Assembly (NCBI GenBank): GCA_021813405.1
Contig: JAKAKS010000024.1
Location: 1-53,641, forward strand
DNA from: Nitrospirota bacterium
Lineage (GTDB): Bacteria > Nitrospirota > Thermodesulfovibrionia > Thermodesulfovibrionales > JdFR-88
Length of the DNA stretch: 53,641 bases
Reading direction: 5' to 3'
The position numbers and the translations under genes are program-made. Shown piece by piece: positions 1-53,641 of the stretch. Within the stretch, counting starts at the first letter, position 1. Each line of letters starts with the position of its first letter. The notes under the pieces are model-generated. The model saw only the letters and a list, made by a program, of their open reading frames with translations, searched no databases and was not told the origin of the DNA.

Positions 1-103
1 CCATTTGGCCAGGCCGGTTTTATAGGCAAAATGGAAAAATTACTTGGCCGGGAGTTTTCACTAAAACGTCCGGGAAGGCCGAGGAAAGGTAAACAGTGAA
101 AAT

Positions 104-151
104 ATGGGATGTGTCCCTAATAAGGTCATGGGATGTGTCCCTAATAAGGTC
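104..151. repeat. 24-bp perfect tandem repeat, two copies
   Basis: Two identical 24-bp units (104-127 and 128-151) follow one another directly. Each contains GGGATGTGTCCC, a GGGA/TCCC mini-hairpin, followed by TAATAAGGTC. Short GGGAC-type palindromes of this kind are common in REP-rich genomes. Confidence 0.85.
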
Positions 152-330
152 GAACAGTCCGTCCAGTAACGGAAACGTGAGCAATCGCTTACACCTTTAG
201 CATGTTTCGGCCTAAAGTCGGCGCTGTAGGCGGTCCGTCATTATGCGGATACCAAAAGAACCAAATCCTAAAGGACGCAGGGATGGGTTGTAGGGTGGGG
301 GTTTCCCTGCCCGCCGTTGCCTTGCGCGTT

Positions 331-373
331 GTCATTCCAGCGTGCCTGCCCTGCTTTAGCATGGGTCCGGAAT
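331..373. repeat. REP-like palindrome, diverged copy
   Basis: Begins GTCATTCC and ends GGTCCGGAAT, with outer arms ATTCC/GGAAT and an imperfect inner GCGTGC/GCATG stem. It is a longer, degenerate relative of the prophage palindromes. Confidence 0.55.
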
Positions 374-409
374 CTTTCTTTGAATTTAGTTGCCCTTAGC
401 TGTCTTTCC

Positions 410-442
410 GTCACCCCGTGCCCCGACACGGGGTCCAGCGAC
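410..442. repeat. REP-like palindrome
   Basis: GTCA followed by a hairpin with CCCCGTG/CACGGGG arms and then the GTCCAGCGAC tail seen on many such elements. It lies in the left flank. Confidence 0.6.
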
Positions 443-780
443 TTGTTTTTTAACTTACGAGCAGGGTTAGCTTCTTTCACTCTTGATACATTTGCCCAAT
501 GCCAGTTTGCTTATCTGCTTTTTTCGCGGGCGGTGTTCGGCTCCGTTAGTCCGAGTCTCGAAAGGCCCCGTTCTTTCAAATCCTGCGGCGCGGCTCAAAC
601 GATTACGGCAAACGGCCAACGCCGCGTCCCGCCTAAGACGGGACTCCGCCCGGACTCGGTCGCGGGAAAAAACTCCGCGAGTTAAGTGAAATGAAATTTA
701 ATTATTTCAGATGTCTCGGCCACTGCGCGAAACCGCCCGCTTTGCCCGGTACGTTGTCGCAAGGCGCGAAAAGTCCGGCC

Positions 781-805
781 TGAAAAATGTTAAAAGTCGC
801 TTCCC
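781..805. repeat. Prophage left terminal inverted repeat
   Basis: Starts TGAAAAATG and continues through TTAAAAGTCGCTTCCC. The reverse complement matches 29608-29631 over 22 bp, with one extra A near the tip. The terminal TG and the matching CA at the other end are the hallmark of Mu-type transposition ends. Confidence 0.75.
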
Positions 806-820
806 AAAACCGTTTGACTG

Positions 821-843
821 TATCAAAAGAGATTTGATTGCAA
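821..843 (-). repeat. Candidate transposase-binding site, left end
   Basis: On the minus strand this reads TTGCAATCAAATCTCTTTTG followed by ATA. It closely resembles two sites at the opposite end (29441-29461 and 29544-29565), in the same orientation relative to the terminus, as expected for MuA-type end-binding sites. Confidence 0.5.
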
Positions 844-883
844 TGGCCTTTGGGGCCGGAAACCGTCCATACTAAACCCCGGC

Positions 884-925
884 CCGGCCTCCGTTTGGCC
901 GCCCTGGGGCATTCTGCGAGGCCGG
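884..925 (-). terminator. GC-rich hairpin after the late operon
   Basis: CCGGCCTC (884-891) pairs with GAGGCCGG (918-925) across a 26-nt loop, 16 bp beyond the last late-gene stop codon. The uridine run is poor on the minus strand, so the terminator role is tentative. Confidence 0.3.
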
Positions 926-941
926 TTTTGCCGGGTTTGGC

Positions 942-1433
942 CTAACTTAGGCTCCATGTCACCGTAACAACCCAGGTGGTCCCGCTTGCCTTGGTTCCCC
1001 ACCCGCTGCCGCCGTTCGTTGTACGGTTAAGGCAGATGCTGCTCGATGAATTCTTGACGACGATCTCGTTCCAGGCGTAATTTGCGGAGCTGCTGCCGAA
1101 TGACGCCTGGAATTGCACAGAGGCGCTTGACGGCGTAGTAGGATATCCACCAGCCAGGCCTACATAGGTTTTATTTGTTGTGGCCTGCAAATCCGTCTGT
1201 GATGCCGCAGGGGCGGTATTGTTGTCGCCCACGCCGATCTCGGCATCGGTGGCATTGAAAGCGGTGCCTCCCGCGCCGGTGAAAAGCTTCAACATCTCGG
1301 TTAGCCCGGTCGTGAGGCCGAGGTTTTCGCACTCGATTGCCTCAGACGGTTCGTCCACGCCAGGGACCAACCCCTCGGCATATTTCTCCACCAGGAAAAC
1401 GCCTTTGACTTTTACGCCTTCTTTAAATTTCAT
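942..1433 (-). CDS. Putative phage tail-associated structural protein
   Basis: This 163-residue protein is the last gene of the late operon. It starts at an ATG behind AAGGAG. The N-terminal third (KEGVKVKGVF, then an acidic stretch) leads into a Gly/Ser/Thr/Asn-rich segment containing IGVGDNNTAPAASQTDL, a composition typical of small phage fibre or decoration proteins that carry a 'GVGTGTTAPA' type motif. The position after the tape-measure and holin genes fits an adsorption or fibre-like role, but no full-length fibre or tail-tip gene is present. The exact function is unknown. Confidence 0.7.
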   Translation of the reverse strand: MKFKEGVKVKGVFLVEKYAEGLVPGVDEPSEAIECENLGLTTGLTEMLKLFTGAGGTAFNATDAEIGVGDNNTAPAASQTDLQATTNKTYVGLAGGYPTTPSSASVQFQASFGSSSANYAWNEIVVKNSSSSICLNRTTNGGSGWGTKASGTTWVVTVTWSLS

Positions 1434-1507
1434 GATTCTCCTTTTTTGATAACGGGCTTGCCCTGCCCCCCGTGTTTCTCTCTCGCGGCCTGTAGCGCCT
1501 GCCGCAT
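1430..1507 (-). CDS. Possible 25-residue leader-type ORF
   Basis: A short frame (MRQALQAAREKHGG...) whose TGA overlaps the ATG of the next gene. It has no clear ribosome-binding site. The same frame stays open upstream to the stop of the 95-residue gene at 1562, so it could be the tail of a decayed longer gene. Weakly supported. Confidence 0.22.
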   Translation of the reverse strand: MRQALQAAREKHGGQGKPVIKKGES

Positions 1508-1561
1508 TGAGATATACGCGGAGGGCAGGGTAAAACCGTCGCGTAAGGGAGGTCTTAAGAC

Positions 1562-1849
1562 TTACGCAGCCGGTTTACTCTGGTCCGGCGTGGCCGCAGT
1601 CGGAGGGAATATTACCGCCGCCGTATCGTCAATGATGTCCGATACTATGGGGGCCAGCTTGTCCCACGTATTCTTTTGGCCGCCAGTCGAACTCTGATCG
1701 ATCTGGTTTATCACGCCCTGGATAGTTCCGGTGACGAACTGTTTCTTGTCCGCCCCGGAGGACTGTTTCCAGTGGAAAAGCCCCTCAGCGATCTTTACGA
1801 GCTGCGGAATGGCACTTTCCACCAGGCTGATGATGCCTAAAGTAGTCAT
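1562..1849 (-). CDS. Hypothetical phage protein, 95 aa
   Basis: Starts at ATG with AGGAGG about ten bases upstream. The sequence is mildly amphipathic (TTLGIISLVESAIPQLVKIAEG...) with an Ala/Pro-rich C-terminal tail, and has no transmembrane segment or known motif that I recognise. It sits next to the holin-like gene, in the place where many siphophages carry small lysis or tail-tip accessory proteins. No function is assigned. Confidence 0.65.
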   Translation of the reverse strand: MTTLGIISLVESAIPQLVKIAEGLFHWKQSSGADKKQFVTGTIQGVINQIDQSSTGGQKNTWDKLAPIVSDIIDDTAAVIFPPTAATPDQSKPAA

Positions 1850-1878
1850 TGATTCAGCACCTCCTTTCTTTTCAAGAT

Positions 1879-2049
1879 TTACGCGCCGGTTCCGGTCACG
1901 TCGTGGTCCTTGGCAAAGAAGCCCAGGAACGCGATAAGGAAACCCACTACCGTTTGCAGCACGTCTATATGGCCGCTCTGCACAAGCGGCGCTATCGCAA
2001 CCACGCCGCCCGCCAGAGCCCCCGCTAAAGTCGTCTTCCAGTTTTTCAA
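1879..2049 (-). CDS. Holin-like small membrane protein
   Basis: This 56-residue protein starts at TTG behind GGGAGG (spacing about seven bases). The start is chosen because the upstream in-frame sequence overlaps the preceding gene and is Arg/Ser-rich noise. It begins LKNWKTTLAGALAGG, has a first hydrophobic segment (about residues 7-24), a short loop and a second (about 29-46), and ends FFAKDHDVTG. This two-helix layout with a terminal FFAKD.NVTG motif is typical of small phage holins, which form inner-membrane lesions at lysis. Confidence 0.65.
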   Translation of the reverse strand: MKNWKTTLAGALAGGVVAIAPLVQSGHIDVLQTVVGFLIAFLGFFAKDHDVTGTGA

Positions 2050-2077
2050 GGTTTGCCTCCCTTCTATGGTTCCACGG

Positions 2078-2500
2078 TCATACGTAATCTCTGTCGAAAG
2101 CCGCCTGGAACTCGATGCCGTAGATCGCGGTGGTCTTCGTGATAACGAGGAGCCGGACGTCCACCGGCTTAAGCTCCTGCATCGCGAGGCCGAAATCCTT
2201 GTACGCAAGAGCGGGCAGCACATTATTTAAAAGCACATACGCGCCCGTGTTCGGGTCCGTCCTTACGGCCTCGTTTACGTCCAGCGCCGTCCGGAGGTTC
2301 TTTGCACACACAAGTACGGTAAAGGACGCCGTTTCCAGCCAGGTCTTCGTATCAACCCACTCGTACTTTGAGCCGCTATAGGCAACAAAGGAAGCGGGGA
2401 ACTGGATAGGAAGCTGCTCGACCTCCCCGGCCATCTCCCCGGCGTAGGTCTTTACCACCTTGAATATGCCCAGCCCCTGAGGACCTGTTTGCGAGCCCAT
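2078..2500 (-). CDS. Mu gp37-like protein (DUF1834)
   Basis: The 140-residue sequence has the pattern of the DUF1834 family (Mu gp37): an N-terminal KTYAGE..., a central ELPIQFPASFVAYSG-like strand region, and a C-terminal segment ending YGIEFQAAFDRDY. In Mu the homologue lies near head-tail connector and sheath genes and is thought to be structural. Here it lies downstream of the tape measure rather than upstream of the tail tube, which is an unusual order. Confidence 0.75.
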   Translation of the reverse strand: MGSQTGPQGLGIFKVVKTYAGEMAGEVEQLPIQFPASFVAYSGSKYEWVDTKTWLETASFTVLVCAKNLRTALDVNEAVRTDPNTGAYVLLNNVLPALAYKDFGLAMQELKPVDVRLLVITKTTAIYGIEFQAAFDRDYV

Positions 2501-2519
2501 CTTATGAAAGCGATATTTT

Positions 2520-4769
2520 TCATTTGATGCCTATCGAGTTCAGCGCGGCCGGAATCTCGCTGGTACCGCGCTTTATCTTGTCCGCGACTGCGGCGTCGAA
2601 CTGGTTTGCCATATCTACCGGATCGTTGGTGTTTGCGCCATTGATCACGATCTCGCCGAAATTGATGTTTATGCCTCCCCCGCCGCCTCCTGAGCTGCCA
2701 TTTCCTCCGGCAGCAGCCAGGAAGAGCGGATTATCCAGAAAGCGTTCATAGGCAGATGCCTGGGCCTGATATGAGTTGATGCCCAGAAGGGAAAGATCAT
2801 CCGACGCGCCCACGGTCTTGTCGAATGCCAGATTGCTCATGGCGTCGGCGTAGCCTTGCAGCAGGTCCTCGATGGTGGAGGACCCGCCTAAACCTCCGCT
2901 CCGGCTGCCTGAAGAGCCTCCGCTGCCGTCGGCACCGCTGTCATCGAAACCCAACGCCTGGTTCAGGTCGTTCGCCACGCTGTTTACCACGTCCACCAGG
3001 TGAGGGGCAGCCCCTTCCACTCCGTCAGCAACGGTGTTTATAAGGCCTGGGCCGACCTCATCAAGGTTTGAAAGCGGCCCTTCCTTGGCGGGCGAATGGG
3101 GAAGCAAATTAGAGATGCTATCCACTACGGATTTCACGGCATTGTATGCCTTTCCGGCGGCCGATTCTATTCCCTGGGCAAATTCCTCTATCAAGGCTTT
3201 GCCGGAATCATACGCTTTAGATGCGAAACTGCTGATTTCCTGCTCGATCTCTTGGAAGCCGGTTTCCCAGTCATTAACAAGGCTTGTCACAGCGCCGGAG
3301 GCCCCCTGTTCGATCTCCTGAAAGCCGGTTCCCCAATTCGTCGCCATACGTTCGATTGTTTGGCCGGCCCGCTGTTCGAAATCCTGTGCCACGTCTGCCG
3401 CATGCGTCAGGTCGGCCACCATATCGCTTACATTCCGGCCGATGTCAGAGCCAAATTGAGAGAGGTAATTGATCGCGCCCGTGAGCGCCTGCGCCACGGC
3501 GGTGCCGAACTCCTCAATCGGCTGTGGGTTCCAGGCGTTGCCGGCCGCGACTTCCAGGTCTTTCAGGGACGCCGAAAACTCCTTGGATGCGCCGCCCGCG
3601 CCTGACATCATTGTCTGGAAGGCGATGTTAGTTTCTCCGGCCTTTTGCTTCATCTCATCCAGATGCTGGGTGAACGCTTGCGCATTCGTGCCGGCAAGGG
3701 TGAGGGCCGGGCCAAGGGCGCGGATATTCGGTATGAATGCCTTCATCGCCTCCACGTTGCCGCCCGTTGCCTTTTGCAGGTCCTCGATAACCTTCGTAAT
3801 GCCGCCCGATTTGGCATCGGCAAGGATATCTATGCCTACGTTCTTGAATTTCTCCTCAGACTCGATGAGATCAACAAAGAGTTCTTTCAAGCCGGTCATG
3901 GCGATGGCGGGCTGATACCCGGCGTTGGTGAGAGTGACGATTGCAGAGGTAACCTGATCAAGACTGATTCCCAATTGAGCGGAGTAAGGCAGCACAGCGC
4001 CCAGCGATTGCGTCAGATCGGCCAGCCGGATACTGCCGTTCCGGATACCCTCAAAAAAAGTATCGGAGATGCTTTCCACGTCCTTGATGGTCAGACCGTA
4101 GGCGTGCATCGTGCCGCCAAGAAGCTGAACGGTCTGGAAAAGGTCCGCCTGACCTGCGGTGGCCGCCTTGGACGATTGGGCAAGCATCTGCATCGCGTCA
4201 TTGACGGGCGTATCGACTGAAAGCACTTCGTACAATCCCTTCGCCAGGTCCTCGGGCAGACGCCCGAGCTGGGGCGCAAGCTGTAAAATCTGTTCACCCC
4301 ATTGCTGCATAAGGGCCTGATTGCCATGGACAAGCGTGCCTACCTGATTCATGGCATCGCTGAAACCAATCGCGGCTTGTTCTGCCGCTTTAAACCCTTC
4401 AACGATGGCAAATGGCACCATGAAGGTTGCCACCGTGCGCAGTGTGTGCGAAAGGTCCGTGATGTAAGGCGTGGCGCTTTGAGCCGCCGCGCCGGCCGAT
4501 CCGGCCCCGGCAACGAAATCCCCCATCCCGCTGACGGCATCGCTGGTGTTTTCCGCCATGCCGCCCAGCTCACTGGATGCGGAGCTTATGCTGCGGCCGT
4601 AAGGGTCCACCAGGCCGGTTGCATTCTGAACGCTCGTCCCAAGGCTGCCTGTCGCCCCGGCAAGCCCGGCCGTGGTCTCCTGGAGCTGCGCGGCTTCCGC
4701 CTGGATGCGTTGCAGCACCCCGCTGGTCTCGTCCACCGCCGTTATGACTATCTTGATGTCAGCCGCCAT
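2520..4769 (-). CDS. Phage tail tape measure protein
   Basis: This 749-residue protein sets tail length and forms the internal rod. It starts MAADIKIVITAVDETSGVLQRIQAEA, the usual tape-measure opening. A hydrophobic helix lies near residues 110-125, followed by the conserved tape-measure core (about 125-330) with many small-residue-rich helices. The C-terminal half has near-repeated GTGFQEIEQ/ETGFQEIEQ blocks, an LLPHSPAKEGPLSNL motif and a Gly/Ser-rich linker. It is short for the family, implying a short siphovirus-type tail. It follows the two tail assembly chaperone frames, as in lambda-like tail modules. Confidence 0.92.
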   Translation of the reverse strand: MAADIKIVITAVDETSGVLQRIQAEAAQLQETTAGLAGATGSLGTSVQNATGLVDPYGRSISSASSELGGMAENTSDAVSGMGDFVAGAGSAGAAAQSATPYITDLSHTLRTVATFMVPFAIVEGFKAAEQAAIGFSDAMNQVGTLVHGNQALMQQWGEQILQLAPQLGRLPEDLAKGLYEVLSVDTPVNDAMQMLAQSSKAATAGQADLFQTVQLLGGTMHAYGLTIKDVESISDTFFEGIRNGSIRLADLTQSLGAVLPYSAQLGISLDQVTSAIVTLTNAGYQPAIAMTGLKELFVDLIESEEKFKNVGIDILADAKSGGITKVIEDLQKATGGNVEAMKAFIPNIRALGPALTLAGTNAQAFTQHLDEMKQKAGETNIAFQTMMSGAGGASKEFSASLKDLEVAAGNAWNPQPIEEFGTAVAQALTGAINYLSQFGSDIGRNVSDMVADLTHAADVAQDFEQRAGQTIERMATNWGTGFQEIEQGASGAVTSLVNDWETGFQEIEQEISSFASKAYDSGKALIEEFAQGIESAAGKAYNAVKSVVDSISNLLPHSPAKEGPLSNLDEVGPGLINTVADGVEGAAPHLVDVVNSVANDLNQALGFDDSGADGSGGSSGSRSGGLGGSSTIEDLLQGYADAMSNLAFDKTVGASDDLSLLGINSYQAQASAYERFLDNPLFLAAAGGNGSSGGGGGGININFGEIVINGANTNDPVDMANQFDAAVADKIKRGTSEIPAALNSIGIK

Positions 4770-4770
4770 A

Positions 4771-5073
4771 TTACTCTCTCCCCGCCTCCCTTGGCCTGGT
4801 TAAAGCTTTCACCTCACGCTCAACTCTCGCCAGCATCTTCAAATCCTCCAAGGATACGGCAAACGTCTTCAGGATGATCGGGGCCGCCCCCAGTTCCTTC
4901 AGGCCAGTTAAAAGCATGCGTATGTCCTGGAGCCTTTGCGCATCTGGCGTAAGCGGCGGGATCGGGCAGCCCTGCGGCGTTTTGCAGGGCGGCTCTATCT
5001 CGTCCACTTCTTCTATGCTTTCGCACGTTTCGCAATGCACACCCGGATTGTCTAAGCGCCACCGGATGTGCAT
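4771..5073 (-). CDS. Tail assembly chaperone, downstream (T-like) frame
   Basis: This 100-residue frame overlaps the end of the upstream chaperone gene by 22 bases in the -1 frame. Its own ATG (5073) has no obvious independent need: the slippery heptamer at 5079-5085 would join it to the upstream frame and give a product of about 224 residues. It carries four Cys (CETC...PPCKTPQGCP), so the transframe tail may bind a metal. The C-terminal part is helical and highly charged. By analogy with lambda G/GT, the fusion would bridge tail tube subunits and the tape measure. Confidence 0.85.
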   Translation of the reverse strand: MHIRWRLDNPGVHCETCESIEEVDEIEPPCKTPQGCPIPPLTPDAQRLQDIRMLLTGLKELGAAPIILKTFAVSLEDLKMLARVEREVKALTRPREAGRE

Positions 5074-5085
5074 AAGGAGTTTTTT
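5035..5085 (-). promoter_or_regulatory. Programmed -1 ribosomal frameshift signal
   Basis: Read on the minus strand, the zero frame is TTA AAA AAC, giving the slippery heptamer A_AAA_AAC at 5085-5079. After a 5-nt spacer comes a 12-bp stem, ATGCACATCCGG (5073-5062) pairing with CCGGGTGTGCAT (5046-5035), with one U-G pair and a 15-nt loop. An AGGGGGAG Shine-Dalgarno-like stretch sits just upstream. Shifting -1 continues directly into the 4771-5073 frame. Confidence 0.88.
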
Positions 5086-5444
5086 AAGGTCTCCCCCTGC
5101 TTCTTCTTCATCAGCGCCCGGATGTCATTGCACGTCTCGTTTACCAGCTTGAAGAACTCATGGCAGCGCGTCATAAGGAAATCGCAGTTTTCGGGCGTGC
5201 ACGGAAAATCCTGGCCGTCCTTCACGATGCCGCGCCAGCCGCGCACGACGGCCCTGCCTATAAGCCTGGCGCTTTCGATGGAATCAAAAATTTCGGTATT
5301 CTTGTCCAGGTCCCATTTGCGCTTCATGGATTGCCTGGCTATTGCCTGAGATTCCTCCCTGGAGAGATAACGGAGGGTGACGAATGCGTCCTCGCCGAAA
5401 GGGACCTCTACAACGTAATCGTCGGAGAGTGCGGAGATGTCCAT
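5052..5444 (-). CDS. Tail assembly chaperone, upstream (G-like) frame
   Basis: This 130-residue protein lies between the tail tube and tape-measure genes, where tail assembly chaperones always sit. It begins MDISALSDDYVVEVPFGEDAFVTLRYLS and is mostly helical. The last eleven codons overlap the next frame, and the -1 frameshift signal lies at codons 120-122. Both the short and the transframe forms are probably needed for tail assembly. The start overlaps the stop of the 40-residue gene by one base, which implies translational coupling. Confidence 0.85.
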   Translation of the reverse strand: MDISALSDDYVVEVPFGEDAFVTLRYLSREESQAIARQSMKRKWDLDKNTEIFDSIESARLIGRAVVRGWRGIVKDGQDFPCTPENCDFLMTRCHEFFKLVNETCNDIRALMKKKQGETLKNSLCTSGGA

Positions 5445-5566
5445 TACTTCTTGACCTCCCCTGTCTGTGCCCGGTCGTAATCCTCCTGGGTTACGGGCGG
5501 GATTTCGAAAGCATCCTCGGCGTGGAGAAGGTTTCCGCAGTGCGTATAGTCGTTTTTGTAATGCAT
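5444..5566 (-). CDS. Small phage protein, 40 aa
   Basis: A short gene (MHYKNDYTHCGNLL...) with a perfect AGGAGG eight or nine bases upstream of its ATG. Its TAA overlaps the ATG of the tail assembly chaperone (TAATG). It fills the gap between the tail tube and the chaperone. The strong ribosome-binding site and the coupling support it being real. No function is known. Confidence 0.6.
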   Translation of the reverse strand: MHYKNDYTHCGNLLHAEDAFEIPPVTQEDYDRAQTGEVKK

Positions 5567-5606
5567 TTACAAGACCTCCTTTGATATTCCGGAAACGCCG
5601 GATTTG

Positions 5607-6650
5607 TTAACTCGTTAATACGTTCGCGCTTTGCTGATTGACGACATTGATCTGAAAGGGAGCCGTCACTCCGGTCATGCCGGCAGGGGCCGAGGGGCAT
5701 CCCAGGGCCACGAACTCAAGCGGGCTTTCCATGATCCCTTGTTTTACCGGCAAGTCCGCGCTGGTGATCTGGAGGTTAGGTAGCTGGATTTGGAAGCTCC
5801 GGTTATACGGGCTTGCGATCTGTTTGCCCGTAAACGTAAGGTCCATTTTCTTTTGCTGCGTGTTATCCCAGTCCGCAAACATCTGCTGGACGTTCGAGGT
5901 ATAGCGCGGGAATGTGAGCTTCAATGTCACCCCTGGCAGGCCGTCGCTGGATGGCTCGTCTATATTGTTAAACCCGGCCACGGTATAAAGCCCCTTCATC
6001 TTCCGCTTGAACGTAAGCTCGAACGAAGACGGATAGATTGCGTTTGCGGAGGCCAGCGCAACATCTCCCTGATTGTTCAGTCGGTAAACGCCCTGGGAAA
6101 AGAGGACGCGGTTGCTTGTCTCCATGTATGTCACGTTCGCAAACGTAGAGAGCGTGTTTATGGCAGACCCCGTGATGCGGTCGTACGCGATCAGGTCAAA
6201 GGATATCTCCACGGGCTTGCCGATATCGCCTTTGATCGTGAAGCCGGAAACTTTTACAGACGTATATTCGTCTATATTGACCGTATTGTCCTGGATCAGC
6301 GTGGCGAAATATCCACTGAGGCTGTTTGCCAGGAGGAAGCTTTGCGCATACGCCGTTGTAGCTCCCTGCTGCGCGGGCGCGCCGGCCACGGAGCCCATTG
6401 CCAGGGCTATAAGCAGATCGAGAGAGTCGTAGCGCAGGTACATCGGCAGTGCGCCGGAGCACTCGATCTCAGCGTTTACGGCGTCCTGCGGGAAATATGT
6501 GCCGAGCGAATCGTCAACGTAGTTTTTTCTTTTTTTCTTAATGCTGTGCGGTTTAATAAGAACGCCATTGCTTGCGCCGCAGGCAACGGCTGTGCCCCAC
6601 GCTGTGGCCCTCTTTACCGCCGCTTTTAATTCAACTCCGGTTACGGACAT
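5607..6650 (-). CDS. Phage major tail tube protein
   Basis: This 347-residue protein resembles siphovirus tail tube proteins: it begins MSVTGVELKAAVKRATAWGTAVACG and contains the beta-rich core SVKVSGFTIKGDIGKPVEISFDLIAYDRITGSA, then a second sheet region (SSFELTFKRKMKG, VTLKLTFPRYTSN). It would polymerise as hexameric rings around the tape measure. It lies directly upstream of the tail assembly chaperones, as expected. It is the largest structural protein of the region and should not be mistaken for the missing capsid protein. Confidence 0.85.
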   Translation of the reverse strand: MSVTGVELKAAVKRATAWGTAVACGASNGVLIKPHSIKKKRKNYVDDSLGTYFPQDAVNAEIECSGALPMYLRYDSLDLLIALAMGSVAGAPAQQGATTAYAQSFLLANSLSGYFATLIQDNTVNIDEYTSVKVSGFTIKGDIGKPVEISFDLIAYDRITGSAINTLSTFANVTYMETSNRVLFSQGVYRLNNQGDVALASANAIYPSSFELTFKRKMKGLYTVAGFNNIDEPSSDGLPGVTLKLTFPRYTSNVQQMFADWDNTQQKKMDLTFTGKQIASPYNRSFQIQLPNLQITSADLPVKQGIMESPLEFVALGCPSAPAGMTGVTAPFQINVVNQQSANVLTS

Positions 6651-6653
6651 TGC

Positions 6654-6851
6654 TTATTCCCCTTTCTCGATGGAAACTGCATCAGCTCCGGCGGCGTCGT
6701 CGGCGTGGCCGGATTCGCCGGGCGCATCAGGCCCGATTTTTTCAAAAACCTCTTCCCCGAAGTGCTCCGGCTCGATGTCGTATTCCTCGCCGGCCACCAA
6801 TCCCAAGCCCGAGAGCGCATGCACGCCGTTTACTTTGGCTTTCACTCTCAT
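6654..6851 (-). CDS. Small phage protein, 65 aa
   Basis: Starts at the ATG that overlaps the preceding stop codon (ATGA). The N-terminus MRVKAKVNGVHALSGLGLVAGEEYDIEP resembles the small SH3-like beta-barrel proteins often found between head and tail genes, and the C-terminus is acidic and Ala-rich. A head-tail joining or decoration role is possible from its position but unproven. Confidence 0.65.
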   Translation of the reverse strand: MRVKAKVNGVHALSGLGLVAGEEYDIEPEHFGEEVFEKIGPDAPGESGHADDAAGADAVSIEKGE

Positions 6852-7324
6852 TGCTCCATACCTCCAAACGTGCATTGCACGGTGATCTCGTTCCCGACGC
6901 CGCATCCGCTGTCACAGCGGCCCTGCCACCACTCGCTTGGGTCTCCGGAGAAGAAAAATGCCCACGTGGTTTGATCGCCGCTTACGGTATGCGATACATC
7001 GTTTGTGAACCCGGTGGAATTCGAGACGGGAGAGCCTTGGAGAATAAATACCCGCGATGCGGTCCCGTTCACCTGGGTAAAAGCGCACTTGCCATAGCCG
7101 ACGGGAAAACCGAGATCGAGCGCCGGGGCACTGGTTGAAACGGCGTTGAAAGGCCCCATGGTTATCGAGCCGGACGGCGGAACGGCGGACGGCAGCCGGA
7201 GCCACTCGCCGTCGCGGAGCTGCTGGGAACTGTCCACCGGAATTGCTGGCGCGGACATCACGCCGGCCGCAGCCATGGCTGCCATGCCCAGGACAATGCC
7301 TATGCCAATCAAAAGCGTTTTCAT
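6848..7324 (-). CDS. Signal-peptide-bearing protein within the head-tail module
   Basis: This 158-residue protein opens with a clear Sec signal (MKTLLIGIGIVLGMAAMAAAG) and predicted cleavage after Ala. The rest is rich in Ser, Gly and Val, with Cys residues in the C-terminal half (GRCDSGCGVGN, VQCTF). A periplasmic or secreted protein between the gpG-like and tail tube genes is unusual for a phage structural operon. It overlaps both neighbours by ATGA. The function is unknown; it might be a cargo or exclusion protein. Confidence 0.7.
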   Translation of the reverse strand: MKTLLIGIGIVLGMAAMAAAGVMSAPAIPVDSSQQLRDGEWLRLPSAVPPSGSITMGPFNAVSTSAPALDLGFPVGYGKCAFTQVNGTASRVFILQGSPVSNSTGFTNDVSHTVSGDQTTWAFFFSGDPSEWWQGRCDSGCGVGNEITVQCTFGGMEQ

Positions 7325-7785
7325 TTGAACAGCTCCGGTTTTTTTGCCGAGAGTTCAAGCAACGCTTCCTGGTATGACGGGCGCTCCGCCTCGCTGAAAT
7401 TGCTCATATGGTCGACCACGGCCTTTTCACGGTCTATGGCCTTAAGAAGCTCGCCGGCCGCGTTGAATATCTCCTGATCGTGTTGCTGCCCGGCCCTGTC
7501 CCTTATCGCTTCAAGCGCAGGCACCCACAGCATGCCGCCTTTCCCCATGGGGTAATGGAAATAACCTTTCGTGTTTTTGTTAACGGACGGATCGACGCCC
7601 AGGTGCATCTTGTCATAGCGCGCCCAGTCCGCCTCGTCCGGCTTTGTGTTGTCGCCGGGACTCATCCCCAGAATCGAGTTTTCTTCCTGTGGCGATATGG
7701 ACCACTTCCCCGAATGCACTACGCGCCCCTCATGGATCATGTTGAGCGCGTTGTTAAACCCGTTTTGATTAAGCCTTTTGCTCAT
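7321..7785 (-). CDS. Hypothetical phage protein, 154 aa
   Basis: A soluble protein overlapping its neighbours by ATGA. The segment GYFHYPMGKGGMLWVPALEAIRDRAGQQ followed by an AAGELLKAIDREK helix vaguely recalls the C-terminal region found next to Mu-type capsid proteases (DUF6582-like), but the catalytic protease part is absent. I would not assign it. It occupies the position where a protease or scaffold and capsid genes are expected. Confidence 0.65.
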   Translation of the reverse strand: MSKRLNQNGFNNALNMIHEGRVVHSGKWSISPQEENSILGMSPGDNTKPDEADWARYDKMHLGVDPSVNKNTKGYFHYPMGKGGMLWVPALEAIRDRAGQQHDQEIFNAAGELLKAIDREKAVVDHMSNFSEAERPSYQEALLELSAKKPELFK

Positions 7786-8051
7786 AAGCCTTTTGTCCTC
7801 CAGTCCTCCGGTAATTTAATGCCGTCGTTTTCCAGCTCCGGCGTTTCCTCGAAATAAACGGTCTGCGGCAGCAGCTCCAGAAACTCTTTCATGTATTCAA
7901 ACGGGGCCTGGTCTCCGCATTGCGCAAGAAACTCCAGGAACGCCGTCATGCCCATGCCTATCTTTTCCTGCGCGGGCGTGATGATGCCCTGCCGCTTCAG
8001 CTCTTCCACGAACAGCGCCGCCTCGAACTTTTTCCAGGTCTTTTCGCTCAT
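7782..8051 (-). CDS. Hypothetical phage protein, 89 aa
   Basis: Starts MSEKTWKKFEAALFVEELKRQG at an ATG overlapping the previous stop. It is mostly helical with a PAQEKIGMGMTAFLEFL core and an acidic C-terminus. No recognised domain. It is coupled to the gpG-like gene upstream. Confidence 0.65.
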   Translation of the reverse strand: MSEKTWKKFEAALFVEELKRQGIITPAQEKIGMGMTAFLEFLAQCGDQAPFEYMKEFLELLPQTVYFEETPELENDGIKLPEDWRTKGL

Positions 8052-8491
8052 CTGTGCCCCGCCAGATATTCGGTGACGGCGTTTTCATAGGTCCCCTGCG
8101 GGTTCCAGGGAATGAGCGCACGGTCGATAAACCTGTTCGGCTTCTGTCCCTTCACGCTCCTGAACGGATGTGGCGCGCCGGGCCAGAAGAGGGCTTTTGC
8201 GGTGACGGGGACAATCGGCGTGCCGTGAGGGCCGTATATGCCGGTGCCCTCATAAACGTACTTGCCATAAGGCGCGGTTATCTTGATAACGCCGTTCAGG
8301 CCGTCTATTACATCGCCCTGAGTGCTGTTTACCAGGTTGCCGGTGCGCACCGGCTCCTCCGCCTTTATCTCCCTCTCGCCGACCATAACCGTTTTTGTCA
8401 TGGCGAAAAGTTCCGCCGCCTTAATGTCGCCCGCTATCCCGGCTATCACCGTTCCCATATCCGGTGTCATGCGTATGATGAATGAGATCAT
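8048..8491 (-). CDS. gpG/gp10-like virion morphogenesis protein
   Basis: This 147-residue protein has the tail-completion/HK97 gp10-like pattern: EEPVRTGNLVNSTQ, then YGKYVYEGTGIYGPHGTPIVP and a C-terminal NRFIDRAL. In Mu-like phages gpG follows MuF and helps join head and tail. The ATG at 8491 is chosen because it overlaps the portal gene stop (ATGA); an upstream in-frame ATG at 8509 lies inside the portal gene. Confidence 0.75.
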   Translation of the reverse strand: MISFIIRMTPDMGTVIAGIAGDIKAAELFAMTKTVMVGEREIKAEEPVRTGNLVNSTQGDVIDGLNGVIKITAPYGKYVYEGTGIYGPHGTPIVPVTAKALFWPGAPHPFRSVKGQKPNRFIDRALIPWNPQGTYENAVTEYLAGHR

Positions 8492-10710
8492 GCGATCACC
8501 ACGTAGCACCGGCAGAACGGATGAAAGGGCGGCGTGAGCATGTCGTTATTTTTCAGGTACTCCGAATAATCATCAGGCGACATACTGGCCTGCTTTTGCA
8601 TTTCGTCATAGGCGTCGGAAACATCTATCGGCTCTTCCGAGTCAACGATGCTCACGCACTCCTCGCACGCGCCCGGCAGCGTCTGGACCCGGAGCTGCTT
8701 TATCCCCGCCTTGTACGCCTGGTTGATATGCGCCCAGTTTCTTGCGCGCATCACGCCGGTGTCGACGATGCGCCGTATCTGGCCTTCCGAGAGGTTGACC
8801 AGGTTGTTTTCGAGGATTTTTGCGAAATCCTGAATTCCCGCCATTGAGCCTCTGCCGAAAAGGCCGTCCCCGCCCTCTATGTACTGCTTCGTCAGGAAGT
8901 CCACAAGGCTCGCGTTCACATCCGGATTGTTTATGAACTTCGAGAGATAAAAGCTGTCAAGCTGATTGAGGAAATCGGACGTGCGGAGGTCCGCCCCGCC
9001 GAATACCACATCTATATTGGGCGACAGACCGCCCGTTGTGCTGTACCACTGGTACATCTGCGACGCCAGGTCGCTGGCCGCAGCCTGGTCTATCTTCACA
9101 AGCTCATCGCCCACGATGCCCTGAATCTGACTGACAAACTTGGCCTGAGTAGGCGGCGTCTTCTGCGAGGCAAGCCACGCGGCAACCTTTTCCGCAGCAT
9201 CCTGCGAGAGCGCGGCTATTGCCGGGGCAATGCGCTCCATGTACTGATCGATCCAGTTTTGATCGTCCGCGCCCGGCTCCGCGAAGCTGTGATGATGGCC
9301 GCAGGCGCATTTGCCTTCACGGAAAGTCAATCTGGATTCCCGCCTGCGCGGGGATGACGAAAAGGACGAACCGCCGCTGCTGTCACTTGCCGCCTGGGAA
9401 CCGCCCTTTATGGGCTTTGCAAGCTTGTCGCCGGGCTGAGGCGCGGGAACGTCATAAGTCTCATAGAAGTAGCTCTGAGGAATCTCTACGCCGGAATTGA
9501 TGAGAATCTGGTCACGCTCAGCCAGCGCCTGCGTGTCCTGGGCCGCCATCTTGCGCCAGAACTTCGGGTAGGCGACCTGCGGGCCGAAATTGTAATCAAC
9601 GATCCACCTGATTAATTGCCTGTTCAGCGCGTTCGAGAGGGCATCCGAATCCGCTTTCGCGTATTCGGCGCGGACTTCGTCATGCACCCTGGCAGCCGCA
9701 AGGCCGCTGGAGCCGCGCCCGGAGTGGCCAGCCTCGCTTGTAAGCGTTTGCCCTAAAATTATCTTGGCGATCTCTGCGTTCATGAAGCTGCAAAGCGTCT
9801 CATAGTTTTGCATGCTGCCGTTGCGCTGCGCCTCCAGGAAGGCCACCTGCATCGTGTCCGGAATTTTTATGGCGGTCTCCTGCTGAATGGCATCCAGCGC
9901 CGCCAGGAGCGCGTCCTGCTGCTCTTTGGGCGTACCGGACGGATATTTACCGACAGCCGTTGGCGAGCCGAATTTCTCCGAAAACACCATCCAGAACTTG
10001 ATAGCGTTTTTCTTGAACCACACCGGCCAGTAAAGCGATGAGCCTAATCCGTCGCCATACGGCGATCCGTTATCGCCGCCGTAGACGAAGAGCTGAAACT
10101 TTTTAGGCGGCACAGGCGCGCCCTCAACTTGCGCGTCTCTGGTGATTAGGCGCAGTTCGCGACGCAGCCCGAATGCAAACCGCCTTGAAGGCCGGGCGAT
10201 CATCTCCTTTACCCAGACGTTGCCCGACGAATACTCCCACATGATCTCGGACACCTTGAAGCCAAGCAGCACGCCTTGCAGCAGGTTGAAGCAGGCGCGG
10301 TCAAAATCGAAGTTCAAAAGCGCCTGCTTCACAAAATTCCCAATCTGCACGTCCTTGCGCTTATTGCTGGCCGGCTGCACTTCCCATTCCTTGCCACTCA
10401 CGGCCAGGCGGCGCGTCTGCAAATGTGACAGCACCTGCGGGTCCCTTTGCAGCATCTCAAAAATTTCGAGATTGTTGTCAAAGCCGCCGCCCACGTTCCG
10501 GAGCGTCTTGTCCGGATTGATAAGCTTCTTGCCTACGTAATACGCCCAGAAAGGGTCCGATATCGCACTGGCTATCTCATCCGTTACGGGTTTTTTGTCC
10601 GCTTGCGGATAATTCTTCGGCTGATCGAGAGCGTCCTCAATTATCCGCGCAACGTTTTGCGGCGTGGTTACTTGGGCGTCTTGCTCAGGCATGTCTTTTT
10701 CTTCAGGCAT
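8488..10710 (-). CDS. Portal protein fused to MuF-like head morphogenesis protein
   Basis: This 740-residue protein combines two usually separate proteins. Residues about 15-435 are a Mu gp29-type portal (DUF935): WAYYVGKKL, KEWEVQPAS, FKVSEIMWEY, ILGQTLTSEAGHSGRGS. The remainder has a CACGHHH cluster (468-474) and an SPP1 gp7/MuF-like C-terminal domain (about 600-740) with RIVDTGVMRARNWAHI and a C-terminal HPFCRC. Mu splits these into gp29 and gp30. Residues 451-460 (SSSPRRRESR) are encoded by a REP-like palindrome inserted in frame near the junction. The portal forms the DNA gate of the head, and MuF is a minor head protein. Confidence 0.9.
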   Translation of the reverse strand: MPEEKDMPEQDAQVTTPQNVARIIEDALDQPKNYPQADKKPVTDEIASAISDPFWAYYVGKKLINPDKTLRNVGGGFDNNLEIFEMLQRDPQVLSHLQTRRLAVSGKEWEVQPASNKRKDVQIGNFVKQALLNFDFDRACFNLLQGVLLGFKVSEIMWEYSSGNVWVKEMIARPSRRFAFGLRRELRLITRDAQVEGAPVPPKKFQLFVYGGDNGSPYGDGLGSSLYWPVWFKKNAIKFWMVFSEKFGSPTAVGKYPSGTPKEQQDALLAALDAIQQETAIKIPDTMQVAFLEAQRNGSMQNYETLCSFMNAEIAKIILGQTLTSEAGHSGRGSSGLAAARVHDEVRAEYAKADSDALSNALNRQLIRWIVDYNFGPQVAYPKFWRKMAAQDTQALAERDQILINSGVEIPQSYFYETYDVPAPQPGDKLAKPIKGGSQAASDSSGGSSFSSSPRRRESRLTFREGKCACGHHHSFAEPGADDQNWIDQYMERIAPAIAALSQDAAEKVAAWLASQKTPPTQAKFVSQIQGIVGDELVKIDQAAASDLASQMYQWYSTTGGLSPNIDVVFGGADLRTSDFLNQLDSFYLSKFINNPDVNASLVDFLTKQYIEGGDGLFGRGSMAGIQDFAKILENNLVNLSEGQIRRIVDTGVMRARNWAHINQAYKAGIKQLRVQTLPGACEECVSIVDSEEPIDVSDAYDEMQKQASMSPDDYSEYLKNNDMLTPPFHPFCRCYVVIA
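9332..9358. repeat. REP-like palindrome inside the portal gene
   Basis: ATTCCCGC/GCGGGGAT arms with a CTGC loop. It is translated as SSSPRRRESR, a peptide known as the signature of such palindromes inside genes, and the reading frame is kept. Confidence 0.85.
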
Positions 10711-10900
10711 TATCGGACTCCAATAAAATCCTGCCTCTCTTCGATGCGGCTTTCCTCTGCGCGGAGGAGCCTGGCAGATGTATCCGGACCTTGCTTCCGG
10801 TATCCAGGCGCATGGGGCCTACTCTGAACGGCCCCCAATATTCGTTGATAAACCCCGCGTATGCTTTTGGGCATGACGGGACCTGTTTATTATTTGGCAT
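10703..10900 (-). CDS. Small basic phage protein, 65 aa
   Basis: Starts at ATG with GGAGGA at good spacing and overlaps the stop of the Mor-like gene upstream and the portal start downstream. It is rich in Lys, Arg, Gly and Pro (VGPMRLDTGSKVRIHLPGSS). No known family is recognised. The overlaps and ribosome-binding site make it a plausible real gene. Confidence 0.6.
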   Translation of the reverse strand: MPNNKQVPSCPKAYAGFINEYWGPFRVGPMRLDTGSKVRIHLPGSSAQRKAASKRGRILLESDNA

Positions 10901-11135
10901 TAAGAATCCTCCGTATCTGGCGCTCGCCTATCCTGTACTTGGTAATAAGCTGTTTAACCTTCACGCCATTGTCGTATTCGGCGCGGATGATGTTGTCACG
11001 GTTTGAAACCATTACGATTGCGATAGTGGGCACGTAAAGAACGCCGCCCCCGAAGTGCTCGCAGAACTTCTTCGCGTTATCGGCCCCTATCACGCCTGCG
11101 ATCTCGTCAAACGTGCGCCTTCCGGGAAACGCCAT
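10890..11135 (-). CDS. Mor/C-family transcription activator-like protein
   Basis: This 81-residue protein has the Mor/C pattern: IAGVIGADNAKKFCEHFGGGVLYVPT, then RDNIIRAEYDNGVKVKQLITKYRIGERQIRRIL, a C-terminal helix-turn-helix. Mor and C of Mu switch on middle and late promoters as dimers. This copy lies between terminase and portal, inside the late operon, while a second Mor-like gene is at 14614-14919. It could be a late-acting C-type activator or a feedback regulator. Confidence 0.7.
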   Translation of the reverse strand: MAFPGRRTFDEIAGVIGADNAKKFCEHFGGGVLYVPTIAIVMVSNRDNIIRAEYDNGVKVKQLITKYRIGERQIRRILNAK

Positions 11136-12469
11136 CAGTACCCTCTCATTCCGCGCGCCGTAGAACCTAAAGCAAACGCGCCCATTTCGTTAAACCGCCT
11201 GCCGCGCCTGGTCGCCTCAAACTCGATAAGAGGCACGGGGCCGCTTGCGGCGTGAATGCCGAGAGCAGCCGCCCAGAACCTGTCCGCGTGGCCCAGCTCC
11301 GTCCTCTCCGCGTCAAAGCGGATATTTCCCGCCGAGGTAATGAACCGTTTCACCGTGTGGAAATCCTCCCGGATATCTCTATCAGCAGGAATGCGGACCT
11401 GCCTGTCCTCGAACTTGCGCCGCATCGTGACGGCCAAATCCTCTTTGACCTTGCCGGTGAATACGACGGGCTCGACCATAGGGCCGAAACTCAGGGCCGC
11501 TTCCTCGGCGAGCTGCGCGCCGATGCCGGTGGCGTCTATACAGCAGCGCCTGATGGGAATGCTGCTGGAGCTATCCAGAAGCGAGTCAAGAAAATCCCTT
11601 TGCGCGGCAAACGGCGCGTTCCTCATCTCTTTGACCATGCGCGTCCAGAAAACGTCTCCCACGCGCTCCCACAACCACAGGATCGTCCGGTCGGCTTTCC
11701 TGCCGATATCCACGCCCAGGTAAAATTCTCCTCCGGCCAGATCGCCGGGGTCTGCCGTGGCCTTCTCGTTCTCGCAGGCGATGATAAGCTCATAGGTAAG
11801 ATAGGCCGTGGTTTCGTCCAGGAACTGGCATTCGTATTCCTGTGCCCACGCATCAGGATCGCCGATGTTCTTTCGCAAAGCGTCTACATCCGCTTTCAGC
11901 CCCTCACGGACGGCCGTATAGATGTCCGTCATATGCTTTGACAGATCACCCTCGGTCCACAGGCGGTAGAACATATTGCTTTTGCCTTTTGTGGTAGAGG
12001 ATATCCGGACCTTGAAACCTCCCGTAACGGTCGGATACATGGCCTTCCATATCTCGCTTGAGTCCCTCTGGAACGCGAACTCGTCCAGGAAGATATTCCC
12101 GGAAAATCCGCGCGCGGTGTCCGGGTTGGCAGGAAGGCTGATTATTCTGGAGCCGTTGGGCAGCTCCACCTCTTCCTTTGTTGCGTTCTCGGCCTGAATG
12201 ATGTTGTCGCTTACTACCTGGAGTACGCGCAGATGGGAAAAGACCTTGCGCATTACCTCCTTGGACTGGCGCTCTGAAGACGAAAGGATCATGTTGTCGC
12301 ATTTGGTCTCCAGGGCTTCGATCACGGCCTCCAGCGAGAGCGTGAACGATTTGCCTATCTGCCTTGAAGCAAGCCATATCTTCAGGAGCGATTTATCGTT
12401 GATCCAACGCCGCTGATACGGGCGAAGGACTGTGGCGACAGCTTTCGGCGCTTTACCTTTCGATGCCAT
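11135..12469 (-). CDS. Large terminase subunit (Mu gp28-like)
   Basis: The 444-residue packaging motor has an N-terminal ATPase with a Walker A-like ASRQIGKS (34-41) and Walker B NIFLDEFAF (125-133, D129/E130). A C-terminal RNase H-like nuclease starts LGVDIGRKADRT (D254) and continues with CCIDATGIGAQLAEEA. Length and order match Mu-like headful-packaging terminases. It is preceded by the small subunit, which overlaps it by 17 bases. Confidence 0.93.
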   Translation of the reverse strand: MASKGKAPKAVATVLRPYQRRWINDKSLLKIWLASRQIGKSFTLSLEAVIEALETKCDNMILSSSERQSKEVMRKVFSHLRVLQVVSDNIIQAENATKEEVELPNGSRIISLPANPDTARGFSGNIFLDEFAFQRDSSEIWKAMYPTVTGGFKVRISSTTKGKSNMFYRLWTEGDLSKHMTDIYTAVREGLKADVDALRKNIGDPDAWAQEYECQFLDETTAYLTYELIIACENEKATADPGDLAGGEFYLGVDIGRKADRTILWLWERVGDVFWTRMVKEMRNAPFAAQRDFLDSLLDSSSSIPIRRCCIDATGIGAQLAEEAALSFGPMVEPVVFTGKVKEDLAVTMRRKFEDRQVRIPADRDIREDFHTVKRFITSAGNIRFDAERTELGHADRFWAAALGIHAASGPVPLIEFEATRRGRRFNEMGAFALGSTARGMRGY

Positions 12470-12908
12470 ATTCCGCCCTCATGATCTCGTCGGCCTTTTT
12501 GCGCAGAGTGGCAGGGCTCTTTGCGTCCACCCCTTTCGCCTTCCGGGAAAGCTCCACTACCGTCTTATAGAGGTTCGTCAGCGCGTAGGTTGCCTGGTGG
12601 TCCATCTGGTTAATAGGGAGGCTGTCCAGATATTCCTCGTAGCGCTCGATCTGCCTGAGCAGCTTTTTCATCATCTTCTGCTCAAGCGAGAGCTGGCAGT
12701 CCTCGGCCTCCTGCCGCTCAGCGTCCGCCTGTTTCATCCGCTCCTCGAAGCGGTAATCCTTTATCCACTTGTCCAGCGAGGGGCGGCTGAGCTTGAGGCC
12801 GCGCTTTTCCAGCTCCTTTTGCGTCTTCGCCACGTTGCCGCCCAGGAGGCAGTAAACCCCGTAAGCCATCTCGATGTTCTGCCTTATCGCCTTGCCTTTC
12901 CTGTCCAT
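12453..12908 (-). CDS. Small terminase subunit-like (DUF1804-type)
   Basis: This 151-residue, largely helical, charged protein begins with a helix-turn-helix-like region (IRQNIEMAYGVYCLLGGNVAKTQKELEKRG...LSRPSLDKWIKDYRF) that would bind DNA. A long coiled-coil-prone helix follows (about 60-110). It lies immediately upstream of and overlaps the large terminase gene, matching Mu gp27/DUF1804 small terminases. Confidence 0.8.
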   Translation of the reverse strand: MDRKGKAIRQNIEMAYGVYCLLGGNVAKTQKELEKRGLKLSRPSLDKWIKDYRFEERMKQADAERQEAEDCQLSLEQKMMKKLLRQIERYEEYLDSLPINQMDHQATYALTNLYKTVVELSRKAKGVDAKSPATLRKKADEIMRAEYGIER

Positions 12909-13207
12909 CAGAACGCCGCGTTCACGCCTTTGTCTTCAGTGATGCCGTCGAGCACGTCGAGGCCGTCCGCCGAGATCGTGATCATATGGAGTTTGATGCC
13001 CGCTGTTTTGCGCTTGTCTATATGGACGAGGTGCCTTTCCTCCAGGTAGCAGATATGGCTCTCGCACTCCTCATCCGTTACGGTTAAACGCATATCATCC
13101 AGGAGGGCATGAACCACTTGGCTGTCCACAGGACGAGGGTGTTCTTTTGCCAGTATCTTCAGGATCGCGCCCCGGACCCTGCGATAGCGTTCTTTCTTAG
13201 CGTCCAA
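12908..13207 (-). CDS. Winged-helix phage protein
   Basis: This 99-residue protein is related in layout to Mu gp26-like proteins: an N-terminal helical region RYRRVRGAILKILAKEHPRPVDSQVVHALL, a recognition-helix-like segment with ECESHICYLEERHLVHI, and a short wing (MITISADGLDVLDG). It sits directly upstream of the small terminase and may help DNA recognition or regulate late genes. Confidence 0.7.
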   Translation of the reverse strand: MDAKKERYRRVRGAILKILAKEHPRPVDSQVVHALLDDMRLTVTDEECESHICYLEERHLVHIDKRKTAGIKLHMITISADGLDVLDGITEDKGVNAAF

Positions 13208-13529
13208 TTTTCCCCTCCAGTTTGCAGATGTCTTCCCGGACTGCCGTGTCTAGGTTTTCAAGTTTTTCAAACGTCAACTTTTGCAATATGAGGATCTCCC
13301 GATGCTCCCGGTTATCGTTGCTGAAATACGCCTGCGCGCTGCATTGCAAGTCCGTGAGGCTTTGCGCCTGCCTGCCGAGGGCCTCGGCCTGCGCCTGCTG
13401 TGCCTCGATGAACTTGCCGCCGTATTTGTTGGCCAGGCGGTAAAGGCCGATAAGAATAACCAGGGCGATCAGCAACCCGCCGCCTGCTGATATCAGCGCC
13501 TTGGCGATGTCGGGGTTTATGCCGAGCAT
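13197..13529 (-). CDS. Membrane-anchored coiled-coil protein, lysis region
   Basis: This 110-residue protein has one transmembrane helix (LISAGGGLLIALVILIGLYRLA, about residues 12-33) followed by a soluble, Gln/Ala-rich coiled coil. The topology matches phage i-spanins and Mu gp25-like proteins. It lies between DUF5675 and terminase genes, where Mu keeps its lysis genes. A spanin-like role is inferred from topology only. Confidence 0.65.
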   Translation of the reverse strand: MLGINPDIAKALISAGGGLLIALVILIGLYRLANKYGGKFIEAQQAQAEALGRQAQSLTDLQCSAQAYFSNDNREHREILILQKLTFEKLENLDTAVREDICKLEGKIGR

Positions 13530-13906
13530 GAGGCCCCTTTAAACGCCGATGGTCCGCAGCCTTCCGATTTTTGCTGGCAGCCGTCACACGGCCTCTTGTA
13601 AAAGAAGGCCAGGCCGTTTGCAAGTACACCCTGAATCGCTAAGACAAGACTGGCCGCTTCATCTATGGCAATATCCTGCTTGTGCTCTTGCCCGTTGTCA
13701 TACCTTTGACACAAGCGGAGCAGGTCGCATTGCCTGAAAGGGTCCTTTACGATCCCGGTGCAAACGCGTCCTTTATTTGGATATTCCTGCCTGAAAACTC
13801 TCTGGCAGTTTTTGCAGCTAAAGTGCTTTCGATTGAACAAATGCCCCGCAAGCCCGTGGCTATTCGGTGTGACCGTCCCTGTCCGTCCGTGTTTGTCTCT
13901 GCTCAT
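13517..13906 (-). CDS. Cys-rich phage protein, 129 aa
   Basis: A mostly soluble protein with scattered Cys/His pairs (HFSCKNCQRVF, CTGIVKDPFRQC, CDGCQQKSEGC), suggesting zinc binding. It overlaps both neighbours. It may combine a zinc finger with a lysis-region o-spanin role, but there is no signal peptide. No function assigned. Confidence 0.55.
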   Translation of the reverse strand: MSRDKHGRTGTVTPNSHGLAGHLFNRKHFSCKNCQRVFRQEYPNKGRVCTGIVKDPFRQCDLLRLCQRYDNGQEHKQDIAIDEAASLVLAIQGVLANGLAFFYKRPCDGCQQKSEGCGPSAFKGASCSA

Positions 13907-14322
13907 TCCGCCGCCTTCTCCCAGGCGTTGACGACTTCCAGAGTGAATTCCTTTTCGCCTCCGATATTCCCGAGGAACGCCTTGAGCGCATCCTGCGATA
14001 AAACAACAGCAGGCAATCCGGCCAGAATGCCGAATTGCGCGCCCAAGGCTATGCAGCCCTTGATGTCGCGTATGGTATTGCCCGCGTGCATCTCGACGGC
14101 TTCGCGCCCCGGCACGTTCAGCACGTGAGGCAATGTCCGCTGGAAATGCGGCGAGAATTGCATCTGGACCTGATAAACACCTGCGGGAATGCAGGAGACC
14201 TGCGCCTGGTTATCTTTCCATGGCAGCTCGCACGTAAGCAAAAACGGCGCACCGTCCTCATGATGAAGTATGCCGAAGGTGCCGCCCGGCCCGGTAGTAG
14301 TGCGGATGAGTTTGAATTTCAC
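13903..14322 (-). CDS. DUF5675 family protein, first gene of the late operon
   Basis: This 139-residue protein starts at GTG behind GGAGGG. It contains KLIRTTTGPGGTFGIL, CIPAGVYQVQMQFSPHF, and HAGNTIRDIKGCIALG, the conserved block of DUF5675. The family is found in phages next to lysis genes, and its GVY...HxGN...GCI pattern resembles L,D-transpeptidase-fold enzymes with a Cys in the last motif. It may act on peptidoglycan in place of a conventional endolysin, which is otherwise missing; this is an inference. Confidence 0.8.
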   Translation of the reverse strand: MKFKLIRTTTGPGGTFGILHHEDGAPFLLTCELPWKDNQAQVSCIPAGVYQVQMQFSPHFQRTLPHVLNVPGREAVEMHAGNTIRDIKGCIALGAQFGILAGLPAVVLSQDALKAFLGNIGGEKEFTLEVVNAWEKAAE

Positions 14323-14531
14323 TTTTACCCTCCATGGTTTTTTCCGGACCTCCTTAGAGGCAGGGCCGGGAAGCTCCGGTGCTCCCCGGCCGTCATGGAG
14401 GTGCCGTATCCGGGATTTAGGATAAAAAATAGAGACGCGGAATTTTTATGACATTGTCAAAAGATTTTGGAATTACAGATGGGTACTCGTGGAGAGGCTA
14501 ACAGAATACAAAAAGCGGACTAAAACTTCAA

Positions 14532-14558
14532 GAAGGATTCCGGACAAGCCGGAATGAC
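14532..14558. repeat. REP-like palindrome
   Basis: Reverse-oriented copy with ATTCCGG/CCGGAAT arms, in the late-operon leader next to a second, different palindrome. Confidence 0.85.
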
Positions 14559-14571
14559 AACTATCTTGGCC

Positions 14572-14607
14572 GTCATTCCCGCACGTCTTAAGCGGGAATC
14601 CAGCGAC
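14572..14607. repeat. REP-like palindrome, variant with longer loop
   Basis: ATTCCCGC/GCGGGAAT arms and the CCAGCGAC tail, immediately beside the 14532-14558 copy in opposite orientation. Confidence 0.85.
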
Positions 14608-14613
14608 GTAGCC

Positions 14614-14919
14614 TCATGATGCAAAGAGTGAGTTTTGCCGGTCGTCTTCTTTCTTCTCGTCAAGCCAGCGGTAAATGGTCCGCTTGGCCACACCTACAAC
14701 CAGCGCCAGCTCCGCGTGGTTGTTGCCTTTGAAATTCGCCAGGACGTATTCCTTCCGTTTTTTCTCCAGGACGGAATCCATCGGCCGAATGTAAACGGCC
14801 TGCTTGGGGAGCTTCTCGGAAAGAAGGATCGCTACCTCCATGCCGCACATCTCGGCGATCATGGCCATATCGCCGGGCAAGTCTTCGGCCTTCATGCCTT
14901 CGAACCATTTGGCTTTCAT
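14614..14919 (-). CDS. Mor/C-family activator of late transcription
   Basis: The 101-residue protein shows the Mor pattern: PGDMAMIAEMCGMEVAILLSEKLPKQAVYIRP (dimerisation part), then RKEYVLANFKGNNHAELALVVGVAKRTIYRWL (helix-turn-helix). It is the last gene before the late promoter region, the classical position of the Mu activator C, so it probably activates the operon beginning at 14322. Start at ATG 14919 with GAGG eight bases upstream. Confidence 0.82.
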   Translation of the reverse strand: MKAKWFEGMKAEDLPGDMAMIAEMCGMEVAILLSEKLPKQAVYIRPMDSVLEKKRKEYVLANFKGNNHAELALVVGVAKRTIYRWLDEKKEDDRQNSLFAS

Positions 14920-14946
14920 TCAAACAGCCTCATGGGAGTTGGCCAT

Positions 14947-15204
14947 TTAAAGCCCCCCCCCCAGCTCGATTGCATAGCATTTGTCCCCTTCGATCAGGTC
15001 CCGGTGGTGGGGCGGCACGTCAACGACCGTGATACTTTTGACCTTGAACCCTTTTATACGGCGACCGCAGATGAAGATGATGGCCCGGTGGACCTTGCCC
15101 TCGATGCGCTTTTTCCAGAACGCATTGCAGGCCCGGTAATCATGGGTCTTTACCCCGGCCTCAATATCGTCCAGATGGCGGGCTTTTATGGTAGTTGCTA
15201 TCAT
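14947..15204 (-). CDS. ASCH/PUA-like domain protein
   Basis: This 85-residue protein begins MIATTIKARHLDDIEAGVKTHDYRACNAFWKKRI and has an ICGRRIKGFKVKSI core, the small PUA-related ASCH fold thought to bind RNA or modified nucleotides. Phage ASCH proteins often sit among regulatory genes. A run of ten G/C (14953-14962) lies in the last codons, so slippage would alter its C-terminus. Confidence 0.7.
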   Translation of the reverse strand: MIATTIKARHLDDIEAGVKTHDYRACNAFWKKRIEGKVHRAIIFICGRRIKGFKVKSITVVDVPPHHRDLIEGDKCYAIELGGGL

Positions 15205-15371
15205 ATTCCCCTCCCCCTTGTCATTCCGGCTTGTCCGGAATCATTCCGGACACCTTCAAAAATTGCGCCTGGCGCAACGAGAGGCAAAATCGAACGGTTC
15301 GCCCTTTTAACGCGACACATTGGGCCAGTTCGGGCCTGAATCGATTCTGGGCCGTTTGGCTAAACCGGGGT
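15205..15371. other. Intergenic gap with palindrome
   Basis: A 167-bp gap between the ASCH gene and the SAP-like gene. It holds one palindrome and half of a second. A 39-codon minus-strand frame runs through the palindrome and ends in ATGA with the ASCH start, but lacks a ribosome-binding site. Confidence 0.4.
15220..15250. repeat. REP-like palindrome plus half-copy
   Basis: ATTCCGG-CTTGT-CCGGAAT followed at once by an extra CATTCCGGAC half, a partial duplication of the element. Confidence 0.85.
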
Positions 15372-15758
15372 TTAAGCGGCATTTTCTGCCTCCTTCATCT
15401 GTCTTTTGATAGCCCTGGCTTCTTCAAGGCGCTTAAGCCCTTTACTGCGGCATTCATTCCGCCAGTTAAGAAGTGCTGCCGCCTTGGCCAGCTTGGTGCT
15501 CCCGGCGTATACCTTCACGGCCTTGCACATATTTTTAAGCTCAACGCTTTTGAATGCCTCGACCAGCTCTTTCCTGTTGCTGAAATTTTTGATAGCGGTC
15601 CTTACATACCAGGCGGCAAGAATCCTTTCGGTGATTTTGCTTTTCGTGCCGCTATGAGGGAGCACCATTAAATAACAAAGTGCGCGCAATTCGCTTGCCG
15701 AACGGCCTTTAAGATTGCGCTTGGACGGGACAACATACAAAATGTTTTTCCGCTTCAT
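15372..15758 (-). CDS. Helical, highly basic phage protein (SAP-like region)
   Basis: This 128-residue protein contains GRSASELRALCYLMVLPHSGTKSKITERILAAW, which resembles a SAP DNA-binding motif, followed by a Lys/Arg-rich helical tail. A nucleic-acid-binding role is plausible. It overlaps the upstream gene by ATGA. No firm family assignment. Confidence 0.65.
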   Translation of the reverse strand: MKRKNILYVVPSKRNLKGRSASELRALCYLMVLPHSGTKSKITERILAAWYVRTAIKNFSNRKELVEAFKSVELKNMCKAVKVYAGSTKLAKAAALLNWRNECRSKGLKRLEEARAIKRQMKEAENAA

Positions 15759-15958
15759 CTCAGCTTCTTCCCGCAGACAAAGCAGTAATTGACTTCCATC
15801 TGATACATTCCCAACTGCGGGATGTTCAGCCGCCCGGTAAGAGCCTTCAGGAAGATGCAGCAGGCGTTCTCCGGAAGGTCCTCGCGCTTTACGTCGGAAC
15901 GCAGATCTATAACTTCCTTCCTGGACGGGTTAAGATCATAGATATCTGCGCGTTTCAA
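15755..15958 (-). CDS. Small protein with a C-terminal zinc knuckle
   Basis: The 67-residue protein starts at TTG overlapping the gemA stop (TTGA) with AGGAGG seven bases upstream. It ends NYCFVCGKKLR, one CxxC knuckle, with another Cys pair (ACC) in the middle. Possibly zinc-binding. No function is known. Confidence 0.6.
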   Translation of the reverse strand: MKRADIYDLNPSRKEVIDLRSDVKREDLPENACCIFLKALTGRLNIPQLGMYQMEVNYCFVCGKKLR

Positions 15959-16428
15959 AACGGGTCCTCCTGGTTCAGGGCCTCGCGCCGCTGGTGCTGG
16001 GTATACGAGCCTTTGGCCTGCATGCGGAGAATGGTCTCCTTTATGCGCTTCAAATGCCATAAGCTCTCGATCCAATCGAAGTGATCGATCTCGCCGTATA
16101 TCTTTTTAGCCAGGGCAAGCAGGGGACGCTCATATCCCTGGCCCCAGCGCTTCAGCGCGTATTCCTTGATCTCCTCTTTCAGCCCCTTCAGGCTGGAGTT
16201 GTGGTGATAGACCTCGCCTCCCTTACGCGGGCTCTTTGCGGATTTCGGCCTCCAGCCCATCTCCTTGAATTCCGTAAGGACGGCATCCGCCTCTGTCTCG
16301 GTAAGCCGCTGCGACGTAAAGGTGTGGCCATGCTTGAAAAGTATGGCCTTGTATTGGTCTTTACTCAGCTTCAGTTCCTTGGCGGCAATGTGGAGCTTCG
16401 CCTGCTGCCCGCGCGTAATGTCGCTCAT
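15955..16428 (-). CDS. GemA-like regulatory protein (Mu gp16, DUF1018)
   Basis: The 157-residue sequence fits the Mu gp16/GemA family: ITRGQQAKLHIAAKELKLSKDQYKAIL at the start, then LTETEADAVLTEFKEMGWRP and a C-terminal helical domain with ALKRWGQGYERPLLALAKKIYG. In Mu it modulates host gene expression and gyrase-related supercoiling. It stands before the Mor-like gene in the middle region, as expected. Confidence 0.88.
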   Translation of the reverse strand: MSDITRGQQAKLHIAAKELKLSKDQYKAILFKHGHTFTSQRLTETEADAVLTEFKEMGWRPKSAKSPRKGGEVYHHNSSLKGLKEEIKEYALKRWGQGYERPLLALAKKIYGEIDHFDWIESLWHLKRIKETILRMQAKGSYTQHQRREALNQEDPF

Positions 16429-16706
16429 TTCTCTCCCTCCCAGCCGATACCTTTCAGCAGGTCAATCGCCTTCGCCTGGATGAACGTGCCTGCTGCCCAT
16501 ATCCGCTTGCCCTCGTAGATGTACTGCCAAGCCTGCTCTGCCGTAAGTTGCACGAAGACGATATCCGGCCATTTGTGCAGCAGCACGGAGGCCAGCGGCA
16601 GCGGGAAATATTTCTTGTCCGGCTCCGGGGTCACGCAGAGAATCTTTTCTATCTGCTCGTCCGGAAGCACGGCGGCATACCAGTCGGACATCGGGACCTC
16701 TATCAT
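16425..16706 (-). CDS. Hypothetical phage protein, 93 aa
   Basis: Starts MIEVPMSDWYAAVLPDEQIEKIL, overlapping its upstream neighbour by ATGA and gemA downstream. A soluble alpha/beta protein with several Trp/Tyr. No known domain. Conserved tight coupling suggests a middle-phase accessory role. Confidence 0.6.
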   Translation of the reverse strand: MIEVPMSDWYAAVLPDEQIEKILCVTPEPDKKYFPLPLASVLLHKWPDIVFVQLTAEQAWQYIYEGKRIWAAGTFIQAKAIDLLKGIGWEGEK

Positions 16707-17599
16707 TCTTCACCCTCGCCGAATTCCATCCGCGCCTGATTGAATATGTCTTCCAGGCTTGCCTTCTGGAGCCTGGACGCCCGCATTAGGATCATGATGC
16801 CCCGGTGACGCAGGCTCCGCGTGGCCTCGGCGATCTCCGGGACCGTGACCGGGATGAAGTAGCCCCTGGGGCAGCTTGCTATCAGGCAGCCGTGATTGTT
16901 TACCAGGTGCGCGATCACCTCGCGCAGCCTTTTATAATCCACCCCGGCCACGGCGGCAAGAACGCCGCCCAGCACGGCGTTCTCCCTGCCCCTGTGCGCG
17001 GACACCGCCGCCAGCACGCGGGACTCCTCCCCCGTCAAATCAAAATTTATTTGAATCTGGTCAGGCATCTGTCTCCGTGGATTAACGTAAGCCACTACAT
17101 CAGCCCGTTTTTCCCTTCCTAAAGTGGAAAGCCTATCCTGAATCCACGCGTACCATGCCCGATGTGAAGCTGTAAGAGGAATAAACCCGGCATTGGCAGC
17201 AATTTCTCTGTATTCAAAAAGCTCGCCGCTTGCCCAGGCGCGGGGAAGGTATAACCACCAGGGCTCATATAGGATGCTGAGCTTGTCGGCCCAGCACAGT
17301 TTAGAAGGCTCTGTTTTTAAGCGGCGGGCGAAATGACGGCTATGCAATAAAATCAGATCGTGCATATAGTGGTCATCGAATATCCGAAAAACAAGGGCAG
17401 CTCCATAGACCGGATGACACTCTCCTTTTTCATCGTCCATATTTTCACAGCCCCAATAGCCCCAGTCATGAACGATAATACAGACCAGTTCTTTCCATGA
17501 AGGACGCCCGTATAATTTCCACCATGCTATTAAGACCGTTACCGGATGCCAGATAAATTGATGCACCCCGAAAAGAATGCTTTTAGTACCCTTTTTCAT
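16703..17599 (-). CDS. HD-type hydrolase domain fused to a winged helix
   Basis: This 298-residue protein has N-terminal residues resembling an HD metal-hydrolase site: H18, H44-D45 (IIVHDWGYWGC), H62, H86 and D105 (CWADKLSIL). Residues about 188-275 form a separate winged-helix-like domain (ESRVLAAVSAHRGRENAVLGG...LREVIAHLVNNHGCLIASCPRGYFI), a module often found alone in Mu-like phages. The HD part may act on nucleotides, the winged helix on DNA. The fusion suggests a nucleotide-metabolism or regulatory enzyme; substrate unknown. Confidence 0.65.
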   Translation of the reverse strand: MKKGTKSILFGVHQFIWHPVTVLIAWWKLYGRPSWKELVCIIVHDWGYWGCENMDDEKGECHPVYGAALVFRIFDDHYMHDLILLHSRHFARRLKTEPSKLCWADKLSILYEPWWLYLPRAWASGELFEYREIAANAGFIPLTASHRAWYAWIQDRLSTLGREKRADVVAYVNPRRQMPDQIQINFDLTGEESRVLAAVSAHRGRENAVLGGVLAAVAGVDYKRLREVIAHLVNNHGCLIASCPRGYFIPVTVPEIAEATRSLRHRGIMILMRASRLQKASLEDIFNQARMEFGEGEE

Positions 17600-17608
17600 A
17601 ATCCCTCC

Positions 17609-17635
17609 GTCATTCCGGCTTGTCCGGAATCCTTC
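17609..17635. repeat. REP-like palindrome
   Basis: ATTCCGG/CCGGAAT arms, in the short gap between the 58-residue gene and the HD gene, ten bases upstream of the latter's ATG. Confidence 0.85.
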
Positions 17636-17641
17636 CTCGCT

Positions 17642-17818
17642 TTATCTGCCGCAATGATCTTGTTCAGTTGCCTCTCGACCATTCGAAGGGCCGAAGAGTT
17701 TGTAAATCGCCAGAGCATCAGGCAAGCGCTCCTGGTATGCCTCTACCGCTATCGCCTCGCGGACGTAGTACATCCGGATGCGGTTTATATGGCGCTTCTT
17801 TACGCGCATTTCGACCAT
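17642..17818 (-). CDS. Small basic phage protein, 58 aa
   Basis: An ATG frame (MVEMRVKKRHINRIRMYYVREAIAVEAYQ...) that overlaps the end of the TSCPD gene by 19 bases and stops just before a palindrome. It is the only plausible frame in an otherwise empty gap and its charged helical composition is protein-like, but the ribosome-binding site is weak. Function unknown. Confidence 0.45.
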   Translation of the reverse strand: MVEMRVKKRHINRIRMYYVREAIAVEAYQERLPDALAIYKLFGPSNGREATEQDHCGR

Positions 17819-18297
17819 CCGCAGTTATGGCAGACGGCGCAGCCGCCTTCGTGTTCCACCGCGCCGCCGCAATCCGGGCAGGCCCCGATGTGCGAAGGGG
17901 CGTCTGCAATCTTTATCGGCTCGGGCGCAGAGTCAACGTCATCTAAAGGCAAACCCGGATTCTTATACATCTCAATCGCCTTGGCCAGGGCGTCGGCGCA
18001 TGAGAGGACCTTTCCGCCCTTGCCCCATTGCGGCTGCTGGCAGGAGATGCCCTTTAGCTGCTTCACGATCACGTCCGGCTCGATATTGGAGCGCAGGGCC
18101 AACGAGATAAGCCTGCCCAGGGCTTCGGCCTGGCTGGACGCGCAGCCGCCCGCCTTGCCCATGGAAGTGAATATCTCGAAGAAACGCCCCTCTTCATCCT
18201 CATTGATAGTGACGTAGATGTTGCCGCAGCCCGTGTTCATCTTGCGCGTGATGCCGCGAAGGACCTCAGGCCGTTTTTTGGGAGAGATGTTTGTCAT
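17800..18297 (-). CDS. TSCPD domain protein: free-standing C-terminus of class II ribonucleotide reductase
   Basis: The 165-residue sequence matches the C-terminal part of NrdJ: RPEVLRGITRKMNTGCGNIYVTINEDEEGRFFEIF, then GKAGGCASSQAEALGRLISLALRSNIEPDVIVKQLKGI, and a final zinc ribbon C140-x2-C143...C153-x2-C156-x2-C159 ending GWSKC. In full-length NrdJ this region carries the redox-active Cys tail. The catalytic barrel is absent here, so the phage may modulate or supplement the host B12-dependent reductase. It is coupled to the secreted HNH gene upstream. Confidence 0.8.
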   Translation of the reverse strand: MTNISPKKRPEVLRGITRKMNTGCGNIYVTINEDEEGRFFEIFTSMGKAGGCASSQAEALGRLISLALRSNIEPDVIVKQLKGISCQQPQWGKGGKVLSCADALAKAIEMYKNPGLPLDDVDSAPEPIKIADAPSHIGACPDCGGAVEHEGGCAVCHNCGWSKCA

Positions 18298-18815
18298 TTT
18301 CCCTTCCGCGCTTTCGGTGGATTCGGCATGCTCTTGTAAACCGATATCCAGTCATGCGTTATTGCCTCCTGGGCGTCCTTGAGCAGGATTCGGCCTGCGC
18401 AGACCTCCCTGTGCAGATAGTCTTCAACCTGATCTTTTACCCGTGCCCCGAAAGGCCCGGAATAATGCTCCGGCCAGAGATTGAGCGGATCATTTGAGCC
18501 GCCAAGCTCCAGGCTGCCATCGTGGTCTATCTCCACATTCGTGGCTGGCCAGTGAGGATATTTGGCCCGGTACCTGGCTATGACCGCCTGCTTTTCAGAA
18601 TCTGTAACGTTGCGGACCGTGGCCGTGTAGCCGGGCTTGCATATCGTCTCCTGGATATTCGCCTGCGTTACGGCAGGATCGAAAGCGCCAGGCGTGAGCG
18701 CCGGATCGGGCCGGTCCAGATAAGAGGGACCGGCGGCGAAGGTCGGGGCGGCGAGTAACATAGTTACAGCAAGAAGGATTCCGGACAAGCCGGAATGACG
18801 TCTTTTAAACTTCAT
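18294..18815 (-). CDS. Secreted HNH-type endonuclease
   Basis: The 173-residue protein starts at ATG 18815. The first 26 residues form a signal peptide (MKFKRRHSGLSGILLAV, then TMLLAAPTFAAG), and residues 6-15 are encoded by a REP-like palindrome. The mature part has a central NVEIDHDGSLELGGSNDPLNLWPEH, the HNH beta-beta-alpha metal motif with D-H, N and H. A periplasmic location is predicted. It may degrade host or incoming DNA. Overlaps the upstream gene by 11 bases. Confidence 0.8.
   Translation of the reverse strand: MKFKRRHSGLSGILLAVTMLLAAPTFAAGPSYLDRPDPALTPGAFDPAVTQANIQETICKPGYTATVRNVTDSEKQAVIARYRAKYPHWPATNVEIDHDGSLELGGSNDPLNLWPEHYSGPFGARVKDQVEDYLHREVCAGRILLKDAQEAITHDWISVYKSMPNPPKARKGK
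18773..18799. repeat. REP-like palindrome inside the HNH signal peptide
   Basis: Reverse-oriented ATTCCGG/CCGGAAT copy that encodes residues 6-15 of the secreted HNH protein in frame. Confidence 0.85.
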
Positions 18816-19164
18816 TGGTTGATTCCTTTCTTTCAGGGAAATAGCGCGTGCCGAAGGGGCAGCAGTCCGCCTGACATAAAGGGGACTTAAGATTGTCCAC
18901 ATGCCAGCATGTCAATTCCTTTTTGTGCGGGCAATGCTCCGGGCTGGCCTGAGGCTTGCCCAGGGCGCGGATAAATAGAGCGGCTTCCTGGAGGCGGCTC
19001 TTGGCGGCTGCCACCAGCTCCGGCGAGACGGTCGCATCAATAGAGCCCTGCTTGTGCGCCGTCTCCAGAAAGCAGAGGATGTTATGCGCGGGCGCAAAGG
19101 CGTTAATGATCTTGTCCGCCAGGTATGCGCGCTGATCGGGAGTGAACTGAGGGGCAGGGGTCAT
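18805..19164 (-). CDS. Hypothetical phage protein with Cys/His tail
   Basis: The 119-residue protein has a helical N-terminus (FTPDQRAYLADKIINAF) and a C-terminal cluster CPHKKELTCWHVDNLKSPLC...CC, probably metal-binding. Overlaps its upstream neighbour by ATGA. Not recognised. Confidence 0.6.
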   Translation of the reverse strand: MTPAPQFTPDQRAYLADKIINAFAPAHNILCFLETAHKQGSIDATVSPELVAAAKSRLQEAALFIRALGKPQASPEHCPHKKELTCWHVDNLKSPLCQADCCPFGTRYFPERKESTNEV

Positions 19165-19391
19165 GCCGCCTCCCGTAAGAACTTTCTACCTGGAGAGGTC
19201 ATATAAACTCTCAGGTCCAGGAGTGCTGCCTTACTGGTCCAGCGGCATTTGAAATAGCAGCACCGTTGCAATGAACCATTGGGCTTTAAAAGGTAGGGAG
19301 ACCAGCACGAGTCCCCAAGGCCACCGGCGATCACCACTGGCCAGCCCTTTTCAACGTGGACATAAGGCGTCCGGATAAGTTTCTTGCTCAC
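19161..19391 (-). CDS. Hypothetical phage protein, 76 aa
   Basis: GTG start overlapping the previous stop (GTGA) with GGAGGAGG nearby. The sequence VSKKLIRTPYVHVEKGWPVVIAGG...RCCYFKCRW suggests a small beta-rich, possibly metal-binding protein. Not recognised. Confidence 0.55.
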   Translation of the reverse strand: MSKKLIRTPYVHVEKGWPVVIAGGLGDSCWSPYLLKPNGSLQRCCYFKCRWTSKAALLDLRVYMTSPGRKFLREAA

Positions 19392-19615
19392 GCCGCCTCC
19401 TCCGTTTCGACAACCCAGAGTTCTTCCCATTTCATGTTTCTCTGGCCGAGCTTTTTCACAAGCTGGGCGAAAAACTTTGTATGCCCAAATAGCTTCTCTG
19501 CTGCCGCCTTAACAGCCGCCTTTTCGCTGCTCGTGCGGCTTACAGTGATATTCATGCCCTTTACGCGCGCATAGTGGGTTTGTCCATCCGAGCGCACTAA
19601 AACATCGTATTGCAT
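19388..19615 (-). CDS. Hypothetical phage protein, 75 aa
   Basis: MQYDVLVRSDGQTHYARVKGMNITVS... followed by a basic helix (SSEKAAVKAAAEKLFG). A small alpha/beta protein, possibly nucleic-acid-binding. Overlaps the end of gam. Not recognised. Confidence 0.6.
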   Translation of the reverse strand: MQYDVLVRSDGQTHYARVKGMNITVSRTSSEKAAVKAAAEKLFGHTKFFAQLVKKLGQRNMKWEELWVVETEEAA

Positions 19616-20109
19616 GCCGCCTCCTCTGAAATCTTTTTGTAATCCACCTCATACCCGAAGGTCTCGCCGCTCTTTCTCTTCACGCCGACGGAGGCGAGGG
19701 TCTTGTCATCCAGCTTGTCCAGCGCGTCCTTGTCCGGGCTCTCTTTGATATGCAGGTACGAGGCCCCGAGCTTCTCGCGTATCTGCGCCACGGCCTTTTT
19801 AACGCTCGATATGATGAGCCTGGTGCTCTTCCGGAAAGAGACCGTCCCGAATGTGAGCTGCAAGGACTGCTTTGCGCCAAGGCCTTCCCGGTGCGCTTCC
19901 GTAAATACCTGCATCTCGGCCTCCAGCCTGGCGATCTCCGCGAGGAGAGGCTCGACCTTCTTTGCCGCGCTCGTTTTAGCGCGCATGATCTCGCCGTTCA
20001 TGGCATCTTCTATACAGTCGAATTCTATTCTCAGAAACCCGATGCGCCTGAGCGCCACGTCCACGTCCGCCCACGCCTTCATAGTGGGCACTACCTTTTT
20101 ACGTGCCAT
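19597..20109 (-). CDS. Gam-like host-nuclease inhibitor
   Basis: The 170-residue sequence fits the Mu Gam family: MARKKVVPTMKAWADVDVALRRIGFLRIEFDCIEDAMN at the start, a long coiled coil with LEAEMQVFTEAH, and a C-terminal TFGTVSFRKSTRLII...DYKKISEEA. Gam is a Ku-like protein that binds DNA ends and shields phage DNA from RecBCD-type exonucleases. It starts at ATG behind AGGAGG. It lies in the semi-essential early region, as in Mu. Confidence 0.9.
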   Translation of the reverse strand: MARKKVVPTMKAWADVDVALRRIGFLRIEFDCIEDAMNGEIMRAKTSAAKKVEPLLAEIARLEAEMQVFTEAHREGLGAKQSLQLTFGTVSFRKSTRLIISSVKKAVAQIREKLGASYLHIKESPDKDALDKLDDKTLASVGVKRKSGETFGYEVDYKKISEEAACNTMF

Positions 20110-20529
20110 TTAAAAAGCACCTCCTTTGACTTTGGTCATACGACCCGAACTAATTGAGTGATCATGAAAACCTGCGGGGAGACAAGAGCGCCTGCGCATT
20201 GCCCGCCCCTGTATTTGTGACCCGCAAACAGGCCCGCATGCAAGCTGGTCCGGCTTCCTCTTTGTAAATTCCTCACCACAGATCGCGCAAATGCCCTGAC
20301 CGCAATTCCGGTTTTTTGCGTATTCGCGCTGCTTTTTCCGGCAGCTCTCGCATGTAGCAAATCGCTCGTCTTCGGGAAGCGGCTTATTGCAGCACTGGCA
20401 TCTCCTGATCAAACCGGCTGCTTCCTGCGCGCGCGGATATACCCGCTTGCCGCAGATCGGACAGACGTCTATCAGCATGTGAGCTTCAAAGACCTGGTAC
20501 ATCCCGGCCTTACATTTTGGACAGTTCAT
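20110..20529 (-). CDS. Multi-zinc-finger phage protein
   Basis: The 139-residue protein starts MNCPKCKAGMYQVF, at the ATG overlapping the previous stop. It holds at least three CxxC pairs plus CQCC, CESC, CAICG and CGPVCGS, a string of zinc ribbons. Such proteins in the Mu early region probably bind DNA or partner proteins. Not assigned to a named family. Confidence 0.6.
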   Translation of the reverse strand: MNCPKCKAGMYQVFEAHMLIDVCPICGKRVYPRAQEAAGLIRRCQCCNKPLPEDERFATCESCRKKQREYAKNRNCGQGICAICGEEFTKRKPDQLACGPVCGSQIQGRAMRRRSCLPAGFHDHSISSGRMTKVKGGAF

Positions 20530-20954
20530 AAGCAATCCACCCCCGCGAATAACAGCATCTCGCTTTTCCTGTTTGCCGCCCTGGTGAAGTGGGCATCCAG
20601 CGACGTTTCTTTTTCCTGGGTATCTATGCGCCAACTATCAAGGCATCCGCCTTTCGCCGCGCACCCCCATCTACACCCCGCCAAATCGCTCCCCGGCGAG
20701 CCTATGCAATACCACCTCGCGTGTTCACAGCACCAGAATGCCACCGGGCAATACCGCTTTTGTTTTATGCTTTTCGCAAGAGGCTCCTTAGACGCGCACT
20801 CACAGCCTTTGCAGGCGTACCGGCAGATGCCTTTGGATGCCTTGCGAGGCACAGGCGCAGGGTGGCCCCTGCGTCCCCAGGCCAGAAACTGCTTGTACGT
20901 AATCGGCTCGGCCCTTTGCAGATAGCAGGGCGGCGTCTTCGCCTGGCGGCTCAT
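20526..20954 (-). CDS. Cys-rich early phage protein, 142 aa
   Basis: Starts MSRQAKTPPCYLQRAEPITYKQFLAW at the ATG overlapping the stop of the 28-residue gene. The middle has many Cys (CRYACKGCEC, CPVAFWCCEHARWYC, CRWGCAAKGGC), likely metal-binding. No family recognised. Confidence 0.55.
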   Translation of the reverse strand: MSRQAKTPPCYLQRAEPITYKQFLAWGRRGHPAPVPRKASKGICRYACKGCECASKEPLAKSIKQKRYCPVAFWCCEHARWYCIGSPGSDLAGCRWGCAAKGGCLDSWRIDTQEKETSLDAHFTRAANRKSEMLLFAGVDCL

Positions 20955-21037
20955 CTCAAGCTCCACCCGAACACCAGGCCAATGGCAAAGCAGCCTAATA
21001 TGACCGCGCTAAGCTCGCCAGGCGTGATGGTCATCAT
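20951..21037 (-). CDS. 28-residue single-helix membrane peptide
   Basis: A tiny frame (MMTITPGELSAVILGCFAIGLVFG...) whose start and stop both overlap neighbours by ATGA. About 18 residues are hydrophobic and would span the membrane once. The double coupling supports it. Function unknown. Confidence 0.5.
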   Translation of the reverse strand: MMTITPGELSAVILGCFAIGLVFGWSLR

Positions 21038-21276
21038 GCCGCTACCTTCTTTTCCGTCAGCTTCGCCGCAATGCCGTCTATGTGCGTTGTAAGGCAATTC
21101 CTGCAACACAGATGGTTGTCGTAATCCTCCGGATTGAACGCCGGGATCGCCGGAACTATCATCAGCGTGACCAGGCCGTCCGTCTCCAGACACGCAATCT
21201 GGCGGCGCATGTAATAGCCGCCCTTTTTCACCTCGCGGCTGCATTCGTCGCAAACGTAAGGGTTGTCCTTTTTCAT
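21034..21276 (-). CDS. Zinc-finger-like early phage protein, 80 aa
   Basis: MKKDNPYVCDECSREVKKGGYYMRR... with CDEC near the N-terminus and CCRNC near residue 60 forms a treble-clef-like four-Cys site. It is coupled by ATGA to the MuB-like gene. DNA- or protein-binding role inferred. Confidence 0.65.
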   Translation of the reverse strand: MKKDNPYVCDECSREVKKGGYYMRRQIACLETDGLVTLMIVPAIPAFNPEDYDNHLCCRNCLTTHIDGIAAKLTEKKVAA

Positions 21277-22529
21277 AGCTGGTTTATGACCTCCGCGTTT
21301 ACAATGGGCTCGCCAAGTTCCGCAGCCAGGTTCATGGCCTTCACGATGTAATTGTTCACGGTAAGCGGATACGCCGTGGAGGCCGTCCTTTCCTTCGCGT
21401 CCCGCGTGGTCAGCCTTTTGGAGAGCGCGGTAATGGCGTCCTTCGTGATGATCTCGCCTATCTCCGCCCCGGCCAACTTGAACTTCAGCTCCAGGTAATC
21501 ACCCATGTTGCCGTTCAGGCCGCTTATGTGCGCGATCTGGAAACGCCTGGTGACCTCGCGCATCTCGAAGTGCATGCGCTCGTCAAAGAGATCGCCAAGC
21601 TCCGGCTGCCCGATGAGGATTATCCCGATCACCTTCCTGTAACCAAGCTCGATCTCGGAAAAGCGCTTCAGGTACTTGAGCACGGGCACCGATAGATCGT
21701 GCGCCTCCTCGACCATGAGGACCGTATCGCCGCCTGCCTTTGCGCGGTCCGTCAGCAGTTTGATTACTTGGCGCGCCTTGGCCTCCCGGTCCTGCTTCGG
21801 GGTTTGTCCGAAGTCCATGATAACGGCGTTGCATAGGTGCTCCACGGTGAGTTTCTTCTTGTCGATGATCTGCGGGTAGCAGACCTTTATCTGCTCGCCG
21901 CTTTTTTCCAGCTCCATCATCACCTTTTTGCGGATGGTGCTCTTGCCGCTGCCCACCTCGCCGATAACGGCGATGCAGCCCCGATGCTTGGCGGCGTCCA
22001 GCATGGCGGCCTGTATGTACCTGTGCTCGTCCGACATGAATACGTCCGACTCTTTTGCCACATCATCAATAAACGGGTTCTTGAACAGCTGGAACTGCTT
22101 TTTTGCGTCCATGCTCAGCATCTCTCTGTCCACCTCCATGATTATTTCGTGCGGATTACCCGGCACGACTGCCTCGCGCCTGCGCACTTCCATCTGCCTT
22201 TTCCCTAAATCCACCGGCATCGTCTGCTTTCCAACCGTAATGCCGAAATCGCTGACGGGCCTCCACAGGTCCACAAGCCCCGCGTTAAGGGCCTTAAGCC
22301 ATCTCATCGCCTCCGGGTTTTGTTGCACGTAACTTTCCACCGTGGACATAAACTCGTCCTTATCTACCCGTGAAGGCAGGATGCCCGTGCTAAGGGTAAG
22401 ATTGATCGTGGATTTGCCGTAACCTGTGCGGCGGGATATTTCGCCCTGGGACATGCCCCCTACCTGGGCAACAAGAGCCCGGAGCAGAATCGGATTGTAC
22501 GGCGCTTTCGCTGCTAAACTGCCTGCCAC
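21273..22529 (-). CDS. MuB-like AAA+ ATPase (transposition target selector)
   Basis: The 418-residue protein starts at GTG 22529, with GGAGG about eight bases upstream. An N-terminal helix-turn-helix (about 26-49: MSQGEISRRTGYGKSTINLTL) precedes an AAA+ core with Walker A GEVGSGKST (190-198) and Walker B TVLMVEEAHD (269-278). The C-terminal part is helical. In Mu, MuB binds target DNA, delivers it to MuA and gives target immunity. It is longer than Mu MuB and resembles ExeA-type ATPases, as in many Mu-like prophages. Confidence 0.9.
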   Translation of the reverse strand: MAGSLAAKAPYNPILLRALVAQVGGMSQGEISRRTGYGKSTINLTLSTGILPSRVDKDEFMSTVESYVQQNPEAMRWLKALNAGLVDLWRPVSDFGITVGKQTMPVDLGKRQMEVRRREAVVPGNPHEIIMEVDREMLSMDAKKQFQLFKNPFIDDVAKESDVFMSDEHRYIQAAMLDAAKHRGCIAVIGEVGSGKSTIRKKVMMELEKSGEQIKVCYPQIIDKKKLTVEHLCNAVIMDFGQTPKQDREAKARQVIKLLTDRAKAGGDTVLMVEEAHDLSVPVLKYLKRFSEIELGYRKVIGIILIGQPELGDLFDERMHFEMREVTRRFQIAHISGLNGNMGDYLELKFKLAGAEIGEIITKDAITALSKRLTTRDAKERTASTAYPLTVNNYIVKAMNLAAELGEPIVNAEVINQL

Positions 22530-22579
22530 CTCTATCACCCTCCATGAGTGAATTTCTGCCCGGCGCGGAAACCGCGCCT

Positions 22580-24310
22580 CTACGACTCGTTTACAGCCCG
22601 TCTTACTTCTGTGTCTTTTGTCATTCCGGCTTGTCCGGAATCCTTCCCTGCTGCCGTCCACGTCCCCGCCTTAATTGCCTCTATCACCTCCTCCATTTTC
22701 TTTCTGCCGACAGTTGCGCCGAACTCGGCCCGGATGCTTGCGTTCAGCGCGGCCGTCATCTTGGTTTTTCCATCTTGCGGCAGGCGAGCGATCTCGCGGA
22801 TAAGATCGATGACCGGCACCTCGGCGTCGGCAACGCCCTTGTCCACCTCCATAGGCGTCCCTTGCTTGCGGATGTACGTGATATCGACCTTGTCCGCGTG
22901 ATTGCCAAACACCGTGATCCCCTCGAACGGGACCGCGCCTTTCTTCTCCCCGGCCTCACCGTAGGCCATATTCTCGAACCGCTTTTCCGCCTGCTGCGTA
23001 AGAGTCTCTTTGGGCGCTTTGAATTCCTGGCCGATGATGGCCGCATGCTCGCTGAAACCGCCCTCCAGGCGCTTAAACGGCGTGGCCTGATAGCGCGTTT
23101 CGTTGTGCAGCACTTCGATTGCCGGCCAGATATACGGTTTCAATACCGCCTGAACTTTTGCACCCCGGAAAAGGCCGGGCACGTGGGAGAGCTTGTATTC
23201 CTCGCCCCGAAAGCTGATGTTGTAATGCGCGTCCACAGTGCATTCCTTGGCGGGATTGGCGAACAGATCGTTGAGGATGCTTTTTCCAGGGCAGAGGCGC
23301 AGCTGCTCCGGCTTGATCTGGAGCCAGCAGGCAGACCTGGTCATGCCGTGGCGCGTGTGCTTTTTCGTTGCGCAGAACCAGATCGCGAAATCGTGCGCCC
23401 AGGCATTTAATTGCTCGATGGATGTGGCCGGATCGAACCGCAGGCCGCTCTCGAACCATTGCTCCCAGATGCTGTGCATCACTTCAACCACACCCTGGCG
23501 CATCTTGTTGTAAGGCATGCCATCCGGAAGCTCGATCTCCAGGCCGTCCTGAAGGAGCGCCGTGATAGCGCGCGAGATATTCGCGCTGCCACGGTCCCAC
23601 AGGATGCCGTATGGTACGCCCTGAAACGGGTAACGACTGTCTCCCTTCGGCTGCCACGTCTTCACGAGAAAGTCATAGAGATTGCTTTGCGATTCGCCGG
23701 GCGCATCGAAGTAATACGGATAAAAAAGACCGGAAAAATGGTCCACGGAAAGATAGCGGATAAGGCGGGTTTTGACCTTCTCTGTGTTAGCGGGCTTGTT
23801 CTTATAAAACTCCCGCTCCCGCATGACGGATGTCATGCCGTTTTTAAGGTAGTATTGCACGCAAATGGAGGCGTCTATCGCATGGTAGTGGTTCGGATGA
23901 AGGCTGCGCATCTCCGTGGCCGGACGCTCAGCATTCAGCGCGGCCTTGTTCACCTGCCGTTCCCGGAGTATCTGCTGCATGCGCCCCACCGAGATTTGCC
24001 CATCCTCGATCACGCCGTTATCCACGGCGATCTGCAAGGCCCGCTCAACCGGCATGATCACGCCCTTCTTGTCCCTGGCGCTCTCGGCGATCAGCGCGGC
24101 CACAAAATCTATCTGGCCGTCCGTGATCTCGCTTTTCAGCTCGCCCGCATCCTCGCGCTTTTTCCGTCCCGAAGTAAAGCCGTGTTCCTTTGCGATGGCG
24201 TAAAGCCGCTGAACACTCAAGCCAGTGCGCACGGCATACCCGGCAATGATGGCCTTGCGCTCCGTGGGCCGGACGGACTTCAGTTCACCAGCAAGGTCCA
24301 CTTGCCACAT
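22580..24310 (-). CDS. MuA-type DDE transposase
   Basis: The 576-residue protein catalyses end cleavage and strand transfer. Helix-turn-helix regions (about 15-125) come first, with MPVERALQIAVDNG and GRMQQILRER typical of Mu and IS481-like end-binding domains. The RNase H-like core follows with HAIDASIC (D146), GILWDRGS (D239) and GVVEVMHS (E276), then the beta-barrel and C-terminal MuB-interacting tail. Residues 555-564 (GKDSGQAGMT) come from a palindrome inserted near the stop, so the last 20 residues are probably acquired. Confidence 0.92.
   Translation of the reverse strand: MWQVDLAGELKSVRPTERKAIIAGYAVRTGLSVQRLYAIAKEHGFTSGRKKREDAGELKSEITDGQIDFVAALIAESARDKKGVIMPVERALQIAVDNGVIEDGQISVGRMQQILRERQVNKAALNAERPATEMRSLHPNHYHAIDASICVQYYLKNGMTSVMREREFYKNKPANTEKVKTRLIRYLSVDHFSGLFYPYYFDAPGESQSNLYDFLVKTWQPKGDSRYPFQGVPYGILWDRGSANISRAITALLQDGLEIELPDGMPYNKMRQGVVEVMHSIWEQWFESGLRFDPATSIEQLNAWAHDFAIWFCATKKHTRHGMTRSACWLQIKPEQLRLCPGKSILNDLFANPAKECTVDAHYNISFRGEEYKLSHVPGLFRGAKVQAVLKPYIWPAIEVLHNETRYQATPFKRLEGGFSEHAAIIGQEFKAPKETLTQQAEKRFENMAYGEAGEKKGAVPFEGITVFGNHADKVDITYIRKQGTPMEVDKGVADAEVPVIDLIREIARLPQDGKTKMTAALNASIRAEFGATVGRKKMEEVIEAIKAGTWTAAGKDSGQAGMTKDTEVRRAVNES
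22620..22646. repeat. REP-like palindrome at the transposase 3' end
   Basis: ATTCCGG-CTTGT-CCGGAAT copy translated as residues 555-564 of the transposase. Confidence 0.85.
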
Positions 24311-24312
24311 GG

Positions 24313-25239
24313 TTATTTCTTGCCCCCATTGACATCAGCCGGAAGCGCCGCGCCCGCGCCTGGCGTCCATTTCTCATCGGCATCAGAGGGCTTACCGTAC
24401 ATCTCAATAGCCGTGTCATACGCCGAATCGATCTGGCTCTTGAAGGTTTTAAGGACGCCTATCAGCTTCGCCTTCATGAGCGGCGTGGCTTCGGCAAGCT
24501 CTTTCTGCATGCGGGCAGGGTCCACCTGGAGGGCATATCCCTCGAAGGATTTTTCAAGGTTGGCCAGTTGTTTAACGAATGCCTCTTCCTCGGCGCTCAG
24601 ACCCTGCTTTGCCGCCTTACCTTCGAGCTTGTCCAGCTTCTTTTGAAGGGTGGCTTTATCTCTGTCCTTGTCCCTCAGAAGACGTTCGTTTGCCTTCAGG
24701 GTGGCCTTGGTTTCTTCGAGGTTGTGCTCGATAGTTTCAAGGACGGCCTGGATATCTTCGGCATACTCAGGCGTGACGGGGATTATCTCGCCGTTGTAAT
24801 GTATAGCCCCATCCTCAATTTTGGCGGATTCCGCCGAAATTGCCTGACCTAAGTATTTGATTTTATTAAAATCCACTCCGAGAAAATTTCTAAAACTTGC
24901 CAAAAATTCCGCCCGGAACGGGGTCAGGTCCTGAAGGTTCTCGTCCACTGTCCGCCGCTTGAGCCCGACATGCTGGCAGAACTGGTCCCAGGTCATATCG
25001 AACCGCTCCCGGTATTCCTTGTTGTCCTTGACCTGTTTGAGCGCCACCAGCGTAAAAAATTCCGACTGACTCTTGACGAAGTGTGTTGCCTTGATGCGGC
25101 CAGCCATCTCAAAAACTTCCGCAATAGCCCGCTCTCTTAACTGCTGTTCGCCTGCCGCGATCTTCCGCTGATCGAGTTCTGTTTTCACGACCGATAAAGC
25201 TGCTGCCGATTCCGGATCAAGCCGCTTTTTCCCCGCCAA
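24313..25239 (-). CDS. Coiled-coil phage protein upstream of the transposase
   Basis: The 308-residue protein has an N-terminal helical region with MTWDQFCQHVGLKRRTVDENLQDL (helix-turn-helix-like, about 80-105), then a long coiled coil (about 165-220) and a disordered Gly/Pro tail. Proteins of this layout sit just upstream of transposase genes in Mu-like prophages; their role is not known. It overlaps the previous gene by 23 bases. Confidence 0.7.
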   Translation of the reverse strand: MAGKKRLDPESAAALSVVKTELDQRKIAAGEQQLRERAIAEVFEMAGRIKATHFVKSQSEFFTLVALKQVKDNKEYRERFDMTWDQFCQHVGLKRRTVDENLQDLTPFRAEFLASFRNFLGVDFNKIKYLGQAISAESAKIEDGAIHYNGEIIPVTPEYAEDIQAVLETIEHNLEETKATLKANERLLRDKDRDKATLQKKLDKLEGKAAKQGLSAEEEAFVKQLANLEKSFEGYALQVDPARMQKELAEATPLMKAKLIGVLKTFKSQIDSAYDTAIEMYGKPSDADEKWTPGAGAALPADVNGGKK

Positions 25240-25549
25240 TTTCCGTGCCCTCCTGATGTATTTCGAGATTTTTCAGTTCGTTTTGAATGCGGGCCAGGTC
25301 CGCTTCCCGCCTTGTTTTGTACCTCGCCCAGAAGAGCGCGAGCCTGTCGCCCAGGACGTATTTCTTGTTCACTTCCTTAAGCCAGCCCATCTCGTCCAGC
25401 GTTACGCACTGCCTGAACGCCGCATTGATTTTGATGCCCAGGGCCGCGGCGATCTCCGAAGGCCCCATAGGCTCCCTGGAGTCCGCCACGACCTCAAGCA
25501 CCTGCCCCGCCTGATATACCGCGTCGATGCGGTAACGGTTATCTGTCAT
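25217..25549 (-). CDS. IclR-like winged-helix DNA-binding protein
   Basis: The 110-residue protein starts at ATG 25549, overlapping the previous stop. It contains AGQVLEVVADSREPMGPSEIAAALGIKINAAFRQCVTLDEMGWL, the N-terminal winged helix of IclR-type regulators, without the effector-binding domain. A helical, charged tail follows. Probably a regulator of early phage genes. Confidence 0.72.
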   Translation of the reverse strand: MTDNRYRIDAVYQAGQVLEVVADSREPMGPSEIAAALGIKINAAFRQCVTLDEMGWLKEVNKKYVLGDRLALFWARYKTRREADLARIQNELKNLEIHQEGTEIGGEKAA

Positions 25550-25755
25550 AGTTCCACCCACTGCGCATTTTCCGGGATTACACAGACGCAATGGTGACAA
25601 CCAGCGCCGCCGCTCTTCCAAAAATAAAAACTGTCGAAGCGCGGGCTGTAGCTGATGTAGCTCCCTTCGATAAAGAGACTGTCCTCCAGGGTTTGCTCCC
25701 CATCGAAGGCCAGCAACAGGACCCTTTCACTGCTAAGGCGAATTTCAATTTTCAC
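25546..25755 (-). CDS. Small phage protein, 69 aa
   Basis: GTG start overlapping the previous stop (GTGA), with GGAGGG five bases upstream. Beta-rich (VKIEIRLSSERVLLLAFDGEQTLEDSLFIEG...) with a CHHC-like cluster (GCHHCVCVI). Not recognised. Confidence 0.6.
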   Translation of the reverse strand: MKIEIRLSSERVLLLAFDGEQTLEDSLFIEGSYISYSPRFDSFYFWKSGGAGCHHCVCVIPENAQWVEL

Positions 25756-26246
25756 TTGGACCCTCCATGTTCGATTTCCTTCAGGAAAAGCATCCTCTTG
25801 AGCTTTTCTGATTTCTTGCGGCTGATATCCTCGTCCAGCTTCTGTATCTCCGCGCGCAGGGCCTCCGGGCCGGGCAGCATGAAAAGCCCTGAATGGCGGG
25901 AGAGGCATTCGGCAGCGCGGCGCTGGCCGCCTGTTGCTACGACAAACGCGGGAAGGTATTTTGCGGGGATTGAATGAGGATGGCTTTCGGCTGTCCAGTT
26001 ATTCAGCGTGGTTAGCGTGATCTCCGTGCCGGCCAGGTCCGTCATCCTGGCGGCAACCTCGGCCCTGGACAGCTCGCGCCCGGTTTCGTCCTGGGCGTGC
26101 CTGATGTCTTCACTGATGGCTGCATTCAGTTCCTTCTCGATGTCCAGGCTGCCGCGTGGCGGGTTGCCCGACTGCCTGGCGAGCTGCTCGGCCCGGCGCA
26201 CCCATTCAAAGAGGGGCAATGACGATTCTTTTTTCCGCTTAGTCAT
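25752..26246 (-). CDS. Early phage DNA-binding protein
   Basis: The 164-residue protein starts at ATG 26246 with GGTGGGG just upstream; upstream in-frame sequence is Arg/Ser-rich and crosses repeats. A central LSRAEVAARMTDLAGTEITLTTLNNWTAESHP is a helix-turn-helix with a WTAES motif, seen in regulators beside Mu-like transposase genes. The C-terminus is a charged helix. Possibly a second transposition or lysogeny regulator. Confidence 0.68.
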   Translation of the reverse strand: MTKRKKESSLPLFEWVRRAEQLARQSGNPPRGSLDIEKELNAAISEDIRHAQDETGRELSRAEVAARMTDLAGTEITLTTLNNWTAESHPHSIPAKYLPAFVVATGGQRRAAECLSRHSGLFMLPGPEALRAEIQKLDEDISRKKSEKLKRMLFLKEIEHGGSK

Positions 26247-26300
26247 TTCCCCACCGGGCAAAAAAAGGGTATAATTGCGCATCAAAAAAAGCGGGCGCGA

Positions 26301-26342
26301 CGGGGAGGTTAGGCACCGCCGCACCCTGAGCGGGGAGGTTAG
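26301..26342. repeat. 12-bp direct repeat pair
   Basis: CGGGGAGGTTAG occurs at 26301-26312 and 26331-26342, spaced 30 bp apart (about three helical turns), in the gap between the Ner-like gene and the next gene. It may be a protein-binding array. Confidence 0.6.
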
Positions 26343-26352
26343 TACGGAGCTT

Positions 26353-26379
26353 GTCATTCCGGCTTGTCCGGAATCTTTC
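26353..26379. repeat. REP-like palindrome
   Basis: ATTCCGG/CCGGAAT copy a few bases past the stop of the Ner-like gene. Confidence 0.85.
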
Positions 26380-26381
26380 CA

Positions 26382-26594
26382 TTATGCCGCTCTCCTGCCG
26401 TGGCCGTCGCGCGGCCAGAGGAGCTCCGGTTTCATCTGGAGCACATCCGCTATGAACAGCTGGACCCTGGCCGATGTGCGCTTGCGGTTTACCACTTGGC
26501 TGAAAAACTGCTGCGTGACGTTGATCCTGCCCGCGAGGTCGGCCTGCTTGAGGCCCCTCAGCACCAGCATTGCTTTGACATTTGGCTTTTTCAC
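26382..26594 (-). CDS. Ner/Cro-like regulator, first early gene
   Basis: The 70-residue helix-turn-helix protein (XRE type) starts at GTG behind AAGGAG. The motif LKQADLAGRINVTQQFFSQVVNRKRTS forms the DNA-binding helices. It is the first gene of the rightward-to-leftward early operon and is divergent from the repressor gene, so it should act like Mu Ner or a Cro protein to shut down the repressor and early promoters. Confidence 0.82.
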   Translation of the reverse strand: MKKPNVKAMLVLRGLKQADLAGRINVTQQFFSQVVNRKRTSARVQLFIADVLQMKPELLWPRDGHGRRAA

Positions 26595-26635
26595 TTTTTT
26601 TTACTCCTTAAAGGCTGATTTCTTAGCCACGTTCA

Positions 26636-26678
26636 GATTAATCCATATTTATGAACGTTGTCAAGATAAAAGTTCATA
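26636..26678 (-). promoter_or_regulatory. Early promoter with putative repressor operator
   Basis: On the minus strand, TTGACA (26664-26659) and TTAATC (26641-26636) are 17 bases apart. The inverted repeat TATGAAC (26650-26656) / GTTCATA (26672-26678) flanks the -35 box, and a related TATGAAT half lies at 26692-26698. This suggests an operator where the CI-like repressor blocks early transcription. Confidence 0.5.
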
Positions 26679-26692
26679 TTGGAATCACTTAT

Positions 26693-27535
26693 ATGAATAA
26701 CTTTTCTGGAGTAATAGGGCGTTTAAAGAGTTGCTTAAGCCTGAAGCACGATGCCGATATTGCTGATTTATTAGGCTTAAGCAAAACTGCCTTTGCTGAG
26801 AGGAAAAGAAGAGAGAGCATTCCTACGGACAAAATAGCCTTATTGTGCAAGCGAGAATCCATAAATATGGACTGGCTTTTAACTGGCAAGGGATGGATGT
26901 ACTCGCCTGACCACCCCGAGACAGCTGAGGCATGGATGCGGGCACAGCTTATGGAGCGCGTCGAAAAGGTCGTGATAGTCACTTACCGCCCAATGGGAGG
27001 CGGCGGAATGGCAAACGGCTTTGTCGTTAAGAAAGCGACCGGCATTATTTCCATGAGCGGCGACGAAACACGCTCAGGCTATAAAGGCACAGGACCGTAT
27101 GCGTACCGGAATATTCTGAAAATATTGGAAGACAAGAACTATGAAGTAGCGCAAGTAAAAATACTCGACCGTGAGGAATCCGGCAAGCTGGATTCCTCTG
27201 ATCTTACTGGCTATATCGAACGCACCGCACAACCCGGTATAGTCCAGGATGAATTAATTGACCTGGATTACGAGGGAAACAGGATTTTTAGTTCTAAAAG
27301 ACCGGGCGCTCCTACTGCACCTGAAATTGGGGCAAATAAGCAGGTTTTCGATCTCGGCCTGATGAAAGAAATAATACAAACCGTCGAGGAGATATTCCAG
27401 AAAGAGCAGCTTCACCTTCCGCCCGCCAAAAAGGCCGAGCTTATCGTGCTTATATATGAAGAGATCGCCGAGGACCGTTCTAAAATATCATCCCTGCCTG
27501 GCAGGGTTTTGAAACTCGTAAAACTGGCGTCATAA
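26693..27535 (+). CDS. CI-like phage repressor
   Basis: The 280-residue protein has an N-terminal helix-turn-helix of the phage CI family: VIGRLKSCLSLKHDADIADLLGLSKTAFAERKRRESIPTDKIALLCKRESINMDWLLTGKG. The C-terminal part lacks an S24 self-cleavage domain that I can recognise and carries an unusual Gly-rich region (MGGGGMANGF) and KGTGPYAYRNILKILEDKNYEVAQVKIL. It maintains lysogeny, divergent from Ner. I prefer ATG 26693; ATG 26651 would start inside the operator. Confidence 0.8.
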   Translation: MNNFSGVIGRLKSCLSLKHDADIADLLGLSKTAFAERKRRESIPTDKIALLCKRESINMDWLLTGKGWMYSPDHPETAEAWMRAQLMERVEKVVIVTYRPMGGGGMANGFVVKKATGIISMSGDETRSGYKGTGPYAYRNILKILEDKNYEVAQVKILDREESGKLDSSDLTGYIERTAQPGIVQDELIDLDYEGNRIFSSKRPGAPTAPEIGANKQVFDLGLMKEIIQTVEEIFQKEQLHLPPAKKAELIVLIYEEIAEDRSKISSLPGRVLKLVKLAS

Positions 27536-27546
27536 GAGGGGACATC

Positions 27547-28164
27547 ATGACCGAGAGGAAGGAAAAGATCATCAGTTTTTTAAAAGAGGCCCAGCGGCGC
27601 GGCGCGAGGAAGACGGCCCGGCAAGCACCACCGCCCCCGCCCATGGCTGATTTTATCGTAAACGGAGACGGGAATATAACGGCCGGTCGGGACGTAAATA
27701 TCAACGCGCGTGTAACCAAAAGATATAAAGTTAATCCTACAGCCGAGCATATTACCCCAGCGCAGAAACAGACAATTCAAGAAAAGTTGACCGAGCTGGT
27801 GGATATCGGCGTAATAGCCGGCAAGTCGCGGGATGAACTGTTTCCTCATTGGTGGGGCCGATTAAAAAGGAAATTCAGGGCAAGCACCTATCATGAATTA
27901 TTCCAGGACCAATACGACGATGTCCTATTGTGGCTTGCTCAGCAAAAAGCCATCCTGAGGCCGAAGCTGCGCCGCCGTGATAACGATGCCTGGCGGAAAG
28001 AGCATTACACGGCGATCTGGACTAAAACGCGGGCGCTGGGAATTTCAAAACCGCAGGTGTATGAGCTTGTCGCTATTAAGCTTGGCAAAGCGGTGGAATC
28101 CCTGACGGAATTAGGCGAACGTGACCTGAAAAAACTGTATGGAATTATCATGAGGTTAAAATGA
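27547..28164 (+). CDS. ORF6C-like phage protein with a Gly/Asn-rich N-terminal motif
   Basis: The 205-residue protein has a short helical head, a Pro-rich linker, then residues 40-52 GDGNITAGRDVNI. From about residue 68 it carries an ORF6C-like region (ITPAQKQTIQEKLTELVDI...LFPHWWGRLKRKFRASTYHELFQDQYDDVLLWLAQQ), common in phage antirepressors. The motif recurs in the next gene, with which it overlaps by ATGA. It starts 11 bases after the repressor stop, so the two genes are probably co-transcribed in the lysogen. Confidence 0.72.
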   Translation: MTERKEKIISFLKEAQRRGARKTARQAPPPPPMADFIVNGDGNITAGRDVNINARVTKRYKVNPTAEHITPAQKQTIQEKLTELVDIGVIAGKSRDELFPHWWGRLKRKFRASTYHELFQDQYDDVLLWLAQQKAILRPKLRRRDNDAWRKEHYTAIWTKTRALGISKPQVYELVAIKLGKAVESLTELGERDLKKLYGIIMRLK

Positions 28165-28565
28165 CCCGTGGCCAGGACAAGAAAATCGAAGTCACAGGGA
28201 ACAATAATACTGTTGCCGGCCGCGATGTAAATATCGCCATTGCAAAACCAGTCTCAGGCCCTTACATGGTCTCATGCCCTAATTGCGGCCGCTCGATTTC
28301 CGCCGAGGCCGATAGCTGCCTGGATTGCGGACATCCCGTGAAAAAACATTTACAGAAAGAGCAGTATAAAAAAGCGCAGGAGGCCGTTTTAAAAATTTGC
28401 CTGGCATTCACCACTGCGTTTGTTATCTTGGAATTTCTCGTTTTGCATGTTCGAAACGGCATATGGAAAAACTACCTGACCCTTGCTGTTGTAATAAGTT
28501 TATTTTTTGCTCTACTGTATTGGGGTTTCTTTCATCTGTTTAGCGAAAAGGCGAAGGGGAGATAG
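28161..28565 (+). CDS. Zinc-ribbon two-helix membrane protein with shared motif
   Basis: The 134-residue protein starts with the motif GNNNTVAGRDVNI (13-25), then a zinc ribbon (CPNCGRSI...CLDCGHPV), a charged helix, and two transmembrane helices (about 75-91 and 105-124). It overlaps the ORF6C-like gene by ATGA. A membrane effector sharing a short motif with a cytosolic partner resembles amyloid-motif signalling pairs, but this is inference. Confidence 0.65.
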   Translation: MTRGQDKKIEVTGNNNTVAGRDVNIAIAKPVSGPYMVSCPNCGRSISAEADSCLDCGHPVKKHLQKEQYKKAQEAVLKICLAFTTAFVILEFLVLHVRNGIWKNYLTLAVVISLFFALLYWGFFHLFSEKAKGR

Positions 28566-28608
28566 GGCGATCCAGAGCAGCCCGGACCCACAAAAAAGAG
28601 GAGGGGAA

Positions 28609-28962
28609 ATGAAAGCGCTTTTGATTGCCGCCCTGGCTCTGTTACTGACCGCCTGGGCCGGGCAAGCGCAGGCCCGATCTCATTATTCCTATTATCATCA
28701 TTACCATAAGCGTCATTATGGATATCATTATTATCGGCGGCACGATTACTGGCGGCACGCTCACAAATACAAGCGAAGCGCGGCGGCGAAAGACGCTTTC
28801 AAGCGGGCTCATCCGTGCCCGTCAACGGGTAAGGCATACGGTGCTTGTCCCGGCTGGGTCATCGATCACATCGTGCCTCTGAAGCGCGGCGGCGCGGACG
28901 ATCCTTCCAATATGCAATGGCAGACAATTGAGGCCGCGAAAGAAAAAGACAAATGGGAATAG
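28609..28962 (+). CDS. Secreted HNH endonuclease with a His/Tyr-rich stretch
   Basis: The 117-residue protein starts at ATG behind GAGGAGGGG. It has a signal peptide (MKALLIAALALLLTAWAGQAQA), a His/Tyr/Arg-rich linker (SHYSYYHHYHKRHYGYHYY), then an HNH-type domain with CPSTGKAYGACPGWVIDHIVPLKRGGADDPSNMQW (D-H, N). Likely periplasmic or secreted. It belongs to the plus-strand accessory cluster expressed from the lysogen. Confidence 0.8.
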   Translation: MKALLIAALALLLTAWAGQAQARSHYSYYHHYHKRHYGYHYYRRHDYWRHAHKYKRSAAAKDAFKRAHPCPSTGKAYGACPGWVIDHIVPLKRGGADDPSNMQWQTIEAAKEKDKWE

Positions 28963-28972
28963 GAGGGGCAGA

Positions 28973-29359
28973 GTGAAAAGGGTAATAATGGCCGGTTTGG
29001 TTTTAAGCCTGGCCGCCACGGCGTCGGCGGATATCCGCGAATACTGCGCAAGCGTGTTCCACGATAGCTATTCTTTGCAGGAGATCTGTATCCAGCAGGA
29101 AGAGAACGCGAAAGAGCAGGTTGAATCCAGCGGCGCGCCGTCAGATATAAAAGGATACTGCGCAAAAACATTCAAAGACAGCTATTCCCTGCAAGCCTCG
29201 TGCATCCGGCAGGAGGAAGATGCGAAAGATCAGATCGAGGCCAGCGCCGCTCCGGCGAAAATTAAAAAATATTGCGCAAAAACATTCAGCGGCAGCTATT
29301 CGCTCCAGGCAACATGCATTCAACAGGAAACCGAGGCGAAGAAGCGGCTCGGTTATTGA
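28973..29359 (+). CDS. Secreted protein of three Cys-paired repeats
   Basis: The 128-residue protein starts at GTG behind AGGAGG. A signal peptide (VKRVIMAGLVLSLAATASA) is followed by three tandem repeats of about 38 residues, each with I(K/R)xYCA...SYSLQxxCIxQE. Each repeat has two Cys and a helical tail, suggesting disulfide-linked helical hairpins. The C-terminus is charged. No known family; perhaps a surface or periplasmic exclusion factor. Confidence 0.7.
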   Translation: MKRVIMAGLVLSLAATASADIREYCASVFHDSYSLQEICIQQEENAKEQVESSGAPSDIKGYCAKTFKDSYSLQASCIRQEEDAKDQIEASAAPAKIKKYCAKTFSGSYSLQATCIQQETEAKKRLGY

Positions 29360-29373
29360 GATTCCCGCCAGTG

Positions 29374-29442
29374 GGAGGCTGCATCGTTTCCCCCTCTCCG
29401 AAGGAGAGGGGCGCGGCTTGATCGGGCCTCCGAAATTTTTTT
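29374..29442 (+). terminator. Composite terminator after accessory genes
   Basis: Outer stem GGAGGC (29374-29379)/GCCTCC (29426-29431) encloses a strong inner hairpin CCCCTCTCC/GGAGAGGGG (29391-29399, 29403-29411). The outer arm is followed by GAAA and seven T. Confidence 0.5.
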
Positions 29443-29461
29443 GCAATCAAAACTGTTTTGA
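29441..29461 (+). repeat. Candidate transposase-binding site A, right end
   Basis: TTGCAATCAAAACTGTTTTG followed by A. Matches the left-end site at 821-843 and site B. Confidence 0.5.
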
Positions 29462-29543
29462 GCGAGCGCGCCGCCACAAAAACCCTCCGGCCCCCAGTCC
29501 CTCAGGCCTCCTTCCCCTCCCTTCAAAGTCCTTTCTTTCCTTC

Positions 29544-29565
29544 TGTAATCAAAAATCTTTTGATT
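29544..29565 (+). repeat. Candidate transposase-binding site B, right end
   Basis: TGTAATCAAAAATCTTTTGA followed by TT. Same core as site A and the left-end site, and the same outward orientation. Confidence 0.5.
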
Positions 29566-29607
29566 CTATGGGATTGAAACCTTTTTCCAGCCTTTCTTTA
29601 GGAATCC

Positions 29608-29631
29608 GGGAAGCGACTTTTAACATTTTCA
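29608..29631. repeat. Prophage right terminal inverted repeat
   Basis: GGGAAGCGACTTTTAACA then TTTTCA. It is the exact inverse of the left terminus over 22 bp and ends in CA. The next bases (AGGGG) do not match the five bases before the left end (CGGCC). Confidence 0.75.
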
Positions 29632-29721
29632 AGGGGTTCCGTTTTAATATCCCCCTTCAGTACGTCAAAGAATTTAAAAATCACGCCCTCATAGGAAAAC
29701 GGTCGCTGTCCCTATTTTGCA
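29632..29721. other. Host junction sequence
   Basis: Ninety bases between the prophage end and the Rhs fragment. It includes AAAACGGTCGCTGTCCCTA, a GGGAC-type short palindrome family common in REP-rich genomes. No gene. Confidence 0.4.
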
Positions 29722-29889
29722 TCAATAGCTGTAAGTGATGGTGTTGCTTACGCCATAGGCCGCGCTAACCGCCTGGGTAAGCCTGTTTAACGAGTCGTAC
29801 TGGAAGGTTTGCGTCCGAGTCGGGTCCAGTCCGTCGGTTGCTAAAAGTAATAAACCCTGCTCAGCAAAAGGCATGGCGACGCTACTCAT
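29722..29889 (-). pseudogene. Rhs/YD-repeat fragment
   Basis: A 55-codon frame ending TQTFQYDSLNRLTQAVSAAYGVSNTITYSY, which contains the YDSLNRL...YSY(D) signature of Rhs/YD-repeat shells. It starts within the stop of the membrane protein gene and stops right where the next YD repeat should begin. This is a remnant of a much longer Rhs protein. Confidence 0.65.
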
Positions 29890-30214
29890 CTTTTCCCTTT
29901 TTCTTTATACTTTTATCCGCATCGCCTGATGCTTTTTTCAGTGCGTTCCGGGCCGAAATCATGAAGAAGACATACACCACTACAGCTATATAAGTTCCAA
30001 CAATAACCTCGATTTTTTTCATAAAAGAGAGTTCCCGCCGGAATAACACAACAATCGTTACAAGAAGCATTACCACTGCTGCTCCTACTTTAAATCCCAG
30101 ATTACGGACTACCCTATTTTCTTTTTTATACTTATTCCTTAAATAAAAAAGTATAGTCAGGCCGATTGTGCACCCCACAATAAATGCAATTAACATCTCC
30201 TCTTCAAACGGCAT
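29882..30214 (-). CDS. Small membrane protein, possible orphan immunity protein
   Basis: The 110-residue protein has three hydrophobic segments (about 9-24, 43-61 and 71-87) separated by basic loops and a Lys-rich tail. It lies immediately upstream of the Rhs fragment, the layout seen when orphan toxin-immunity modules pile up at Rhs loci, so an immunity role is possible. ATG 30214 lies within the truncated transposase; ATG 30196 is an alternative. No clear ribosome-binding site. Confidence 0.5.
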   Translation of the reverse strand: MPFEEEMLIAFIVGCTIGLTILFYLRNKYKKENRVVRNLGFKVGAAVVMLLVTIVVLFRRELSFMKKIEVIVGTYIAVVVYVFFMISARNALKKASGDADKSIKKKGKDE

Positions 30215-30614
30215 AGAAGTGAATATACTCTATGTGTCTGGAAAAATCATCCTCGTTCCGCAACTGGTGCTCCCAAAAGCGGCGCTGCCAGATGGCCTGT
30301 TCCCTTTTGCGGGTTCTTGAAGCGGAAGCGGGCTGCTTGTATTTCAAATCGCATTTCCTGCTGAAATAACTTTTTATAAGCATCCATCTGGATGAATAAT
30401 CGTTATCGTCTTCCGGCATCGTCCAGATACAATGGAGATGGTCTGGCAAAAGGACATAAGCATCAATACTGAACGGATGCCGGGCCATCACGGATTTTGC
30501 CGCCGCTTTCAAAAGGAGCACATTTTCCCTGCGGCATAAAATGCCCTGCCGCCCTTCGGTAACGAGCGTGAAGAAAAAAGATGCGCCTTTCGCTTGTGAT
30601 CTGCGATAATCCAT
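30204..30614 (-). pseudogene. REP-associated tyrosine (RAYT) transposase, 3'-truncated
   Basis: The 136-residue frame matches TnpA-REP/Y1 transposases: SFFFTLVTEGRQGIL at the start, the HUH metal motif in LLPDHLHCIW (H59, H61), WQRRFWEHQLRNEDDFSRHIEYIH (with Tyr130, the likely nucleophile region). It stops at HFYAV where the family continues YNPVKHGLV, so about 35-40 C-terminal residues are missing. RAYTs mobilise REP palindromes. This copy may be inactive. Confidence 0.75.
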
Positions 30615-30626
30615 ATCTATGGAATT

Positions 30627-30653
30627 GCTGGGCTTCGCTGCCCTCAGCCCAGC
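30627..30653. repeat. REP hairpin beside the RAYT gene
   Basis: GCTGGGC (30627-30633) and GCCCAGC (30647-30653) with a 13-nt loop, followed by CTAC. This is a known RAYT-linked REP class and lies just upstream of the RAYT start. Confidence 0.7.
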
Positions 30654-30926
30654 CTACTTTTTATTTAAAATGCTTCTTGTACTATGCATTTTTTGGCGCT
30701 TGTTTTCAAGACAAGATTCATGGCGAAACTTGAGCGCCAATAGGGAGCATTGATTTTCAAGACTTGAAGGGGCAGTCCGAACATAGCCCGAACCGTCAAA
30801 AGCGTCTCTTCCCGGTGGAAACCTTCGGTTTTGCAGGCCGGGGCTATGCGGCACCTCCTGTGAGAACATAAAAACACCTTTCTCTCTGTCCAAGCCCCGT
30901 CCAGTTCCGCTTTCCGCTCCCTTTCT

Positions 30927-30955
30927 TTGACTCCTTGCCCCCCCTGGTTTATAGT
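30927..30955 (+). promoter_or_regulatory. Promoter of the yicC operon
   Basis: TTGACT (30927-30932), a 17-base spacer and TATAGT (30950-30955). The predicted start site is about base 30962, only two bases before the yicC ATG, so the transcript would be nearly leaderless. Confidence 0.65.
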
Positions 30956-30963
30956 TATCACAT

Positions 30964-31809
30964 ATGCTTCAGGGAATGACCGGGTTCGGTTCCGCGCAAA
31001 AAGGGGATTTCAAGGTGGAGATAAGGTCTCTCAACTCCAAGCACCTTGAGATCAACATGAGGCTGCCGCACGGGCTGGTGGAGAAAGAGGGAGAGCTGAG
31101 GGGCAAAATCAAGGAGCGCTTTTCCCGCGGCAAGTTTGACGTGTTTGCCTATCTTACCGGCGAAAGGATGCTGGCAAGGCTTAACGCCTTCAGGGCCAAA
31201 GAGGTTTATATCGCGCTGGACTCGCTAAGGAAGGAGCTGCTTTTGCCCGACCCCGTCGGCATGGCGGAACTTATCGGGCTTAAAGAGCTGTTTGTTCATG
31301 AGGAGCACGCGCACGAGGTGCCGGACCTGCTTGAAGCATTCGAGGACGCGCTGGCGCAGGTAAAACGCATGAGGCTTGAGGAAGGCCGGGTCATAAAAAC
31401 CGATGTTTCCGAGCGGCTTGCCGAAATAGGGCGGCTAAGGGACGGCATAGAGGCCCTTCTTCCCGCTGCCCTTGAAAATATAAAGGCCGCATTTGTTGCG
31501 CGGATAAAGGCCATGCTGGCTGAAACCGGGTATGACGAGTCCCGGGTGCTCCATGAGGCCTCCGTTGTGGCAGAGAGGGCCGACATAGCCGAGGAGGTAA
31601 CCAGGATTTCCGGCTATACCGTCCAGATAGGCAAATTGCTTGGCAGCGGTGATAAAATAGGCAGGGAGCTGGATTTCATACTCCAGGAATTAAACAGGGA
31701 GGCCAATACCATATGCTCGAAGACAGCGGAAATGGAGATACTGAACAGGGCCATCCTGCTAAAGTCGGAAGTGGAAAGGATAAGGCAGCAGATACAAAAC
31801 CTTCAATGA
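30964..31809 (+). CDS. yicC: YicC family endoribonuclease
   Basis: The 281-residue protein has the YicC-N domain ([35 protein letters not shown]) and the DUF1770-type C-terminus ([15 protein letters not shown]-like [23 protein letters not shown]...[12 protein letters not shown]). The YicC family degrades certain small RNAs. It leads the remA-gmk-rpoZ-coaBC operon and its stop overlaps remA (ATGA). ATG 30976 is an alternative start. Confidence 0.92.
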
Positions 31810-32078
31810 TTACGCGTAAAGAAGATTTAAGCCCGGTACTTATAAACGTGGGTTTTGGCAACGTTGTTGCGGCCGCCAAGATAGTGGCCGTGGTTACGCC
31901 TGGCTCCGCTCCGATGAAGCGGCTGCGTGAGGAGGCAAGGGAAAGGGGCAAGCTTATAGACGCAACCGAAGGCAGGCGCACGCGCTCCATCATAATCACC
32001 GACAGCGACCACATCATACTTTCCGCCCTGCAGGCTGAAACGCTTGCGCAGAGGTTTACAGGCAAATCAGAGGCGTAG
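31806..32078 (+). CDS. remA: RemA/DUF370 regulator
   Basis: The 90-residue protein contains [65 protein letters not shown], the diagnostic DUF370/RemA block. In Bacillus, RemA is a DNA-binding matrix regulator that forms ring-like oligomers; its role in diderms is unknown. Start ATG overlaps the yicC stop. Position between yicC and gmk is conserved in many phyla. Confidence 0.9.
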
Positions 32079-32135
32079 TGCGACAGTTCGGCAATCCGGC
32101 AGTAAAGAAAAACCGGTAAAACGATAAAATTTAAT

Positions 32136-32813
32136 ATGAAAGAAAAAACAGAAGAAAAAGGCCTGACGGGCTATAGCTCTGCCGCGCTGCCGCGCTGCCG
32201 TTCAAGGGGCGACCTTTTTGTTATCTCCGCGCCGTCCGGGGCTGGCAAGAGCACCCTTTGCAAAGGGCTGATGGAGGCGCTGCCGGGTATTAGATTTTCC
32301 GTCTCCTACACAACAAGGGAGCCCAGGCCGGGCGAGGTGAACGGCGTTCACTACAACTTTGTCGCACAGCCTGAATTCCAGCGGATGGCTTCAAACGGAG
32401 AGTTCCTGGAATGGGCCAGGGTGCATGATAATTACTATGGCACATCAAAAAAAGCCATAGATGAGATGCTTGCCGGCGGGGCCGATTGCCTGCTGGATAT
32501 AGACACGCAGGGCGCCGCGCAGATAAGAAAGCAGTTCCCCGGCGCAGTCCTGATATTCATAATGCCGCCTTCGATGGGGGTTTTGAAGCAGAGGCTGGAA
32601 GGGCGGGGAAGCGACACGCCGGAGGTCATAAAAAAGCGGCTTGAAAACGCTGCGGGCGAGATTAAAAGGTACAAAGAGTTCGATTATGTTATAATTAATG
32701 ATTCTCTTGAAGAGGCCCTGGGGAGATTGAAAGCAGTTGTGCTGGCCAGTAAAAGCCAGGCGGCTAAAATCGATCCGGGCTGGATAGAGAGGGATTTCCT
32801 TAACTGGGGATAA
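32136..32813 (+). CDS. gmk: Guanylate kinase
   Basis: The enzyme phosphorylates GMP to GDP with ATP. The 225-residue chain has a P-loop SAPSGAGKST (31-40), the GMP-binding block SVSYTTREPRPGEVNGVHYNF, and DIDTQGAAQIRKQFP, VLIFIMPPSM. About 25 residues precede the usual start, with no clear ribosome-binding site, so the true start may lie further in. The C-terminus is typical. Confidence 0.95.
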   Translation: MKEKTEEKGLTGYSSAALPRCRSRGDLFVISAPSGAGKSTLCKGLMEALPGIRFSVSYTTREPRPGEVNGVHYNFVAQPEFQRMASNGEFLEWARVHDNYYGTSKKAIDEMLAGGADCLLDIDTQGAAQIRKQFPGAVLIFIMPPSMGVLKQRLEGRGSDTPEVIKKRLENAAGEIKRYKEFDYVIINDSLEEALGRLKAVVLASKSQAAKIDPGWIERDFLNWG

Positions 32814-32865
32814 AGGTTAAGGAAACGGATTTTAATTTTTTGTTGCCAGGAGGCGAAGAAATTTA

Positions 32866-33279
32866 ATGGATATCATCTCCCTGCCAGCCGAGATGGACGA
32901 GAAAGAAGTTGACAGCAGGTTCCGGCTGGTCGCGATAGTGGCGCAGAGGGCCAAGGAGCTGTCGCTGGGCGCAAAGCCGAAGGTGCCAAGCAAGTACCAG
33001 AAGGTTGCCTCACAGGCGCTGCTGGAAGCCGTAAGCGGCCAGCTTGAATTCCTGGTTGGCGACGAGGCCCGCACTGCCCTTGAAGAAGCCAAGAAGCTGG
33101 ATTTGAGAAGGATGCTTGAGGAGCGCAAGAGGGAAGCCAGGGTGGAAGAGCTTTCGGAGCTTGAGCGCGATCTCAAGGTTTATCTGCACGAGAAAGAAGA
33201 AAAGGGTGCTGCCAGAGAGGAAATAGAAGAGCTTTTCAGCGCTAAAGTTGAAGAGGAAGAGTCCGCTCCGGAAGAGTAA
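32866..33279 (+). CDS. rpoZ: RNA polymerase omega subunit, with long C-terminal tail
   Basis: The N-terminal part (SRFRLVAIVAQRAKELSLGAKPKVPSKYQKVASQALLEAVSGQLEF) is the omega fold that clamps beta prime during polymerase assembly. Residues about 70-137 are an acidic, coiled-coil-rich extension longer than the usual omega. Order gmk-rpoZ-coaBC is standard. It overlaps coaBC by 32 bases. Confidence 0.85.
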   Translation: MDIISLPAEMDEKEVDSRFRLVAIVAQRAKELSLGAKPKVPSKYQKVASQALLEAVSGQLEFLVGDEARTALEEAKKLDLRRMLEERKREARVEELSELERDLKVYLHEKEEKGAAREEIEELFSAKVEEEESAPEE

Positions 33280-34456
33280 GATAATCGCCGGGATTACCGG
33301 CAGCGTGGCCGCCTATAAATCTGTTGAACTGATAAGGCGGCTAAGGGACTATGAGGCGGATGTCACGGCGGTGATGACATCCGCCTCTTTGCGTTTTATA
33401 ACCCCGCTTTCGGTTGAGCTGGCCTGCGGTAAAAAACCCCTTGCAGGGCTTTGGGACGAACCCCTTGCCCATATAAAAACAGTGGAGGGGGCAAGCCTTT
33501 TTATAATCGCCCCGGCCACTGCCAGCACCATCGCAAAACTGGCAAACGGCATCGCGGATGACATGCTGCCCGCCTGCTATCTGGCCTATACAGGTAAAAC
33601 AATCATCGCGCCTGCCATGAACTCCAATATGTACGCCCATCCGGCATTCCGGCGCAATCTTGAGCGGCTTGAAAAAGATATGGGCGTTATTACAGTTGGG
33701 CCCCAAAGCGGCACGCTTGCCTGCGGAGCACAAGGGCCCGGGCGCATGGCCCCTGTTGATGAGATTATTGAAGCGGCAGAGGCCGCGCTTACACCCAAAA
33801 CCCTCCAGGGCAAAAAGGTCCTGATAACCGCCGGGCCAACACGGGAATACCTGGACCCGGTGAGGTTCATCTCCAACCGCTCAAGCGGCAAGATGGGCTA
33901 TGCGCTGGCAAAGGCGGCAGTGGCCAGGGGGGCGCAGACGTTGCTTGTATCCGGGCCGTGCGCGCTTGCCCGGCCACAGGGGCTTGCCGGATTTGTAAAT
34001 GCGGAAACCACGGCGGAGATGAAAGAGGCCGTTCTGGCGCGGGCCGGCGATTGCCACATGCTTATCATGGCCGCCGCCCCGGCGGATTTTACCCCGGCCA
34101 AAAGAAGCGGGGACAAGCTGCAAAGGCAGGGCGGTTTGAATCTCAGGCTGGACCCCACGGAGGACATACTGGCGGCGGTATCCGCAATGAAGGGGAAAAA
34201 GAAAAAACCTTGCCTGATAGGGTTTGCCGCGGGCACCGGCCCCGATCTTTCCATGGCGCACCGGAAGCTGAAGGCGAAGGGGCTGGACATGATCGTATTT
34301 AATGATGTTTTGAGAGAGGGCGCCGGTTTTGATTGCGATACAAACGCGGTTGTAATTATCGGCGGGGCGCGTGAAGCGGAAAGCCCGGTAATGCATAAGG
34401 ACGATATAGCAGCATTCATACTGGAAAAAGCCATTGAAAAGATATGGAAAGCTTGA
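33248..34456 (+). CDS. coaBC: Bifunctional CoaBC (phosphopantothenate-cysteine ligase/decarboxylase)
   Basis: It makes 4'-phosphopantetheine from phosphopantothenate and cysteine. The N-terminal flavoprotein decarboxylase has GITGSVAAYKSVELIRRL, APATASTIAKLANGIADDML and APAMNSNMYAHPAF. The C-terminal ligase has ITAGPTREYLDPVRFISNRSSGKMGYALA and AAAPADFTP. The frame has no ATG at its head; a TTG at 33248 inside rpoZ gives 402 residues, the right length, though the ribosome-binding site is weak. Confidence 0.92.
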   Translation: MKRKSPLRKSKIIAGITGSVAAYKSVELIRRLRDYEADVTAVMTSASLRFITPLSVELACGKKPLAGLWDEPLAHIKTVEGASLFIIAPATASTIAKLANGIADDMLPACYLAYTGKTIIAPAMNSNMYAHPAFRRNLERLEKDMGVITVGPQSGTLACGAQGPGRMAPVDEIIEAAEAALTPKTLQGKKVLITAGPTREYLDPVRFISNRSSGKMGYALAKAAVARGAQTLLVSGPCALARPQGLAGFVNAETTAEMKEAVLARAGDCHMLIMAAAPADFTPAKRSGDKLQRQGGLNLRLDPTEDILAAVSAMKGKKKKPCLIGFAAGTGPDLSMAHRKLKAKGLDMIVFNDVLREGAGFDCDTNAVVIIGGAREAESPVMHKDDIAAFILEKAIEKIWKA

Positions 34457-34486
34457 CTTTTAAAAGGGCATGATTGAAAATTCATA

Positions 34487-35692
34487 ATGGCTGACGACAT
34501 TGAAAAGCTGAAGGAACGGATCAGGAAAGAGCCGGGGTCCCGCCTTTTCCTTGCACTTGCGGAGCAATACAGGAATCTGGGCAACCTGGATGAGGCGATG
34601 GAAGTGCTTAAATCCGGGCTCCAGAGCCAGCCTGCGTATATGAGCGCGCGTGTTGCGCTTGGGAAGATATATCTTGAAAAGAATATGACGGCCGAGGCCG
34701 CCGCTGAATTCGAAACCGTAGTCAAATCCATACCAGACAATCTTTTTGCCCAGAAAAAACTTTCTGAAATATATCTGGCGCAAGGGGAGCAGGAAAAGGC
34801 CAAAAAGGCACTGGAGACAGTTGTTGCCTTAAACCCGATGGATGAGGCGGCGTTAGCGGCATTAAGAGAGATGCAGGGGCCGGCGCAACAGACTGGCGAC
34901 GTGGCGTCCCTGCTGGAGCCTACGTCCTTTAGTGCGGAGATAAACACGGAAGATGAGCCGCAGGCTGTTTTGGCGGGGCCCGTTGCGGAGCCTGCCGCCG
35001 AGGCAGATGCCGAACCTGTTAATCAACCGGAAAACGGCGCTTTTTATGTTGAAGAAGCATCTTCAGTTGAAGCCGTTCCGAAGCCGGACCCGTTTGATGC
35101 GGATGAGGCTGGAATCCAGGTGGAAGACCGGTCCGTGTCATCCCTGGAGAGCCTTGGGGAGATTGCGGAGGTAATACCAGGCGCGCAGGAAGAACCAGAT
35201 GAGGCCGGGACAATAGAGATAGACGACTCCGGGGCTGAGGAGGTTGACACGGGCGCTTTTTCATTTGCCCAAGCCGGAACAGCCATCCCGGAGGCCATGG
35301 ATGTGATGCCGGAGGGGATACCGGAGACGGCGCGGGAAGAGATGCCGCAGGAGATGCCGCTGACGGCAGTTCCGGAACCGGTGGAAGAAAAAACTGACGT
35401 GCCGGTTGCCGGGCAGAAAAAACCTGCTGCCAGCGCCAGGATACCCGTGGGCAATACAAGCCTTAAGGACGCGGATGCGTTTATTGCGGCGGGCAAGTTT
35501 GCCCCGGCGGTCATGATCTTTAGAAGACGCATGGAGGCCGACCCTGCCGATAAGATTGCAAGACAGAAATTTGAAGAGCTCAAGATGCTGCTGAAAATCC
35601 TTAAAAAAAGGGCCGGTGTGAATGCCGATATCCTGAATGGCTTTCTTTTAGCCATGGAAAAGAGGAAAGGTGAGTTTCTCGGAAGCGCTTAA
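34487..35692 (+). CDS. TPR protein with acidic linker
   Basis: The 401-residue protein has three to four tetratricopeptide repeats in residues 1-130 (LFLALAEQYRNLGNLDEAMEVLKSGLQSQP, ARVALGKIYLEKNMTAEAAAEFE, AQKKLSEIYLAQGEQEKAKKALE). A long acidic, Pro/Glu-rich disordered linker (about 130-310) leads to a C-terminal helical domain (ADAFIAAGKFAPAVMIFRRRM...) that resembles another TPR pair. It overlaps the roadblock gene, so the two probably act together as a scaffold/regulator. Confidence 0.7.
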   Translation: MADDIEKLKERIRKEPGSRLFLALAEQYRNLGNLDEAMEVLKSGLQSQPAYMSARVALGKIYLEKNMTAEAAAEFETVVKSIPDNLFAQKKLSEIYLAQGEQEKAKKALETVVALNPMDEAALAALREMQGPAQQTGDVASLLEPTSFSAEINTEDEPQAVLAGPVAEPAAEADAEPVNQPENGAFYVEEASSVEAVPKPDPFDADEAGIQVEDRSVSSLESLGEIAEVIPGAQEEPDEAGTIEIDDSGAEEVDTGAFSFAQAGTAIPEAMDVMPEGIPETAREEMPQEMPLTAVPEPVEEKTDVPVAGQKKPAASARIPVGNTSLKDADAFIAAGKFAPAVMIFRRRMEADPADKIARQKFEELKMLLKILKKRAGVNADILNGFLLAMEKRKGEFLGSA

Positions 35693-36029
35693 AGAGATGA
35701 CGTCCAGGGTGGAAGGCGCCGTATCGGCCATGATAATCGGTGCCGACGGCATGCCGGTTGAGGAATATACGCCCGGCGAGCGGCTGCTGGACCTGGAAGA
35801 CCTTGGCGCCGAGGCCTCACGCATGATACGTGACGTAAACGCCGCGGCTGAGGGGCTAAGGATAGGCAATGCCAGGGAGTTTGCGCTGATTGCGGACAGT
35901 TGCGGGATAATATTAAGAAAGATAACCGAGGAATATTACCTGGCCCTTGTGTTGCGGCCAGAGGGCAATTACGGCAAAGGCAGGTTTGTACTCAAATCCG
36001 TTGTCCCCAAAATCGAAGGGGAATTCTGA
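35670..36029 (+). CDS. Roadblock/LC7 domain protein (MglB-like)
   Basis: The 119-residue protein starts at GTG behind AGAGGAAA, overlapping the TPR gene by 23 bases. The fold follows the roadblock pattern: MTSRVEGAVSAMIIGADGMPVEEYTP..., long helix, then EFALIADSCGIILRKITEEYYLALVLRPEGNYGKGRFVLK. Bacterial roadblock proteins often act on small Ras-like GTPases such as MglA, but no GTPase gene is adjacent here. Confidence 0.72.
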   Translation: MSFSEALKEMTSRVEGAVSAMIIGADGMPVEEYTPGERLLDLEDLGAEASRMIRDVNAAAEGLRIGNAREFALIADSCGIILRKITEEYYLALVLRPEGNYGKGRFVLKSVVPKIEGEF

Positions 36030-36083
36030 TCCGTCTTCCCGGGGGCGCCGCCTCCGCAGTCCCAAACATTCCAGGAGGGAGTC

Positions 36084-36290
36084 ATGGCAAAAACCGAGAT
36101 AAAGATTGGCGGCATGAGCTGCCAGCACTGCGTTATGGCCGTCAAAAAAGCCCTTGCCGGAGTTGACGGAATCCAGAATGCCCAAGTGGAGATTGGCAAG
36201 GCGGTAGTGGAATATGACGAGGCCAAAGTAAAACCGGAGGCCGTTGAAAACGCTATCGCAAAGGCCGGCTACAAGGTTTTAAAGGATTAA
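36084..36290 (+). CDS. Heavy-metal-associated (CopZ-like) metal chaperone
   Basis: The 68-residue protein has the HMA motif GGMSCQHC (C13, C16) and the ferredoxin-like fold KIGGMSC...VKKALAGVDGIQNAQVEIGKAVVEYD. Binds and passes on Cu(I) or a similar soft metal. GGAGG precedes the ATG. No P-type ATPase is nearby, so its partner is elsewhere. Confidence 0.85.
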   Translation: MAKTEIKIGGMSCQHCVMAVKKALAGVDGIQNAQVEIGKAVVEYDEAKVKPEAVENAIAKAGYKVLKD

Positions 36291-37412
36291 GTGGGCATCG
36301 GAATTACGGCCAGGGCTTTGTTTTCCAAAAGGCTTGCTTTGCTAAGGGCCGCCATTTCCAGGGGGCAGATAGGCTGCCTGTTCATCAGCAATCCGGCAAA
36401 CGTCCGTTATCTTACCGGGTTTGACGGGTCCTTGGGTTTTGTTGCCGCTACAAGGGAACGCGTTTTTTTTCTTACCGATTCCCGTTATGGCCCGGATGCC
36501 CTCAAGCCGGGAGCTGGCAATTTATACGAAACTGTTGTTATGACGGATAAACTGGAAACCGCGCTGAAAAGGCTTTTTAAAAAGGCCGGAATAAAAAAAG
36601 CTGGTTTCGAGCCGTCTTGTTCCTATGGGCTGTTTGAAAAGCTTAAAAGCACCGGGGCCATAATCACCCCGGTAAGGGATATTGTTGAGAGGCTCCGTGA
36701 GCAGAAAGACTTGCTGGAGCTTGACTTGATAAAAAAAGCGGTAGTCCGGGCTGAGGAGGCCTTCTTCAGGATAAAAAAGCATATAAGGCCTGGCGTTCCG
36801 GAATTGGCAATAGCCGCGAAACTGGAGATTGCAATCCGGGATACGGGGGCGCTCAAGCCGGCATTCCCGGCCATAGTTGCCGCCGGCCCCAATTCGGCAA
36901 TCCCCCACGCAAGACCGTCGGGCAGGAAGATTGCAAAGGGGGACCTGCTGATATTGGACTGGGGGGCGGAGTGCGGCGGCTACTACTCAGATATGACCCG
37001 CACCTTTATCTGCGGCACAGCGGGCGCCGAGGCAAAAAAGATCTATAACATCGTCCTGAAGGCCCAAAAAACGGCCTTCGAGTTTATAGTCCGCCAGCCG
37101 CGTGCCAGTTCGAAAAATATTGACAAATCAGCCAGGTATGTTATAAAACATGCAGGCTACGGGGATTTCTTCGGGCACAGTCTGGGCCATGGAGTGGGGC
37201 TGGATGTGCATGAAATGCCGGTTCTTTCGGGCCGTGCGCCAGCGAAGATGCTCCCCGAAGGGGCGGTTTTTACATTGGAACCAGGGATATATCTGCCGGA
37301 GCGCGGGGGCGTGCGCATAGAGGATATGGTCTTTTTGAGGGAAGGCCGCCAGCCTGAGATTCTTACTCATTTGCCTAAAGATATTAAGGCCAATACACTG
37401 GGAGGTTTTTAG
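36291..37412 (+). CDS. Xaa-Pro aminopeptidase (M24 family)
   Basis: The 373-residue protein starts at GTG directly after the HMA stop. Creatinase-like N-domain (IGCLFISNPANVRYLTGFDGSLGF) and pita-bread catalytic domain with metal ligands in DLLILDWGAECGGYYSDMTRTF (D, D), GHSLGHGVGLDVHEMP (H), FTLEPGIY (E) and GVRIEDMV (E). It removes N-terminal residues before proline. It precedes efp, a common pairing. Confidence 0.92.
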   Translation: MGIGITARALFSKRLALLRAAISRGQIGCLFISNPANVRYLTGFDGSLGFVAATRERVFFLTDSRYGPDALKPGAGNLYETVVMTDKLETALKRLFKKAGIKKAGFEPSCSYGLFEKLKSTGAIITPVRDIVERLREQKDLLELDLIKKAVVRAEEAFFRIKKHIRPGVPELAIAAKLEIAIRDTGALKPAFPAIVAAGPNSAIPHARPSGRKIAKGDLLILDWGAECGGYYSDMTRTFICGTAGAEAKKIYNIVLKAQKTAFEFIVRQPRASSKNIDKSARYVIKHAGYGDFFGHSLGHGVGLDVHEMPVLSGRAPAKMLPEGAVFTLEPGIYLPERGGVRIEDMVFLREGRQPEILTHLPKDIKANTLGGF

Positions 37413-37415
37413 ACT

Positions 37416-37979
37416 GTGTTTTCCACAAGCGATTTTAAAAAAGGGCTGAAGATAGAATTCAAGGGGGAGCCCTGTGAGATTATCGATTTCCAGCACGTCA
37501 AGATGGGCCGGGGCGGGGCTGTGATCCGCACAAAGATGAAAAGCATACTCACCGGCAACGTGCTTGAAGAGACATTCAGGTCCGGCGAGAAGTTTGAAAG
37601 GCCGGAGCTGGAGTCCAAGAGCATGCAGTACCTTTATTTCCAGGACAATCTCTACTATTTTATGGACACGGAGAACTACGAGCAGCACCCCTTCACGGAA
37701 AAACAGCTGGGCGACGCAAGGCTCTTCATCAAGGAGAACATGAACGTCACCGCCATATACTATAAAGGGCAGCCCATAGGCGTGGAACTGCCAATATTCG
37801 TGGAACTGGAAGTGGCCGAGGCCGAGCCTGGTTTCAAGGGCGACACCGCAAGCGGCGGCAGCAAGCCGGCCAAGCTTGAAACCGGCGCCCCCATAAAGGT
37901 GCCGTTTCATATCAACCAGGGTGACATAATCAAGGTGGACACCAGGAGCGGCGAATACGTTGAAAGGGTAAATAAATAG
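37416..37979 (+). CDS. efp: Elongation factor P
   Basis: The 187-residue protein relieves ribosome stalling at polyproline. GTG start. Domain I carries VKMGRGGAVIRTKMK with Arg at position 32, where E. coli has the modified Lys34 region. The C-terminal OB folds end GDIIKVDTRSGEYVERV. Arg-type EF-P is usually rhamnosylated by EarP, or may work differently in this lineage. Located between pepP and accB, as in many bacteria. Confidence 0.95.
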   Translation: MFSTSDFKKGLKIEFKGEPCEIIDFQHVKMGRGGAVIRTKMKSILTGNVLEETFRSGEKFERPELESKSMQYLYFQDNLYYFMDTENYEQHPFTEKQLGDARLFIKENMNVTAIYYKGQPIGVELPIFVELEVAEAEPGFKGDTASGGSKPAKLETGAPIKVPFHINQGDIIKVDTRSGEYVERVNK

Positions 37980-37982
37980 ATA

Positions 37983-38432
37983 ATGGAACTCGATGAAATA
38001 AAGGCCCTTCTGGACCTTCTGAAGGACACGGACATTACCGAATTCCAGATAGAAAAAGAAGGGTCCAAGGTAAAGATAAGGCGGGGCAGGTTCTTTACGC
38101 AGATAGATCTGCCCAGGGCGGCCGAACCGGGGCCTGCCGCGCCGCAGATAAAAATGGGCGAGGAAGAGGACACAAGAAGGCTGATTACCGTAACGGCACC
38201 CCTGGTGGGCACGTTTTACAGGGCATCCAGCCCGGACGCCCCATCGTTTGCGGAGATGGGCGCAAGGGTCAAAAAAGGGCAGGTCCTCTGTATAATAGAG
38301 GCCATGAAACTCATGAACGAGATAGAGTCCGAAGTGGAAGGCGTTATCGCGCGCATACTGGTTGAAAACGGACAGCCTGTGGAATACGGTGAGCCCCTCT
38401 TCCTTATAGAGCCTGCCGGCCCGGATGCATAA
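37983..38432 (+). CDS. accB: Biotin carboxyl carrier protein of acetyl-CoA carboxylase
   Basis: The 149-residue protein has the N-terminal helical part, an Ala/Pro hinge and the biotinyl domain with [17 protein letters not shown] (biotin on K109). It carries CO2 from AccC to the carboxyltransferase in fatty-acid synthesis. It precedes accC in one operon. Confidence 0.95.
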
Positions 38433-38446
38433 AGAGAAGCCATCTG

Positions 38447-39850
38447 ATGTTTAAAAAAATACTTGTTTCCAACCGCGGCGAGATAGCCGTCAGGGTTATC
38501 CGGGCCTGCCGGGAAATGGGCATCCGCACGGTGGCCGTCTATTCCGATATCGACAAGGAAAGCCTGCATGTAAGGCTTGCCGACGAGGCGGTTTGCATCG
38601 GCCCCGCATCGCCGGACCAGAGCTATCTGAATATCCCTGCCATACTTACGGCAGCCGAGCTTACGGATTCGGAAGCGATACACCCTGGTTATGGTTTCCT
38701 GTCTGAAAACCCGCAGTTTGCCGAAGCCTGCGCTGCCTCCGGCATAACCTTTGTTGGCCCCACAGCCGAAAATATACGGCTTGGCGGCGACAAGGCCAAG
38801 GCCAGGGCCGTCATGAAGAAAAAAGGCGTGCCTGTCATCCCCGGCAGCGAGGGCGTAGTGGAGAGCATAGCCGCGGCGCATAAGGCCGCAAAGAAGATAG
38901 GCTACCCCGTCATATTGAAGGCCGCGATGGGCGGCGGCGGCAGGGGGATGAAGATAGTGGAGTCCGAGGAGGGCGTCGAGGAGGCGTTTCTGATAGCCCA
39001 GCGGGAGGCCCTGGGCGCGTTCGGCTCCAGCGAGCTATATCTGGAAAAATTCGTCCGCCCCATCAGGCACATAGAAGTGCAGATAATGGCGGACAACAAG
39101 GGCAGGGTGATGCATCTGGGCGAGCGCGAGTGCTCCATACAGCGCAGGCACCAGAAACTGATAGAGGAGTCGCCTTCGTCCTGCGTGTCCGAGAAGCTCC
39201 GCAAGAAAATCGGCGACTACGCGATCAGGGCCGCCAGGGCGGTCAAATACAGGAACCTTGGCACGGTGGAATTCATTCTTGCGCCCGACGGAGAGGTTTA
39301 TTTCATGGAATTCAACACCCGCATACAGGTGGAGCATCCGGTCACCGAGGCTGTGATGGGGGTGGACCTGGTAAAGGAACAGATAAGCATAGCCGCGGGT
39401 AATGAGATGAGCGTAAAGCGGTTTTACAGGCCCAGGGGCGCCTCAATCGAGTGCCGCATAAACGCCGAGGACCCGGAGCGCTTCCTGCCCTCTCCAGGCC
39501 GGATAGATACTTTTATCCCTCCGGGCGGGCCGGGTGTGCGCGTGGATACCGCCGCCTTCAGCGGCTGGTGCGTGCCGCCGAATTACGACTCTCTTATAGC
39601 CAAGCTGGTCGTACACGGCGCAAACAGGCAGGAAGCGATAGCCAGGATGCGGAGGGCCCTGGCCGAGTTCATTATTGAAGGCATAAAAACCACTATCCCG
39701 TTCCACAAAAAAGTGCTTGCAAACGAAGCGTTCCTGCAAGGGAAAATCGATACCGGCTTTGTGGAGAGGATGAACGGGGACCAGTCCCGCGGGGACCAGT
39801 CCGCCGGCCAGCCCCGCAAAGATATTAACCCACCCAGCGCCACTGAATGA
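38447..39850 (+). CDS. accC: Biotin carboxylase subunit of acetyl-CoA carboxylase
   Basis: The 467-residue ATP-grasp enzyme carboxylates the biotin of AccB. It has [23 protein letters not shown], the ATP lid [15 protein letters not shown], the [23 protein letters not shown] block and [14 protein letters not shown]. The C-terminal 20 or so residues contain a direct repeat of a GGGGACCAGTCC unit (39776-39802) encoding GDQSRGDQS, a repeat-derived tail. It overlaps thiE by ATGA. Confidence 0.95.
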
Positions 39851-40482
39851 GCCGGCCGTTCCTTGGAGGCGTCTGTTTCATTACTGGCCGCCACCCAAGG
39901 CATTCCCCGGTAGAGCAGGCGGTAATGGCGATGAAGGGCGGTATCCGCTGGGTCCAGCTCCGGATGAAGGACTCCCCGCGCAAAGAGGTATACGGGGCCG
40001 CATTGTTTTTAAAAGAGGCGGCGGATTCCTTCGGGGCTGTTCTTGTAATTAATGACTATCCCGATATTGCGCTTGCCTGCGGCGCGGGCGGCGTCCACCT
40101 GGGCCAGGACGACCTGCCCATAGAGGCTGTACGGCCGCTTGTGGGCGAAAAAATGCTTATAGGCATCTCTACCCACAGCGAAACGGAGGCGCGGGCGGCA
40201 TCGGAGGCTGGGGCCGGATACATAGGCTTCGGGCCGGTATTCGATACCGCCACCAAGGATGCCGGGCCTCCCAAAGGGGCTGCGTCCCTGGCCCGGATAA
40301 AGAAGATATCACGGGTGCCGGTTACCGCTATCGGGGGCATCACGGCCGCCAATATCCACGGTGTGCTGGAGGCCGGGGCCGATGCCGTTGCCATTTCCGG
40401 CGCCCTGCTTGCGGGAGACCCGTTTGAGAATTCGCGCCAAATAGTGAGATTGATTGAAATGTGGTATGGTTCTGGTCTATAA
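39847..40482 (+). CDS. thiE: Thiamine-phosphate synthase
   Basis: The 211-residue TIM barrel joins the thiazole and pyrimidine halves of thiamine. Key blocks: [63 protein letters not shown] and [12 protein letters not shown]. Coupled to accC. The 3' end overlaps the promoter of the following gene. Confidence 0.93.
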
Positions 40483-40483
40483 T
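40454..40483 (+). promoter_or_regulatory. Promoter within thiE 3' end
   Basis: TTGAAA (40454-40459) and TATAAT (40478-40483), 18 bases apart. The expected start site is about 40490, three bases before the ATG at 40493. Confidence 0.5.
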
Positions 40484-40492
40484 ACGCCCACA

Positions 40493-41188
40493 ATGCGTAA
40501 AATACATATAATAATGGCAGCTGTGGCCCTGCTCTCGTTTTCGTGCGCGAGCGCCCCGGCGGTGGTAGTTTACCAACCGGCCAAATTGTCCCCTATGCCG
40601 CCCGCAGAAGTGACGCCGGCCCCTTTCGGGACCACAGCCGCCAAGGAAGCCGTCAGAAAAAGCCTGGCGGACTACATGGACAAGCTTCGTAAGTTAAACG
40701 GGATATACATGGTGCAGATATACCCGCGCCTTTCAGAGATAGCCATGGCCGGCAAGGACGGGGACTACAAAAAGCTGGGCAATATATTCAGCAAAACAGC
40801 CGCCTGCAACGCCCAGTGGCGCACGGCCTGCGAGAGCTTCCTGAAGTCTGCTGTCTATCTGGATTTTTATGCCAGTGTAATACCTCCTTCGGACACCAAG
40901 AATGCCATTTTCAGCCTTATTAACCGGGGCGAAGAGTTCGGAAAAGAGACGATGTCCTATTCAAAGGCGCTGGATATTTATATGAACTCCTCTGCGGAGT
41001 TTTTTTACAACCTCAAGAGCGGCAACAGCTATGATTTCTATGTGCAGCAGAACCGGAAGTATTACGGGCACCTGGTCAGTCAAATGCCTAGAATAGGCAA
41101 CCAGTTTGTCCGTGCCTGGAATTCGCTTGTGCCGGTTGTGGCGAAGACAAAGCAGACCTTGTCAACCCCGTCGTTATCAAAAAATTAG
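40493..41188 (+). CDS. Putative lipoprotein or secreted protein
   Basis: The 231-residue protein starts at MRKIHIIMAAVALLSFSCASAP, a signal with a weak lipobox ending in Cys18. A Pro-rich linker and an all-helical domain follow (AAKEAVRKSLADYMDKLRKLNGIYMVQIYPRLSEIAM...). No known domain. There is no Shine-Dalgarno sequence, in line with a leaderless transcript. Confidence 0.7.
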   Translation: MRKIHIIMAAVALLSFSCASAPAVVVYQPAKLSPMPPAEVTPAPFGTTAAKEAVRKSLADYMDKLRKLNGIYMVQIYPRLSEIAMAGKDGDYKKLGNIFSKTAACNAQWRTACESFLKSAVYLDFYASVIPPSDTKNAIFSLINRGEEFGKETMSYSKALDIYMNSSAEFFYNLKSGNSYDFYVQQNRKYYGHLVSQMPRIGNQFVRAWNSLVPVVAKTKQTLSTPSLSKN

Positions 41189-41326
41189 GGCGCCCTCAAT
41201 TCCGCCCGGGCGGGACTGGGCCGGCTTGCGATTTCCCCGCCCGCTTGCCAGCCGCAACTTCTTCTCTATTTTCGCTTCAGAGCTAGTTCTGAGGAAGGTT
41301 CTGGAATTGCAATGCCGGAATTAATG

Positions 41327-42013
41327 TTATAGCTGGCTTAATACGCCAAAAACCGTTTTCTGGCAATTAATTGCGGCCTCTTTCAGCCGCCATTTTGAAG
41401 GATGGTCCCCGGCTATGTTGCTGACCCCCCGGATTTCCAATAACGGGACACCGCATGCCAGTGCCGCATGCGCCGCCGCCGCGCCTTCCATGTTTTCAAT
41501 AAGAGGACTGCTAAAATCCCGTTCCAGTGCCAAGGCCCTTTGCCTGCTGCGGCTGGCCGCGCAAACCGTGAGGAATACGCCGGCGCTTATCCCGGTCTTT
41601 TTTGCTTTAACCAGCATGTTTTTTGATAAAGGGAAACTGTTGAAATACTTTTTATTTTTTATTTTGAGCAGCGGGAAACCTGTTTCCTTGAACCCCGCCG
41701 TCTTTTTGCCCGTATTTATCCCGGAATCCGCGTAAACCTCCCCGGAAGCTGCCGCCACTTCGCCAATGGACAGGCCGGAATGCGGGTATGCGCCACCAAT
41801 CCCGAAAAGTATGATGCATTGGGGCCTAGCTATTTCAGACAGCAGCGTGATTGCCATCGCGGCGTTTGCGATGCCTATCCCGGAGCAGATGTAAGCGGCA
41901 TTCCTGCCTTCGATTACCCCTGTTTTTATCCCGCCACGGATGGTCCTTACCCCTTTCATCCGGGCCAGGATTTCCGCAGACTCAAACGGCACCGCCGAAA
42001 TTAACCCGGTCAT
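41327..42013 (-). CDS. mqnB: Futalosine hydrolase
   Basis: The 228-residue purine-nucleosidase-like enzyme cleaves futalosine in menaquinone synthesis. Signature blocks: GLISAVPFESAEIL, CSGIGIANAAMAITLL, LFGIGGAYPHSGLSIGEV, NMEGAAAAHAALACGVPLLEIRGVSNIAGDH. It is encoded opposite to its neighbours. A weak AT-rich -10-like TTAAAAT lies five bases before the ATG. The rest of the mqn pathway is not in the window. Confidence 0.88.
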   Translation of the reverse strand: MTGLISAVPFESAEILARMKGVRTIRGGIKTGVIEGRNAAYICSGIGIANAAMAITLLSEIARPQCIILFGIGGAYPHSGLSIGEVAAASGEVYADSGINTGKKTAGFKETGFPLLKIKNKKYFNSFPLSKNMLVKAKKTGISAGVFLTVCAASRSRQRALALERDFSSPLIENMEGAAAAHAALACGVPLLEIRGVSNIAGDHPSKWRLKEAAINCQKTVFGVLSQL

Positions 42014-42043
42014 GCGGGATTTTAACAGATTCTCCCAAAAAAC

Positions 42044-42072
42044 TTGAGAAAATAATGAGTTTATGCTAGATT
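42044..42072 (+). promoter_or_regulatory. Promoter of rpsB operon
   Basis: TTGAGA (42044-42049), a 17-base spacer and TAGATT (42067-42072). It leaves a leader of about 97 bases before rpsB with a CTCCCC/GGGGAG hairpin, a likely place for S2 autoregulation. Confidence 0.65.
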
Positions 42073-42175
42073 GTAGGACTGTATTTCACACGCCCGGCAA
42101 GGCTGACCCTGCAAGGTTCTCCCCTGGGGAGCGCAAGGGCGGCGGGCGGAGGAAAAACCAAGAGGAGACTTCCGT

Positions 42176-42994
42176 ATGGTTGCATCCATGAAAGAACTTC
42201 TGGAGGCCGGTGTACACTTCGGCCATCAGGTGAAGCGCTGGAACCCGAAGATGAAAAGATATATCTTTGGAGAGCGCAACGGCATCTATATCATCGACCT
42301 TCAAAAAACACTCAAAGGCCTCGAAGAGGCATACGGCTTTGTCCGGCAGGTTTCAGCAACCAACCAGCCGGTGCTCTTTGTTGGCACCAAGAAGCAGGCG
42401 CAGGACTCCATTGCCGAGGAGGCCAGAAGGTCCGGGTGCTATTTTGTAAACCAGCGCTGGCTTGGCGGCATGCTTACCAATTTCACCACCATCAAAAAGA
42501 GCATAGACCGGCTCAGGAAAATCGAGACAATGCGCCAGGACGGCACGATGGAAAGGATTACAAAGAAAGAGGCTTCCCTCCTGGAGAAGGAAAGAGGCAA
42601 GCTGGAAAAATACCTTAGCGGCATAAAAGACATGCCTGCGCTTCCGGGGGCCATCTTCATAGTAGACCCCAGGAAAGAGAGGATAGCCGTGCAGGAGGCC
42701 AGGAAACTCTCCATTCCCACGGTTGCAGTGGTGGACACCAACTGCGACCCCGATGAGATCGACTACGTGATCCCCGGCAACGACGACGCCATCAGGGCCA
42801 TAATGCTTATATCCTCCAAGATGGCCGAGGCCGTTCTGGAAGGCAGGGCTATAAGCGGCAAGTCCGGGGCAAGCGCCGGGGAAGCGGCCGCGATAGAGCA
42901 GAAGATTGCCGCGGAAGAGGCCCCGGCCCAATCAACGCCGCAGGCGGCAGTTGCAGCAGCCGCTGAAATTTCCGCGCCGGGGGTGGCGGAATAA
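42176..42994 (+). CDS. rpsB: Ribosomal protein S2
   Basis: The 272-residue 30S protein has [55 protein letters not shown] and [29 protein letters not shown]. Ribosome-binding site AGAGGAG. An Ala-rich C-terminal tail is present. First gene of rpsB-tsf-pyrH-frr, the usual order. Confidence 0.97.
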
Positions 42995-43599
42995 TGATAA
43001 CGGCAGAAATGGTCCGGACGCTCAGGGACAAGACCGGCGCCGGAATGATGGAATGCAAGAAGGCGCTTTCGGAGTCCAATGGGGACGTGGACAAGGCGGT
43101 TGAGATGCTCCGGCTGAAGGGGCTTGCCACCGCGCAGAAGAAGGCGGCAAGGGCGGCCTGCCAGGGGCTCATCGGCTCCTATATACACATGGACAAGATA
43201 GGCGTGCTTGTGGAAGTAAACTGCGAGACCGATTTCGTCGCCCGCACGGACGATTTCAAGCTGCTTGTGAAGGACATCGGCATGCACATAGCTGCTGCGG
43301 GCCCGGCTTACCTGAACAGGGAGGAAGTCCCAGCCGACGTAATCGAAAAGGAAAAGGAAATTTACAGGCAGCAGGTGCAGGGCAAGCCGGAAAACGTGGT
43401 TGAGAAGATCATCCAGGGCAAGCTCGACAAGTTTTATTCGGAGTGCTGCCTTATGGACCAGATATTCGTAAAGGACCCCGAAGGCAAGCTTACGGTTGGC
43501 GGCATGGTTACCGCCGCCGTTGCCAAGGTGGGCGAAAACATAGTGATAAGCCGGTTTACAAGGTACCAGCTTGGCGAGACTGCAAAAAAAGAAGTATAA
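42994..43599 (+). CDS. tsf: Elongation factor Ts
   Basis: The 201-residue nucleotide exchange factor for EF-Tu begins [39 protein letters not shown] and includes [32 protein letters not shown]. It is the short form with one core subdomain, as in many non-enteric bacteria. Overlaps rpsB by one base and pyrH by 29. Confidence 0.96.
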
Positions 43600-44314
43600 C
43601 CGGATACTGCTGAAGCTGTCCGGCGAGGCCCTTATGGGCGATCGCGGCTACGGCATTGATCCCGTCACCATAGATTTTATTGCCGGGGAGATCAAGACCA
43701 CAATAAAATCCACAGGCGTGCAGATGGCGCTGGTGATAGGCGGCGGCAATATATTCAGGGGGGTGGAGGCAACCACCCACGGCATGGACAGGGCGTCCGC
43801 CGATTACATGGGGATGCTTGCAACGGTCATAAACGCGCTTGCGGTGCAGAGTGCGCTTGAAAACAAGGGGGTACCCACAAGGGTGCAGTCCGCGATAGAG
43901 ATGCGCGAGCTTTCGGAGCCATATATAAGAAGGAAGGCGGTCCGGCACCTTGAAAAGGGGCGGGTGGTCATCTTTGCCGCCGGCACCGGCAACCCGTTTT
44001 TCACAACGGATACAGCCGCTGCCCTGAGGGCCATGGAGATAGACGCGGACGTTATCTGCAAGGCAACCAAGGTGGACGGCGTTTACACGTCGGACCCGGT
44101 AAAGGACAGGACGGCCAAAAAATTCGGTTCCATTACCTATCTGGAGGTCATAAAAAGAGGCCTCAAAGTGATGGACTCCACGGCCATTACTTTATGTATG
44201 GACAATAACATGCCTATTGTGGTATTTAATCTCAAGGGGGAAGGCAACATAAAGGCCCTTGTAGAGGGGAAAAAGGTTGGCACGCGGATAGGGACCGATG
44301 GAAAAAGAGATTAA
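43571..44314 (+). CDS. pyrH: UMP kinase
   Basis: The 247-residue hexameric kinase converts UMP to UDP. Motifs: [52 protein letters not shown] and [12 protein letters not shown] start at 43571 inside tsf is taken because no ATG lies upstream of the first conserved strand. Confidence 0.95.
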
Positions 44315-44855
44315 AGACAAGATGGTCCACAAGATGGACCAGACCGTTGAGGCCCTCCGCAAGGAAATGAACGCGGTGCGGACCGGCCGGGCGTCACTGG
44401 CCCTCCTGGACGGAATAACGGTGGAGTACTACAACACGCACACCCCCATAAACCAGTTGGCGGCCCTCAGCGTGCCGGAACCCCGGCTGATAATGATACA
44501 GCCCTGGGAGCAGCGGCTGGTGGCCGACATAGAGCGTGCTATAATGAAATCGGACCTGGGATTGGTGCCGGCAAATGACGGGAAAGTAATCAGGATACCG
44601 ATTCCGCCGCTCACCGAGGACCGCAGGAAGGACCTTGTAAAGGTCATCCGCAAGAAGGCCGAGGAAGCCAGAGTGGCGCTCAGGAACATCCGCCGGGATG
44701 CCAACGAGGCACTGAAGAAGCTTGAAAAAGACAAACACATCAGTGAAGACGATACCAAAAAGGCATTGGATGAAGTCCAGCACAGGACCGACCAGCACAT
44801 ACAGAAAGTAGACGAAATCCTCTCCGCCAAAGAGAAAGAGATAATGGAGGTTTAG
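44298..44855 (+). CDS. frr: Ribosome recycling factor
   Basis: The 185-residue protein has the family's L-shaped fold blocks: [92 protein letters not shown]. It splits post-termination ribosomes with EF-G. Overlaps pyrH by 17 bases. Confidence 0.97.
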
Positions 44856-44858
44856 CGG

Positions 44859-45047
44859 GTGAAAGCCAATTACATGCTTAAAGTGGAGGATGCCAGGGCG
44901 GTGGACATTCAGAAGGCGCTGCAGGCGGCTGGCATTAAGGTGAGGAGCATACAGGAAATTCATAAAGAAGGCGAGGCCCAGCCCGCCGTACCCGGTACAC
45001 CGGGAATGGGCGCGGCAGGGGCGCACCAGCCGCAGGAGAAAAAATAA
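44859..45047 (+). CDS. Small hypothetical protein between frr and dksA
   Basis: The 62-residue protein starts at GTG. VKANYMLKVEDARAVDIQKALQAAGIKVRSIQEIHKEG looks like a small alpha/beta domain followed by a Pro/Gly-rich tail. The ATG of the DksA-like gene overlaps its stop. Unknown function; its spacing shows it belongs to the operon. Confidence 0.6.
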   Translation: MKANYMLKVEDARAVDIQKALQAAGIKVRSIQEIHKEGEAQPAVPGTPGMGAAGAHQPQEKK

Positions 45048-45571
45048 TGCCGGCCAAGACAATCAAGAAAAAAGAAAAACCGAAGGCCGCCGGCAAGGCA
45101 GCGGAAAAAAAGCAGGTCCAGGCAGCCCGTAAAGAGGCCCCTAAAAAGGCGCAGGCGGCCAAAAAGCCAGCTGGTTCGCCAGCACCTGAGGCTGACAGGA
45201 CCGAGATCATGAAAAAACAGCTCCTTAAGTACCGGCAGGACATTCTCTCCGAGGCCAAGCGGGAGATAGGCAAATATGCCAAGGGTGAGAACAGGCAGCT
45301 TGTGGACACAGCCCTCGACGATGGCGACTGGTCCGTTGTGGACCTTTCGGAGGACATCAGCCTCCGCCAGCTCTCTGCTCATATGGAAAACCTCAAAAAG
45401 ATAGATGAGGCCCTCCGCAAGCTTTCGGAAGGCACCTACGGCATCTGCGAGGAATGCGGCGAGGATATAAGCATGGAGCGGCTGAAGGTGATGCCGTTTG
45501 CCATCTATTGCCGGGACGACCAGGAAAGAAAAGAGATGCTGGAGGCCATGGAGCGGGAACAGGTTTTTTAA
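45047..45571 (+). CDS. DksA/TraR-type transcription regulator with three-Cys zinc site
   Basis: The 174-residue protein has a Lys/Ala-rich N-terminal extension (about 1-50), a coiled coil, then the zinc-finger region CEECGEDISMERLKVMPFAIYCRDDQ. Canonical DksA has CxxC...CxxC, but here the last Cys is Asp (C134, C137, C155, D158). DksA-type proteins insert into the polymerase secondary channel and act with ppGpp. The acidic DDGDW region resembles the coiled-coil tip. Confidence 0.82.
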   Translation: MPAKTIKKKEKPKAAGKAAEKKQVQAARKEAPKKAQAAKKPAGSPAPEADRTEIMKKQLLKYRQDILSEAKREIGKYAKGENRQLVDTALDDGDWSVVDLSEDISLRQLSAHMENLKKIDEALRKLSEGTYGICEECGEDISMERLKVMPFAIYCRDDQERKEMLEAMEREQVF

Positions 45572-45621
45572 GCCGCAAACCATAAAGGCCTTTGGAGTCC
45601 TTGAAAATTACTTCTGATAAC

Positions 45622-45661
45622 AAGCCGTCCGCTTCGAAAGAGGCGGACGGCTTTGCTTTTT
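45622..45661 (+). terminator. Rho-independent terminator after dksA
   Basis: A perfect 11-bp stem AAGCCGTCCGC (45622-45632)/GCGGACGGCTT (45643-45653) with a 10-nt loop, then TTTGCTTTTT. It ends the rpsB-dksA operon. Confidence 0.85.
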
Positions 45662-45699
45662 GGGGCCGGGCAACAGGCGTGTCGCCGCATGTCACATTT

Positions 45700-47703
45700 A
45701 TGGCATTTATTTTGGCCCTTGCCGCCGTGCTGCTGCTTGTAAATTATCCCATCTCCGACCCGGACACGTTCTGGCATATCGCTAACGGCAAGCAGATTGT
45801 GCAGCAGGGCAGGATTTTAAACAAGGAGGTGTTTTCATACACCAAAGCGGGGTTTAAATACAGCGACCACGAATGGCTTTCGCAGGTAATTTTTTACCTC
45901 GTATATTCCGCAGCCGGGGCAGCCGGGCTTGCGGTGCTGAAGTCCGCTCTGGTTGCACTGATGTTTACCATGCTTTATGCAGCCGCCTTTTACGAAGGCC
46001 GGGGGCTTGTCTTGCCGGCATTTCTGTTTCCTGTGATGGGCGTGCTGATGGCTTTCGAGCGGTACGCTGTGCGGCCCCAGCTTTTTTCCTATATGCTGAT
46101 TGCGCTGGTCCTTTTAATTTACCACGGCTGCAAGAACCTCCGGCTGCGGCCGCGATGGCTGTGGCTTCTGCCCCCGGCAATGATAGTATGGGATTTTTTG
46201 CAGGGGGCCGTATTCGGGCTGGTTATGCTTGTAATTTACGCGTTCGTGGAGGCGGCAAGGCTGATTATCTACCGCAAAAAAGAACCAGGGCAGGATTTGG
46301 ATTTCTCCAGAAAAGTCCTTCTGGTCTGCGCGGTGGCTGCCGCCGCCATGCTGGTAAGCCCCTACGGTTTCCGGTCATATGACATATTTGCCGGATACCT
46401 GAAAAATTCGGTCATGATTTCGGTTAACGAGGAGTTCATGTCCCCGCTGATGCTGGGCGGGTTCCCCCTTTTCTGGTCTGTGCTGGCCGGGGCCTGGATA
46501 CTGGTATTGATTACCACCAGGAGACGGGATTTCTCATTTGCCGGTGGTGACGGGCGCAACCTTGCCGGGATACTGGTGATGGCGGCCTACACGGCGCTTT
46601 CGTTGAGGTATTCAAGAATGATCTCGGTATTCGGGCTGGTCTCGGTCCCGGTGCTTGCCGGCAGAACGGGCCGGCTGGCGGGCCTTCTTGAAAGGCTGAG
46701 GATTGGCCGGCCCAAAATTACATTGGAAATGATAGCCGCCGCCGGGCTTTCCATTTGCGTCATTTACATTGCGGCCTTCAAATTTAATACGGACGGGCCG
46801 TACCGCATCGGGTACAAGCTGAACCAGAGCGTACTGCCGGTTGGCGCGGCCAGATTTGTGAAAGAGGCAAATCTGGAAGGCAATATGTATAACCCGGGGC
46901 ATATGGGGGGATATCTGGCCTATAAGCTTTTCCCGCAAAGGCGCATATTCCTTTATAACCATGTTTTCTTCTCCGACATAACGGCCATGACCATGGACCC
47001 GGATTTTACCGGTAAATTCCATATCAATTACGCCGTGTACGGCAATGGCGAGGTGGAATCCGCCATGGTCTTTACGGGCCCCAGGTGGGTACCGCTTTTC
47101 TGGGACGAAGCCGCGGTGGTCTCTATAAAAAACTCTCCCGCAAACGGGCCTGTTATAAGCAGATATGGGCTCAAATATTTCCTGCCCAACGCATCGGAAG
47201 AACAGCTTGCGGCGGACGAGGCGGACCCGAAGATACTCCCGGCGCTTGTCCGGGAGGCGGCAAGCTGCCTTTACTATTCGGCAAATAATAGCACGGCCAA
47301 TTATCTTGGCTGGCTCATTATAAGACGCGCCCTGGGCAGCCAGGAGGTATCCGCCATGCTCCGCCGGGCGCTGGTGTACAACGGCTCAAACGCCATGCTC
47401 TGGAGCGCTCTTGGCGTGTCCAGCCTGAAGCAGGATGATAAGGAAGCCGCTTATGATGAGTTTGAGAAATCCGCGGCTTTAGATAGAGGGTTTTCCTTTC
47501 CGCGCATAAGACTTTCGGAGCTGGCGCTTGGGCGGGGAAACGTCAGAAAGGCCGAGGCCCTTTTAAGGGAGGCGCGCAAATCCAGCCCGGATGACCCCGA
47601 GATTTACATGGGGCTTTCCATCGTGCACGGGAAGCTGGGGGAAAGCGCAAAGGCGGCAAATGACATGCGGAAGTACCGGGAGCTTACGTCTTCAGGCCGA
47701 TAG
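45700..47703 (+). CDS. Large polytopic membrane protein with C-terminal TPRs
   Basis: The chain (667 residues from ATG 45700) opens with a transmembrane helix and the SDPDTFWHIANGKQIVQQG...FSYTKAGFKYSDHEWLSQ motif of GT-C-like membrane proteins, followed by about nine to ten more helices to residue 360. The rest is a periplasmic region and a C-terminal TPR block (NAMLWSALGVSSLKQDDKEAAYDEFEKSAAL...). Probably cell-envelope glycosylation or polysaccharide-related. A frame from TTG 45592 would run through the terminator, so ATG 45700 (or GTG 45679) is preferred. Confidence 0.75.
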   Translation: MAFILALAAVLLLVNYPISDPDTFWHIANGKQIVQQGRILNKEVFSYTKAGFKYSDHEWLSQVIFYLVYSAAGAAGLAVLKSALVALMFTMLYAAAFYEGRGLVLPAFLFPVMGVLMAFERYAVRPQLFSYMLIALVLLIYHGCKNLRLRPRWLWLLPPAMIVWDFLQGAVFGLVMLVIYAFVEAARLIIYRKKEPGQDLDFSRKVLLVCAVAAAAMLVSPYGFRSYDIFAGYLKNSVMISVNEEFMSPLMLGGFPLFWSVLAGAWILVLITTRRRDFSFAGGDGRNLAGILVMAAYTALSLRYSRMISVFGLVSVPVLAGRTGRLAGLLERLRIGRPKITLEMIAAAGLSICVIYIAAFKFNTDGPYRIGYKLNQSVLPVGAARFVKEANLEGNMYNPGHMGGYLAYKLFPQRRIFLYNHVFFSDITAMTMDPDFTGKFHINYAVYGNGEVESAMVFTGPRWVPLFWDEAAVVSIKNSPANGPVISRYGLKYFLPNASEEQLAADEADPKILPALVREAASCLYYSANNSTANYLGWLIIRRALGSQEVSAMLRRALVYNGSNAMLWSALGVSSLKQDDKEAAYDEFEKSAALDRGFSFPRIRLSELALGRGNVRKAEALLREARKSSPDDPEIYMGLSIVHGKLGESAKAANDMRKYRELTSSGR

Positions 47704-47704
47704 A

Positions 47705-48166
47705 TCAGCTGTGGTTTTTCTCTTTGAAAACTTCCTTTGCCAGTATAAGTATCACGCCAATTGTCAGGTATGAGTCCGCCAGGTTGAACGCTGGCCAGTG
47801 GTGGCTTCCGGCGTGCAGGTCTATGAAATCCCTAACATGGGCCAGCATGGCCCTGTCTATCAGGTTGCCCGCGGCGCCTGAGAGTATGAGCACCAGCCCA
47901 ACCCGGTTTTCCCGGTCCCTGTAAGCAATGGCCAGCACTATTATTATGGCTATGCCGGCCAATATCATGAACGGAATATTGCCAAGGTTTTGAAGGCTTC
48001 CGAATGCGGCCCCCCTGTTTATCACGTTTACAAAACCGAAGAATGAAAGCACGTTCACCTGGCCGCCAGGCGGTATCAGCTTATGCGACAGCCACTTGGT
48101 GTACTGGTCCGCGGCTACCAGAATTGCCGCGGCGGCTACGAAAGATTTTTGAAACAGCGGCCGCAT
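47705..48166 (-). CDS. lspA: Lipoprotein signal peptidase
   Basis: The 153-residue inner-membrane aspartyl protease removes prolipoprotein signals. It has four helices, the NVINRGAAFG box, GAAGNLIDRAMLAHVRDFIDLH and PAFNLADSYL with the catalytic Asp pair (D113-D116 region and D131). It overlaps ileS by 31 bases, the common ileS-lspA pairing. Confidence 0.95.
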   Translation of the reverse strand: MRPLFQKSFVAAAAILVAADQYTKWLSHKLIPPGGQVNVLSFFGFVNVINRGAAFGSLQNLGNIPFMILAGIAIIIVLAIAYRDRENRVGLVLILSGAAGNLIDRAMLAHVRDFIDLHAGSHHWPAFNLADSYLTIGVILILAKEVFKEKNHS

Positions 48167-50922
48167 ATGCCTTCAGCTCCTTCTATAGTGCCGACATCGG
48201 TGCTGTAATTCCAGCACCTCTGGCATTTTTCGCCTTCAGCCCTGGCCACGGCTACCTTCAGCCCCGGCAGCTCCGCGGACTCGAACACGTCCGCCTGTCC
48301 GGATATGGCTTCCGCCGCTTCCGCCTGTGATACTATAAACAGGGTGGGCAGGAAGCCCGCGTATTGCGCCAGAAGCTTTTTGCTCTCCGGGTCCGTTGCG
48401 GACACGGTAACTTTTGCCTCCAGTGCGTTTCCTATAACGCGGTCTTTCCGCTTTATCTCCAGAGCCTTGTTCACCTCGTCCCTTATGGCGCGGAGTTTTT
48501 CCCACCGGGCCTCCAGCACCCCGTCCATCAGTTTTTCATCGGGCACCGGGAACCCGGCCAGAAAGACGCTCTCTTCCTTTTCCCAGGGCATATGCGCCCA
48601 GATCTCCTCGGCTGTAAACGAGAGCACCGGGGCCATCAGCCGGGCCATGGCCGTGAGTATCTCCCTGAGTACCGCCTGCGCCGCCCTGCGGGCCGGAGAA
48701 TCTTTTTTATATGTGTAAAGCCTGTCCTTCAGGATATCCAGGTAGAATGAGCTCATGTCCACAACGCAGAAGTTATAAAGCCTGTGATATACCTCGTGGA
48801 AGGCGAAATTCCGGTACGAGTCATCCACGTCCTTTATAAGCCCCTGAAGGCGCGACAACGCCCAGCGGTCTATTTCCTCATATGCGATATCGCCTTTTGC
48901 GGACTGGTCCGCATCGGAGATATTGCCAAGCAGGAACCTTGCGGTGTTCCTTATCTTCCTGTAAGCCTCGGCCAGCCTTTCCACAATCTCGCCGGACAGC
49001 CGGATGTCGTCCTTGTAATCCTCGGCGGACACCCAGAGCCTCAGTATTTCCGCCCCGTGCTTTTTGATAATGTCACCTGGCGCAACTACATTGCCAAGGG
49101 ATTTGGACATCTTCTTGCCCTTCCCGTCCACCACAAACCCGTGCGTAAGCACGGCCCTGTAAGGCGCGCACCCTTTGACGGCGGCCCCGCATATAAGCGA
49201 GCTGTGGAACCATCCCCTGTGCTGGTCCGAGCCTTCCAGGTACAGGTCCGCAGGCCATGTAAGCCCGTCCTTGCCGGTGAGCACGGCGGCATGGCTTACG
49301 CCTGAATCGAACCAGACGTCCAGTATATCTTTTTCCTTCTGGAACTGTGCGCCGCCGCATTTTGGGCACTTGAAATTTTCCGGCAGGAACGCATCCGCCT
49401 CTTTTTCAAACCAGATGTCGGAGCCGTGTTCGGCCACAAGCGCCTCTGTCTTGCCCAGCACTGCGGGATCGGTTACAGCCGTCCCGCAGTTTTTGCAGGA
49501 CAGAAGTGTTACCGGCACGCCCCAGGAGCGCTGCCTGGAAACGCACCAGTCCGGCCTGGTCTCCATCATGCCCCGTATCCGGTTTTTGCCCCACTGGGGC
49601 ACCCACTGGGTTTTGTCTATCTCATCCAGGCATTTTTGCCTGAGGGCCTCGTGCTCTATGGAGATGAACCACTGCTCCGTGGCCCTGAATATAATTGGCT
49701 TCTTGCAGCGCCAGCAATGCGGATAGGAGTGGGTTATCTTCTTCTCCAGGATGAGCGCGTCTTTTTCAGTAAGCACATCTATTATCTTGCGGTTGGCCTT
49801 GAATACGAATTCGCCTTCCAGCCAGTCCAGCCCCGTTCCGGCGAATTTGCCGTAATCGTTTACAGGGGCGTAAACGTCCAGCCCGTTTCTGAGGCCAGCG
49901 GCATAGTCGTCCTCGCCGTGGCCGGGCGCTATGTGAACGATTCCTGTGCCGTCTTCGGAGGTTACGAAATCCCCCGTGATAACGCGGGACATCCTGTCTA
50001 TAAACGGGTGGCGCGCCCGCAGCCCTTCAAGCGTGGCCCCTGCAAACGAATGCACGGTTTCGCCTTTTATGCCAAGCTCGTCCCCGATGCGCCCGTAATT
50101 TTCAGTGGCCAGTATATGTATGCCGACGCCGCATTTTACCGCGCTGTATTGCAGCTGCGGGTTTACGGCCAGTGCAAGGTTGGCGGGCAGGGTCCAGGGC
50201 GTGGTGGTCCAGATGACCAGCCATACATCGCCGGTTAATCCTAACTTGGCAGCGTCCTCTTCCAGCATTTTAAACCGGACGAATACCGAAGGGGATTCCT
50301 TTTCCGCGTATTCAACCTCGGCCTCGGCCAGCGCGGTTACATCGTTGGGGCACCAGTAGACGGGCTTTTTCCCTTTATATACAAATCCGCCTTTTACAAA
50401 CGAGTTGAACTCCCGCACTATGGCTGCCTCATAATCGTTGGTCAGGGTGAGGTAGGGGCGCTCCCAGAGCCCGAACACCCCCAGGCCCTTGAACTCCTCC
50501 CGCTGTATGTCCACGAAGCCGGAGGCGTACTGCCTGCAAAGCCTGCGCTTTTCCAGCACGGAGGTTGCGGCCTTTTTGTCGCCAAGCTGCTTGTCCACCT
50601 GCAATTCTATCGGAAGCCCGTGGCAATCCCATCCGGGCACATAAGGGCTTAGAAACCCTTTCATAGAGCGGTATTTGACGATAATGTCCTTCAGTATCTT
50701 GTTTAAGGCATGGCCCATGTGTATATGGCCGTTTGCATAAGGCGGCCCGTCGTGAAGAACGTAACCAGGGTTGGCCCGGTTTTTATCGAGCACTTTTTTA
50801 TATATGCCTTTTCCCTCCCATTGCCGGATCATGCCGGGCTCTTTTTTGGGCAGATCGGCTTTCATTGGAAAGCCGGTTTGCGGGAGGTTAAGCGTATCCT
50901 TGTAATCTTTTATATCGCTCAT
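48136..50922 (-). CDS. ileS: Isoleucyl-tRNA synthetase
   Basis: The 928-residue class I synthetase has the HIGH-type GHIHMGH (65-71), the KMSKS loop GKKMSKSLGN (about 600), CP1 editing domain with VWLVIWTTTPWTLPANLA, the WDCHGLPIE block, and a C-terminal zinc site CQRCWNYS...CGRCF. It charges tRNA-Ile. It lies upstream of lspA. Confidence 0.97.
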   Translation of the reverse strand: MSDIKDYKDTLNLPQTGFPMKADLPKKEPGMIRQWEGKGIYKKVLDKNRANPGYVLHDGPPYANGHIHMGHALNKILKDIIVKYRSMKGFLSPYVPGWDCHGLPIELQVDKQLGDKKAATSVLEKRRLCRQYASGFVDIQREEFKGLGVFGLWERPYLTLTNDYEAAIVREFNSFVKGGFVYKGKKPVYWCPNDVTALAEAEVEYAEKESPSVFVRFKMLEEDAAKLGLTGDVWLVIWTTTPWTLPANLALAVNPQLQYSAVKCGVGIHILATENYGRIGDELGIKGETVHSFAGATLEGLRARHPFIDRMSRVITGDFVTSEDGTGIVHIAPGHGEDDYAAGLRNGLDVYAPVNDYGKFAGTGLDWLEGEFVFKANRKIIDVLTEKDALILEKKITHSYPHCWRCKKPIIFRATEQWFISIEHEALRQKCLDEIDKTQWVPQWGKNRIRGMMETRPDWCVSRQRSWGVPVTLLSCKNCGTAVTDPAVLGKTEALVAEHGSDIWFEKEADAFLPENFKCPKCGGAQFQKEKDILDVWFDSGVSHAAVLTGKDGLTWPADLYLEGSDQHRGWFHSSLICGAAVKGCAPYRAVLTHGFVVDGKGKKMSKSLGNVVAPGDIIKKHGAEILRLWVSAEDYKDDIRLSGEIVERLAEAYRKIRNTARFLLGNISDADQSAKGDIAYEEIDRWALSRLQGLIKDVDDSYRNFAFHEVYHRLYNFCVVDMSSFYLDILKDRLYTYKKDSPARRAAQAVLREILTAMARLMAPVLSFTAEEIWAHMPWEKEESVFLAGFPVPDEKLMDGVLEARWEKLRAIRDEVNKALEIKRKDRVIGNALEAKVTVSATDPESKKLLAQYAGFLPTLFIVSQAEAAEAISGQADVFESAELPGLKVAVARAEGEKCQRCWNYSTDVGTIEGAEGICGRCFKNLS

Positions 50923-50968
50923 TCAATTGCTCCTAATTAACGGGGGGCGGACAAGGCAGCGCCCGGAT

Positions 50969-50995
50969 AAGCCGGAGGCTTTAGCACTCCGGCTT
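50969..50995 (-). terminator. Hairpin between the EF-G-like gene and ileS
   Basis: A 9-bp stem AAGCCGGAG/CTCCGGCTT with a 9-nt loop. The T run is weak in either direction, so it may act as an attenuator or processing site. Confidence 0.4.
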
Positions 50996-51028
50996 TCTAT
51001 TATAAAGGGCGGCGGGTAATATTTGCTC

Positions 51029-53122
51029 TTATTCCTCTTTCTGTTTTCTTTCGGCCTGTCTTTCGGCGATTATCTTCTGGGTGATATGTGGCGGCACCTG
51101 TTCGTAATGCGAAAATTCCATTGTGTAAACGCCCCTGCCCGCGGTCATGCTGTGCAGCTGGTTGGCGTATGTAAGCAGCTCCGCCATGGGCACAAGGGCG
51201 GCTACCCTCTGGTTATGCCCGGCCTGCTCCATCCCCTGCACCTTGCCTCTTTTTGCGTTCAAGTCCCCTATCACGCCGCCAAGCGATTCTTCCGGCACTA
51301 CAATATCCACCTTCATAATGGGCTCCAGCAGTACGGGGCGGGCCTCGACGGCGGCTTTCTTTATGGCAAGCGACCCCGCGATCTTGAAGGCCATCTCCGA
51401 GGAATCCACCGGATGGAAGGAGCCGTCATAGACGGACACGCTCAAGTCCACCATCGGGTAGCCGGCCATTATGCCTTCGCGCAGCGTTTCGGCTATCCCC
51501 TTTTCGATGGCCGGGATGTAATTTCTGGGGATTGCGCCTCCCACCACCTTGTCCAGGAACTCGAAACCGGAACCTCTTTTAAGCGGTTTTACCTCTATCC
51601 AGCAGTCGCCGTATTGCCCCTTGCCGCCGGATTGCTTTTTATATTTGCCCTGCGCCTTTGTGGAGGCGGTGATCGTCTCCCTGTATGCTATCTTCGGTGT
51701 TTTCATCTCCACTTCAGCGCCGAATTTCCGCTTGAGCTTTTCCAGGGCAACTTCAATATGAAGCTGGCCCATCCCTGAAAGCAGCATCTCTTTGGTCTCC
51801 TCATCGCGATGGAAGCGCAGCGTGGGGTCCTCCTCCAGAAGCTTGTGAAGGCCGGAGCTTACCTTGTCTTCTTCCCCTTTGGACCTGGGTGCGATGGCGT
51901 ACGATATTAACGGCTCGGCCAGTTTCACTTCCGGCAGCACCACCGGGTGGGCCTCATCTGTAAGGGTGACGCCGGTGTTGGTCTCCTTTAGTTTTGCAAC
52001 AACCCCGATCTCTCCCGCGTCAATCTTCTGCGCCGGAATATGTTTTTTGCCAAGCAGATGGAATATCTGGCCAATCCTCTCCCTGGATTTTGAAACCGGG
52101 TTATAGACGGTGGAGTCCGCATGGACAGAACCCGAATATACCCTGAACAGGGAGAGCCTTCCGGCAAACGGGTCCGCAATGGTCTTGAACACATAGGCCG
52201 CAAGCGGGCCCTTTTCATCCGGATTCAGCTCTATCTCCTGGCCGGTTTTGGGGTCTTTGCCTTTTATGTGCATTGTCTTTACTGCCTCATCAGGCGAGGG
52301 CAGTGCAAGCAAAATGGCGTCCAGCGCCTTGTCCGCCCCAATGTTCTTTAATGCCGATCCGGCAATTACCGGGATAAAGCTCCGGGCGGCCGCGCCAACC
52401 TTTATGCCAAGCGTTATTTCATCGGGCTTAAGCGTCCCTCCGTCCAGGTATATGGACAGCAGGTTGTCATCCGATTCCGCTATCTTCTCGATCAGTTTTT
52501 TTCTGTATTTTTCAGCTTCCGGGGCGGCATCCGGAGGTATGGGGACCTCTCTGGATTTGCCCTTCTCGTAAACATAGGCCTTCATCTCCAGCAGGTCCAC
52601 AAGGCCCTGAAAAGACGCGCCCGCGCCTATCGGGATATTAAGCGGTATGGCTTCTTTTTTAAATGATTCTTCTATCGAGGAGAGGGTATTCTGGAAATCC
52701 GCTGAGTCCTTGTCCATGCCGTTTATGAAAGCGACCACCGGAAGCCCGAATTCCTCGGCGTAGCTGTAAACCTTTTCGGTCTCCGGCTTTACGCCGGAGT
52801 CCGCGCTTACAAGCAGAAGCGCGCCGTCCGCCGCGCGCGCGGCGGCGTGCGCTTCCTCTATGAAATTCATGAAGCCGGGCGTGTCAATCAGGTTCATCTC
52901 GGCGCCTTTCCAGTCAAAGAACGCCAGTTTTACCCCCAGAGTGATCTTGCGGTGGATCTCCTCCGGTTCAAAATCCATGCTGGTAGTGCCGTCCTGCACG
53001 GTGCCAATGCGATCGATTGCGCCTGCGTCGAAGAGCATGGCCTCGATAAGCGAAGTTTTGCCGCCCCCGCCATGAGATAACAATACGACATTCCGGATTG
53101 AAGTAAGCGTGCCCTGAGCCAT
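51029..53122 (-). CDS. EF-G-like GTPase (FusA2-type paralogue)
   Basis: The 697-residue protein has EF-G domain order but unusual G motifs: the P-loop is SHGGGGKTSL (G18-S24), not AHIDAGKTT; G3 is IDTPGF (80-83); G4 is NGMD (134-137), not NKMD. Domains II-V follow, with DIVVPEESLGGVIGDLNAKRGKVQGME. These traits mark the EF-G-like subgroup rather than the main elongation factor. Possibly ribosome recycling or stress translation. Confidence 0.88.
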   Translation of the reverse strand: MAQGTLTSIRNVVLLSHGGGGKTSLIEAMLFDAGAIDRIGTVQDGTTSMDFEPEEIHRKITLGVKLAFFDWKGAEMNLIDTPGFMNFIEEAHAAARAADGALLLVSADSGVKPETEKVYSYAEEFGLPVVAFINGMDKDSADFQNTLSSIEESFKKEAIPLNIPIGAGASFQGLVDLLEMKAYVYEKGKSREVPIPPDAAPEAEKYRKKLIEKIAESDDNLLSIYLDGGTLKPDEITLGIKVGAAARSFIPVIAGSALKNIGADKALDAILLALPSPDEAVKTMHIKGKDPKTGQEIELNPDEKGPLAAYVFKTIADPFAGRLSLFRVYSGSVHADSTVYNPVSKSRERIGQIFHLLGKKHIPAQKIDAGEIGVVAKLKETNTGVTLTDEAHPVVLPEVKLAEPLISYAIAPRSKGEEDKVSSGLHKLLEEDPTLRFHRDEETKEMLLSGMGQLHIEVALEKLKRKFGAEVEMKTPKIAYRETITASTKAQGKYKKQSGGKGQYGDCWIEVKPLKRGSGFEFLDKVVGGAIPRNYIPAIEKGIAETLREGIMAGYPMVDLSVSVYDGSFHPVDSSEMAFKIAGSLAIKKAAVEARPVLLEPIMKVDIVVPEESLGGVIGDLNAKRGKVQGMEQAGHNQRVAALVPMAELLTYANQLHSMTAGRGVYTMEFSHYEQVPPHITQKIIAERQAERKQKEE

Positions 53123-53141
53123 AGAAAGACACCTCCATTAT

Positions 53142-53177
53142 GGGGGACCGGTCCCGGGCGGGACGGGTCCCTGGGGT
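53142..53177. repeat. GGGACCGGTCCC-type palindrome
   Basis: Overlapping GGGACCGGTCCC and GGGTCCC arms between the EF-G-like gene and the downstream gene end, similar to the GGGAC repeats seen at 104-151. Confidence 0.5.
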
Positions 53178-53606
53178 TTATTCCAGGATCTCCTCTATAA
53201 CTGGCTTATACTCGAGCTTCTTTTCGGCTTTTCTGCTCCACGCCCAAACCGCCGCAAACGATACAAAAAAAAGCCCGAACCCTCCGGCGGCGGACAGCAG
53301 GTTGGGGTCACTTGACGGGAAATATGGAGGCAGCAGCTGCTTTCCCATGACGGCCCCGATTATAAGGCAAAGCACTGGCAAGCCATAGACAATCGCGGAA
53401 CCTTTAAGGTAGGAGATGGATTTGAGGACCACCCGCACCTTCTGCCCTTCCATGGCGCCGGCCTCGTTCAGGGCCTCTATCTCCGATTCTTCACCGGAAA
53501 CATGGCACGTTCCCATTGTGCAGCTTTCGCATACCCCCTGTTTTTTTGGAACGGAGACTATTGCGAACCTGCCCCGGATGCTCTTTACTACGCCTATTTC
53601 CTCCAT
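53178..53606 (-). CDS. RseC/MucC-type membrane protein
   Basis: The protein starts MEEIGVVKSIRGRFAIVSVPKKQGVCESCTMGTCHV and has four Cys in the RseC arrangement, a short beta region, then two transmembrane helices (about 75-95 and 105-125) and a basic C-terminus. RseC family proteins modulate sigma-E or act with SoxR-reducing (Rnf-like) complexes. ATG 53606 preferred; an upstream ATG at 53624 adds six residues. Confidence 0.82.
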   Translation of the reverse strand: MEEIGVVKSIRGRFAIVSVPKKQGVCESCTMGTCHVSGEESEIEALNEAGAMEGQKVRVVLKSISYLKGSAIVYGLPVLCLIIGAVMGKQLLPPYFPSSDPNLLSAAGGFGLFFVSFAAVWAWSRKAEKKLEYKPVIEEILE

Positions 53607-53641
53607 AAAGTCAGATTCTAACATAAAAACAGGCTGTTCGG

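Follow-up and report, generated by a model that had tools for sequence, protein, structure and literature searches.

A Mu-like prophage of an uncultivated Nitrospirota bacterium lacking capsid, protease and tail-tip genes, and a gene-transfer-agent-like cluster in the same genome that encodes them

Introduction

Most elements that borrow capsids are small islands carrying a handful of virion genes; others are islands that form capsids and borrow only tails. Satellites in general usually retain few virion genes. Several described systems depend on a head made by another element. CpmB of SaPI1 and Sid of P4 are satellite scaffolds that redirect the capsid of the helper (PMC5644958, PMC7552001). 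In the case of AH14a and AH14b, two prophages occur per cell, a complete structural gene set is found in only one of them, and a shared capsid has been proposed (PMC4936722). For E. coli O157 Sakai, it was shown experimentally that head-defective prophages are packaged by co-resident relatives (PMC2669165). Here, we describe a Mu-like element, P1, and a second element in the same genome, P2, from an uncultivated Nitrospirota bacterium. The window analyzed is a stretch of 53,641 nucleotides (contig JAKAKS010000024.1), and a preliminary description of part of it had been made from the sequence before any database search.

Results

Ends and gene content of P1

The features of P1 are summarized in Table 1. 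The inverted repeat lies 29/30 bp inward from the element ends, and the direct repeat is 6 bp long, compared with 5 bp in Mu. Ends at 781/29631, placed from the inverted repeat alone, were rejected as they gave no direct repeats, whereas 755/29659 gave TG/CA and GTACGT. Since both transposon ends are inside the window, the absence of genes from P1 is not a contig-edge effect. P1 carries transposase A and ATPase B, TG...CA ends with repeats, and portal, MuF, gpG, GemA, Gam, and Mor genes of Mu type. P1 falls short of a full set of virion genes, as protease, capsid, and tail tip are missing, and is thus a Mu-like element and not a complete phage. Several of the early genes are without assigned function. 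Positions 1-97 of the window read as the C-terminal end of a RAYT-like transposase that is present in multiple copies.

Table 1. Features of P1 and its flanks (positions in the window).
Feature	Position	Strand	Remarks
P1, whole Mu-like element, 28,905 bp (~28.9 kb)	755..29659	.	bounded by TG...CA and flanked by 6-bp direct repeats, with an internal 22-bp inverted repeat
Left GTACGT direct repeat (putative duplicated target site)	749..754	.	
Right GTACGT direct repeat (putative duplicated target site)	29660..29665	.	
Terminal 22-bp inverted repeat, left (probable transposase-binding site)	784..805	.	perfect inverse match to 29608-29629
Terminal 22-bp inverted repeat, right	29608..29629	.	inverse copy of 784..805
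163-aa virion-type protein (p163)	942..1433	-	phrog_23653; 83% identity to P2 counterpart
95-aa protein	1562..1849	-	72% identity to P2 p98
gp37, tail terminator family, displaced 3' of tape measure	2078..2500	-	PF08873, E 7.7e-18; 66% to P2 gp37
Tape measure protein, 749 aa	2520..4769	-	PF10145; C-terminal 120 residues 54% identical to P2 short tape measure
Tail assembly chaperone-type protein 2, 100 aa	4771..5073	-	position and homology to P2 t90 and L107
Tail assembly chaperone-type protein 1, 130 aa, intact	5052..5444	-	P2 copy in same genome truncated
Tail tube protein	5607..6650	-	PF18906, E 5.5e-19; 81% identity to P2 tube
83-aa protein (p83), precedes tube gene	6654..6905	-	likewise in capsid-bearing L006, L082, L107
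158-aa protein (p158), signal-like N-terminus	6848..7324	-	77% identity to P2 p159
p154, 154 aa	7321..7785	-	residues 1-117 similar to psiM100/PhiF3 head maturation protease N-domain; last ~35 similar to C-terminus of I scaffold
scaf89, 89 aa, free-standing scaffold domain of I protease-scaffold protein	7782..8051	-	similar to P2_I residues ~236-322; profile E 7.1e-18
gpG (tail completion/neck)	8048..8509	-	phrog_5; 36-39% to L001, L081, L082
Portal fused to MuF domain, 740 aa	8488..10710	-	PF06074, E 3.5e-108; full-length relatives L001, L081, L082
Terminase large subunit	11135..12469	-	PF03237, PF17289
gp27-like gene, putative terminase small subunit	12453..12908	-	upstream of terminase; 69% to Mu-like prophage in G008
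Mor-type late/middle activator	14614..14919	-	PF08765
GemA-like	15955..16428	-	PF06252
Mu Gam-like	19597..20109	-	PF07352, E 3.5e-31
MuB-like transposition protein	21273..22661	-	phrog_296, E 2.2e-42; AAA_22
MuA-like transposase (DDE)	22580..24310	-	phrog_310, E 2.6e-56
CI-type repressor, divergent from early genes	26651..27535	+	PF07022

The missing virion genes

The preliminary description, that packaging and tail genes are present without capsid, protease, or tail-tip genes, was borne out by Pfam and PHROG searches. Between the gpG and tail tube genes only frames of 89, 154, 158, and 83 aa are found, and none of their products gave a Pfam or PHROG match to a capsid or a complete protease. 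P1 lacks the protease half of I as well as the decoration, major capsid, gp36, and tail-tip genes. The first three of these small frames had been reported with the same lengths; the fourth, given as 65 residues from a later start, has 83 with the upstream ATG. Downstream (3') of the tape measure gene there are only gp37, a small membrane protein, and the 95-aa and 163-aa proteins, so that the tail-tip genes are absent as proposed, but gp37, a connector/tail-terminator homologue, is present in a displaced position.

p154 aligned with residues 2-109 of a head-maturation-protease family of 412 aa, and a weak match to positions 279-354 of another such family was obtained for the 89-aa protein. The scaffold profile that found scaf89 was built without P1 sequences. 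The 89-aa frame together with the C-terminal ~35 residues of the 154-aa frame makes up the scaffold half of the usual protease-scaffold protein, from which the protease is gone. The frames had been described as overlapping by ATGA without scars; ATGA-type overlaps do occur at most junctions from gpG to the tube, but the protease-scaffold gene, left as two scaffold-only frames, represents one scar. Outside the lost block, all P1 genes with homologues are full length, which points to loss of a module and not to general decay, as had been proposed.

The second element, P2

P2 (C18/C50) is the sole other P1-homologous element and the sole capsid cluster in the genome. It encodes protease/scaffold, decoration, capsid, gp36, gp37, and tail tip, and the suggestion to look for a capsid gene cluster elsewhere in the genome thus led to every part that P1 lacks. 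Neither a second capsid gene of the P2 family, a PF05065 capsid, nor a second tail-tip gene was found in the rest of the genome. P2 is without transposase, MuF, and gpG, has a tape measure of 279 aa, and its portal is truncated. Identities between P1 and P2 proteins extend from 54% (tape-measure C-terminus) to 83% (p163), with 68% for the portal (Table 1). The first tail-assembly chaperone gene of P2 has a premature stop in this genome, and P2 may therefore itself be failing, although the P1 homologue is intact.

An orthologue of P2 is found at the same host locus in the sister species (DBS2-1.bin64), where it is under purifying selection, its tape measure is again short and its portal truncated, and P1 is absent. 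The substitution comparison between the two species leaves out gene I. P2 is a virus-derived cluster, older than P1. As a virion cluster without integrase or transposase, vertically inherited under purifying selection, and lacking MuF, gpG, and a long tape measure, P2 looks, from its gene content and conserved locus, like a gene transfer agent (GTA).

Distribution and age of P1

None of 175 other genomes of the order contained p154, and 396 genomes of the phylum gave one weak partial match beyond this genome. Scans of viral contigs with p154, scaf89, the tape measure, and the tube returned no relatives. Conservation across strains, as in a satellite, is not seen for the P1 layout, p154 being found only here within the order. 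The sister species is without P1; the P1 flanks are repeats that differ in that species, and the exact empty site is not readable there. The layout was seen in no other genome, and the stability that had been suggested for it is not supported. Several gpG viral contigs seemingly without a capsid carry a different Mu-type protease/capsid pair, and three further ones contain gpG relatives in another context.

Related phages have protease, decoration, and capsid genes at the position of the P1 gap, and the 158-aa and 83-aa frames occur also in relatives carrying capsid genes. Complete relatives with the capsid block at this spot indicate that the deletion occurred in P1; the related complete phage that had been sought was found in this respect, but none is close enough for dating the deletion. 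For the 26 intact P1 genes, neutral drift above ~0.55% substitutions per site was computed to be expected to leave a stop codon, a low ceiling against the dS of ~0.08-0.38 to the sister species.

Discussion

P1 as a helper-dependent prophage

At about even probability, we consider P1 to be a Mu-like transposable prophage that can still insert and is probably able to package its DNA and build a tail shaft, but makes no virion alone and would depend on a helper. P1 lacks genes essential for its own particle, and P2 in the same cell encodes all of the missing parts, although with a stop in its chaperone gene. P1 either borrows the P2 shell or no longer forms particles, and if it is packaged, the use of P2 or a related phage is the best reading. 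Such packaging might be frequent enough for P1 to persist as a satellite, or P1 may be a prophage crippled recently that a helper rescues by chance only. Helper dependence is consistent with the complete ends and flanking repeats, the retained scaffold half, the full-length genes, and the low ceiling on drift; the single occurrence of the lean layout argues against it. With the late genes on, P2 (or a related phage) would supply protease, capsid, decoration, gp36, and tail tip, and P1 its own portal, terminase, tail shaft, and long tape measure. Through its P2-type C-terminus, this tape measure might attach to the tip of P2. The scaffold pieces, being free of protease, might direct how the borrowed shell is assembled, in the way that SaPI1 CpmB acts on the 80alpha capsid (PMC5644958), and scaf89 and p154 are no more than candidate hijacking genes. 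Capsid borrowing is possible on the gene content, but P2-type particles may be too small for the ~28.9-kb P1. Tail and portal kept with the capsid gone is unusual for a satellite, and plain deletion also fits. The narrower proposal that P1 is a Mu-like satellite parasitising a domesticated GTA-type P2, with its own scaffold, portal, tape measure, and neck and with the capsid, protease, and tail tip of P2, is unlikely. If true, P1 turns a host-serving P2 particle into a vehicle for itself.

Alternative explanations

It is possible, though not probable, that P1 is an ordinary defective prophage that suffered two recent deletions (protease to gp36, and tail tip), never enters particles, and is bound to decay. 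The presence of the block in complete relatives, the failure to find the lean layout again in 175 genomes of the order, the absence from the sister species, which fits a recent insertion, and the resemblance of the scaffold fragment to a remnant are all consistent with this. However, no other P1 gene is broken, the frames that remain are joined by start-to-stop overlaps, drift, if any, was brief, and simple deletion does not explain why gp37 and its neighbours are re-ordered as intact frames.

Known GTAs are spread over several loci. P1 and P2 could likewise be one split particle-making system to which P1 adds the long tape measure, MuF, and gpG, all absent from P2, so that their gene contents are complementary. 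This is improbable, as the sister species has no P1 but keeps a P2 whose tape measure is equally short and whose portal is likewise truncated, and P1 has its own transposase and ends.

An unrecognised capsid protein within P1 is more doubtful still, even if p154 is unique to P1 and some early genes lack a known function. In relatives, p158 and p83 lie beside genuine capsid genes; scaf89 represents a scaffold domain, and p154 combines a protease N-domain with a scaffold tail. The structure of p154 predicted without an alignment is mainly helical and of low confidence (pLDDT 62), too poor for a fold search; none of the small proteins is a plausible HK97 capsid, in line with the preliminary description.

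A tailocin or other headless phage-derived particle, as had also been suggested, would account for the tail shaft genes retained and the capsid lost, but is disfavoured to the point of being scarcely credible by the gene content, since terminase, portal, MuF, and transposase retained with the tail tip lost is the reverse of a tailocin. An assembly artefact, with the capsid block dropped or on another contig, can be given just as little weight: the genome is a short-read MAG of 56 contigs with a contig break near the tail-side end, but start-stop overlaps span the junctions, both P1 ends are on one contig, and the genome has no second capsid or tip gene.

Significance and comparison with known systems

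If P1 borrows its capsid, an element keeping portal, terminase, and tail shaft while lacking capsid and tip represents the reverse of the arrangement in described capsid borrowers. Should its source be a GTA-like cluster conserved by vertical descent, this would show that particles once domesticated can be parasitised anew. Even if P1 is a crippled prophage, P2 has the appearance of a GTA-like element not reported before and widespread in a Nitrospirota family.

The closest complete phages are a Nitrospirota lineage of Mu-like siphophages, comprising L107 (IMG/VR UViG_3300025311_000216), L001 (IMG/VR), and the MAG loci L081 and L082. P1 shares with this lineage the terminase, portal, gp37, 83-aa protein, tube, and chaperones, with L107 MuA/MuB, and with L001, L081, and L082 the portal-MuF fusion and gpG. 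Where P1 has scaf89 and p154, all four carry protease-scaffold, decoration, and capsid genes (and gp36 where tested). P2, including that of DBS2-1.bin64, is homologous to P1 in terminase, portal, gp37, p98, p159, tube, chaperones, tape-measure C-terminus, and p164, but differs in having protease, capsid, decoration, gp36, and tail tip, a 279-aa tape measure, and one conserved host locus.

Like the elements encoding SaPI1 CpmB and P4 Sid, P1 has a short scaffold-type protein and no capsid gene of its own, and with CpmB specifically it shares a C-terminal tail resembling that of the helper scaffold. SaPIs and P4, however, use an integrase and carry neither tail shaft nor portal genes, and redirection of capsid size would be hypothetical for P1. 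AH14a/AH14b are a precedent for a helper-supplied capsid with two elements in one cell, but AH14b carries an integrase and is devoid of structural genes, about half of which are retained by the Mu-like P1. The O157 Sakai prophages resemble P1 in missing head genes and in having a relative in the same cell; they are lambdoid and share nearly identical morphogenesis genes, whereas packaging of P1 is inferred from its genes.

Borders and gene content of P1

The genome under study (G000; 2.9 Mb in 56 contigs, the window being G000:C10:1-53641) was compared with Nitrospirota MAGs, including G001, a sister species of the same genus. P1, the Mu-like element in the window, is oriented on the minus strand; the high-coordinate end holds the early genes. 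It is complete at both ends and 28,905 bp long, with 22-bp repeats placed 29 and 30 bp inward from its TG/CA termini. The six-base direct repeat outside the termini was found by scanning a few hundred TG/CA combinations and would, taken alone and by our own estimate, occur by chance about once in 20; it is convincing because of the symmetric placement of the 22-bp repeats. The nearby contig break is explained by a multicopy RAYT-like transposase, whose end is read at 1-97. P1 is flanked by a spermidine-synthase-like gene (at the end of G000:C47) and yicC. In the sister species, where P1 is absent, these two genes share one contig at a distance of about 1.8 kb or more. The element is surrounded by dense REP-like repeats and genes for RAYT-type transposases, which are found at dozens of sites in G000 and the sister species.

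About 25 P1 genes with homologues in related phages are full length. P1 encodes an early and regulatory set (MuA-like, MuB-like, Gam, GemA, Mor, and a CI-type repressor), a packaging and neck set (terminase, a portal of Mu type with a fused MuF domain, and gpG), and a tail set (tube, a 749-aa tape measure, two chaperone-type proteins, and gp37). The gene for gp37 and its two downstream neighbours precede the tube gene in relatives and in P2, a second, homologous virion cluster of the same genome; in P1 they follow the tape measure, where a tip gene would start. The middle region encodes a 128-aa protein with weak matches to SAP and effector-associated (EAD7) domains. Two neighbouring cargo genes at the right end share a GDGNITAGRDVNI / GNNNTVAGRDVNI motif; a comparison of the two with defence families gave no convincing match.

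Coordinates of features of P1, P2, and their surroundings (window positions unless a contig or locus is named)
Feature	Position	Remark
P1 termini	755; 29659	TG and CA; GTACGT outside each
Inverted repeat	784-805; 29608-29629	22 bp, perfect
Second shared motif	833; 29441	11 bp, both P1 ends
RAYT-like transposase end	1-97	multicopy
REP-like repeats, RAYT-type genes	1-754; 29660-30860	flanking P1
gp37	2078-2500	L010:8602-9048 in P2
128-aa protein	15372-15758	
Motif-sharing cargo genes	27547-28565	
P2	G000 C18:16216-29589; C50:1-3780	L010, L011; sister species L033, L070, L078
P2 first chaperone gene	L010:5949-6344	

The capsid block and its remnant

The comparison with related phages proposed in the preliminary description showed that, after portal/(MuF)/gpG, relatives encode protein I (~350 aa, protease and scaffold), decoration, capsid (311-335 aa), gp36, gp37, and then the tube. 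A protease and capsid pair also adjoins gpG in Mu-like-context viral contigs that contain gpG, where these are long enough. P1 instead has only the small frames scaf89, p154, p158, and p83 (89, 154, 158, and 83 aa) at this position. Since p158 and p83 are also present in relatives, adjoining genuine capsid genes, they are not stand-in capsids. The description of P1 as lacking a recognisable capsid gene was borne out. The place of the protease/scaffold gene, described as holding only small proteins, proved to retain scaffold sequence. A scaffold profile based on the C-terminal halves of I proteins from 21 relatives, P1 excluded, gave exactly two matches among the 749 open frames of the window, in the correct order: scaf89 (E 7.1e-18, profile 82-166) and the final part of p154 (E 1.6e-4, profile 172-208). 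The scaffold half of I thus persists, divided between two frames, and the protease half has been lost. Over its first 117 residues p154 is similar (34%, E 7e-12) to the N-terminal portion of a head maturation protease known from the methanogen phages PhiF3 and psiM100. The two tail-tip genes that end the P2 cluster are likewise absent from P1, as first described, and because P1 is complete at both ends this is not due to a contig edge.

A co-resident virion cluster

The suggested search for a capsid cluster elsewhere in the genome yielded one, P2 (~16.5 kb), found via its portal and spread over two contigs, the break falling within the portal gene. P2 encodes a terminase, a 427-aa portal without MuF, protease-scaffold (phrog_976, E 5.5e-73), capsid (phrog_1005, E 5.9e-79), decoration, gp36, gp37, tube, chaperones, a 279-aa tape measure, tail-tip proteins of 247 and 1091 aa, a peptidase endolysin, and a divergent LuxR-type regulator; no transposase was found in the cluster. 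Its capsid gene is the sole member of its family in G000, where a general HK97 capsid model gave zero matches.

The two elements are complementary. Protease, decoration, capsid, gp36, and tip are missing from P1, and P2 has all five; the transposase, MuF, gpG, and long tape measure of P1 are in turn missing from P2. Their common proteins are 49-83% identical, with p163 of P1 and its P2 counterpart p164 (83%) and the tube (81%) highest. In siphophages the C-terminus of the tape measure contacts the tail tip. Since the two tape measures share 54% identity over their last 120 residues, it is conceivable that a P1 shaft could sit on a P2 tip.

The P2 of the sister species adjoins the same cytochrome/Rieske/NrfD genes; its portal is truncated in the same way and its tape measure is likewise short. 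P2 is conserved under purifying selection: between the two species, dN/dS was 0.063 (capsid), 0.064 (portal), 0.083 (decoration), and 0.135 (247-aa tip protein), with dS similar to that of neighbouring host genes. P2-like single-copy clusters were observed in most family members searched. This sequence profile is that of a domesticated, GTA-like element, with host-DNA packaging putative, and P2 is a candidate for a new lineage of gene transfer agents in Nitrospirota. In G000 the first tail-assembly chaperone gene of P2 is interrupted by a premature stop; it is intact in the sister species, and P1 has an intact homologue. In two family members (L041 in G005 and L045 in G004) no tape measure gene was found between gp37/tube and the tip genes, and in L041 apparently no tube gene either, as if the tail had been shortened further.

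Origin of P1 and comparison with known systems

P1 is a Mu-like element that is non-autonomous and has intact ends; it retains a scaffold remnant free of the protease, and a co-resident cluster encodes the missing parts. It would be packaged in trans, with P2 or a related phage as helper. Almost as likely is the plainer reading that P1 is a prophage crippled recently. No second P1 copy was found. Over the intact P1 genes counted, the nonsense expectation is 543 per substitution per site, and the observed zero stops cap neutral drift, at the 5% level, at ~0.55% for all genes and 1.0% for the late genes. This limit is well under the dS of ~0.08-0.38 to the sister species. Either insertion or capsid loss was recent, or the genes have been maintained.

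P1 is best filed as a helper-dependent or defective prophage, a known kind, and is at most a putative satellite. Neither a Nitrospirota GTA nor a Mu-like capsid-less satellite was found in the open-access papers searched, only two of which mention GTAs together with Nitrospirota. Capsids common to more than one prophage have precedents (PMC4936722; PMC2669165). CpmB steers the capsid shell (PMC5644958), and scaf89 and p154 are candidates for a like role, in which they might steer a borrowed shell.
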